Source: Paramacrobiotus metropolitanus (lineage: Eukaryota > Tardigrada > Eutardigrada > Parachela > Macrobiotidae). From it: a stretch of 64,000 bases of DNA. This document shows, piece after piece, positions 1-64,000 of the stretch (the first letter of the stretch is position 1; each line of letters starts with the position of its first letter). A model generated the notes under the pieces. It was not told where the DNA came from and did no database searches. It saw nothing but the letters and a program-made list of their open reading frames with translations. Both the position numbers and the translations under genes were made by a program. Location of the stretch: positions 3,534,001 to 3,598,000 of the forward strand of contig NW_026570223.1 in NCBI RefSeq assembly GCF_019649055.1. Reading direction: 5' to 3'.

Positions 1-3000
1 AGTATATATTCCGAGGTGAACAACAAGCGACTTAATAGGCACCGGTTCGCAAATGTATGCAAACAACATAAAATGCGTCACATTCCGCACTTAACTATCA
101 AAAGTTATGGATTCGCTGCCTGGCTAATCGAGCTACGGCATAACCACGTTCTTCTGATTGAGGCACGAATAAACATTCATGAGCCCTGAACTTTCACAGC
201 GCATTAAAATGAAAACAGAAGGAATCATCAACGCGGTAATACACGGTGTCGCACATGAACATGTATATATATCAATATATGTGAACACAACCAGCAGTGC
301 ATCATTTGTGGATGATGGTTGAAGCTAGTTTCTATTGCTAGTTGTTAGATCCGGCCAATAAAGGTACATCACTTCTCCTAATTAATTTCTAGGAAGAACA
401 ACCGGTCGATAACGCCAACTAAGACGTCATACCCATTTCCATTAGCCCTGTACGCCAGCACGTTGCGGCGGATATGTGCAATACAAACACACATCTCGTC
501 TCTCCCAACATTTAACTCGTCCTACTTTGCGTACTGTGCTTTTGCTTAATTAACCCCATGGAATTAACCAGCGGAGACAATGAAGGCCGTTAAACACTGG
601 CAACGACAGCGAACCAGTCCAACCTTCGCTTCTCGTGATCCTACTTGGATCTCTTATACAAAAAATCCCCCAGACTTTGTACACACATTTCCCTTGAGAT
701 CACAGACCGCCACTTTCTATGTCTTACATGTTAAAGCTCTCTGGTTTCACAATTACAAAAATTTTAACCAACGATCTTACAGTGCAAAAACAACGTAGTA
801 GACAATGTTTACGCATACGAAAGCGAAATATTGTATAAGTCCTTAACGGATATTCACTTTATGTGCATAATATTAATGGGATTCAAAATCTGATTAACTT
901 GCTAAATACATCTCCAAGTTTATAGATAAAACAAACTGTTTTTATAAACCAATATAAAAAGATTGTGCCTGCATAATTACCACAAATTATCGCGTTAACG
1001 AACATATTGAAGCCCAAATATATCTTTTAAAAATGTTTATTTAATGGATACATACACGTAAACAAGAGTTTTTGTACATTGTCCGGTTTCGCTTACCCAA
1101 CCCAAAGCCGCGCTGCTTTTCCACTAACTTATCGGTCTTCTCCGATATTTTTTCTTATTGGAGAAACGCGGGAATCGGCCACAGCTGTGGGTGGAGATCT
1201 CTGGTCAAATATACGAACCAGGCGCTCGATGTTTCGGTGAAGGATCCTTCCCTTCCAATCAGAATGTGTGTTTCCCGTCTGTCAAAAGAAACCGCATATA
1301 TGAAAACACAAGTTACTAAAAAAACTATGGACTTCCAAAATCAGCGATGACTAAGACAATCAAATCTATTGAGTTTGTTACCGGCGCAGTTAGCGCAGCT
1401 TCACAGTTCACATTAGGATATACACATATGTGCCCGTGTCGGAATAAAATCACCTAACAGCACGAGCATCTTTGGCGACTGGCACATTCAATCAATTTTC
1501 ATAATGCATACTAATCGTCGGAGATCATATTACAAAGGAATTCATGGTGAGCGGTTGCGCTGTTATGCCGCTTATACTCTTACCCCAGCAGACAATATGT
1601 ACATCCGAGACTCGCAACTAACTACAACTTTCCATCGGGTTTGGCTGCGTATATTGCGCTTGTTTGGCCGGCTCATTTAAACGTTCGTCCTTAGCGTCCT
1701 AACTACGGCAATCCATCAAAAGTTTAAAGAATAAGTGTTATAAGGGGAAGGGATAGATAACGCTCTATAGGCAAGTGCGCACCAGCGCTAGGTTGCGTAG
1801 TTAACGCTGACATACACACATACACTCTCGCGATTCAAATATGAGTACGAGAATGAAATTTCGTCAGTATGGAGTTGTGTACGTGTAGACGGAATGCCGG
1901 GCTATGATCAGCCTCGTTAGGATTGGCCGGCTAATTGCTAATCTACATACAGACCAGACCAATAGATGATCTAATTATTAAAAAGTTTTCCATCCCATCG
2001 AGGGGCGTCACCCCATCCGACCACTGGATGCGGATGGATCCTGACTGCGGCATGATTGCGCGCAAATGTATATGGATAACGTGTACGTATATACTGGCGC
2101 AGGATCGACACACATACTCTTCATAACTCACAAGCAACCGATTTTCGATTAAATGCAGATTCTTGATGAAATTTAAACTAAAGAGTTTGGGTATCGGGCC
2201 AGGCTACAGGCTCGCTCTCAGCCCCATTCGTCACTCTTTCTCATTAATTCCGTACTGTGTGCGCTGCTCTTCGCGCTGTGCCTCTTGTACAGTTGTGTGC
2301 TCATTACGTTCCCATATTATAACCATCGACGACTACGTAGTTAAAATCAACAACAGCCCACCGCAGCCGCGAAATACACACTGGCTCCGCTGGCATCGTT
2401 AACTACCTTATCTTCTTTTAAAATAGAATTTTCTCATGGACATTCCGCTCATTATGCCGGGCTTTGTGTTAGAGGCGCAGCAGATGACAACCCAGCGTTC
2501 TAATGGCAAGAATTAAGTAGCTTACCGGTTAAACTTTAAAATTCCCCTCCCTCCCTCTTTCTTTGATCATAATCAACAAAGAGAGATGGAAAGAGAAGCA
2601 TAACGAAGCGCGCACAGCACCGGTGAGTCTTAATGGCTACCAAGTATAGATGCCATTCTTCGCACCATCACAATCCATCTGTTTCTGTTCGCGGCTGACC
2701 GCTAGCCATGGTCACATTAACCTAATTTAAACTTAACAAGAGGCTTTGTTGATATTCCCACGCCAAGCAGCACAGCTGGCCATTGGTCAGAAGGGAGAAA
2801 ACTCAAAGGATTAGGTCACCGTAGTGGGTCACCAATGCCGTGCGGCAATATGGCTACAGTCTGCATTCTATACAGACTGCAGAGGTAGACCACTGTGACG
2901 TATACCAGATGGGAGGAGGCGGGCAATTGGCAGAGCGGTACAAGCAACATTCCTTTACATCATCCATGCCGGCCACTCTGTCCCAACATGCCTTTAGTAC

Positions 3001-6000
3001 TATACCGCATCGACCCTGTAGCTGACCAACACTTTACTCGTTATTGCCACTTAATATGTAGAGGAAGGAATTAATTTTGCTGAATTCGCTCTCGTATAGT
3101 ATACCCTTCGATTAGAACAATACCCTGCCAAACAAAAATTACGCATAATACACGGGTTCCAAATTTTATACCGCGTTTTAATAATTTCTTCGGAATCTTT
3201 ATGTTTATCACAGGAATTTAATACACCGTACACTGTAAAAAAATTTAGATTTTAACATCTGTGCAATTTAAACATGTTGTCGGTTAATTAATCAAATTAT
3301 TTCACTGTAAAAACAATTTTCCGATGGCGGGGTTGTGCGTAAATTGTTTTGAGGAAACCATAGCTCGGTGAGATGTCTCTACGTTTAATTCTAGCGCTAA
3401 AACAATATTTTAAGTACAACAGGTTTGGCACATTGTTTGGCGTAGCTTTACTTGGATCCCAAGCCTGAGCCTTGCGCGATTCTTTGAATTTAACAAAATA
3501 TGTGCTCGTAATACAGTACGATGTGATTTACAAATCCAGCAATACACACATCGCATATGGATGTTTCTGCATAAACATCCATCGCGAGTCGATCGCACCG
3601 ATTGCTGGATATCCGGTCGCGAACGCGCAAATCAATACAGCTACGGCCGGTAATAAATTGCACCTCGTGATGAGTTTTAATTTCTTCATACTTTGCTGAA
3701 AGTTCTACTCTGTGCAAGGCAGTTAATACGGCAACTGCGAGTCTCCGAGTAATAACAGCGATAGGACTGCGTTTATTAGCAGTTCACTACAGTGAACAGT
3801 CGGTCCCGATAGTTGGTCGTACGTGATAATAATGCGCTTTCATCGAGAAGTTAAAAATAAGGCTAGTCAACCTTCAGCCACAGAGGTATCATTTTTATGG
3901 TTTTCATTTGTGATCATGATTTAATCTAGCTGCAATAGAAATAGTAGTTTAACAAGATTCGAGCATTACACAAGTTTATCACAAACAGCGCCGCTTATCA
4001 GCATGATTAAATTCCTCACAAGCAAAACTTAATAACGTAACAATGCCACTGATATACAACACATTTAAGAAATCTTTTACGAAAATAACGAAGGCCTAGT
4101 TGTTACATTATGTTATAGGAAGTCAGTCTAAAGTTTCATTTAAAACCTCCACAGTAAGAACTTATACACAGGCAGAAGTACTGAATTCGAAGTACCGACA
4201 ACCAAAACGCCAAAAAATCCAGAGGCATTGTACACCATAACAAAAACATATCCACTACATAATTTTATTTAAAAATAACATCCTTTGGAATAACGAAAAT
4301 TTAAAGGCGCAGCCAGTGCCGACACATTCAGCAAATCAAAAACCTTTATCCGAGGATTACATGGAAACTATTAACAATGGTAGAAGCCATTGGATTATCA
4401 CACCACAAAATAACATGGATATTTCTGAGGAAGTTTAAAGAACCGGCAAGAAAGGTGAGATACTTTGAACTACAGGAATCGAAATAACTATTTCTAAGGT
4501 TAATGTTTATACCAATAGTAAAGGTTACAGTTATGATAAGAATTAGGGGACTATTGAATACTACTTATTCTTTGTTTTTCTGGTTAACAAAAGCTGCTTG
4601 CAATGCTGGCTCACTTCCGGATGCCTACGCTGTTTAAGAGTCTTTCGTTAGCCCTGATTTCCAGCTCAACCATGGCCATAAAGCACAGCTCGGTTATTGC
4701 TTTTAGCCCACTATATATGATGAGCCACAAGCTTGTTAGTCTCAATCTGGTAATTTCATGTAACCAGAAAAAGAAACAACATTTTAATCGGCATTGCCAG
4801 TGCATAGTCGAGCAGTCATCTTAAACAAAGTCAATCGATTTTCCCTGATGGAACGAAAGAGAAGCAATTAGTCCAAATCAGCAGCTGGACTCGTCTAGCT
4901 AACAAAATAGCGCTCGTGATATAATCACGAAGAAGTACATAACACACACATCATTGCATATACGACCAGTTCCGCCCAACTCTTCGTTAGGAATGAATAT
5001 AATTTTCCATTTGCCATGAAATATTATTGACAGAATCACAACTTTCCCATTTCCATGCTCTCGCCAACCCGCCTAAGGATGACGGAGAACGCAAACGGAT
5101 CCCGTCGTTCAAAGCAGTGCAATTCACTAGGCTCACATCCGATATTCGTGCTAATGCAAAGACCATGTCGTTTATTAACTGCTCTCATTGAGCATGAATT
5201 TCCATGAAGCACTTGGGCTGTGTTTTTCTTTGGCAGAAAAGTAAATCTAATTTGTCATTATGCTCTGATTTTCCATAACATACGAAAATATTTCAATCGA
5301 TTTTTGCGCAAAAATTATTGCCTGTTTGCGTACATTGGTTGTTCCCATTCTCGGATCAAGCCAGTCCTATTCTTCTTCGAGGCTAAAGCAATTATATCTG
5401 TACAGAACTTAGCCATCCACCGGAAACAAAAACTATTCTTTGTGTACCGGTGCGTCAACGCTGCTTACGACAAATCAATGAACTTGCATAATTAGCTGAC
5501 CCCAGTCCTCGGTTCGTTATTAATGTCAGGGAAGAAAATGTTTAGTTAAAGTTACCAATAATAAGTTGCTTGATACAACGTTTGTACCGCTGCATGGAGT
5601 TCATCCATCACAAATTTACCTATAAACATAATTTAATATATATGTTACGAACCCTGCTCGTGAAAACGACTACACAACCAGGGTCAACACGATCCTTTCC
5701 ACGAACCCCGATTTTAGATTCCCTCTACACTAACGCATCAATTGAGTCCAGCCTGCAAATTTTCGAAAACCGTGCAATAAACCTGCCTCATCTTTTTGTA
5801 CACGAAAATAATGCGTCCAAGCACACAGTTTCAGAAAGCGAATGATACCGGTTCATAAAAAAATTCAGATTTCATTTGCAACGGTGCTACGAAATATGCA
5901 TATGTAATATTTATGCCGCTTATAATGTTTGTTTATTATAGGATATCCAGAAGCAAAAACCATTAAAAAGTAACGAAGCAGAGAACGAAAAGAAAAAAAA

Positions 6001-9000
6001 CGACGCACCAACAAGCACAAGTAACAAAATTTGTAAGGTTATTTTATAAATACAGCTTAAGGAGAACCAGCTGGTTTATTGTTAGAGTTCTTAGCATTTG
6101 AAAATATCATTTAAGTTTAAAGTACTGAATTACAACTAGAAGTGCAACATTAGATTTTTCGCCGTTGTCGCATGGCTGACAATTACTTACAGTACTATTT
6201 TGCAGCAGAATATATATTTTAGTGAGGACGAACGGGATAACGAACATTGCATAACTCTAGGTAACTATAACGGGAACATCTAATTCTCTATAACGTGAAG
6301 GCTTCCTTACGGTTAGTTGTGGAGAATAACAAAGCAATAGGTGCTATAGAAACATACTGATTCACATATCGTACCTGACACCGTATTTTGAGAAAAAAGA
6401 ATATATTATTTACCGTATTGGAAACTGGAATCCAGTCATATGAAATAAAATATAGTAGATATGTACCAATAAAACGTCCTTAAAAGCATGCACGGTAACA
6501 CCCTAGAGAAGTTCTGAATAAAAAGAATGCGTCTCTAAATAAAAAAAAAGACTTCGACAATACTCATTTCCGATACGCGCAATTTCAGCCTGAAATCTGT
6601 TAAAAATTAAACAAAAATTACTGCCACGCATTCACTATGATCGCTATTTCTGTGCCATTTCTATTTTCTGGAGATTTCGCCAATTGCAGGGCGAAACTAA
6701 ATTTAACTGATTAATAAAGTACATATAACCTAGCGTATCCCGGGTTATATAATATGAGTAACGGAATCCGTGCAGACTAATATTTAGCGTCTTCCCACTA
6801 AATTTAGTTGCTTGTGAAGTGAGGGCGGCGTACTTTCTGAATTAAACCAAATTTAAGTGTCAAATCTTCTAATTTAAAGACTATTTGCATAACAAATTCC
6901 ATATTTGCTATAACTGCCAATGCAACTAAATAGCGCCACCGATTTATCCTGATCCATATACCAAAAACATACGACTGCATTACACCTTTGAATAGACCTG
7001 GATTACAGCGCAGCATTGATTGGTAAAATGTGTAAACAAAAATTGGACGAACACAAGTCGATATAGGAAATTTGCCTCACAACCCGCTTAAAATTAATGA
7101 GTTTCCAACAAGTTCAAAGCGCTCAGTGCGCCCAAGCTCCGGCAATTCCTTCCCGTTATGAATCTTCGATTGCGTGTTAAAACTGTGGACATTCATGCGG
7201 AACTGTAAGTCGTTTGCTCGCGTTCTTCAATGAATCAACAAGAAAACTGGCTGGCGCAATAGGATAAATATCACATATCCTTCACATTGATTTTTCACTC
7301 ATTAAGATCGTCAAGAGTCGATAAACCTACAGCCTGAAATTTGAGTGTACGCCACGTTCCTGTTAAGCAGTTAGTTAGTGTCTGACTTTTTGGAATATTG
7401 ACATCATTCTTAACTATAACATTCGGCACGATATAGATTGCAATTGCATCAAGCCCACTAATGGAAAATACCACACAACCATATCGGTTACCGTCTTACT
7501 ATAATTATACAAAATTATTGCTCCCTAGTCAAGCCGATATTTTGCGCTGGCTGTAAATAAAATGCCTTAGAATGTAGTCGGGAGTGGGAAATGCAGCCTC
7601 ACATCCTCCTCGAAATATGCGTTTACAGCTTTATACGGTCAAGCGCTGTTTAATCATTATTATGTGACTACGAAACACTTCTTTCACCATTTACGAAATT
7701 GATCAGATTTTACAAAAAATATGGTCTTAGTCTTGCCATATTTTTTTGTAAAGAGTACCTAAAGGTGCACATATACACATACACACACACACACGACATA
7801 TTAACGAGAGTGCAAATCAACATTTCGTAGTTGACTTATCAGCGGTACCACCGATATTTCACGGTATTCCACATGCAGACTTTACAGCAGGGCGTGAACG
7901 TATGGGAATGACCGAGGCCGATTCCCACGCTGGTCACCGGCGGTTTCATGAGGGCAAGGCGGGACACTACACATAACATCATAGGCACAGACACCGTATC
8001 CTCATCTGACCTCATATACGGCGCGCACGTAAACGTATGCACCCACAGACCGACCAGCGGGAATCATTTGCATTAAGAACAAGAGAAACACTAATTAAGT
8101 CAGGTGGATACTAGCATTGAGGCGCGCATCATCAACTCATTATCTCAGGCTCGTCTTAGGGGGCTCAGGTGAGAGTTTATTGCACTAAGACAATACAAAG
8201 TTGTTTCAGCTCGGTCACCTTAGTCGCAGGTTCGCATTCAACTGGTACCGAATAGAATGATTGTACGTATCGAGGAATTCACATTTCACTAAATTTTCGA
8301 AACAGTTTAAATTTACCTAGAGAAAACTGTCGTTACTTAAATTGTTACAGCGCCTGAATTACGGGTGCAATGTTGCACATATCAATATTCGTTCTGAATG
8401 CTGAATTAATTTGTAAATAAAAGCTATTATGGGCATTTACGGCACCTGTGGTATATCATCTAAACTGTCCAGTTCATAGAATCGGTAAAGTTAAAATTTA
8501 TTTGGCTACTAAGAGTAAACAAGTTTGATAGGAGAAAAAGATGTTGAAATACACAGTTTAAAATTCGCATTTTGCGTTAAGTGTTAAATTTTAATGTTTA
8601 AGGTTGGTTCTCATACGTGCGAAATAATTAGAGCCGACAGCAGAAAACTGCAGTATCTCCTCAGTATTACATATTTGAAATTAATGCACACATATACTGT
8701 ACTAGAATAAAGCTTCAGTACGCAACAGCGGGATAAAAGCGCTAGCGCCAAGGTAACCTGGAAGTGTGTCTCAAGCTCCGTCAATGACCTGAGGATAGTT
8801 GATTAGCGACCGGTGGCCAGTCTCACAGGTTGATCAATCGCCGTGCAGCGCCTGTTCGGATGTTTAATTCGTTCGGCTGTTGTTCTTAAATTGCCTTCTG
8901 CAGCAAGAGATATGGCAGCGTTTCTATGCCTGATTCTCAGCTGACCTGCATCCATTTGCCCGTTTTGCGTTATGCATGCTCGTCTAATCAGCAGCTAAAG

Positions 9001-11835
9001 CCCATTAACGGACGACAATGCATACCATAACCTGCACCTTATGCGCATACGGCCTCGACGCGGAGAAATACATATATCATCTCTTTCATCCCAGAAATTA
9101 TATTGCCCCACCCGCGACACTATAGCAGACGGCTGCAGCTATACAGATCCTTGACTTTAAACACTAATCAATGCGGCATCGTTCCATAAAGCTTCATCAA
9201 CGCGCAGGCGCATGCTGCGTAACTTTCTTCCACTGTTGATACAGCAATTTTAAACGGCCCGGCATTTGCGAGGGGACAAATTAAAACTAGAGAATATTTA
9301 CTAAAGAGAGACGGCGATGCCAGCAGCCGCAGTGCAGTATACCCCACTGCAAGCTGGTTGGGTATAAGTTAACCCAGCAATTGCTATATAGCGCTAGTTG
9401 AGTGCAGCCACGATTTAATCAATTCCTGAGAGAAATTAAAATATGACAACTGCGTGCCGCAGCTATCTAACTTCCATGGGCAGCATTACGAGATGTGGAA
9501 CAATCAATAAATTACCAAATAAAGGACCTCCAGCAGACTAGCGATCCAACCGGCAACTATATTCCAGCAGCAACCCCGGCTGCAGGATCCTGTCTAATGC
9601 TAAGTACGAATCTACGATGGAGATGCATCTAATGCATGCCAGTAATTAGACCGAAGGATCATGTTTGGATGGTTCGCAAAAGCTAAAAAACCCCAACAGC
9701 AATTCACATACGGTCCCTACTTGCTCGACACTGCACTTTAACACAATGAACTCCATGAGAGTTGTCGACCTGAAAATCCATCCTGGACTAATTAAGTGAA
9801 ACGACCTGTACTATTTCACAGAATGATGGTAAATATCGTGGAGAGCCACAGCACACTTTAAGGCAGCACACATTACTAACGAGTTCAGACTAAAAGCTTT
9901 CCCGTAAGGCCGTAACAAATCTCCAACATCACGGCTCCTACCCGTAGCCTGCGATTGAAAACGTCGGACCGTGAGACACCTCCATCTCCTATATATATAG
10001 TAAATAATTTTAAAAAACAAAGGGCTTTAGCATGTCTTAGTTAGTTTAAAACATCTCTTCGCCCTAAATTTTTCTTAGAGATTCGTTAAGCAACATAAAG
10101 TACAAGGGCGATTATATCAGGCGTTCACGGCGTTTCATTTTAAATACTGTGACAATTTCCCAAAACGTATAATAAAAGTTATAACAATGCCCGTAACATT
10201 TTCAACAGTTCTCTTTTGCTTTATAGGTATTTGAATCAGAAACATTCCCGGCGTTGGTGATTAGAACGAAACTGTACGAGAAAAGAAACGTAGGGATAAT
10301 GTTTTGATGTGACCGGAAGTAAGTTGGGGTCAGCTAGGTAGCCAGAAACACGCGGAAATGTCCAATTCTGTTGTGTGTTCTTGCACAAGCGGTGCGCAAT
10401 AATCTTCGACGCTGTGACGCTGAATTCAGTGCTTACGCATAAATTACTTACAAAACGAAGAACAGAAATGTGCAGTGTATGTCAAACTCTGATATGGATC
10501 AACACAGGCAGAATAAAACTTTTTCCTTACAATCAGTTTAAGATATGGAAAATAAATAGAGCTACAAAAACTTCCATATACTCTATCCGACAGAAAACTG
10601 ATTGCAATTTTATGGAAATCAGAATTCAAGCGACCGGAATTCGAGTGATTTCCGATTGTGGGATAGAGTTACCGCTCACAAGAAGCGCAATTAGAAACTT
10701 AAATAGAAGTACTAAATCTATAAATTATTTGATCTGCGAATATAATTTATTATGTCCGCGTAAAACATATATATAAACGTACCCCAGTCCTTCAGATTAA
10801 GGTCGATTAATCCGTCGGTTCTGTGTTGCCGCTATTCAAGGTGTCGCTCTGGCTATAAACATAAGGCAAAATCAAAATTAGTGAGCATCTGTAATATCAT
10901 CAGTAATACCACGTCATAAATATACGCCGGTACATACAGAAAATTATTTCCTGAAATACGCTCACTGTTATGGAGAATTTGATGAGGCCGAGTTGACTGT
11001 CTACGCATTTGAATTTGCCTAAAAGTGCTAACGATTAAACCCGGCGTAACGATACACAAGCTTGGAAGATTGTGCAGTATTAAGTACTGCAAACAGGATC
11101 GTTTGCCGTCAGCTTAATGAGATGTGCAACCATAATAATTCTGCGGGAAAGCAGTTTAATACTGTCGTCCGCGAACGACTCGTCGGCTATTCCGATCGCT
11201 TCCTTCCCCCCACTCAGCCGTTTTGCCGCGCTCGGAGCAATTAATCGTATTCAATATTGGTATGGTCTAATTACGAGAAGCAGTGTTATGTTATCGTAAC
11301 ACAAAAGGATCATACCGACCAACCACAAGTCATGAGAATCATCCCGCTTTAAAACTAAAGGAAACGCGATTGGCTTCCCCCAATAAGAGCGCCAGGGCAG
11401 GCTAGGCAGGCAGCCAAATTAAAATTTCTCCTACTCTCGTTCATTACTTACTTGCATCTGGTTATATCGGCTTATGTACAATACGAAAGCGAACTGCTGT
11501 GCCGTATGGCGTTAATAATGATCCGGCCGTTCCTTCTTCGCTTAATAAATTGCCAGACAATTCTTTACCATCTGAAATTTCTCATCTTTCTTATTCCCAG
11601 TCGCAGCAATATGTACACCGAAAAAAACACTACATGGCATTAATGACGTCCAGCGTAGCTTATTCAGTAATCGAAATAATATTACGCTGCCCAATTGTAC
11701 AAGATAACAACAGGAAATCGCTGAAAAAAGAAATATCATTAATAATACGGAACGCTACCAGTATTATTTACAATTGGTGGCACATTATAATTGGAGATCA
11801 CGACGCAAATCTTTACTGGATAAATCTTGTACCGT

Positions 11836-11905
11836 AAATTTTCCGTAACCGTCCAGAATTTCCGTAATTTTCGTAATTTCCGTAATTTTAAATTTTCCGT
11901 AATGT
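11836..11905. repeat. Short TTCCGTAA-type repeats
   Basis: The phrase TTCCGTAA or a one-base variant recurs about seven times within roughly 70 nt. The neighbouring phrase GTAATGTCCAG at the end of this cluster reappears as GTAATGTCTAG near 12080. Clusters of short phrases like this occur in the subterminal parts of DNA transposons, but no terminal inverted repeats or target duplication could be matched around it, so it is listed only as a repeat. Confidence 0.55.
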
Positions 11906-12406
11906 CCAGATATCGGTCTGAATCAAATACAGTTCATCCAGTCTATCATAATTAAAATAATGATTGCCTTGGCCTTTTTCAAATTTTTAACGGAATAAAC
12001 GCAACTAATTAACACGCGGTTTAATTCAGTTATGTATCTATTAATAAATTAACGATGACTAAAAATCATTATTTTCGGTAATGTCTAGCAACTTGAAAAA
12101 GTTATTCTTAGGCTGTCAATAACAAAGAAGCGACTACATTTCTACCGCTTACATAATAAATCCAATCCGCATTTCTATTGATACTATCCGAAAATACAAT
12201 TGTAATATCACCTGAGATGGAACAGTCCTAGTAAACAGGGTCTTACTGTCTTTACAGTACTACCCTTCGACCGCCGCTGATTTTTGGTCTTTTTCAACCA
12301 GATTTATATAAACATTATACCTTGAACCTACGAAAATTCCACTCGTAATTCAACACGTATTTAGCCAGCTACAGTAAAGTTCTTACTTTTGACAATTTAC
12401 ATGTAC

Positions 12407-12424
12407 ATTGTACCGCGGTACAAT
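12407..12424. repeat. Perfect 18-bp palindrome
   Basis: The sequence ATTGTACCGCGGTACAAT is identical to its reverse complement. It lies in AT-rich DNA with no gene nearby. No function is inferred. Confidence 0.8.
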
Positions 12425-13118
12425 AATATACTGCAATGTCATAGCGTACGTAATTATAGAGAATAGAGAAAAACAGATACAGTACACTTATTTTATGTAC
12501 ACACTTATTTTATGTATCTGTAATTGCAAACTTGTAGTTTTACCGAAAATTATATAAACCATAGAAGTACTTGTACTGTTATACCAACAAAATTATCTTA
12601 AAAAATATTAGCATTTACACATTTTACAGCATTATTAATTTTAGGTAAGTAGCAAGGTTAACAATATGATCCATTCAATTAAACCAAAATCAGATGCCTC
12701 CGGCTCGAGATATAGCATTACTAATAAATTAAAAAGACTAAAAGAGAAGCAGACTGATATATAGCGCAAGTACAGCACTACAATTGTTAAATGGCTGATG
12801 CAATTTTCAGTTACTTGTACTTAAGTAATTTTAAGAATTTGTTATTATCAATATTAATCGCGTTAACATTTTATAATAACATTTGTTAATAATTATTAAC
12901 AGTTTATAAGAAATTAAGATATTCAAATAACATCGTAAGTCTCACATCCTGGACTAATAAAACTGAGTTTACCATGCGCCGGCGACTACAGAATACAGAG
13001 TACCTACTGGCAAACCATAATTCTTCAAATAATCAACCAAGGCGCCAGTTTGACTAAGTTATCAACACCCGACCTGGGCCGACCACACCTTTTGGTAGTA
13101 TTAAAAAAATGACAATAA

Positions 13119-13175
13119 ACAATAAAACGCTAGTATGCAAGTACAACTTGTACTTGCATACTAGCGTTTTATTGT
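13119..13175. repeat. Perfect hairpin with 28-nt arms
   Basis: Two 28-nt arms, perfectly complementary, flank a single central C at 13147. The left arm begins ACAATAAAACGC and the right arm ends GCGTTTTATTGT. This is far longer than expected by chance in this base composition and would extrude as a cruciform or fold as an RNA hairpin if transcribed. It may be a remnant of a foldback or palindromic MITE, or the ends of a removed insertion. Confidence 0.9.
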
Positions 13176-13193
13176 AGTATCCGTATTCCGTAG

Positions 13194-13213
13194 TAGCTAG
13201 TAGCTACTAGCTA
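13194..13213. repeat. Perfect 20-bp palindrome beside the hairpin
   Basis: The sequence TAGCTAGTAGCTACTAGCTA equals its own reverse complement and sits about 19 nt to the right of the 57-nt hairpin. The two palindromes together suggest foldback transposon debris. Confidence 0.8.
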
Positions 13214-13769
13214 GTAATACAGTAATACTGCGGCAATATTAAATCACTTACTGTAACAGTTTTTCCAAAATTAAGCAGGCGAAAAAGTGTATTATTAGGC
13301 CCTAAACTGTTCGTTAAAATAGTTCCAAAGCCGTTCCAGATTAATACTGGGACATGATATTGATGGTACTGCGGCATCCGGTTTTCAGTGCGCAAGGACT
13401 GTGCAGGGCCCTAAAAACGAAAATGGAAATACGGATGGAAACGGAAACTCTCGAATCAAACCATTTCGAGGAATGAGCAGCAGAAGCAACTGCTTTTCGC
13501 TAACACTAACGGATTCTTCTTAACCTGCATGATAAACTGCAAAAGTAGTTTCACTTGACGGTAACTATAAATTTTATACCTTTTACAAGATTTTACCCAA
13601 TGGATTGCGGTTTCGCAATTTTACTGCAGCAGATACTCCGTTCCTGATCAATCTTTTGTTTTGGTGCTTGCGTAACTCCTGAGTTCCGATTTTTGACAGG
13701 AAATACAAAAGCTCGCCATCAGCAGTGCGCAGCTGGTGCAGGACAAACTGCCGGCACAGAAATGCGCAC

Positions 13770-14906
13770 TAGTGTCCTGCAACGGAGTACGAAACTGCGT
13801 CCAGTCCGATCCGAACTTTAAAAATTTTATCCGAACCCAGTCCGACTCCGAATTCTAAACATCGTACTCCGACCACTCCGATCCGAAAATATTTTTGGCC
13901 AATCCGAACCCACTCCGATCCGATCCGAAAAATTTTCGAAAAGAATATTATTTGATTTTATTACACATCCCTACATTAAAAAATTTTTAATGCCATGTTT
14001 TCGGTAGCAAAAAGACTTCAGAATTCAGAAGTACAATTTTCTTGGGCATAATAAAGGGTACGCTGGAGGATTTACATATACAAGAATGTTTTAGATAAAT
14101 TTAGTTTTTTAGCACTACAGTGTCGAAGCATCTGGGGAGGTTAGTTATCTATCCTCACTGTCGGGTGTCGGGAATCTGTATCAGATCTTTTTGTTGTATA
14201 TGGTTCACCCCACGGATTACCCACATATTAGCCAGGATCAAAAAAAGGGAGAGAAAATTAAAGGAAGGGATGTTTCTACACGGCCGGAACTAAAATAATT
14301 GGTAGTTCCATGTATTCTTTAGGACCTTAGAGTAAGTTAGTTGAACGTATATAATATTACTGTTATCTTAATCTCCAGGATTAATCCAATTACAAGTGCT
14401 GCAAATAAAAATGGGAAGCCGGTGCCTAGTGAAACTGACTGAGCTGCACTACACATGTGGTCCGTTTAACGTACTGTAGTAGTTATACTAAAATTATTTG
14501 ATAAGACGATAACAAATAACGACATCATAACAATCGTAAAACACTCTAAATATTCAAAAGTGTCAGGAGAATTAATAAAAGGGAATGAAAGAGAATTAAC
14601 AACAGTTTACTAAACAAAAGCAGATACTTCGGTGCAAATTAATTAAGCACAAATGAAAGCATCGCGCGAAGCGCGACGTTTTTGTTTTGAAGGCCGGTGA
14701 AATTCAATCAAAATTAATTAATAATATTTATTTAATTACGGATTATTCGGAGTCTCGATTGCATCCAAACCCGATCCGATCAGGTGCACAAAAACTCCGA
14801 AAACACTCCGACTCCGAATTTTCCAGATTGAAATCCGTCCAATCCGGTCCGAAAATCGGAGTGGGTTCGGAGTGGATCGGATTTCCCAGTCCGTTGCAGG
14901 GCTCTA
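13770..14906. mobile_element. Non-autonomous hAT-type DNA transposon
   Basis: The left end begins TAGTGTCCTGCAACGGA and the right end, reverse-complemented, begins TAGAGCCCTGCAACGGA, which are 17-nt terminal inverted repeats with two mismatches. The element is flanked on both sides by the identical 8-mer ATGCGCAC (13762-13769 and 14907-14914). An 8-bp target duplication with short inverted ends starting TAG/CAG is the established signature of hAT elements. Many copies of a degenerate CCGATCCGAAC / ACTCCGA phrase lie just inside each end, as expected for transposase-binding subterminal repeats. About 1.14 kb long with no transposase frame, so it would depend on an autonomous relative. The intact duplication suggests a fairly recent insertion. 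It ends about 250 bp upstream of the CYTH gene and could supply part of its promoter. Confidence 0.85.
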
Positions 14907-15159
14907 ATGCGCACCCGCGGCGGTTGCTCATAACACTTCTGCGAGACATTCCCCCTCTACACTATGAGTCCGTTACGCTACATTCCGCAGTAACCACATG
15001 CCACGTCCAATCATTTTCGTTCGCTTTTTACTTTTCAGCCTTTTCTAACCAACCTGCACACGCAGTAAATTTCATATTTGCAATTATTTCGCTTTCAAAT
15101 TACAAGAACTAAAGTATTTGTGGAAATTGTTTGACTCTGAAAATATATTGGGATTAAGG

Positions 15160-15849
15160 ATGGCTGTGAATGAGCATAGTAGTGAGACTTTCGTGCGGGA
15201 CGTAGAAGAGGAAGATGATGGCAATGTCTCGGATGATGAGGATACAGTGGAAGTGGAGAGGAAGTTCCTGGTGCCTGTCGATTTTCATGAGCGTCTGAAG
15301 CAGCACGGTGGACGCTGTCTCGTAGAGGAGAGCTTTACCGATGAGTATTTTGATCGTGATGATTATGCTTTCACCATGAACGATATGTGGTTGCGCGTGC
15401 GCGACGGTAAATGGGAACTGCGTTACGGAGAACCCGATAATCTGGATGTGCCAAGTAAAGGCACGGACCAGTTGCGCCGGACCGTCTACCACGAACAGCA
15501 TAATCCGGAGGAGATCTTGAAGACTTTGCAGTCAAAGGGCTTGTTGGAAAATAGCGTGGAAAGTGATGATTTGGCTTATGTGATGAACAGTGAACCGTTT
15601 AGGAGTTTTGCCACGATAACAGCAGTACACAAGACGTTTGGGGTTCCGTCGGTTCAAGATCTGTTGCCTGCGAAAATATCGGTAGAAGCTGCTGAGCTGG
15701 GATATCGTGTAGGAGAAATCGAAGTGTCTGTCGACAACAATGAAAGCATTCCTGAAGCGCTCCAGACGATTCGAAAATTATCGGAACTTCTCGGTAATCT
15801 TGGAAATTATGAATTAGGACATAATACTGCAATAAAATCAGGGTCGTGA
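15160..15849 (+). CDS. CYTH-domain thiamine-triphosphatase-like protein
   Basis: A single-exon frame of 229 codons, close to the usual length of animal thiamine triphosphatase. CYTH phosphatases fold into a beta tunnel and hydrolyse triphosphates with Mg2+. The hallmark ExExK motif is present as VEVERKF at about residues 30-36, followed by the expected second strand (FTDEYFDRDDYAFTMNDMWL), the basic WLRVRDG segment and WELRYGEP, and further acidic/basic strand residues near SVEAAELGYRVGEIEVSV. The N-terminus has an acidic extension of about 25 residues. The start is the first ATG in a frame whose family similarity begins soon after; an upstream in-frame TTG is not needed. It lacks introns, unlike its neighbours, which may mean retroposition or simple intron loss. 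A hAT element ends about 250 bp upstream. Substrate cannot be fixed from sequence; thiamine triphosphate is the best guess, other tripolyphosphates are possible. Confidence 0.85.
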   Translation: MAVNEHSSETFVRDVEEEDDGNVSDDEDTVEVERKFLVPVDFHERLKQHGGRCLVEESFTDEYFDRDDYAFTMNDMWLRVRDGKWELRYGEPDNLDVPSKGTDQLRRTVYHEQHNPEEILKTLQSKGLLENSVESDDLAYVMNSEPFRSFATITAVHKTFGVPSVQDLLPAKISVEAAELGYRVGEIEVSVDNNESIPEALQTIRKLSELLGNLGNYELGHNTAIKSGS

Positions 15850-17561
15850 AATCTGTTATGTTTCTCTTGTTCTAAGCTAAATTGTGCATTGGGAATTGAT
15901 TTTCTGAATTTACTCACGCGGTGGCTATTTTTTTCGAAATCCTGAAGGTACAGTAACAGCATGAAACCTTTGGTGTTCCATATTGTGTAAAATTGTATGT
16001 TGTTTGATTGTAAATGATAAAATCATAGACAAAACTCATTTAGGAATTCTGCTTCCGTTACGTGACAGTTATTTTACTGCTGAAATAAGTTTTTTAATTC
16101 ATGTAAAATGTGTATATAGGTAGTAGGATATTATTCGATGTCACGGGAAATCAGTAGTAATAGGCTTATTACTTAGTTTTATCTTGTGTATCTGTACGTG
16201 CTGTAATTACGTATGTGGTCTGCCTGCTGACTGTGCTCGTACCGCGTACAGGCTTTTTAATACGATAATAGTTTTGGGGTGAAATATTTACAATATTTTT
16301 ATGTTATACTGTTATGATTGTTCTTCTTAGGATTCGAACCATTAGCCAACATGAAAGAGGAACACATGCAAAATGGAGGATAATGATGCATGTTCAGGAC
16401 TGTTCCGACTGGATACGATAACAATGAATATCGCAATATGTCCGCGGTGCTTTAAGAATCATCCGGTCTGCTACAAAAAATTAATACTTTCTACATGTTT
16501 CCGTTTTGTGTCGCTCAAATCATTTGATGATTAATATGCTATATATTACTATATTTGAATTGTTTTAAGTCTTTTTACTTTGCTTTCGTGATAAACTGTA
16601 ACCTGTTTATGTTTAAGGCTTTTTAACGAATTTGTGTTCTGTTGTTGGAGCTTCTCTCGCGAGTTTTGTCAGTCAGTGTCCCACACTGTCCGACCGTCTG
16701 CAAAAATAAACTTCGGTGCTTAATGCTTTTAATAGAGCACAAACTCAAATATTCCGAGAATGAAGTGTTCTTGGTTTTATCAGTACTCGTACTCCAGCAG
16801 AGCTGCATAATTTCGAGCAGGCACAGTTATTCGTCGTGTGAACCCACAGAACATACTTCTCTTGACCTTTTCGTGTTACCGTTATCTTGGTATTAGGCGA
16901 ATAAATTAAAATAAAAACGTCATTAAAACTGAAAGAGCGACTGGCTAGCAGATTTTACTGACCAAAGGTATGCTTCTGGTGACTTCCACCAGGAAAGTCA
17001 GTGTCGTTGCCTGAAACTCGTAGTCAACGAAGTTCTAAGGCGAGCTTCTGACTTCTGAGCCTCATCGTCCAGGTATACAGATGATTTTAGACAATGGACA
17101 ATTTATGGGGTTTCCAAGAGCCGATACTGCTTTTACTCTGTTTTCCAAAAACAGTCATAATGGAAAACGCTTTAATCATAGGTTTTTGAACCAAAACGGG
17201 GCTTAAGCATAAACTGCGAACCCAAAAACGCGTAGCTGTAAAATTGCATTATGCAACCCCAAGTACAACTTGCACAATACTATGCACCGGCACAGTGTGA
17301 AGCTCGCAGTGGTACTGTACTATGGTAGACAATCGAGGAACGAAATGACATCAAAGCATTTTTTAACGCAAACGTATTCGTGATGGAGAAAATAACCCTA
17401 ATAAATATTCTTTCATTAACACAGCACAGCTAATCGACAGTATCCGCAATAATACCACGTCGGCAATGGATCACTGCTCATTTTTGCATTTTTTGGCTTC
17501 TTTATCACGTCATAATATGACAGACGGCGCTCAATGAATTGAAGCAGGATGGAATTTCTGG
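15850..17561. other. Spacer between CYTH gene and HPRT
   Basis: AT-rich DNA holding the 3' UTRs of the two converging genes. No further exon, RNA gene or clear poly(A) signal assignment. A B-box-like motif on the minus strand near 16331-16341 has no matching A box. Confidence 0.5.
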
Positions 17562-19417
17562 TTACTTTGATGGATTGACGGCATATCTTTGGATACCAGC
17601 CTCGTTAATGATGCAAAGATGCTGCGAGCGAAAACAAGTGCTATCGATGACGGTGTAATGCATAAAAATACATATATTTCGCAGCGTTGGGCTTACGTTA
17701 AGGTCACGGAATTTTTCATTATAATCCATTCCAAAACCAATCACAAATCGATCGGGTATCTCGAATCCAAAGACTGAAAATAATCAGCAACTTAAAGGAT
17801 ACATCCAATGTCACACTGGCTTATGCAACAAAGACATTCCGTTCTCACGCACAGTCTGGAGGGTAAGGAACGGATTTTCCACCATGTGCTACTCGTTTCC
17901 AGAGCATACTGTAAAAGAACAGGAACCAGCTACAAGTGCACCAGTATACAGAGGGCAAAACACAATACCTTACCTTGCAACTCGCAAGCTTTTGGGATTA
18001 TGCTGCTTTAAATTCTGGATCAATGCCTGCATCGTTCGACCGCTGTCGATTATGTCCTCCACAATCAATACATTCTATGATCATACACAAGTACAATGAT
18101 AAACTCCACTATTTCCGCGTTATCGCGAAACCGTTATGGCTTTCGCCAAGCGAGCCAAATTAACGTACCTTTTGACTGAAGGCTTCTTCGGGACAAAGCA
18201 CGCCCTGAACTTGAACATCACTACCGGTTACACTTTGCGTATTGACGTAGCTCTTAACGCGGATAAATTCGCAGAACAGCGGCAGGGAACGGCGAGTCTG
18301 TCCGTCGGGATGACTGTTTTTACTGCCATTTGTCTTTGGTTCACCGTTAATCTGAAGGGACTGTGGGAAGTCAGATGTCCCGCACGATTCCACATTCAGA
18401 TGTTCAATTTCCAGTTGAAGTGCAGAGAAAAATTTAAACGCTGACTTCAAAACACACACTAAAACCAAAGGTTCCGCTGCCGATGATGCATAGACATTGA
18501 AAATTTCTCTGGCAAGCCCTTTAATTCTGCAAAACACGATGTACTATTTAAGAAATATTAAAACTAGTAGCCATATTAATATTAACGCTATTAAAAATAG
18601 CAAAAATCAATTGCCTGCTATTTAGTATACGATATTAACAACAGGCTTAAATTTTGTTAGGGTGCGTCACAATAATACAACAAAAGCGAATGAAAACAAC
18701 AATGGTTTAGAACCTGATAAATAAAAACCTCACCACTCGGGTGGGAATAACCAACAATTAAAAATAAAACGCAGAATTACTGAGAAACACTAGCCACGAT
18801 TTCCGGGTACGATGTTAGCTATACTTCTATTGCTCACTTCTGTATAAAGCATGGAATTATGATCCAGCCCGAAGACACCGTTTCGCACTAATTACCGAAA
18901 TCCGCTGATTACTACAGTATGTCAGATGCATAATGCATAGTAAAAAACGCAAGTGTACTACAATGTACTCGTACTACCAAGTATTACCGAGATTCGCTAT
19001 CACTAAACTTATTAATACAAACTTAAATACAAAACCCTTAAAATGCCATGTAATGAACGTGAATAACGTGCTAATACTCTACTATTAGTCTATTATACAG
19101 AATTCTGATATTTCATGGCGACCCACCTATCACGAATGAGACCTTCAGGTATTATTACTGAATCCACATCTTTGGCATAGAAGGACGGAATGCAGAACGA
19201 ACTAGGAGGATAGGACAAAAAACTATCCGGAATCTGTCCAAAAAGACAAATTGCTTCTTATCACATAATTGTTGACGCTAGTAATTATTATGTCAGGTGC
19301 ACAGAAAAAACAATAAGTGTGTTACAAAGGTGTACTCGGGCATCTGCCTGATGCATATTGCATACCGCCATAATTAACTTGTTAACTTACAATCACAGCG
19401 TGGCTAATGGCCTCCAT
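17562..19417 (-). CDS. HPRT1: Hypoxanthine phosphoribosyltransferase, multi-exon
   Basis: Purine-salvage enzyme converting hypoxanthine or guanine plus PRPP to IMP or GMP in the cytosol. Exons read in phase: 19201-19127 ([19 protein letters not shown]), 18526-18169 ([30 protein letters not shown]), 18074-17974 ([19 protein letters not shown]), 17908-17853 ([15 protein letters not shown]), 17773-17697 ([21 protein letters not shown]), 17621-17562 (HLCIINEAG, stop). The PRPP loop [10 protein letters not shown] with its catalytic Asp and the purine-binding FGFEIPD region are intact. Two oddities: the pyrophosphate loop, LKGG in the family, reads LKSA, and about 28 extra Ser/Gly-rich residues precede FIRVKSY. 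The likely first exon is 19417-19391 (MEAISHAVI then GTAAGT), but it ends in phase 0 whereas 19201 needs two bases, so a short exon between them is missing from my model. Confidence 0.88.
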
Positions 19418-20661
19418 CTTCCGGTCAGCGTCTAAAGCAAAAACTGGCAGTTATTACATTTCCGCCGCGCAGTTTATATCTACAATACACTGGCCGAGAT
19501 ACTGAGCGCTTTATCGTTTAGTATGACAATTTTATCAACAAAAATCAATAGAGTGCCATTAAGGCTCGACGGCACGAGGTCCAAGTGTGACTTACACTGA
19601 GAAGATAAAAACGGATTTAAATAGGCCGGCGTGGAGTGTTACCCAATACCGATTTACGGTTCACCGTATATCAAAAAATTCACAGTTGCTACAGTACAAC
19701 TTCTCTGTTAATTGGAAAGATAAAGATTGCTCAGTTAAAAGCTTTCTCCGAATTACGAATTTACGACAGAAAAGAAGAGCTGCAAGATCCCCTGCTGTGA
19801 CAATCAGTGAAATGACGATACGAATAATTCTATCGAAATGCTGAGCAATAGTAACACGGACTACGGAGGCTTATTTATTCTAGAGCGTTTCCTCACCTTG
19901 AAGACGCCGCACAGCTGGCATCCACCAACTACACAAAATCCGATATCGATCAGCAAATAAAAATCGATTGGGTATTCGGGAGAGGTACTGGATAATGCCT
20001 GGTCTTGCTACAAAAACATAGGGATACCGTTAACCATACGCCGACAAACGATTAAGTAATGTATGGTAAAATCCAAGTAAATTCTGGAAGTAAAAATACT
20101 GTAAAACATAACATGATAATAGCTAACAAGTCATTATTTATTAAATATAATTATTTATTATTCTATAATATTATATAGATATATTAAATTTTGTACTGTA
20201 TAAAAGCAGCTGTACCAGGGTAGTGAATGCACTTAACTGGTAAGGCGCAAATCCAGCTTCAGAACTCGGTAGTCAGCACTCACCGAAAGCGCATGAAAGC
20301 ATATGCAGTAGATATCTGTCTTGCTCTTGTCGATTACTGTACGTAATGAAAGCTTTTTAGTTGCAAGTAAAATAGTAAATACGATTTTTTGTTCGCTATA
20401 TTGAAGTTTTGTTAACAACTTCAGTTTTGACAATAGTAAGTCCGCGTTATAGTTATTTCATGGCAACCCAAGTCGTTAAATGTTCAGGTGGATTTGTTGT
20501 AGAATTTTGGCCTTTGGATTGTCTGTAGTGGCTGACATATGAGTATCCAGTCATTCCAGTGCACACTCATCCTCCGTGCTGGTGTGTCAGGTTGATTGAC
20601 AATTTTTTCGTCTGTAACGACTAACGTTCTCCTATACATTCGCTCATTTGCAACATCACTC
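19418..20661. other. Divergent spacer, HPRT to BOD1-like gene
   Basis: HPRT and the BOD1-like gene point away from each other, so both promoters should lie here. A very AT-rich patch occupies about 20100-20200. No TATA element or other gene could be assigned. Confidence 0.5.
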
Positions 20662-23419
20662 ATGGAAGGTGAGAGCACACCCCAGAGTGTGGAGCCCTCG
20701 GAGCCTGCATCCGATACTTCCTTCAGTTCCTTGCCTACCCAGATGTCCCCTGTAGGGGGGGTGCCACTCACAGAGAACGCGCATCCCATTATTAACGCAA
20801 CTCCGGAGACAGCGCAAGATAGTCTTGATGTCGACGAAGGGGAACTGCTGCAGTTATATAGACGCATCCCACCTCCTGATCTGAGGGCCTTTGCGTTGGC
20901 CCGAGCGAAAGAGAGGATGACGTCTGATATTGCGAGGAAGGTGAAAGACGACGGAATATTCGATAGCTTTCGTAGAGCATGGCTGAAAGATTTGGAAACC
21001 AAGGTAAGCAAACCAGCTGTCATCGGTCTTGGAAACTTAAGTAAAAGTATCTTTGTTCTTCGTAGCCTCAGTTTCAGAACCTAATTCGTCGGGTGGAGAT
21101 TCGCTGCTCCGAATTCTTGAAAACTATCAAGTGGTCCACCGACCTGAATAAGACCCAGTTGCGCGACAAACTGCAGCATTTCATTGAAGGGTACGAACAA
21201 ATAACCGTATTGGCAGAGAAAAAAATTCCAGTTAGCTGGTATTTTCTCTGGTAATGGTAATTGACTAACGTTAGCTGGAACTTTTGCAATAAATTATTAT
21301 TTTGTTCAGTCCTTGGTAGATTTATTATTCATTATTTCTTTATCTATGATTTCTATACAATATGGACAAATTCTGTTTTGCTTCTGTATGTACTATATAC
21401 TTTGTCATTATATTTTGTTTTATAAACCCCAAGATGCTCTGACAAAAAGAAAATAAAATAAAACCACGCTAACATTAGCAGTTAACTCCAAAATTGTCTC
21501 GTGTACAGCAATGGCAGTAATTTTGCTAAACTTTGGTCATGTTGTGCCCGCAGAAAAAGAGGGCACTTTCCTAATTATTTTTGTATTTATTTGTTTAGGT
21601 TAAGCTTCGTAGATACAGGTATTCGAGACCTGTTGCAAGAAATCAACACGGGCGTTTATTCCAACCCGATTCCCATTCAGCGTTTCGAGGACTCTGTTGC
21701 CCGTATTGTGGGCGAAAAAGTTAAGCAGTGCATCGAATCTTCTATGCCTGATTTTCCACGCCTGCGGAAAATGCACGGTGACGAGGAATGTTTACCTGCG
21801 CCTCCGATGTCTCTTCCATTTTCCTACCGCGATAATCTTTATACACCGAACGGATTGCAACCGGAGGAAGTGCGGAGAAAAGACCTGCGCAATTCGCGCT
21901 CGAAATCCCCCGATCTGGTCGACATGGAAATCTCCAGTCCCGAAGGCTCCGCGATGGATCTGGACGATGTTCCCCTGCCGCATTCGATGGATGTTCCCGA
22001 CACGGGATTCTCCAGTGAGCCGCCATCATTGTCACCGCGTCCCCCGGTATCCACCGCGCAAAGTCGTGACGATCGTGTGGAAGGGGCGCTGGTTTTGTTG
22101 ATGCTAGCATCGGGGAAAGAATGGGGCTCCTCGCCGCCTAGCAGTACTAACGATGTGCCGAGCGTGGCCACTGACGAGATCTTATCCCCGTCGGATAATG
22201 GTGAACCAGCTTCCTCCGTAACACTGGTGGAACATCCGTCGAGTACGGAAAGTGAGCCTTTATCGACCCATTCTGTTGAACATTTACCTCCTGACAATAG
22301 CCCCGGCAAAGACCGCTTATCTGATATTATGGTGACCACGGAGCCGGTATCCGCGGAAAGTTCCCCACGACAGGAAGAACCTGAAACGAAAACGGAGAAG
22401 GATGTTGTTGTGGATACGAAACCAGCAGCGCCATCCCTGGATGCTTTGTTCGACCCCATTGAAAGTGGTTCGGACGAAGAGAAGCCAGCGAAAAGTGCAA
22501 AGGATGTTAAAACCGAACAGAAAGGTGCAGTGCATTAATATCATGATTAAACAGTGTGTACATTATCATTGTTTAAACTTTTTCGGCTATTTGTTGAGCT
22601 CAAGTTACTTGTCTGTTATTTGCAGTTGTTCCCGACAAACCGAAAGAAGTAGAGCGCCCTCCAACCGTAATAGCGCAAAAAGTTGTTCCTCCAACTACCT
22701 CGTCGAGTTCTCCAAAGCCGGTTCCAGTAGGCCCCAGAGTAAAACCCAAGGCTGTTGTCAGGCCTCCTGAGCAGTTCCAGTCCAGAATAACAAAAATCTC
22801 TACAGAAAAACTTCCGATCTCTCAAGCTAAATCTCTAAAGCGGCCCGCTGCCAAAATAAAGGTTCAACCACCTAAGAGAGCGGCTATTGCGGCCAAAAAG
22901 GACGTGAAGCCGGAGCCGAAACCAGTTCCTGTTAAAGAGCGTCCAAAATTTGTTCCTGTTATAACTGATTTTACTCTGGAGCCTTCGACATCGAAAGAGG
23001 AAGGAGGCCTCCAGCCCGTAGAAAAATCTGACATACCGCATAAATCGGATGTGGAACCGCCGAAGGTGCAAGCACCAGTTGTGAAGGCTGAGAAACGAGA
23101 TGTCCAGGAAGCGAAAAAAGCTGACGAAACTGAAAGTGAAGCGTCTCAGGAGTCCCAAGTTCCTGCTGGCAGCACGTTCGAAGCCAGGCCGACACGACAG
23201 CGGAAAACCAATTCAAAGTACTGTAACGATGCGTTCGTTAGTGTGCCGCCCCTGCCAAAACGGACGCCGTCCACACGGAAGAGCCGCAGTGGAGAAGTCT
23301 CGCACACCGTTTTAGAAGCAGGCGTTGATGAATCGGCGCCCTCGCCGGGTGCAAATGCCAATGTAGCAGAAGGCGGAAACGGGGAAGGACGACCGACCAA
23401 TAAGAAAAGAAAGCGGTGA
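20662..23419 (+). CDS. BOD1/Shg1-domain protein with long disordered tail
   Basis: Four exons in phase: 20662-21003, 21066-21190, 21599-22524, 22626-23419, giving 728 residues. The N-terminal third matches the BOD1 family: VKDDGIFDSFRRAWLKDLETK, then PQFQNLIRRVE, WSTDLNKTQLRDKLQHFIEG, then GIRDLLQEINTGVYS and FEDSVARIVGEKVKQCIE. BOD1 in vertebrates acts at kinetochores as a PP2A-B56 regulator; BOD1L1 and yeast Shg1 belong to the SET1/COMPASS methyltransferase. The rest is disordered: Ser/Pro/acidic from about residue 200 to 465, then Pro/Lys-rich, with basic clusters (SLKRPAAKIK, RPTRQRKTNSKY) and the C-terminal NKKRKR resembling nuclear localisation signals. The long tail resembles BOD1L1 more than the short BOD1, favouring a chromatin role, which is inference. 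The start ATG follows a short non-coding leader and precedes a Ser/Glu-rich stretch. Confidence 0.87.
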
Positions 23420-24023
23420 TCGATACTTTAATTTTTTTTGTCAAGCTCCAAGATGATTTCTGTTCTACATTGTCTACAGTAAGCTGTAAGGGCATGAACA
23501 TTCTTTCTTTTATTCGGATTATTTATTGCGTTATTAATCGTTTTTAAAGCGCTATATGTTGTGACGTTACTAATTGTGCTTCTGCTGTTTGGTTTGCTTT
23601 TTATACGTAAAGGAATATTTATATTTCGTCTACCTCTGCTGGCATTGCAGATTGGTGTACAGTAGGTAACCATGCTGAGCTAATTAAATTGCTCCTTCAG
23701 ACTGATTGATTCGTCTGCAGAGTGGTTACAGTAAGGTTTCTCGGAGAGAGGATTATGATATGTGCTTCCAGCTCTTTAGTGCAACAAACTTCACGATTTA
23801 CCTTTTGTTCTTTCCATGATAATATGACGCATTTTACTGGCGCATAGATGGACAAATAAAAACTCAGCCGTTTATTTCTTGCATTTTCGTCCACAGAAAA
23901 TCAGATTTATTCCGTTTTATGAATATTTCTGTATAAAGTATAAACCAAATTGCACAAAACTTTGATTTTCGACAAAAAACAATTTCTGCCGAAAGGTTCC
24001 TTACAGGCTATAAAACAGCCTGT

Positions 24024-26102
24024 TTAAGGGCATATTTGATACCTAGAAAAGAAAAACAGCAACATGTTAAATCTTAAGAGTATTGATCGATAGTGCACGT
24101 TGGGATTAATTACTTCACATATTGTACATGTATCAAATAGTTTTTGGTAGATTCTACCACGCTTTTTGTTACGTATTTTGGCAGCTGCCGAATAAAGGGC
24201 AATACATATCAAAACATGTATCGCAGAAATGGCGTAAGTTATAAATACTCGTTTCACCTTTCGGTAGCCTTAGTTCATTAACAACGCGATGGTACTCTTT
24301 TATGAGACTTCCTCGTTCTTTTTTGGGCGCGGTATTGATCTGTGCCGCATAGCGTTTCATAATTCTCCCTAATTCCGTGAACTCCAGTGCTTGTAACTGC
24401 GGCAAGGACACTAAAAAATTTTGATACTGGAGCCTGATGTTTACGATGACACATATTATACCAGCATAAAATTAACGAGTTAATTATTGTGGGTTTACGT
24501 GGAATATTCCTGGCGGTTTCTATAGCCTGCCGATCCGGCTGCTGTATGGAGCGCGGTAAGGCTGTGCGGGGATCCAGTAACTGTGCTCCCAGTGCCTGCG
24601 ACATGTAGAACACACGGAAAAACGCAATTAATTGCTCTTTGGTCAGTGTCATCAGGAAGTCCGTCATGTACTGCGACAGCAGCGTTATCTGGTCGATTTG
24701 CGAGGGTGGTGATCCGCCGCTGACAGACACCGACACTCCGTATGATCCATGGTAGTTGTATATCCCGTAACCAGATCCTGTAAATCATGGAAATGCGCCG
24801 TCACCAGGTGGAGAGCTATTTCTGTCAGTACTTCCGCTGATTTCATTAGGATAAGTAAATCGGGCATTCATATAATAATGTTTCCACATAAGCGTAAGAA
24901 ATCATTAACGTGCAGCCGCACAAAAGCATTATTACGACACTATCAGGTCGTAGTTGCTGCTTCGCGAAATTATATTGGTATTTTTACGTAAAGGTTTCAC
25001 CAATGAACAGCGACAAACATAGCTAAATGCACACAATAACCGCATTGTAACTAGTATATTTCATTAGTTTTCATTAGTTCATTAGTTTGTCTAATTAACT
25101 TCTTTAAAAATACTTCTTTAATACTTCTTTAAAAACTGTTTAAAATTATTCTGCAAACTTTTGAACTGTCATAGGTAACGAGGTTAAATATAGCATGCGT
25201 AGGTATATTCACGGGTAAGGTCGTTTCACGCCCAACCGAGGAATTTTAGTCTTATTGTACAATTTTTAAGTCAGTTTATTTTTTAATCTGACCTGTTTTG
25301 CTACCACATAATTCATTAATTGGGACATACTAAATTTTAAAACGGCACAAAAGGAATCTGATCGCATCTTACAAACAAACGACATCTTTCGCTTACCTCC
25401 ATATGAACCCGGATAATAAGGCGGCGTATCCGTGGACGGAGGACAGGTCACGGGTTGCGGGGGTAATCCTGGCGGGGATGGTAGAGGAAATGATGGCGGT
25501 GTGGGGAAGAAAACGGATGGCCGGCTGGGCGGCGCCGGCGCCACCGTCACCGCTGGAATGGGATTATAGTACGCACCCGGTCTGTAGGGGTTTGTCGGCG
25601 GCGTCGTCAGCGTGCCTGGCACAATATTGATACAAGGGTTGCCCGGGGGCGTCGGAAACTGGGTGATGGGTGTCACAATCGGCGCCGGCGTCACATGGGG
25701 TGTGATCGGACCCGGTGGATTAGTCGCAAACGTTGGGAAGGTCGGAAACGTGGGAAAAGTTGGGAAGGTGGGAAATGTGGCAAAGGTCGGGAATGTACCG
25801 AACGTTGGAAAGGTCGGGAAGGTGGGGAACGTGGGAAATGTGGTTACCGGGGCATAGGTCGGTGTATTGACGACAATGGGGATGTACGGCGGTGTGGCCG
25901 GTGGCGCCGGTGTAGGGTAAAATGTGAAATCAGGGAAGAGGGGCGGCGGCGTAACCGTGGGAATGACCGCGGGTGGCGGGGTCACCGGTGGCGGCGCTGG
26001 CGTGGGCCAGTTGTTGCCGATGCCGTAACTGGACACGGTGTGGAGAGCAGCAAAAAAAGCAAGCAATGAAAGATACAGCAGTGCACCAGTGAAACTGCCC
26101 AT
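24024..26102 (-). CDS. Secreted Pro-rich FPT-repeat protein, family unknown
   Basis: Four exons join in phase: 26102-25397, 24777-24499, 24410-24258, 24184-24024, giving 432 residues. It starts with a clear signal peptide (GALLYLSLLAFFAALHTVSS). Residues about 30-235 are low complexity, rich in Pro and Thr, with a central run of FPT/FAT/FGT triplets (DNA 25723-25850). After YPGSYGGSGYGIYNYHGSYG comes a compositionally normal, probably helical region (QYMTDFLMTLTKEQLIAFF; LQALEFTELGRIMKRYAAQI) and a basic Lys/Arg stretch. Four Tyr-rich residues around the exon 1/2 join recall structural matrix proteins. I recognise no family; an extracellular matrix, cuticle, adhesive or mucin-like role is possible but inferred only from composition. 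The last exon is the least certain: reading through the third donor gives an alternative Cys-containing tail ending at 24169. A TATA-like box lies about 40 nt upstream of the ATG. Confidence 0.7.
25723..25850 (-). repeat. FPT triplet-coding tandem repeat
   Basis: Imperfect 9-nt units coding Phe-Pro-Thr, with Ala or Gly sometimes in place of Pro, run about fourteen times inside exon 1 of the secreted protein gene. The plus strand is strongly G-rich over this part. Copy number is likely to vary between individuals by slippage. Confidence 0.85.
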
Positions 26103-26140
26103 GGTCTGGTTTTGCGCGGCAGCCGTGTAAAGTTTTTCGG

Positions 26141-26150
26141 TACTATATAA
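26141..26150 (-). promoter_or_regulatory. TATA-like box of the secreted protein gene
   Basis: On the minus strand the sequence TTATATAGTA lies about 40 nt before the ATG at 26102, which would place transcription start a few nucleotides to about 15 nt before the ATG. Such focused TATA promoters are common for tissue-specific secreted proteins. Assigned from motif and position only. Confidence 0.45.
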
Positions 26151-29100
26151 TTAGCGAATGACCGGCTGCCTGGGTTAATTAGGTTAGTGGTGTGCGGCGG
26201 CATTCGGTCGTGTGCCGTAATTACGTCGCATCGTTTGCATAATGTTAATCAAGCTTTGTTTATATATTTTGTTATTTGATGCAGAATCGAAAGTGGTTGA
26301 TGGCGTTTGTTCATGGAAATACGCTCTTCCGGTCGGGTGTTACGTAGCCGACATGCTAAACAGACCACTCCAGTTTTCTGCTGCTGCCGGCAATATTAAC
26401 TGGTGGCCAACAGTCGGTTGGTTTGTGTGGGCACTGCGAACAAATGAACTGCACGGAATTGTGAGGCTTCCTTATACCAAATGTTAATAATTCCTGCAAA
26501 ACATAATTCCTAAAACATTGTAGTTCATTTTCCAGTAAAAAATTAAACAAAATGTTTTGTATCTAGTATTTCTTTATGACTGCGGACATCAAAGATTGTT
26601 GGCAACTTGGCCAAATAAATTAAATAAATTGTAAAACTCGCCGGCACGTACTTAACGATTTCTGTGGCTTTTAATTTTTGCTGATCTTTCTCATAATTTT
26701 CCAGACCATTTGATCTATGCTTTAGAAAATTAAACATATGTCTCTTCCGGTTACTATCCAACTGCATCGATAGCAGACACCTCTTGTAGGTCGTAGCAAC
26801 CTTTAACAATGCCGGTATTAGTGCGTCTGAATAGTTGTGCAATGTTACATTACTTGAGTACATACTGGACTGAATGGCTGGAAGCGGTTTAAATTACAAC
26901 ATCGATTTATTTGAGAGAAATCCTGTGAAATATTAATGATCAAGCGGCATGCTGTCCCTTATGTTGGAGCATACAGCTGCACCGCGGCTACCCATCAATA
27001 CTCTATGCCAAGCAAACACACTAGTCCAGAATTTTCGATCATCTAGCAAAGTATAACTCAAACATTTTCCGCCGGGATTGTTATGGTTACATGCCTGCCT
27101 AATTGCCGATTATTTTGTCGCACGCGATATTTAAAGGGGGACAACTATATACGCGATGAAGGACGCAGTCAAATGGAAGAAAATACCCGCAAATTCAGCA
27201 CACCGGAAACAACCATGTCGAGACAACGACGGCTATCAAATGATGGTCGCGCTTACACACACAATGATTAACAGATTTATCGATGAATCCCCGGGAAGAA
27301 TTTTGTCTTCTTATATTTTTTTCTCCGGCAGTATATTTCTCTCACTCACTGCCGATCAAGTGTGTCAGGCTTCAATCAATTGCAACCTGCATCACTTGCT
27401 GACAGCGTTGCGGTTGCTAGCAGTACAGCAATATTCTCCACCCAATGTTTTTCGCATGAACTGTTTGCCTCTCTATCCAATGACAAGTTTATCCATCCCT
27501 CAATCCCGGTCTGCTCCGCGTGTGCGTCCGTTTGTATATACAAAAAATCTACACCCCACCGCAAAAACAGCAATCGAAACTGGGACTTGAAACAGCTGTT
27601 TAAAGTCATGATCAGCGATTAAAATTAGACATTATCAAGTGTACAACGGAAACCGTACATGAGTATAGTCAACTGCCGCTATCCGCCTAGCAGTCGATTA
27701 TACAGACTACTGTGCGCAATTGTAAGCCGGTGTTGTATGCGCAACCCTCCCTCGCCGTAGTGTACCAACCAATTAGCCGTGATGTTCCCTTTGTAGCGTA
27801 ATATAAGTCTAAACTGCTTTATCCACTTTCTTCCTCCCGCTGTCACTACAAAGATTGCCGTGGAATTAAGTGCTTTTTTAAGAGTTGTCGAAGGCTGTAC
27901 CCCATGAGTAGGGGATAAGTCGTTCTTTCTTTATACTCCAATGTAACGGCGATCCGCACATGCCGCGCAAATGTTGTTTGGCTGATTGCATTGTGTCCAC
28001 TGCACATGCACCGTCTTCTGTTTTGATCTACTGTTTAACCGCAGACCACAATGGTACAGCGTTCGTCCGCAGTGACCGGCATCTGATTTCAAGTAAACGC
28101 ATCAGCAGAAAGAAAAGGTTTGTGCGCTCAAGTGCTTTGGTAATTTTTTATTAGCTACCGAATTTTTGTCCGATTAGGAAAATCACTCAACCAGCTGGAA
28201 GAATCGATTTCGATTGAGCCAATAAAGGATAAAGGTCTATGGATAATTTCGAAGACTCTGAGGTATGTTATACTTAGGAGATACATTTCTGGAATCTTGC
28301 CATTGTGTTCCCGGTGCTTCAATTCAGACAATGATGTGAACGCCGATAATCGTATTTGTATCGTCTATAGTACCCGAATGCCGACATGGTGATTGTGAGC
28401 TGTACACCTGTGTTGTTTGTACAGTTTTATGCGATGGTGTATACAAGCTAGCGTGCAGAAAGTAGTACACTCCTCTATGTTAAAATTTTAAATGAAGCAT
28501 ATGCACAAAACAAAAATATTTTACGACTACACATTTGCATGTACTTTTGTACGGTGAATTTTGAATGGTTTTGCTTTTGTGTACATTTGGTGCACGGTAT
28601 TGTGTGTGCGTGCTCACGTGTTACTGAAGCATAGGCATGCATGCAGAGGTAAGCGTGTGATAAAATATTATATTTTTAGCTTTTCAAGTACGGAGTTTAA
28701 TATTAATGGCGTAGTGTAATATGATAATTATCGATGGTTTAGTATAATACAAAAAATTTATAGTGATTTAGAACTTTGCACAAGCTTAAATGTTGCAGAA
28801 TAAAACTGGTAATTAGTTTGCCACTTCTGCATAGCTCGCTGTAATTATTTTTAAGCCATGATGTTTTGTATGTCGACAGACATTGCCGACATCACTCAAA
28901 ATAACGCCGCGTATAATTTTACGCGGATGTAGATAACGCACCCAAGAAATTGTCAATTTCCTCCCTCGAAGCCCGGACACCCGGGTGGAAATTGATAAAA
29001 ATAGATTTAGACATTTCATTTGATACTTCGGATTGCAACGTTGTGTATATCAGTATATGCAGAAGTTTAGGTGCTGCTTATTTGACCAAATTGTTGCTAC

Positions 29101-32100
29101 TTTTTCGACAAGTAGCAAAAAATTGCCTAGGCAGTACAGCGCGCCGGCATCCCTGGGTTCAACAAGGTTCGCGACCGGAAATCGGCATATCAGCAGTTCG
29201 ACCTGTTTTGGTACTGCCACTGCCGATCTTTATGCCGATGCAAGCTTGACTGCTGATTGCTAAATTAATTTGTATCAGCGTGCTTTTACATAAATTTCGT
29301 TGTAAAATTAAAATTCACATCAACTAACTGTATGGCTAAGAAAACAGTTTTGCTAGCTTTTGTAAGAAAACATATAAAATGCCTGTGTGTTTTCAGCTCT
29401 ACACGGTTTTGCTGAGAACTTAATCGAGAAAATTTTGCATTCTAGTAGAGGTACTTTCCTTTGCGATATACTTGAAATATCGTATTTGTAGACATATAAC
29501 GGCTCGACCCCTGCGACTCGTACTACGATAAGAGTATAATAAGAAATAGTAAACAAAAAAATTTCGTATTTCGGATTAGAATTTTTTATTATTTGAAACA
29601 AAATTCGATGCGTGAAAAATTTATGTATTGCAGTTTGATGATTCACACTGCATGCAAAAGTTTAACGCAAGCTCCAAGGCTCCACGCCGGTGCAGAGAGA
29701 TGCTGCGCTTTGCGTCGAATTATAAGTAATTGTTATAATAAAACAAAGTCAGAGCACAGAGTAATTATTGCTTGTTGTCTTCCCTTTACTGCAACGGAGT
29801 TAGCCTAAATCCTACATGCAAAAGTAGTAACAAAAGGGCACTGCTCAAGATAAAAATTTATGGGGAACGTTTTCGCAGCAATTTCCGGCTAATTTTCGGA
29901 AATCATCTTGCGGACCGAATATGGCCATGAAATTGTGAGAAATTTAACTGCAAGCTGAAGATTGGCTTTATGATATATGTTTTAGATGATTAAAGACAGA
30001 AAAATCCTTGCATGTGGGTACAGTACTTTTTTGGGAACTGTTTGGCAGTTTCCGCGCTAGGTCTTCGGCTATACTGTCAAATAAGTAAATGATGCTAGAT
30101 TTGGTAAAGTTTATTAAACGGCACATCGGGAAGCAGGTTGTGCTGAACAGCATTTCATCACGAGAAACAAATTTTCAGGGACAGTACAAATTTTCAACCG
30201 GAAGTAGCCCGTTTGTGTGTCTGTATGCGGTCTGGTGATTCTGATGTCGTTAGATCATAAATGTTCCATGGGCATGCGCTGGTAAAAATTGGACAAAATG
30301 CATTAGAGGAGCTGTTGAAGAGTGTCTGGGGGGCGGGCGATTTTGTTCAAACTGCACATACCCTTCCATTCTCCACAAATTTAAGTTTAGGTTTTTAGTT
30401 TAATTAATTTTGACATTTAATCAACATATTTCCGGTGGATACAGTTTCTTTTTCAGCCAAATATTCGTACTTTCTCGGATATGTAGTGCACTTCGTACTT
30501 GTTCAACGTACTCTACAAATAAAACAATTCTTATATGTAGTACTGAGTAAGGAGTCTAGTATGCATGCTTACATTAATAAATACACAATGATTTAATTCA
30601 AATGTCGCTTTACCAAAAGAAAATCAAGTATAAATATATTTTTGAATTCGAAAATTTTTGCAACGTACGGGCATAGGATTTGACCTGCCTGTCGGCAACG
30701 AGGATCGTCCGAAAATTTATAGCTGGTCGAACGAGCGTTATGCAGTTCTCATACTTTATCAATCCAATCAGATTTGAGGATTTTGCCTAGTCATATAAAC
30801 AGTGTGACCTTTCTGGGTTTGTATGATTCTTTAGTTATTTTCCGAAACAGACCAGTCCATGAGACAGTATCTGTAAAGACACATAAAATTATTAGGCTTG
30901 CTTGTAAGTAGGTGCACGTGTTTTTAATTGGCTTTGAATCTACAGATTATTCTTAAATGATGGAGGTTCCGCACACCACCTTTTTACCACCGTTGGTTCC
31001 CTGGCTCATCTTTGACTTCTAACACCGCTTTTGCAACGCCATCAGTGGCTCCGCACACCACCATCCATTTAACTATTTTTGTTAAATTTAAATACCTACC
31101 TGAAACACTTGAATGGTTCGTACAGGTGACTGCGCACGAGAAGTACACAAACTTCCGTTCGACGGTAGAAAATGGCATATCTTCTCTTTTGAAAGAGCTA
31201 CAAGTTGATATGCGGAGCTTTTACGTACCTTCTTAAATTACACAACAAGTATCTAAACTATCTGCAGATGGAAGAAAACAGAACGGTTTTGATCGAAAAA
31301 TTCATACAACGTGTTTCATATTTGGTGGATCGCTAGAACTCCCTAGGCTCAATCATATCGTGAAGTCAAATGTGGAAAGGTCATGAATCCGGCTTTAACT
31401 TTGGTTATCCTTATATTCTTTGTATTTCCATACAATTCACATACTGTATTATATAGTTTATTGCAGACTTATTGGGCCTTTCGTTTCTGCTGGTACGGGT
31501 ACGTGGTATAAATGCATTGAGTCGTGCATCCAGATACAGTATGTACCACGCGGCGGTAGCCGGAAGTCTCATGTCCCTCAATATGCAGATTTTCGGCTTG
31601 CCTCTATCCCACCTGAAACGTCCGCATGTCATGGCGGACAGTATTCGTGAGCTGTACCTAGTTCGCACACTTAACATATCCGCAATTTTTTGTCCAGTCA
31701 GCTGCTGATCATGAATCGAATACGCAGCCCAGATTTCGTCAAAATTTTTACGTATGATTACACGTGATATGATTGTGACATGGTAGACGTGTGCATTTCC
31801 ATCACGTTTGCAGTCTTTTTATGAGCTAACCCAAAAAAGTTTCTCCTCTTTTAAAAACTCACAGGGAAATTTTGTTTTGCCGTTGTTCCAAGTTTAAGAA
31901 ATCCGCAACGTCAAAGCGTCCTCATAGAACTATGATAATAGTTTGCGCAAATGTTTTCTAACGTTCGACATACGAGTACTGATATTAATTCGTATTATGT
32001 ACCTGTATATGTTGTTTTTTTTTTCTCTTTGGTTTACAGAGCAAGCAACATCACAAATTCTACTGCAGATTCTGAAAATGATAAGTTATTCTCTGTTTTG

Positions 32101-34730
32101 CCAAATACTGTTATGCAATGCATGCTCATGCTATAAGTGCTTAAACTTTCATCCCGAAAACATTAGAAAAGGGCTGGTTGTAAGTTTGTCCTAGAAGCAC
32201 TGATTGCGAACAAACTTTAAAATTTTAATAAGTTATGAGTCGTACCGGCTCGTACGGGACCTTACCAAAATACGCACGGGCACACGAGCATTTTGTGCAG
32301 TCTACGTACCTGTCGATTGGTATTGCCTTCATAACGGTTCGAAATAACAATGAGCTGGTTGATAAGAAAACAATAAAGATCAACTATGCGCATTGGCTGC
32401 TTGGCTGATAGATGATAAAATGTGGAACAAAGAATAATTATCTACTGATAATTTAATACAAAGTAATCAGGCTAATGCGAAATTCTTCAACCCACTTTAC
32501 ATTTTTATATCAGTGTTGGTGCTTTCACTGGTAAATACTGGACGTGCTATTTTTTTCATTATCGTGTACCAAGTGCTCCAGTGCTTCTCAAGGGTCCCAT
32601 AACAGTGCTTGTTGTTTTTTGGATCCCTCTGGGCTTATAAGAGCGCGCGCAGAATTCTTCCATGCAGTTATTTGAGTGGAAGTGTATGTATATGGGACCG
32701 AATCTTCTCAAATCACGGAACCAGCTATTTTATTAAACGTTAAAGATTTAACAAACAGTCATTATCAAGCAGGCACTGGAAATGCTTAACAGGAAGCAAA
32801 GTGGCACATTTGTTCTCACTTCACGCAATGAGCAAACGAATAATCAAGTAGGTGTTCCCATATAAATTACTCCAAACATTTGGCTATTTGTTGAAGCTCC
32901 AACTGGAATGTCACGTTTCGCAACTGTATGTTTTGTAACTGCAGTTCTGGATGGGTTTGTCGATCTGGTTCAAGTTTATCAGGGCATTGATATTTCGTTA
33001 CAGTACGAGTGTACCTAACTGGCTTTTAACTCTCATACCGTGCAAATGTGTTGTACTGTCATACCCACATCAATTCATTAACTTTTCTGATTGTAGCAGA
33101 GTCGTTTTTATGTATTTAGCAGTATTATTAAATATTTATCACTACAGTATTGATTGCCCTTACACTTAAGCTTACTTTTATCGCACTACGAGGCACTTAT
33201 TCCTTGCCGGTTTTTATTTCTTTCGGAGTGCAGCGTGCCGTGTGCGCTACATTTATAATCTGCCCGCACATATGAGCACTTAATTGTTGTTCGGTTAATA
33301 AAATTTGCTACCGTAGATAATAATATTTTAGCTGCAGTAGCAATTATGCAAAATCTATCATGGTGAATGATTAGACGAATCTCGACTGCTTCTGGTGTTT
33401 TGTCTTGCTACAAAACGTGACCGCGCACATTTTGTAGCAAGCATATATCTTAGAATGGATTCGGTAAGTCATCATAGCTTATTTCTGTAAAAAGTTCCCA
33501 AGAACAAATTTATGGGGAATGGTCATCCGAATGTATAGTTACAGACTGAAAGCGCTACTAGTACTTACTGTACCTTAGTATCATCTTATTAGTCGCTCAC
33601 CCTAAAACTTTACGGTGATACCGATCTTCTAATCATTCACGACGGAAAGATGTACCTAAATTTCTGCTTGTCGACATTTAATTTCATTTGCTTTATATCC
33701 ACAAATTCCAGTACAGCTCTGTGCTCCCAGTAAGCACTGCACTATTCCACAAATGCAAGGCGATTTGACATGTTTTCCATATCTACGTGATTATAAATAA
33801 TGTTATAGGTATCCATATTTTTACGTACCGCTCAGTCGTTTAGATCAGACGTACGTAGCAAGAATTAGACGAGCACCTAATTGCCTACGAATTTCCAATT
33901 TTGCTTTGGACATCCTTGCTAGCACTGACCTCAGTATTCAAGAAAAATTCATAAAACTAATTGTTTTTGTTTTTTACGTGCGAGTACTGTAGTAGTCGTA
34001 CTTATAGTATCAGTGCATTCCAGTTTGAATTATCATCCACTCAGGAAAAACGTTTAAGCATGTTGTATTCCTGCAGAAGACTGCGTTAATTACTGCGTAA
34101 TCAAGTGCTTGGAACGTTTATACGCATAATGCCAAACCATCTGAAAAGAACCGCTAGCGTTGTCTTACTGAGAGTCATATTGCATTTTGTTAAAGATAAA
34201 CTACAGCTAGAGAAGCTTCAGTGGAGTATCTGTATACGAACATCTGTATATTTGCAAAAAGTATCATACAACTGGCTACGCATATAAATGATAGTGTTTT
34301 GCCGCGAGTTGGCAGATTACCGGCAACTGCTGTTTGTTACCGCATTCCCTGCCAGCTGGGCTCAGATCCCCACGGGACTAACAATTTGTGACAGCTATAA
34401 CAAAAAATCTGTATGTCGAGATATATAACCGTACCGTTAACGTTGACGGCTGGAAGCAAGGGAATTGCGCAGATTTATCCATACAGTCCGCATATATATG
34501 TCGACGACTCGACGGCGCACGGTTGGGTCGATCATCCTGTATATGTTGCTCTTTGATTTTAAAGTTGCATTGCTATAGTAAAATCAACGTTCATCATTCT
34601 CGTGATTGCTAGTTATAGCCAAAATTACCGTGCGCACCATCGATATCAAAATCAATTCTTATTCTATGCCATCTCTTATCAAAACCATATGTTTGCACAT
34701 CGCGTGTGATCTGTGTTATTGTAAGAAAAA
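26151..34730. other. Gene-poor spacer upstream of the DPP4-like gene
   Basis: About 8.6 kb with no exon I can tie to a family. Open frames at 27156-27590 and around 30984-31236 show no recognisable domain or matched splice sites. The region is AT-rich and contains many TGTAC/GTACA-type words but no long repeat. It may contain 5' non-coding exons or enhancers of the DPP4-like gene. Confidence 0.5.
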
Positions 34731-37700
34731 ATGCACCCCACATCTATACCGCAAAAAGTACCACGCAAACAATTTCAGGAATTAGCCGGACCGGAATCCA
34801 CCGGCGGAAAGAACTGGAAGGGCATCGGAATCGCGCTCTTGGTTATCGCTGTCATCTGCGCACTGGTCATTTTGGCTATAACGTTACTAGCACCGTGTAA
34901 GAGTCAGCATTCTGATAGTTTGCTTACCGCGTTTGTTATTAAATTGACGTGCACTTATCATCATCCTGCCCATCCAACAGCACACGAGGAGCATTTTCGA
35001 GACGGAATACCATTAGCTATTCATGAGGTGACGGACGGAAGTCTGTCGGCGTCCTACCGCGACGTGCAGTGGCTATCAGGTACTTAAATCCGGGTTGGTG
35101 TATTAATAAGCCTGAAATTATTATTACCGTAATAACTTAATTGAAAAATCCATTCAGTTTCTGAATATATTGTTACGAGTGATGATTTTCTTCAGTGATT
35201 TTTCACGGCACCGGTATAAAGAGCGAGATTGTTAAAACAAGCCAGTAAAATGAATATCCACGATGCCACACTTTTTGCCTCGACTTATCTAGTATATTAA
35301 AGCACAAACTTAATAATGACGCAGATAAAAACGATATATTGTGCATTAAGTTATTTTTGTAATTCTTTTCTTGTGATAATTCTTTTAAGTTTTTTTTTAT
35401 AAAGCCGGTGGAAGACTGTGTTGAGCTTTGTACTATTGTGGAAAAAATACTGCTATTAACAATTCTTATGTAATAATTTTAAGATATAAAGTGTGCAATA
35501 GTTTATTACAATCACCTCAATTGCATTGTTTGGCAAGATGTGAAAAAAGAAGCAAAATTTTTCATTATACTCGTAACATTCCGTTTTGTTTGTTTAGGTC
35601 ATGAACTGCTCTTCCAGTCAGAGACCAACCAATCAATCATATTACTTGATCTGCAAAACAATACCAAATCTTTGTTAGTGGATGTTGTAAGAACTTTGTC
35701 CTTTGATTCTGTTTACATCCTGAATATAGCTATGAAAAATTATTACTGACAACATTTCACTCTCTATTTTACAGAAAACAAACGACAAGATTAACTCTTA
35801 CTTGGTATCACCATCCAGGCGGTACCTTTTATATTCGCAAGATCCACTAAAGGTTAGTGCAAAAACTTCAATTTTAAACCATTGCATATGTTAATAAAAA
35901 GCTTACAATTTCTGCTACCAGGTCAAGCGTAAAATTTAGGCACTTCTTTGGTTGTTTCAAATAGTGCAAATTGCATCCGCATGGTGTACGGCAGCACCAA
36001 CATATTACAATAATATTGTACAATAATTAATGCAGGACAGTTATCAATGTTCGATTCTCATTTATTTCTAATAATGCATGTGCACAACTAGAGCACGAAG
36101 CAAATTAATTTCACTTTTGTACACTAAAAATTGCGTAATTGCCCGTGCGTAATATTGCGTGGAACAAAACCGTTTTTCTGCATCCGCGCGTCCAGGTTGA
36201 CGGGGCTTATCAAAGCGGGAATTATAGGGAAAACTATTATTAGCACGCGGATTTGCATTAATGACATCGGGCTGAATGCATTATTGATGGCTGAACGAAG
36301 CGTTGTGTACGTTGGCCGCGGTTGAAATGTAAACTGTATTAACCGTATATATCATTCGTAGGTCTATCGGCACACACAGAAAGCCTTCTACAAAGTTTTT
36401 GATTTGCACTACCACGCCTTCCCTAACGACTCACGGGAAGTTGGCCCGGAGGCTGTCTCTCTTCCTGTCAGACTGCAATATGCTAAGTGGGCTCCCAGCT
36501 CCGACAAACTGGTAAAAGCGCAGTTATGGTTATTTTGGACTACTATATACACCGGTTATGTCAAAAATTTTAATTTGTGTCACACGGATGGTTGACAGTC
36601 TATTCAGTGCGGTTCTTTTGTAGGTCTTTGTATATGAGAATGATGTTTATTTTATGAACTATACGCAACCAAACAATCCCGTCCAAAAACGGCTAACATC
36701 CACTGGATCTACCGACGAAAATGAAGTGGTCGTATATAATGGAATCCCTGATTGGCTATACGAAGGTACGGTGCACTTGCTCTAAGATCGAGAATTTATT
36801 TTCAATCGATACGTATTGTACAAGTACACGTAATGTAACAATAACCAAACCATAACAATTAATATACCCCTTGCATGTAGTATAGAGTTAAAAAGGAATA
36901 ATTAAGTAAAAATAACTGTGACTTTTGATTGAAAATGGAGCAATTCCGAGCGCGGAAAAATGTTTTAATTATAAAAGGATGCTGCTATCTTAATATGTAC
37001 TTCTTACGGCAGTATATGTAGTTTGGTAAGCACAGACTGGATTAATCACCAACCATTTAATCTTTAGCGAGCGCTGTGATTATTGTGCATTTTATATTCG
37101 TGAAGTGTACTATGTTGTAGACCGTATTATCGTTGTCTGTAGTTGTACCCATTCTGTGTTATATTGATTACTATGAGAATACTGATCCTTCGTACAATAT
37201 TACAGAGGAAATTCTAAGCCAAGACAATGCAATATGGTGGTCGCCCGATAGCCGATATATTGCATTTTTGAGTTTTAACGATACTTTGGTGGAGACATTC
37301 TCGTTTGATACCTATGGCGGGGATTCTATGCTGCAACAATACACCAACAGCACAAAAATACGGTATCCAAAGGTAATAATCAGCTTTATTTATGCCCGAT
37401 ATGATCAAAGTACTCTATAATAAGTGTTTGCATGTGTGATACGAATACAACAGAACAAAATAATGTACAGATTGATACTATCTGGCTTTACTTTCACAAA
37501 CCACAGACTTTTTAATTTTTTTGCTTTACAGTTCAAGTTATCACTTTTACATGCTGCTCACATAACTTCCCGTTTGTGAGTATTCATATTGACTGTAGGC
37601 GGGACATCGAAACCCAACTGTACAATTACACATCGTGGACACTGAAAAACCGTTATCGGAAATGTCCACAAATACGGCAATACCGCCGCCGGATAAGAAT

Positions 37701-40700
37701 TCCGGCTTTGAATTTGAGTAAGCTCTCCATAGCTGGCATTTTCCTACAGCGTCGGATCGCAATAACGGGATTTAATTGTTCCGATCTAGTGATTATTACA
37801 TCACATCCATGACATGGCTGTCAGCTAATTCTTTATTTGTCCGCTGGACCAATCGACACCAGAATGTGTCCCTGCTGTCGCAGTGTTCTCCAGAACAAAT
37901 GCGCTGTACAAAAATTTCCATCCAGAAAGCTGAAGTCGGTTGGTTAGATGTAAGTACACTTTCCGTGAATGTTCATTCAAAAGGGGAATGTTGCACCGTA
38001 ACAATTGATTACGAATTGTACTTTTCTAAACAAAAATTACAATCGATGAGCAGTCGCCTATTTACACTACAAAATGTAGAAATAACCACAAGGACTAGTT
38101 TCGAGACAGCACAGCACTACAGCACAACTTTCGAGATGAATATTATGCAGCTAATCAACTTATGTTACTGGTATTGTTACGTATACCATTGTGTTGACGC
38201 TTGATGAAGGTTTTTTTCGTATTTTCGCAGGACAGTGAGCCGAAACCTGTAGACGCTGGACGTCAGTTTTTAATGATTTCACCCAATTTCCAAAATGCCG
38301 ACCCGCAAATGCACAGAACAATATGCACCTATAATGTGCCCATGCAGGCCGATGTGCGACCGTCATGTTTGACCTTTGATTACGATATTTTGAGTATTCT
38401 GGCTGTGCACAACACGTCCCCCCTAACACTGTTAGCGACATTGATTAATTAAAACACTTCGATGTTTTTTGGCGAGGCAGCATGAGACAACCAGGTTTAG
38501 AGTAAAATTATTTACCGCATTTTACAGGTACGTTTCCGCCACCTACGACCATCCAAGAAACCGGCACCTGCTGCAGATTATCGGCAACAATGCCACCTGC
38601 CTAACATGTCGGCTGCAGTCAAATTGTACATATTTCGAGGATATTAGCTTCAGTCCCGACAGTCAGGATCATTTCGTCTGGAATTGTCGTGGCCCCAATG
38701 CCCCTTATTCCCAAGTGTGGCGGCTGAATGACCTGCTGAACGCAACGGAAACCACGCTGCCGCTGGATGTGCTGAAATCCAATACAGCACTGCAGAATCG
38801 GCTTAATCGTCGGGCACTTCCACATCGGAAATATGTGGAATACGACATTCCTGCTGCGCCGCATGGACCAAGTATGAAACGTGTTAATTAAGTTTTTCTA
38901 AATGCTACAACAACTGTCTTCGTACCCACAATAATCTACTTTGAAAAACTTGGTAAATATACCAGCTTGTTAATAATAACACTGAGGTTGCATTTTCTCG
39001 TAGCATAATCTATTCACACTTATTCTACTTGTATTTTAATCACTCAAATTAGGCAAATTAATTGTTTTTTATGCAATGCCATCGATTTGAAAATTTAAGT
39101 CGGCACTTGATTTTTGTGCGCCATTAACGTTGTAAGATGGTATTTGTTGCGCTTGCCGATTTCCTGATTATACTAACTGATTTGCCTGCATTTCTACTGT
39201 TTTTATTTTATTTTATGCGGATGCATCTCTTATCACGTTGGCTCTTGCCGATCAAAATTAAAATATATAAATAATATAAACTGATTTTGTATTTTTATTG
39301 CTTGCCGAAATTATGTATGGGAATATCATTAATTGACAGAAGCCCAAGTGGAACTGCTCCTTCCGCCGCGACTTGTGGAGTATGCCGACAAGCGCTATCC
39401 ACTGCTGATCAAGGTGTATGCCGGACCTGGATCCCAGGAAGTCCATTCGCGTTACCGCATGGAGCTGGAAGAATTTCTGGCCAGTGCCCGTGATGTGGTG
39501 GTTGCTCGCATTGATGCGCGCGGGAGTGGATACCAAGGTCATCGCCTACAAGCGTCCGTGTATAAAAATCTGGGTGTCGATGAAGTTAAAGATCAGCTAG
39601 AAATTATCAAAAAAGTTCTAGAGCAGTTTAGCTACCTGGATCCATCCCGGGTCGGGATATGGGGATGGGTAAGATATGTGTTGCGCATAGTGCCATAACT
39701 AGGTGTTGTATAATTATACGAATGCACCCCAATGAAACTGATTAAATTTTGTTGAATGTAGTCTTACGGAGGTTATGCAAGCGCACGAGCAGTGCTTTTC
39801 GACAACGTGCAATTACTGAAATGCGTAGCGTCAGTGGCTCCTGTGACCGACTGGAGGTTTTATGGTAAGGGAATAAGGATATCACGCTAAATATTACAGC
39901 TACTTGTTCACGGCACTTAAATAAGATTACTTAATTGTGATCCTTCAGTAGAGCGGTATTTTATAAGGTTTTCTTTAAATGCAAATTAAAAACATTAGGT
40001 TATTAATAACATTAATTTTCAAATAACATTAGATTATTATATATATCTACTCATATCGCTGGGTAAAATAAAGAAATTTACATGTACAGCCATGAGTTTT
40101 TTTCTTCAAGTGTGCAGTCACGTTATTATTAATTTGCAGATACCGCTTATACTGAGCGCTACATGGGACTTCCGGCCGAGAACAAGCATGGTTACGACAA
40201 ATCCAATTTAATGTCTGCTAATTTTGACACGTTGTACTGGCACTTTGGCAGAACGTCCTTCCTGCTAGTCCATGGAACTGCCGATGGTAATGTAAAACGG
40301 TTAATTTTTCTGCACTATGTGCTACTAACTGTTAAAGCATTATTAATTATTCTCATTAGCCTAATCAGATGTACCCCGTATTAATGAGTGGCTATTTCTG
40401 TTGCAGATAATGTGCACTTTCAGCAAGCCGCCCAGTTCTCTAAAGCCTTAATGAAATCCGACGTGCTTTTCAAAACACAGGTAATTATACCAGTAAATAA
40501 ACTGCTATGCTTCTGTTACGTATTCCTGCTTTAGTGCACATTTTATTCGGAGTGTTTAAATGTTTGCACTTTGCATGCTCAGGTGTATCCAGACGAAGAC
40601 CATGGAATAAGAAAACTACGGTCCCATTTGTACCACACGCTGGTTGACCACTTTTTAACTTGCTTCGGTGACGGAATGTCGCACGAAAAAAGTGATGAAT

Positions 40701-40702
40701 GA
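34731..40702 (+). CDS. DPP4: DPP4-type dipeptidyl peptidase, type II membrane protein
   Basis: Sixteen exons sum to 828 codons with every phase consistent: 34731-34896, 34981-35079, 35598-35686, 35775-35852, 36362-36511, 36624-36765, 37206-37372, 37599-37717, 37790-37949, 38231-38430, 38528-38871, 39340-39668, 39762-39864, 40140-40286, 40407-40480, 40583-40702. It is a family S9B peptidase removing Xaa-Pro dipeptides outside the cell. A short basic cytoplasmic tail leads to one membrane helix (about 31-54), then a beta-propeller and an alpha/beta-hydrolase domain. The Glu-Glu motif holding the substrate amino end is present (PDWLYEEEIL, about 241-243). The catalytic triad is complete: Ser about 682 in GWSYGGY, Asp about 764 in HGTADD, His about 796 in DEDHGI, with spacing close to human DPP4. 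It is thus an active enzyme type, not an inactive DPP6/DPP10 type. The tenth exon's donor (GTTAGC) is the weakest junction. Confidence 0.93.
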
Positions 40703-40978
40703 CTTAATCAAAACGTCTTGAAAGAACCGGAAGCACGAAACTGCCACACACGCCCCTGTGCATGGCCAATTATCCATAATTAGGCTTCCATATTTTTTGT
40801 TACGAGTACGGATTGTTGATGCCCGATCTGTCGATATTGGGTTGGCTTGCAAATTATCTGTGATTCTTTCTTGGTATTTGACGTACAGTATGTAATAATG
40901 GATAGTGCAGCTACCATGTCCTTCATTTCAAAAAGAACAATGTTTGTTAGTAAAGAAATTATTATACTGTAGTAAAAG

Positions 40979-40984
40979 AATAAA
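40979..40984 (+). terminator. Candidate poly(A) signal, DPP4-like gene
   Basis: AATAAA about 280 nt after the stop codon at 40702, in the right orientation, with no nearer copy noticed. Confidence 0.45.
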
Positions 40985-41172
40985 GGACAAACGAAATATG
41001 CATTTTTCCAGTCTGTTCCTTAACTTTACTTTAATTCAATCTCAAAATCCTGTTACTTTTCGAAGTGAACTTCATACAGATACAGCGACTTTGTACATCC
41101 CCAAAAACATAACTGCGCAACCAGCGTACTCATCCTCTACGGCACTTCAACTGAACACACATAATAAAATGT

Positions 41173-41178
41173 TTTATT
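41173..41178 (-). terminator. Candidate poly(A) signal, NDUFV2
   Basis: AATAAA on the minus strand about 50 nt downstream of the NDUFV2 stop codon, a typical distance for a short 3' UTR. Confidence 0.55.
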
Positions 41179-41227
41179 TCCATCGAAATGTAATAATTAC
41201 TAGAGTTCTCTAGTGAAAAACGTCTCA

Positions 41228-43062
<1,835 letters not shown>

Positions 43063-43899
43063 GGTGGCGTTTTGCAGCTTTTTCCTACGTATCCCAATCA
43101 GCAGTCGTTTTCGCAATATTTTTCAGATCAGTTCTAACAGAACAAGAACGCTCCAAACACCGTGAAAGCGTAAAGAGTATTCTACCTTCGCAAAAACAAA
43201 GACCTTCGCTTGTCAGGTGAAGACATGCAATGTGCACGGAAATGCGCCAATGTTAAAAAAAGTAGAAAAGGGAAAATCAAAAATTGAACAGCCATCCAGG
43301 GGAAACATATCCTCTTTTTGACTTTTCCAAAACATTTCAAGACGGACGGCACGACAGGGATTTACTGTGTGAGTATGATTTCGAAACCATTTCGTATAAC
43401 GCGCTCCAAGCACAAGCAATAAGATCCACATTTCAGTCGCAAAAACGGCAAAATGAAAAATTGAATTTCATAGAAAACTTTTGAATTTGAATTCGTTTCG
43501 AGAAAACTGCTATAACAAATGAGGATTAGTTTGACCGGAAAAAATTAATGCGACTGTTGCGATAATTGGATCGTCAAAAGCCGCCAGAATCTTTAAACGT
43601 ACCAGATTTCAAAAGCGCACTTTTACCACGTCCCTGTATTCTGTAATTTGGTTTCAGCTTAAAATTGGTGGGTTGGTATTTCCGAGCCTTACCACAGAAC
43701 TGCATCAGTGAGCGGGCTGAAGGTCCGGACCAGTCCTGTAGGCCACCAATTACACCTATAATACGTACGTACGTCAAAGCGATTTTATGCGGCTCGGAAA
43801 TTTGCGATCATAGAAATTTTGAGGGATCGTGGAAGTTCTTCGTGGTTTCTGGCCTCTTTAGATCATCTAGTTCATCAGTGCTTTCCTGATTTATCGAAA
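43063..43899. promoter_or_regulatory. Divergent promoter region, NDUFV2 and RPS24
   Basis: The two start codons face away from each other across 837 bp, so both promoters must lie here. No TATA box is evident. A pyrimidine tract CCTCTTT at 43853-43859 and another, CTTTCC, near 43881 are candidates for the 5'-terminal oligopyrimidine start expected of a ribosomal protein mRNA. Confidence 0.55.
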
Positions 43900-44909
43900 A
43901 TGGTAAGAACGATATCATGTTTAAGGTTTTCAGGACTGACTGTCTACCATTCTGTTTTCATCTGCAGTCCGCGGACGATTCCTCAGTTACGATTCGGACC
44001 AGGCATTTTATGACGAACCGCCTGCTCAGAAGGAAACAAATGGTAACAAATGGAGAGCCAATGCTGACTACAGTGGCCGGGATTGTAAGGAAAATATTTG
44101 TGTACAGATTGTAGATATTATCCATCCTGGCCGATCCACCCTGAAGCGTAATGAAGTGAGAGAAAAGGTGGCCCGTTTGTACAAAACCACTCCAGATACC
44201 GTTGTGGCATTTGGATTCCGTACGCAGTTTGGTGGCGGTCGTACCAAAGGATTCGCCCTGGTCTACGATTCAGTTGATTCCGCCAAGAAATTCGAACCCA
44301 AATACAGATTAGTTAGGGTAAGTGCGACTATGCAAGAGTATTATGTGTACGAGGATCCGTGTGGCACGCTCAGATTCGGAGTTCACTTTTCAATAACAAA
44401 TTTCTTTAGTCTTTTTCGGGCACTTTTAACTTCTTCTTTATGTGTTGCTGCTCTGGCAATTTTTTTCTTGACTATAATGCTGACGGCTTTATTTTTAACT
44501 TTCTTATATGGAGCTGCAGATGGATTGCTTATAACCTTATTGGAAAAAAGTGTTTTTCTGGTAGAAAGCTTTCTTGAGAACGCTCGTTAGTCTTTAAGCG
44601 GTTAATGATTATGAATGGTGTCTTTCACGTAGCGCAGAATTCTTCGTGTTAAAGTATCGTTGTATCTTTCTTTTTAGATGGGTCTCGCCGAAAAAGCAAC
44701 AAAGGCTGGTCGTAAGCAGCGCAAGGAAAAGAAGAACCGTATGAAGAAAGTCCGTGGTACCAAGAAATCACAAGTTGGCGCTGGAAAGAAAAAGGTAAAA
44801 ATGTGTTCTTAATACAAAACTTACTATGGATTGTGGAGGATCCGTGCATATTGTACTGTGGCATTAATATTACCTGCTAATACTGTATGTTTTCTTTCTT
44901 TTGCAGTAA
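43900..44909 (+). CDS. RPS24: 40S ribosomal protein eS24
   Basis: Component of the small ribosomal subunit. Five exons: 43900-43902 (ATG only), 43968-44042, 44108-44317, 44678-44794, and 44907-44909 (stop codon only), giving 135 residues. The protein reads [80 protein letters not shown] and a Lys/Arg-rich tail ([19 protein letters not shown]), as in animal eS24. An exon carrying only the initiator Met and tiny terminal exons are also found in vertebrate RPS24, where the 3' microexons are alternatively spliced. The last intron separates the final Lys codon from TAA; if it were retained, translation would add Val-Lys-Met-Cys-Ser and stop. Intron 3 (44318-44677) stays open in frame for about 90 codons. 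AATAAA follows at 44993. Confidence 0.97.
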
Positions 44910-44992
44910 ACGATTGGATCTTTATATTTTTATGATGTTTCCGCGGAATCTGTTGTCATCGTTATAATTATGTCGAATCCTTAGAAAATGCG

Positions 44993-44998
44993 AATAAA
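44993..44998 (+). terminator. Poly(A) signal of RPS24
   Basis: AATAAA 84 nt after the stop codon, followed by an A-rich run, giving the short 3' UTR usual for ribosomal protein mRNAs. Confidence 0.65.
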
Positions 44999-46014
44999 AA
45001 AAATCCAGCTTGAGACTACGTTGTTCGGGTTTCACCCGCGTTAATGCAGGCAGTCAACAGTTTTCATTCGGCCATGAAACCTACTCAGTAGTGCACCTGC
45101 TATCTGACACCGGTGCTCCAGACCTTGTCGTAGCTGCAGTCCTTTCTGGACAACGCGTTATGCTAGTTGGTATTAGTACCAACTAAACGCTGTTCTACAC
45201 GTCGTTCTTGCTCCTGCTAGGTCCGTTGAATAATACGAAAACACCAGGCAAAATGGTTTGAAAATGCGGGAAAAATAGAAGTATTGAAAATTAACGGAAA
45301 AGCAAGAGTTTACAGCATATGTAAGCATTAAGCAGAGTTCGCAGTCATCAGTAGATAATAAATCCGGAGCCAACACTTGTGTGCACCTAATAGGTGCACA
45401 CACCTAATAGGTGCACACCAATAGGTGCCACCTATTGGTAGGATTGTGCCCGCATCATCATTGTGGCTATTGAGTGAGTTGTTTCGGAGATGTTTTCCTT
45501 TGATAGAGAACGATGGAACCGACACGTAAAATGGAATACCCAACAAAACAGTAAATTACCTATGATCTTATGTAAAACAACCCATGGAAATCATCAATCT
45601 TTTGTGTGGATATGTTACCACTGTCCACAACCCACAGAAACGTGCTGCTAAATAGGACTACCGTCTGGTATATGATCTGCAACCAATAACTGCAAAATAT
45701 TTATTGCCAAAGAAGAACTTAAAACATGTAAAAAATAAGACAAAACGGCACACACCGCCGTATCCTTCCCAATTCAGGAAGAGGAAGAACTAAAAAGCTG
45801 CAAACCTTAACAGGAAAAATTATAAACATATAAATATTTTTAGAGCTGCAAAACAATCCCAAAATTAACATGGAAAAAAACGGATTGCAACAGCTGCTCG
45901 GACTGAATCGAACATTTTAAAAAATTAGAATTCTGTCCAGGGCATTTCTCTGCCGCAAAACAAGGCACCTCGCCGCTTGGAAAGAATCAAAAATTACACA
46001 ATAAATCTGAAAGC
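44999..46014. other. Spacer with inverted-repeat cluster, RPS24 to Par-6
   Basis: No gene is seen. It contains the 3' UTR of Par-6 on the minus strand, with a possible AATAAA at 45700-45705 (-), a hairpin at 45164-45185 (9-nt arms TAGTTGGTA/TACCAACTA around TTAG), and the CACCTAATAGGTG repeat cluster at 45379-45439. Confidence 0.5.
45379..45439. repeat. CACCTAATAGGTGCACA palindromic tandem cluster
   Basis: The unit CACCTAATAGGTGCACA, itself nearly palindromic, occurs twice in tandem, followed by a diverged copy that forms a perfect inverted repeat at 45417-45439 (11-nt arms ACCAATAGGTG and CACCTATTGGT around one C). No coding function; possibly an expanded transposon end or a slippage product. 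Confidence 0.8.
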
Positions 46015-49000
46015 TCAGAGAGTAAACACCTGCTCCGTCCCGTGTATAATCCCATTATTGTTCTTCCCATCCAGAACAATTTTCGTCACATGCTGCGCTG
46101 GACGCGGTTTGAGCTTCTTATCTGATCCCCGGTGCGCATTGGCCGAGGCCACCCGATCACTTCCCGTCCCGGAACTCCCACTGGCGTTGTGGCTCAATCC
46201 CACCGTGAGATCGCGGATTTCATCCACTTCATCGTCGTCTGTATTGTAGGATGTATTGGACGGATAGGACGATGTCGAAGCGGCTGACGCCGACATCTGC
46301 GATGACCGCTGGGGACCGTTGCGTGTCGCCGGCGAATTATAGGATTTCGATTGAGCATCACTTAGCACGTCGGAATTGGATGGGGATTTGTTGGTGGTGC
46401 GGAGTTGCAGATTGGCCGGCTTCACCGTGACGATCAGGTTACTGCTGTTGGCTATCATCATATCGGTTACTTGGTCGAGTGTCTTGTTGGCCACCTCGAT
46501 ACCGTTCACTTCGATCACTTCATCGTTGACCGATAGTAAGCCCGTGCTTTCGGCTAAACCGCCCGGTACCAATCGAGAGATAAAAATGCCCGGAATCTTC
46601 TCCAGACCATTGTGTGTCATACGGATGCTGGTACCATCCCGAATATAAAATCCTATAATAAAACCCCAATAACTATCAAAATTCAAAACGAATAATTTTG
46701 TCACAAATACAAAACATTTTGCGGCAGTATTAACTACTGCACTTCGAAGTCTGAACGGCAATGATGGCAGTTAATCGTGCCTAATGCAAATGCTGAATTA
46801 CCAAAAAAATATTTATCAGTCTTCATTTTTGCTGCTCGTGCCGCTTCCTTCACCAACATTTAAAACGTTTTTCAAGTATGAGTACAATGCTAAATCTGTG
46901 AGCGCTAATGCTAAATTCAATATCAAGTTTTATACATATCATTCAAACATAATTCGAGTGTCAACCAAGCCAAGTCTCAATTCGGTTTATGTTGAATGAA
47001 ATAAAAGTCCGATTTACACAACAATTAATTATGTATTCAAAGTGCACAAACACAGTCAAGGCGGTAGATTTACGATATCAACGCCCATCTACTGCTCGGC
47101 GTTTTTGTCAAAAACACCACAGAGAAGTCAACCTATCGTTATTCTAATAAGACCCTCAATACCTACCAAGTGGCCTGTCGGAGCCATGCTTGAGAAGCCG
47201 TACGCGACGGTGTGTTTGCGGGAGGATATCAACGTCGATTATGGCGGAAACTTGCCTGCAAAGCATCCAAATTGTCAACAACTTCAATTCTTGTGGTTGC
47301 TAACATAACCGAATACTTCAGACCAAGAGGTTACACAATAAGCGGAGCAGCCAGAATGTGCTGGAAAAATAAATGCCAGAACTGTTTCGGTAATACCGCT
47401 CACTCACCTAAAATCTTCGGGCATACCAATCTTCAGCAAAGGACCCTTTGCTTTATTGGCGGAATTCGAGCTCAAGGGCGCAAGAATGAGACTCTTCCCC
47501 TTTTCCTTCCGTCGGTTAATGGTACTGTAACCGATCAGTTCACTCCAGTTTTCATCTGTAAAATCATAAATAAAATGAAACTATGCTGCTTTTATTTTCT
47601 GTGACCTACATGTGATCTAACATGTATATAACTCGGCAAGTAGCAAAAATTACATTAAATCCCTATTACTATCGTTTACAAATTCGATTTTCTTTCTGGA
47701 GTTTTGCGGCGCTTTTGTGCTCCAAGATTAAAAGCAGCGACTATTTTAGTTATCGAAAACGAAGGCGCAAACGATACACCGTCAGTCCACCACTAAACGT
47801 ATGAATCGATGGTTATTGCTGCTTGCGAGACAGGTAAATGATTGTTTACTCATATCGAAGACCTTGATACTGCATTTCGTCAGTAACCCAACATATGCGT
47901 TCTGCATGTAGGAGTAGAACATATAAGGTAATTTATTACCGCGATCCCACGCAAATCTAGAAAATTACGTTACGAATACTTGATCTGCCAGGTTAGCCAC
48001 ACTTTATTCGGCGTCGGATGGTCAAAAGATTAGAAGGTGTATGCGTGCACAGTGTAATATTTATGAGCAGGTGAGCAATGCTGGCGCTATGAAATATGAA
48101 TATCTGTCACCTGAGCCTGAATCACGGCGACCAGAGCGAACAAAAGCCAAACACACTGTGGGCCAGTTTAAGCTAATAATTCAAATTAAACAAACATACC
48201 TTTACGATTTCATGCTCTGAACCCTCAGCCAAAGTTCAGTTAAATAGGGTCAAGCCAATTAAATCATTTGCGGTAAGCCCCACATTTTGGTACCATGTAC
48301 CAAAGAAGTATCGAAATCTCAAACGACCCAGTTCAAATTCAAAATATGTTATTGCACAGGAAAAGAAGCTTGTTTAGTATTGCATTCGACCGGAAAAATA
48401 ACCGGTACAGAATCTTTTACGAATTGTGAGGCGAAATACATTAGCTGGCGAACAAATTTGGCATCATTATTTCATTACCAAAGAAGTTCGCGCTGCTCCG
48501 ATTTTTGTTTGTAAAATTTCCCAAGCAGTACGTTGTCAGCGAACTGTTCGGAGTAGGAGAATTTCTGTATGAAAAAGCCACTACGGTGTGCTTACTTCAA
48601 TTCAAACGGCAGTTCTGAATTACAGCAGGTCTAGGCTGTTCGTGCAAAAAAATTTTCCGGCCACGAAGCATTCTTAAAATAAAAAATGAATATCCTCAAT
48701 TGCATTACTTTTGCATATTTAAAGATGTCAACCTAAAACATGTTTCAGCTTTTAGCTACAACTTATTCAATAACATAAACATTACAATATTTGTTATTAT
48801 TCCAATAATATCGTACATAAAAACCACAGACAGACATTCTTAACTGTAACTACCTTGGCCCACCGACGGCACATGTCAGCACGGTCGATCTGGCGCAATT
48901 TTAAAATTATTTAATTGTGGGCATAATTTATGATTACACTCAGAACGAGAAGCAAAAAGAAACAGCACGAAAAATAAGAAAATATGAAAAGATCCTAAAT

Positions 49001-51417
49001 AAGCATTTATGAATTTCTGACAGTAAAACAGACAATTTCAATAAACATTATTCACGAAGTTTACAACACATCTGTCAAAAATCAAAATACCTGTTGCATA
49101 AACCTACGATTTCCACTGTAGGATCGCTGCCACCATGCAAACCTTCAGAACTATGAGCACATTATGTACGAGCAGAATAAGCCACAAGTACGAATAATTC
49201 ACCAAACCTTATTATCGTGGTTCTGAAAAGTAATTACTCAGATTAACATTTAGCTGGTATTACGTATATTTCGGTGACTTCAGTCAGTGAGAGCCTCTAG
49301 AAATAAGTGCACGATGCAAAAATAACTTCTAACAACACACGTGCGTCTAAACATCAGGAATCATATTCCCAATCATACACTGTCATACTTGTATTTATTA
49401 CACAACCCTGGTAAAATTCTTGCAAGGTAATGAAATGGGGATCACAACAGTAATTTTAAAAATTTTAGTGGGATTCCTGGTATTCCAAATTCTACTATGT
49501 TACGAATTGTCAATTCTGGGTGAGCCTGAAGCAGTAAATAACAATGGCATTCCAGCTTGTTTTAGTAGATACATCCGTTGCTCATCGTATTAAACTGTCT
49601 TTAGCGACTGCTCATCATAATTAAGCTTTCTACCTCGGGGGATAAATTCAGTTACACTTTGGAATAAGAAATACGCCAAAGAATAATGCGACAGCTAATA
49701 ACTTCGGATCGTGTGTGATTTGATTTACACGATAACAAGCCTGGGAATATCCGAAATGCGGCATTACGACGACCATATATAAAAATAGCTGAAAAAGCTT
49801 ATTTCCTAAAAAGCAAAAATTTTTAAAACGAACAAAGTAAGGGTTATCAATGTCAATAATAACGCGCCATTATTTATTTAGCAAAATTATTTATAAAATT
49901 TTAAAGTCTGTCAAAATTTATTAATGTTCACAAAGATAAAAGCATTTGTCAATGAGTCATGCCGATGAAAGCAGTTTATGCCTAAAACGATAAAAGACAG
50001 CTTGTTTCCATAATGCCGAAAGTCGTAAAAAACGACTAACCGTGCTAAATTAATTCATACTAAAATAAACAGAAAATGCTCAGCGTGCGAGGCACATACC
50101 AGTTTGTTTCGGCATCATACTGGAATGTAAAGCGCAAAAGAAAATGCATCATCAGAAGCATTATAAATTAAACTGCATACCGTACTTTACAAAGCCTGAG
50201 CAATCGGCCACGTTTTTTCCTTTTTGGAATGGTACGAATTGCGCTATCAAACAGGCTAACTGATAAGAAGGACGGCATTGTTGGCTGTGTGAGAAACACA
50301 GGCGCACAATAAATACAATTTTCAGGGAAAAACATGAGTTAATCATGCGCCGAGTCACAGCATAAATTAGTTGGTGCGCGGCTAATCTCTGAAACGCCAC
50401 CAACAGAGCGCCGTTTCCGGATAACACACACCGCACTACATGCAAGCAGACACGAAATTCCGACTGTCGCCGTAAATACGATAAACTTTCCATCATCTAC
50501 CACCAATCCGCCTAAATACCTAACCAAACGCTAAACGGTCAATCCGGACTTATCAAGCATGTTCGCAGCAGTCATGTTCAACATTTCCACCAACTACGAG
50601 CTTCTGACAAATGCAAATATAAAACGGACAAGAACAACACTCCAAAATCAACAACCGAATGTCGCAATGTCTTGCAGCATCAAGACAGAAAAAACGCCAG
50701 ACTAAATAAAAACTGTTTTACAAAGTAACCACCACAATTTGCACAGGAAGCACGCTGCCATATTAGAAAAGCATCTCTTTTTAACAATTTCGCGAAACCG
50801 TCTACTTCTGGTCGAGGCACAACTGTGCAAAATTCTTGAAATATTACAAGGCAAAAAAATTGTCGTAAAACAACCCAGAATGAATAAAACATATACCAAA
50901 ATAAGAACACTCGGGTTATGCAAATAGAAAGCGATTTTCGATATCTGTGTTTTGGCTTACCTTTTCGCTGTACAAAAATCCTTAATATACTCTGAGTCCG
51001 TGTGGTTGAAAGCGCTTTAGCGAAATTGTCATTATTATTGATGGGCAATAAATCGCCTTCTTTATCCGTATAAAACACCACAAAAGGAACATGTGACAGT
51101 CCGTGAAGAGCTTCCAAACTTTTGTGGAAATCCTCAAAGTTATTCACCAGTAGGCGATTCAAGGAGAATCTTCGAAATTCCGCATCAAACTGCAACAGAA
51201 ACAGCATAAGAGAGGTTTTACAAAACCTCAGATAATTAAATAAGAAAAACAGAAATAAGATCTTATCCAGTTATACATTATGCGTCACATAGTGCCTGCA
51301 AACGGCAAATACATAACTCATGCTGCTAAACTATTCACAGCGACAACCTACTTTGCTTTTGATTTCGACCAAATTGGCGCCAGTTTGGCTGTTGAAGTCC
51401 TTTCCCTTTTTCGACAT
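46015..51417 (-). CDS. PARD6: Partitioning-defective 6 (Par-6) polarity protein
   Basis: Scaffold that joins aPKC and Cdc42-GTP in the Par complex controlling cell polarity. Five exons in phase give 389 residues: 51417-51352, 51189-50961, 47555-47408, 47255-47167, 46652-46015. Exon 1 ([20 protein letters not shown]) leads straight into the PB1 domain of exon 2 ([35 protein letters not shown]; about residues 20-98), which binds aPKC. Exons 3-4 carry the semi-CRIB ([20 protein letters not shown]), which binds Cdc42. The PDZ domain follows ([53 protein letters not shown]; about 160-262). A Ser/Asn-rich tail ends EQVFTL, resembling the C-terminal Thr-Leu of other Par-6 proteins. Intron 2 is 3.4 kb (50960-47556), the longest in any gene here. 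The tiny first exon was found by its VEIKSK end matching the family and its good donor. Confidence 0.96.
47556..50960 (-). other. Long second intron of Par-6
   Basis: 3.4 kb between the PB1 and semi-CRIB exons. I see no internal gene or exon. Frames such as 50161-50496 lack family features. Its length is unusual against the short introns in the window and it may hold regulatory sequence. Confidence 0.6.
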
Positions 51418-53546
51418 TATTATAAATTATTCCACCATAATAGCATCGGAATGGGTGCAACTTGAAGGAATCAAAAAGGATCACTGTACTGTATTCCCAA
51501 TCCACATCAACAACACCACAGATAGTGCTATTTCAGGCCAAAAACCAAATACCAACGGGTAGATTATCACAGAAGATTGTGGTTTTTGTGTGCTGGTATT
51601 GTGGGGTACTTGCGCGCACCGAGTCACATCAGGCAAAATGAGTCTGCGCGTGAGAGGAGAGAACTGCCCACAAACTGCAAATACTTCCTCGATGACAATA
51701 CACGTCTGAGGTATGGTTTACGATAGAGCTTCTCAATAAAAATGTGATAATACCCCACCAGCCAGCCGTCGTGAGAGAAAATCAGACGAGAGGCCTGCCA
51801 AAACACAGAGGTAGTCAGCGAGCGTACGTGCATGCATTGCAGGCAAAAAGCGCCCGTGTACAGACGAGAGAGAGTGGATTGAGAATAGTATTCTGCCAGC
51901 TCAGCCATTCGCACCGGTACACTCATACCGCAGAGTTGAAAGCGATTTAATATTAAGCGACCGCCTGCTCATACAGTGATTCAGTCATCACACAGGTAAA
52001 TGCAACCATACGTATTCAATTGGTTCGGCAGGTGTATCGACAGAAATAGGTACATTGCAAACTTTCATACAGAAACGCATGGATTCCATATCTCTGCAGT
52101 CTTTGTGTCAAAATATGTAATAATAATACATCCCTGATAAGCACAAGATTACACCCTGACCTCGAACGGTGCCGCTTCAGGTGGCCTTTAAATTAAGGCG
52201 CACCAGCGCTGCCAGTGTGCGGGACTGCGGTGTTCTAGCGGATATCATTCCTTTGTCCATATCTTATTTATTTTCTTTAAAACTAGTTCAACAGAATTTC
52301 ACAACCGCTTCCGGTGTTATATAAGGCAAACCCAAATATTTTTTATGATAACATGGTAAACGTGGGATTGTGCAACACTTTTACAGTTTTACTTGGGTGT
52401 GTTTCAAGTACCTTTGTTTTGACTTGTGAGTTACTATAGAATGAAAAATTGAAGTAATTTATTCAATAACTGCTACTGCTCTAGGTGAAAGACGTCTACA
52501 GCATGATTACTACCCCGTATTTATTAATGCAAGTGTCATGTGGAAAGGTCTAAATCAACCTAAATGTCATATTTGCCGGACACTGTCCACTTTCAAAAAG
52601 TGTTCGGCAGTGTCCCGTATTGCTAAAGTTTCCCTTGCATGTACGGCGTGGTCAACGGTTTACTGCAGCTGCAAGCAATGCTCATGGTCAGTCTGATTAA
52701 TTATTGCATATGTAACATGTTGCAAAATACAACTTGTACAATGTACTATATTTGTAACACTGTATACTCGTATGAGTCGTATCGTACTAATAATTTGCAT
52801 GTTGTCCGTGCCGGTACGTAGACTGGGTGAATTGAATCTAGGAAACACCATAAATGCAAGGAATTACTTTAATTTGGATGAATTACTGTTCGACAGTCCG
52901 AGATACTAAACCACGGCACATTACGTATGTTATGCTGTAGCGCCAAACGCAACAACCAGGAAAGTACTTATTTGATAATCAGTCCATGCTAAACCGGGAG
53001 AGTACGATTGCACCGGTATTTGTGCAATCCACCTTTCCCAACCATTGTAGCTTTTAAATTCCGCATTGTATTGTACATACGCCGTGGTCCAGCAGGTATA
53101 GAATTGGACTGATCGTGTTCGAAGCTTTCATCCTCGCACGAAAATTTATCGATTGCGAAGAGTTGTTCTATTACCTCTACTCTGGAAGATGGGAAATCTC
53201 TATACCTGGGATTTCCAGTATTATGTAAGTACGTTTCAGCGCACTGCCTGCGTCATGTTGAGAATTTTCATTAATCTTTAAATAATTACCGGTATTGTAG
53301 GTTGAAGTGTCGCGGTGGTATTATTTTGTTGCATTGTACCGAAGTGCGGTATCTGTCAGCTGCTATTTGCCTAATTAACTTCATGCTGGTGTCCTTAGTA
53401 ATTTTGTTGTACAGTCAGAATATATCTATATTTCTGGTATAGTTGTGATTTTTGAAAGTCTGGAAACCTCAACTGAACTGAAACAAACATCCGTTTATCA
53501 AAATTGCACACTTTATAACATTTTTTTGTTAGCTGCTCTAGTATTA
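51418..53546. other. Divergent spacer, Par-6 to unknown basic protein gene
   Basis: Promoters of both flanking genes should lie here. A possible small upstream exon of the right-hand gene is 53189-53224 (MGNLYTWDFQYY followed by GTAAGT), but it cannot be joined in phase to the next exon. A CA/GA-rich patch with AGAGAGAG lies near 51865-51875. Confidence 0.45.
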
Positions 53547-54985
53547 ATGGCAGACGGTGGAATTAATCATCCCCACAACATCACCATTTCTTGGGATGAC
53601 TACCTGGAAACCGTTAGCAATGCGTCCTCCTATCTTGACTTTCCGCCGCCAAGATATCGCCGCGGAGCTGGTGAGCTAGAACATCGCCAAAAGTAAGGAA
53701 AAATACCGTCATCGGACAATTTTTTAGAGGAATTAAGCCATCGCTTAGAAGAACTGAAGATAGAATTGACCGCATCCGCTGCCGATTTGAAAACGTTCAA
53801 TCTTGACGAAACGGATGGTCCATTGCGCACCAATGCTAACGGACTTGGACTCCGCACTTCCAAAACATCACGCCCGCGCTTCCGTACTCCGCGTACAGAA
53901 AATAAGGAAGAGCTTTTGAAATCTCGCCGCTACAATAATCCCGACTCGGATTCACGTGATAGAAAACAAGGGAATGCTGCAGTAAGGGATAGCTCGAAAC
54001 GAACAACTGGAGCAGGAAATCGACCAGGAAATGATACCTATCGAATTTATAACAAACCATACTGCGGATCGTGTCAATGGTGGAAACCAACATATTCTTC
54101 CGGTCATGAAAACACGAATACCATGCGACTCACCGGCAGCTACAGACACGACAAAGATACCCCTGAAAACTTTTGCAGAAAGTATGCTCAACGCTTATAC
54201 CAAAATATTTTTATTAAGGGGCAGTTTTAATTTTTGTAGTACTGATGCCAATTATGTAGGTATTAGTGTTTGCTGCTTAAGTAAGTTTATTCGAATCGCG
54301 CAAATAATGTATAATCATAACTTCTTTATCGTTTCATTCACTAAATTTTTTAAAAAAAATTGTGGTTATGGATAAAACCGTTTTGTTCCATGTTAACAAT
54401 TACGTTTAGGCGGTATAGTAAGTTTGATATTTCGCTGAACTTTTCTGTGATTTTAGGTATGTCGCCGACAATCTTGTGCATATGTCGCTGCGACAGATCT
54501 GCACCAGATTACTTCACTATCGCATTGATATCAGTAATCTTCCTTTTATTACGTCGCGGTCAGATAAGCCGGGACTTTCCCGCAGTCACAGTGTCCCGGC
54601 CAATATACAGCAGCTGATTGGAAAATTCAAGGTCCACAACAGCATCCTTTGTTATGGAACATTACGCAAAGGTGACGTAAGAAAACTGGAACGTCACTAC
54701 GCCAGGCTGTACCGGCAATACGAACAAATTAAACGTGAAATATATGTCGCTGATAACAGAACCATAGCGGAAGTGTTAACGCTGGTAAAAAACAAATCTG
54801 TCATAAGAGCGCAACTGAAAAATTTATTGTGGATACTGGAATTATCCCGGCGCGATGCGCTGGACGCGTCGGCAATGGTCCGAAGTATGCCGCTACCAGT
54901 TATTACAGCTGACAAAATTACCGAAGGGGATAAAAAACGCGCTTTGCTGAAAGATTTGCGAGCTGCACAAATGCTCTTCAACTGA
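53547..54985 (+). CDS. Unrecognised basic protein with helical C-terminus
   Basis: Three exons join in phase: 53547-53670, 53728-54181, 54457-54985, giving 368 residues. I do not recognise the family. The N-terminus (MADGGINHPHNITISWDDYL) is followed by an acidic helix (EELSHRLEELKIELTASAA), a disordered Arg/Ser/Asn-rich stretch to about residue 150, and a small CxxC (PYCGSCQWWKPTYSS). The last exon encodes mostly helical sequence (NLVHMSLRQICTRLLHYRID; KLERHYARLYRQYEQIKREI) ending EGDKKRALLKDLRAAQMLFN. There is no signal peptide or membrane segment, and the high Arg/Lys content suggests a nuclear, cytoskeletal or centrosomal protein; this is inference. The ATG is the first in frame after an acceptor-like TTTTTTTGTTAG, so the exon may be preceded by a 5' UTR exon. 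Splice sites are ordinary GT-AG and phases agree, so a real gene is likely. Confidence 0.75.
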
Positions 54986-56012
54986 AACTAGCCAGATGTG
55001 CAAAATTTTTTCCATCTGTTACTACACTGGAAAGCCCGCTACTAATATTGCATTTCAGATTCTTATTTTGAGAATTATTTATATGCGAACTCTGTTAAAT
55101 GCTTTTGTTTCTATGTTTTTTTACACAAATATATGTAACTGCGAATGCGTACGATGTATATTATATATCTGTACATGTTAGTAATACCAAGGTACCTTGG
55201 TAATACGAGTGTTTCAGTGTTCTCGTTAATGATATTATATACCTAGATATTTTGTTGATCTACGTATACACAGAGGTTGTAAATACAGTAAAATTTAGAG
55301 ATACGAAACAAACAGTGGCGCTCGTATACAAAATTAATAATACCGAGTATTTCCTACGTCTTGCAACCTAGTAAATCTGCAGTGGATACCGCGATACATG
55401 GTACGAGATGGAAAAATTAATATTATGGTGATTGCACGTGCTATCGTCAACCGTCATCAATAATTACCATTTTGCCGGCGAAACATCGTCGTGCATTTTG
55501 TGCACGATTAGGTACAGGCATTTATATGCCACCATAAATCACTTGTTGCAGGTGTTTATTTAAATTAATTATTGTAAAACTTGGTGAGAATAAAGGAGTC
55601 CTTGTTTGCTTTTCTATGCCTTAGTGGTTAGTGATTCGCCACCTTGTGGTTTGTTAGTACAGACAACTGCAGCACACTTCGTCAGAAGAGCACAGATCGC
55701 CTGAAGGGAAGAGATCATAGAAGCAGCAAAAGAACGAGTTGTGAGGAATACATAACGCACATAGCACCTTCGCTAGCCAGCTGCAGTTTGAAGTGCGAAA
55801 TTGCTCATATGCATGTACCGTTCATATGTACTGAGTACACCACAGCGAGACAGACTTCGCTTCGGTCAGATTTCTCCTATGCAAAGAACAATGGAATACC
55901 TGTGTTTTATTCCCAGAATATGGTACTCTGCTGAGTCTGCTCCACTTTGCGAAACTATATTGATTTCGCTTCGTAGCTATTACTTTACGGTGTCCAAATC
56001 TAACTAGTGAAA
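54986..56012. other. Spacer between the unknown gene and Twisted gastrulation
   Basis: Holds the 3' end of the left gene, with a possible AATAAA at 55589-55594, a perfect 18-bp palindrome TACCAAGGTACCTTGGTA at 55185-55202, and the promoter of the right gene. No other gene is seen. Confidence 0.5.
55185..55202. repeat. Perfect 18-bp palindrome
   Basis: TACCAAGGTACCTTGGTA equals its reverse complement. It lies about 200 nt past the stop codon of the unknown basic protein and could be in its 3' UTR. Confidence 0.75.
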
Positions 56013-57496
56013 ATGCGTGTAATATTTTGGTTGATGCTTATCAGTGGGATAAGCCTAATATCCCTAATCACCTTTTCTTCATCGTGCAAAGAAGCATTAT
56101 GCGCCAGTGTCGTGAGCAAGTGCCTGCTAATCGACGCATGTAAATGTGATATTATAAACTGCACCTGTTGCAAAGCCTGCTTTCAGTGTTTGGATACATT
56201 ATTTGCCGATTGCTGCGAATGCGTTGGTAAGAAAAAAATGCTACAGTAAACATGCGCAAAAAAGTATACTCGTATATGTAGTATAATTTCGCTGATTCGT
56301 GAATATGACTTACATATGAATGATATTATTATGGTGTTTGAAGATAGGGAAATGTGCAGTCCAGTAATTCCGAGCTGTCCCGTCGATTAGTACTTTACAG
56401 TAGAAAGACCGTAAGCGGTGAATCTACTGATTTAGAAACCACGATACTCGTATAAATGGGAAAATTCTGAAGTCTCAGCAATTTCGTCTCTGCTTCTGAT
56501 AGTGCTGTATGTTACTATAATTATACGCATGAAAGTATTATTTAAAGATATCGTGGCTGCGAGTAGAAAGTAAAAAAAGTTGGAAAACCACCATTAAAAT
56601 CATCACAAAATATACTTTTCCGTCTTTAAATGGTTGTGGATCGTAGATATGTGTCCAAAAGCAGTATCGGCACCCAGCAACCTCAGTTCGACCAGTCACG
56701 TGGAAGACCTCCCGGACCCCCTGGTCGAACTGTTCAATGCCCTCACCGAAGAGCACGATGCCACGGGACGCTGGACGACATACACGTATCCGGTCCAACG
56801 CGATCTCTCGCTGTTCCTTGGAGCAAGTCAACTGCAACAAGTCGAGTTGGGTGTCGGTAAGTGAATTTACATATTCGTCAATCTTCGGGGTCGCGTGTGT
56901 TTTCAATGGGACCGGAAGCAACGAAAAATTCTCCCGTTCCGCTCCCTGTAAAACGCGAGCTCATTTTTTAAAATAGGTGGACTTTGCTAGTTGTCATTTT
57001 GATCGTGCCATGATATTCTCGATTTATTCCAGTGTCCAGAGATTCGACATCCCCCTGGGCAGCGGTCAATTGCACGGTGGCCTTCATGGCGCAGTGTATG
57101 CCATGGAATAAATGCAAAAACAGCTGCCGCTCCATGGGCGCCAGCAGTTATCGCTGGTTTCATGATGGATGCTGTCAGTGTGTGGGGAGCAATTGTCTCA
57201 ATTACGGGATGAATGAGACCCGCTGTCTCAACTGTCCACGCATGTCCGGCAGTGGGATGGATGAAGAATACGAAATTCCCGACGATGATGACCGGCCCAG
57301 GAAGCACACGGATGCCACGGAAGAAGCGTCACAGGAAATATGGGATCGCAGTCACAATACGCCGCCGTTTCCCATTCCGACCACAGCCAAACCGAAGGCC
57401 AAGCCGATACCGGCGCGGAGTCCTGCAAAGACCGTCGCGCCCAACCGGCCCGGTCAGAATACTGCTCGACCGGCAATGCCAAGGACGGCTGGCTGA
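56013..57496 (+). CDS. TWSG1: Twisted gastrulation BMP-binding protein
   Basis: Secreted cofactor that binds BMP ligands and Chordin/Sog and shapes dorsoventral BMP signalling. Three exons in phase: 56013-56226, 56647-56856, 57033-57496, giving 295 residues. A signal peptide (MRVIFWLMLISGISLISLIT) precedes the cysteine-rich N-terminal domain: CKEALCASVVSKCLLIDACK, CDIINCTCCKACFQC, FADCCECVDMCPK. The middle carries LPDPLVELFNALTEE, as in the family. The C-terminal domain has VNCTVAFMAQCMPWNKCKNS, CRSMGASSYRWFHDGCCQCV and CLNYGMNETRCLNC. Beyond the usual end, an extra tail of about 80 residues is acidic (EEYEIPDDDDRPRK) and then Pro/Lys-rich, with no cysteines, making the protein about 70 residues longer than vertebrate TWSG1. 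NCT and NET sites are possible N-glycosylation sites. The ATG was chosen for the signal peptide; an in-frame GTG two codons earlier is not a start. Confidence 0.96.
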
Positions 57497-57787
57497 TTTT
57501 GACTTGCAATTGTTCCTTTCCTACATTCAGTTCACACTAGCGGAAGTATTGTTTGTGCCTAGCGAGATTACTTAACGATCTTACGAAATCTACCTCAATC
57601 GTGCTTTTTATGCAATATTATATATTAGCTATTATTTTTCTGCTGTCTACAAAATCTTTAAAAGTTAACAGAATTTGACTTCTCGAGTCGCTTTGACACT
57701 AAAAAAGCTGAACAAACAAAACCATATTTTCAGACACAAATTGCAACGATTTAAAACACTTGAACGTAGACATTCTGCATGAAAAAC

Positions 57788-59652
57788 CTAGCAAAGATTC
57801 TTTGGCGGTGGCAGATAGGGTACCTTTCCTTGAGTGAACTCCGCTGAGGCAAACTGGTAAAAATCTTCGGCTGTCAGCATACTGGTATCCGAATATATAC
57901 CGCTCGGGGGTGCCTGCGCGACTGACTGATCATGTGGCCTCTGTTCGCCCATATTTTGAATGGGGGCAGAAGTGGCACCCTAAAAAAATAATTACGTAAT
58001 TTACATCGTTACAGTATACACAAATTTTTCGATATAAAGCACGAAATACAAAAATGAGGACGAAGAAGCAGATCGTTAAAACGTTTTGGGAGACGTGCCT
58101 GAAACTGGAGAACAGGTGAAGGTGTTTCCTGCCGGACTTTGTTCTGAGCTGCTTTAGCATGAATTTCCGATATCTGCAAATAATTATGTAAAACACAAGT
58201 GAACAAAATTGATAATACGCAATCGGAGAAAATAAATTCAGAATGCCTAACCACAGCTTTGGCTTCGTTCGAATTAGGATTGGAGCATGCTTTGCACACT
58301 TCCGATAAAATATTCCGAACGCTGTTGCTTTGTCGGACCACACCATTCACCTAAATGAAAAACGAGTACTTAACTTGTGAAAATGCAGATCGTTGTGTCA
58401 AAATGAGAACTCAAAACAAAAGAATTTGATCAATTAGGGGGGTGCTGATCATTTAGGAATTTTATGATACGATCAGTGACTTAATTAATTCTGTAGCCTG
58501 CCACTGCTAAAGTTAATACATCTAAAATATAAATCGAAAACCGAAATAATTGTTCTAAAAGATACAAACATCAGCATTAATGCCGTTATCGCAGGTAAAA
58601 TTGGGTATCGCATACAGTTCAAAGCCCGGCTCTTACGTATTCGCTCAACTGTGATGCGTCGTCTCTGACTACATACGCCATAGCACGCAATTCTTCCGGG
58701 GAATAATCTTCCAAGCCTAGACAAATTGTATCAAGTCATCCTCTGGCAACATCATTTCGACGAAAAGCGCCAACCAATACCAAACAATGGATCCGTCTGA
58801 ATTTGACCTTCGGGACTGCGATACGTGTACGCCGTGAACGGCCATATCTTTCTCACTTGGAACACAAGATCACTCCGCGCCGTCTGATGAAGCATATTCG
58901 TTGCATCGAGAAGAACATCGTTTCTAAAATGGCAAAAAACCCATCAGTTCTCTAGAAGTAGTGCCCATCCCCATTTAGTATCACACATTAAATTTTAATT
59001 TGTTAACATTTTCCATAAGCTTTCAAAAGATAACCGTAAATATACATGGAACGGCAATAATTAAGGCGTATTTCAGCGGTAGTGCCATTATGCCATATAC
59101 TGCAATGATTTACAATTAATTAAAAATAAGTACGTACTTACAGCACTTCTAAATCGGAAGACGGACGAACTGATTGTGCAGCTGCAGGGGACGGAAATCG
59201 ACCGGGAGGCTCGAATCTGCTAGGAGAAGTAAAATGAGGGCTTCCGTGGAATCCACCGGATGCAGCTGCAAAGTTAAAAGCAAAAATCAGTTCCAGAACG
59301 AGAAGCGAGAGAAATCAGGCGATGTTCTTTACGTCGTGGTTCCCAGCTCGAGCTGCTCCGAGGGCCTGAATATCTCTAGACATATAAAAACTCCATATAG
59401 ACGATCAAAATATTCCGTGTTCTTCTGTTCTTCGTAACAACCAATATTTACAGAATGATTCTGGGGATAACGGGGCCGATATCCACCACCGCGGTGACCA
59501 GAATATCCTCCGCGCGGATAATATTGCGCATTTTGATAACTGTCGTCTTCATAGTACTCTTCGTACGCTGCATCAGCGGGATGTTGATTATGGCACCTAT
59601 CCCCATATTTGCAGCGCCCTTCCAGAAAAAATCGGCAGACAACGTTCGCCAT
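57788..59652 (-). CDS. NUP42: NUP42-like CCCH zinc-finger nucleoporin
   Basis: NUP42 (NUPL2/hCG1) sits on the cytoplasmic face of the nuclear pore and helps Gle1/DDX19 release exported mRNA. Exons: 59652-59452, 59375-59333, 59265-59142, 58923-58781, 58716-58637, 58350-58252, about 58173 to an unsettled end, and 57979-57788. The protein begins MANVVCRFFLEGRCKYGDRC then HNQHP, a single CCCH finger at the extreme N-terminus as in NUP42. An Arg/Gly/Tyr-rich linker follows, then IWPFTAYTY and LEDYSPEELRAMAYVVRDD, matching the conserved core, and a C-terminal FTQGKVPYLPPPKNLC, the counterpart of the family's Gle1-contacting tail. Canonical FG repeats are few, so the protein is shorter than vertebrate NUP42. 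The 43-nt second exon was inferred because it alone restores phase between exons 1 and 3. The donor of the penultimate exon is unresolved. Confidence 0.82.
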
Positions 59653-60246
59653 TGTTTGTGTATCAGAAATCCAACAACGCAAATCTCTGGAAGGACGATT
59701 AAAAACTGCGAGAGAAGTCCTGCGCTGGCAGTACTAATGCGCGCCTACAGGCTGCTAACAGTCATGAAAACGAAAACGGTGTGACGAAATGTCTTGGACT
59801 TGTACCTACTGCAGCCTACCGCAAGGTGGCGACCAAGTTGATACCGCCGTGGAGTGGCGAGTCGGCGAACAAATTGAGTGACTCACCAGGATTGTTCTGG
59901 ATTAGTCACTCGCTCCTGATCCCATTTCTTCCAGGCACGAATTTCACCTTTAGATTGCTTTATTTATCTAAGTTTTCGTGCTGTTTTTAAGGTGCGCAGA
60001 ACTTCTTGCATTATATGGGGATTTGCTGCTGTTCTTAACACCGTATAGTTTTACTACTCCAGCATTCGTCAACGAACAGGTTTCTGCTTCGAAAAAATGT
60101 GCACTTTCTTTGTTATTCTGCAGTCTTCTCGTGTATCACGCACTTAAGATCGTAGTTCTCGTACAGCAGTACTCCATTAGTTAATCGGTTTTTCTTGATG
60201 TTCCACCACGAAGACTACGTGGAGTTCAACGGTCTTGCTAAAGAAA
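59653..60246. promoter_or_regulatory. Divergent promoter region, NUP42-like and NEK1-like
   Basis: 594 bp separate two start codons that face away from each other, so this segment must contain both promoters and 5' UTRs. No TATA box is evident on either strand. A shared bidirectional promoter is likely but not proved. Confidence 0.6.
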
Positions 60247-63200
60247 ATGAATAATTACTCTCGAGTTAAACAGATTGGCGAAGGGAGCTTTGGAAAAGTG
60301 CATCTTGTCAGCGATAAAACCACGCACGGGAAATATGTGATGAAGGAAATCAATACAGGCAAGATCACCGCGAAAGAGTACAACGAAGCGCGACAAGAAG
60401 TTGCGGTGCTGTCCACGCTACGGCATTCAAACATTGTTGCCTACCGTGAATCGTTCGAGGAGAAAGGCCTTCTGTACATTGTGATGGGCTACTGTGAGAA
60501 TGGGGATCTGTTCTCTAAGATTGAGTCGCAGAACGGTGTGCTGTTTCCGGAAGATCTCATCCTGGATTGGTTTGTGCAACTGTGTATGGCCGTCAAGTAC
60601 ATTCATGATCGGCGTATTCTGCATCGGGATATTAAATCGCAGAATGTGTTTCTGACCCGGTCTGGTGCGGTGAAGTTGGGGATTTCGAGATAGCGAGGGT
60701 TCTGGATAGTACGCAGGATTTCGCCAAGACTTGTATTGGCACTCCGTATTATCTCTCACCAGGTTGGTGTAAAACATGCAGATAACACTGAATTAGTTAA
60801 AGAAAACTGCCATTGATTGTTGCAAGTTGGAACACTTGTATTTTGGTATTTGTACAGCCTTGGTTTTGATGCTTAATTTTAATTGTACAAGTATTCTGCG
60901 ATTTTTGATAAGGACTCTTCTTTAACTTAATTCAGTATGGGATTTCAAATACTAAATGATTTCAATTTTGTGATCAAATCCCGTATTTGATCACCAAATT
61001 TCAAATTTCATATCACTTTTTTTCCAACTCGGGATTGTTGTATTTTTGAAAATTTTGAAAAATCAGAAAGATTTTACTTTTCCTGCACGAGTGCATGTAA
61101 TAAAATACCACAACGTGTTAAATTATTTAATTTGGAATCGGTTTTTTTTGGGGAATTGTTGTTTTGTTTTACCTTCCCCGGAAGTCGTGTAAATATTTAA
61201 ATCTGACTTAATGCTGTATGTTCGTCATTGTTGCTGTTCATTGTAATGTTATATTCCAAATTTGTTTTTTACTTGATTTGTGTTTCCATTTTTTGTAGAA
61301 ATCTGTGAAAACAAACCATATGGATACAAAAGCGACATGTGGAGTCTGGGCTGCGTCTTATATGAACTCGCCACTCTGAAACACCCGTTTTTAGCGAATA
61401 ACATTAAGACTCTTTTGACGAAAATATTACGCGGCACGTATCCTCCGATCTCGACATCGTACAGTTCCGATATGAAAGACCTTATCCAGGCCCTCTTTCG
61501 GCATGAACCCAAACATCGCCCTTCCGCCACCGCTGTTCTGCGCCGCCCAGCGGTGCTGCAGCGCTGCCGCAAGTTCTTGACAGAGTCCAGCTACAACGAG
61601 TTGGAGGCTTCGGTGAATTTGGCTCCGGTTCGCTCGAAGAAAACATTTATCACCACCAAAAAGGTTGTGCAAAAAGCGCCGACCTCCTCACCGTATATGC
61701 AGTCATTGCAGCGCACGAGGACGCGGACACGAACGATAACATCGGGAACACAGTTGGATCCGGAACGGATTCGCAAAGCGGCATTGCGCAGTAAGGAAGC
61801 GGAGCGGAAGGCGGTGGCACGGAGGCAGAGGGCACTGGATCTGAAATCGCAACGGTCGACCGGGACCACGACGGAGAGTTCATCGTGGATGTCCAGTTCC
61901 GCGGAAGACTTGACCCCTCGCGCCATTGATTTTGAAACGGAAGAATATGCAGTGATGAAAGGGTTCGTTTTGTGTAGTGGCTCATCTATTTTCCGAATGC
62001 GTATTTTTGCAGCCTAAGGAAGTACACATTTTTAAAGTTGTTGAATGTGTGTAATCGCTCTGTACGCAATACAGGCACGAACGCAACAAATTTATTTAGT
62101 AAGGGGCACTTTGTGTGCCGCACTCATGCGTGGTACTCATGCGATTTCAGCTCCATTTTTGAATTTTCAGTATTTATTGGGACTAATTTTTCTTATTTTT
62201 TTGTAAGTAGGATTGTTCATTGAAAACTACGGTTCAGTTGGAGGAATTGCCATAATGTTTAAGTTGTCATTACGCATTGCCACCGCGTATTCGGACCTCA
62301 TTATTGTGGTGTCTTCTGCTCAGTTAAAAAATTTGCATAAATTGTGCATTGCTAGGGCGACAAATACGCCGCTTCGTGAGCGCTCCACCAGCCTGGACAG
62401 TACCGCCTTTTCCCCACTTCGTGCACCTTTTAACGACCACATCCAGTCGATCGAAATTGCAGATGTGGATTCGGCCAGTGTTGGTTCAGCCATTCCTCTC
62501 GGGATTCCGGTTTCCCGATGCGCCTCGCATGTGTCCGAAAAACCTCGACCGCAGTGGCACAACGAGCCGATCCGTTTGAGTTCCATTCACGCCATGAATC
62601 CGGAGATGACCGCCTCGCAAATGGATTTGACCACCAGCGCTGACATGGTTGTCTTGCATTGCAAAGAATCCGGCAGCCAGTTAGATGCCACCAGGATTAT
62701 TTTCCCCCGAATGGACGACTTTCCCTCCATTCGGGACGTGGAGTGCGACATGACGCCACGCTCTGTAACCACGGGCGATGGACTGGCTGATGGCAATACG
62801 GAATTGGCACGTGAACGAATTTCTGATGGGGAATTTTCTGATGAAGTGAATCGGCATAATAAGGAAATTCACGATGGAGAATTGCAGCCGGAGGCGGCGC
62901 ATGTTAACGACATGGGCTGCACAAGTGCGCCGACGTCGCGGCCTGTCAGTGCCCGCTCGCAAAATGGGATTAACTTGGCGGCGGCTGTGCGAAAAGAGAT
63001 TTCTGACTGGGTTGCGTCAGTGTCGAAGGAACCAGACGTTGAGGTAAAAGGGAAGGTCAATGGCTGCGGGCACAGTGTCATAATAATGTGGATCAACTAA
63101 TTAGGCTTTACTTGTACTTTATGCCTGTATGCCGAACTGGTCGAACCAATACAAAAAAATGTTCAGTACGCCTTCAAGACACATTGTTATAGTACTGGGT

Positions 63201-64000
63201 ACGCTTTTTAAGAAATACCATTACAGTTATATCTTTGTTTGTAGTTGCTTTCGGCATTTTGCTGTAATGCTGTTCGAATTAGTTGTTTATTAGCATAAAG
63301 TTACAACCAGACTGATAATTAAGTGTACATTAAATCCTGGTTTTTGCTTTTTCCAGTAGGAATTTTTACAGGGTCACAAATTTCGAATGCGTTATACCCG
63401 TGGGGTGGGTAAAATTTGTGATTTATCATAAATTTCTGGTATGACTTTAGGAAGAAATGCCGGAAGTCGATATTGGCGGTTCAGCACGGAGTGAACTCTC
63501 CATAACTGACGCATCCAATGGGCTCCCATCAGCGCTAAGCGATACCGTGACGTTGGTTGGCTCCGATTCCGATGAGAGCCGTAAGTGGATTTGTTATAAA
63601 CCTTCGTCTTTTGGTAATTTCGATCGATGTAGAGTTAAGAATTTTGTTTTACTAATGACAATGTTATACCACATCTGGTTGCTTTCTGGGTTTACCGTTA
63701 ATTTTCATAATATTTTTTAGTTAGTAGTGCTCGTCTTTCCAAGCCGCCCTCCAAGTATTGGTTACTGGAAGCTCGCCGCCAGGAACTTGAAAAGTTATTA
63801 ACTTTGGACACGTTTCGGGTTTGTTACTGGACTTTGGCAAATGCGCTGAGTATTGCTGAGGGAGCTGACGATGAGGGACATCAGGAAGAAGCCATCGCTC
63901 ACGTAGGAAGAATTCTGGGAGATGATAAGCAGCAGTTAGGCAATAAGATCCTTGCTTTGGTGCTAAGCGATGCTATGCATTTTTTTAACGCAGAAAAGCC
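60247..64000 (+). CDS. NEK1: NEK1-like kinase, frameshifted, runs off window
   Basis: NEK1 is a Ser/Thr kinase of cilia, centrosomes and DNA repair. Exons: 60247-60762, 61299-61962, 62356-63043, 63451-63580, 63721 to past the edge. Kinase features in order: glycine loop [12 protein letters not shown], Lys in [59 protein letters not shown], then after a one-base gap [21 protein letters not shown] and [21 protein letters not shown] basic Arg/Lys segment, a Ser-rich linker and a C-terminal region ([13 protein letters not shown]) like the end of NEK1 follow. Two oddities: exon 1 needs one extra base at the GGGG run 60678-60681, otherwise it stops at 60691-60693; the DFG motif reads DFE. All other joins keep phase only if that base is added. 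It could be a sequencing or assembly error, an inactivated allele, or a true defect. The 62356 acceptor is less certain than the others. Confidence 0.88.

Follow-up and report, generated by a model that had tools for sequence, protein, structure and literature searches.

Is the NEK1-like kinase gene at the end of this stretch broken in the animal, or is it broken in the sequence record of the animal? The window, by which we mean the whole 64,000-nucleotide stretch of DNA that was analysed, is animal-like genomic DNA with intron-containing genes and 59% A+T. A gene for a NEK1-type kinase of the NIMA-related family starts on the forward strand with the ATG at 60247, and the frame that begins there stays open to a TAG at 60691-60693, giving a product of 148 amino acids. 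The initial annotation had noted this TAG and a GGGG run at 60678-60681 just ahead of it, and both were located as claimed. It had left a choice between an assembly error and a real lesion. That is the right question, and the evidence leans to error: the gene is probably intact, with the frame break and an apparent change of the DFG motif to DFE both arising from a local error in the consensus. We infer that the sequence record, not the animal, is the source of both anomalies.

Exon 1 in its first frame (60247-60678, forward strand) includes the catalytic loop and matches the Pfam Pkinase family over 60247-60690 with an E value of 6.4e-38. Its first 144 residues align with the NEK1 kinase structure 4apc over their full length and without a gap (E = 5.2e-57, 194.6 bits). 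This part had been called perfect NEK1 up to KLG; the end-to-end match is good but not perfect, with 89 of 144 residues identical. After VKLG the first frame reads ISR and then meets the TAG. A shift of one base at the GGGG run restores the NEK1 reading, as had been proposed. Specifically, all 27 residues of the second-frame piece read from 60681 align with NEK1 (E = 1.7e-7, 20 of 27 identical), a match too good to be due to chance. This piece is the activation segment (60681-60762, forward strand); it ends one base into a codon and is followed by a donor GT.

The remainder of the C lobe (RPSA) and a basic linker are encoded by exon 2 (61299-61962, forward strand), which has AG before it and GT after it. 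Exon 2 matches the C-terminal half of Pkinase (E = 2.7e-14) and aligns to NEK1 chain residues 196-290 (E = 4e-29, 48 of 95 identical). The claim that exon 1 ends in the phase required by the next exon was borne out, base 60762 and the AA at 61299 together making a Glu codon that is followed by ICENKPYG; this is the Glu of the SPE motif. All three pieces, taken in order, have NEK1 as their top PDB match, and 157 of the 266 aligned residues are identical (89 + 20 + 48), a closeness judged against kinases with solved structures, among which NEK relatives without a structure could not compete. Identity to NEK1 is 61.8% in the N part, 74.1% in the activation segment and 50.5% in the C part.

Eight positions of the N part that we take to be catalytic (G11, G13, K33, E51, H126, D128, K130 and N133) are retained, as are the motifs GEGSFG and HRDIKSQN and the Lys and Glu of YVMKEIN and QEVAVL, respectively. 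The DFG aspartate and RPS, read from the alignments, are also retained. The catalytic Lys, the HRD Asp, the DFG Asp and SPE are thus all present, spread over two reading frames. The threonine ahead of CIGTPYY is present as well (TCIGTPYY); the PDB construct prints ACIGTPYY, its alanine presumably being an engineered change. The only changed landmark seen is the DFG glycine, whose codon is replaced by GAG at 60687-60689, such that NEK1's DFG reads DFE, coded GAT TTC GAG (60681-60689, forward strand). The reported DFE is present, but its description as a change in the magnesium-binding motif needs qualification. The magnesium ligand itself is the DFG aspartate, as a passage on BRAF states (PMC4619530) and as D146 is designated in a passage on NEK1 (PMC10185812). 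In the window this Asp is kept and only the Gly is changed.

Chain residue 167 of NEK1 sits between the two matched pieces (23-166 and 168-194), and the window has two bases at this point, 60679-60680. NEK1 is followed on both flanks of the break, where only one residue is affected. Both anomalies, the frame break and the Gly change, are confined to an 11-base patch at 60678-60688, and so the kinase domain as a whole is not decaying. Of the three pieces, it is the activation segment, immediately beyond the break, that is most conserved, and an old lesion does not look like this. Stops are present in all three frames of exon 1 (one, seven and nine), and in the record no single open frame crosses the kinase domain; the TAG in the kinase frame may be an error of the record.

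A separate observation concerns an 8-mer, GGATTTCG, which occurs twice in exon 1, at 60680-60687 (at the break) and at 60716-60723, 36 bases apart. Both copies encode Asp-Phe. The repeat may be due to chance, and it could favor a slip in local copying or in the consensus.

The exons downstream had been described as open, and they are. Probable exon 3 (62356-63043) is open, and both it and probable exon 4 (63451-63580) have AG before and GT after, with phases that fit. Probable exon 5 (63721-64000) is open up to the end of the window, and the gene runs past it; all three lie on the forward strand. Every boundary within exons 2-5 carries GT and AG, signals from which the boundaries were picked by eye, and the joined exons, read from the first complete codon of exon 2, run for 586 codons without meeting a stop. 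A Pfam scan of 62210-63097, the region of probable exon 3, found no family. In the C-terminal stretch 63714-63998 neither a Pfam family nor a significant PDB match was found (the top PDB hit, at E = 0.13, is unrelated); the stretch may resemble the C-terminal region of NEK1 with its C21ORF2/CFAP410-interacting domain. A processed pseudogene lacks introns and a decayed one carries many scattered stops or breaks. Here the introns fit in phase and there is a single break.

A CCCH zinc-finger gene (59332-59733, reverse strand), which we take to resemble nucleoporin NUP42/NUPL2, lies head to head with the NEK1-like gene. Farther upstream, a Twisted gastrulation gene (56082-57238, forward strand) is split into three or more pieces, with matches to Tsg_N and Tsg. 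A dipeptidyl peptidase IV-like gene (37193-40294, forward strand) has open exons where examined and a 72-nucleotide intron, and a peptidase exon with SYGG was found between its two matched stretches. A 2Fe-2S thioredoxin-like ferredoxin (41776-42413, reverse strand, E = 9.1e-33), presumably NDUFV2-like, has at least two exons with GT and AG visible. An exon of ribosomal protein S24e is found at 44111-44326 (forward strand, E = 2.3e-26), and a CYTH-domain protein, which we assume to be thiamine-triphosphatase-like, at 15049-15846 (forward strand, E = 8.6e-12). A PDZ domain (46426-46635) and a PB1 domain (50965-51195) are on the same strand (reverse), spanning 46426-51195. They possibly belong to one gene, which we would take, again possibly, to be Par-6.

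These neighbors served to gauge the quality of the record. A six-frame Pfam scan of 19001-64000, with stops written as X, covered 18 translations. Eight of these gave Pfam matches, all from 34001-64000; within 1-19000 three open frames were tested. From 34001-64000 we took 15 conserved stretches (1,063 residues), setting aside an additional 2Fe-2S stretch and, where related models hit the same place, the overlapping hits. They include Tsg, PB1, PDZ, ribosomal S24e, the DPP IV-like peptidase, the 2Fe-2S thioredoxin-like ferredoxin, the CCCH finger and the kinase. Twelve of the 15 contain no stop, and the other three, with four stops in all, run into introns with a visible GT or AG; in the DPP IV-like stretch, removal of the 72-nucleotide GT-AG intron gives a continuous reading. 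The kinase was the sole gapless frame switch found among the 15, on a scan that very short switches could escape, the 27-residue activation segment itself having matched no family. The other stretches inspected have ordinary introns, splice signals having been inspected at all but the Tsg_N/Tsg, DPPIV_N/S9 and PB1/PDZ gaps and the acceptor of the SYGG exon. With no other gapless switch in these stretches, general decay is not the cause, in agreement with the initial annotation.

Runs of at least five equal bases in the window were counted against a first-order model. There were 10 G runs (14.5 expected), 12 C runs (16.1 expected), 229 A runs (185.2 expected) and 161 T runs (152.8 expected), showing that runs are not generally shortened. 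Rfam at the gathering threshold and ARAGORN returned no match in the window.

A local consensus error would look like what is seen here: a conserved gene has one break, of one base and at a homopolymer, a second anomaly follows closely, and no further damage was detected. Both the apparent frame break and the apparent DFE would result if, within 11 bases, the G run were one base off in length and one letter close by were miscalled. Long-read data are described as erring mainly through homopolymer indels (PMC12007338). For a MinION assembly of a small genome, the same source reports that deletions were commonest after runs of four to five and that errors in A and T runs were roughly double those in G and C runs (PMC12007338). 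Against a consensus error, the GGGG run is short, and a substitution beside an indel calls either for two errors or for a single patch of poor consensus. Moreover, the 1,063 residues examined show no further error, so that the assembly is not visibly error-rich. Exons 1-3 contain 24 runs of at least four equal bases, three of them G runs, and the other 23 break no frame, although beyond the kinase part there is no relative against which run lengths can be checked. The intact run counts and the 23 harmless runs of 24 speak against an error-rich record, and they are the main points against the consensus-error reading.

The same cleanliness of the other stretches examined, which look error-free, can be turned in favor of a real and very recent NEK1 null allele in the sequenced animal or haplotype, an explanation that we regard as unlikely. 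On this account the letters are as the record shows, the product is cut off at 148 residues in the middle of the kinase domain, its mRNA would probably be degraded, and NEK1 is supplied by the other allele or by another copy. The conserved sequence beyond the break requires any real lesion to be young, and a young null allele would be indistinguishable in appearance from a consensus error. What tells against it is that a young lesion would have to hold two separate changes within 11 bases, unless both arose in one event.

A species-level kinase-dead NEK1 is a good deal less probable. Its non-catalytic regions would act in a protein made from a start site farther along or from an alternative transcript, both of them hypothetical, and the downstream exons are indeed open and spliceable. 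Support by analogy comes from human cells, where the NEK1 mutant D146A is described as still binding C21ORF2/CFAP410 via its C-terminal domain (PMC10185812), and from BRAF G596R, which alters the DFG glycine (a position inferred here from D594) and is listed as kinase-impaired (PMC4619530). Disuse should scatter changes over the catalytic domain, however, and the other catalytic positions checked are kept. The initial annotation's alternative was a disabled kinase with its non-catalytic regions retained; their retention is no evidence here for a scaffold role, because the catalytic regions outside the 11-base patch are retained too. In a pseudokinase the loss of a catalytic residue is fixed in the lineage; here the DFG glycine differs in one record only. 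A fixed kinase-dead NEK1 with its scaffold regions kept is thus possible, and we give it little credence. A literature search for DFG motif, glycine, DFE and pseudokinase together gave no match, from which we do not conclude that DFE kinases are unreported, and a search for tardigrade together with NEK1 gave none either. A scan for a contaminant relative of the exon 1 protein in bacterial and archaeal contigs gave 28 pattern stretches, of which two loci were confirmed, in bacterial MAGs, at 32% and 29% identity, and was uninformative.

It is very improbable that RNA processing or translation repairs the frame, through a tiny or unusual intron or through ribosomal frameshifting at the G run. 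Within exon 1, 33 GT-AG pairs (donors 60560-60739, acceptors no later than 60762) rejoin the two frames without a stop, and introns down to 72 nucleotides seem to be in use in the window. Yet all 33 pairs remove NEK1-aligned residues of the catalytic loop, the DFG region or the activation segment, and direct joins from the interior of exon 1 to exon 2, which lie outside this list of pairs, would lose the activation segment. The two frames abut with no extra sequence between them, so splicing would have no insert to remove. No standard slippery heptamer, as used in ribosomal frameshifting, was seen; the 100 nucleotides that follow the run have a folding energy of -24.0 kcal/mol (z = -0.49), with 60 of 200 shuffles as good. 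With conserved residues lost in the one case and no heptamer and ordinary folding in the other, the micro-intron and frameshifting were rejected as likely causes. A-to-I editing could alter the GAG codon but not the frame, and hence cannot explain the break. What little probability remains goes to combinations of causes, for instance a spurious frame break next to a genuine DFE; all these weightings are judgements and were not computed.

If the consensus error is accepted and the gene is intact, it would encode a working NEK1-like protein, whose kinase domain would phosphorylate and whose C-terminal region would bind partners, with roles in cilia and DNA repair. A gene model built on the record would then be split or called a pseudogene, and the site should be flagged. 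A lesion confirmed by reads and common to relatives would instead bear on how the functions of NEK1 divide between those that depend on kinase activity and those for which the partner-binding region is enough, a question addressed by work in human cells. Were the kinase-dead reading true, the animal would be running the ciliary and DNA-repair roles of NEK1 without kinase activity.

Among known kinases, NEK2 and NEK7 share the motifs and are the next best matches, but they are weaker than NEK1: at best 77.2 bits against 194.6 for the N part (where NEK7 is the runner-up), 27.5 against 32.6 for the activation segment and 54.8 against 105.1 for the C part. The NEK1 kinase domain (PDB 4apc and 4b9d, which we take to be human NEK1) is the same best match for all pieces, and the gene differs from it by the frame break and the DFE in the record. 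The D146A mutant, as described in PMC10185812, is likewise a DFG lesion in NEK1, although the mutant changes the Asp, whereas here the Asp is kept and the Gly differs. In BRAF G596R, as listed in PMC4619530, it is the DFG glycine that is changed, as here; the differences are that BRAF is another kinase, that the change is from Gly to Arg and that it is a tumor variant.
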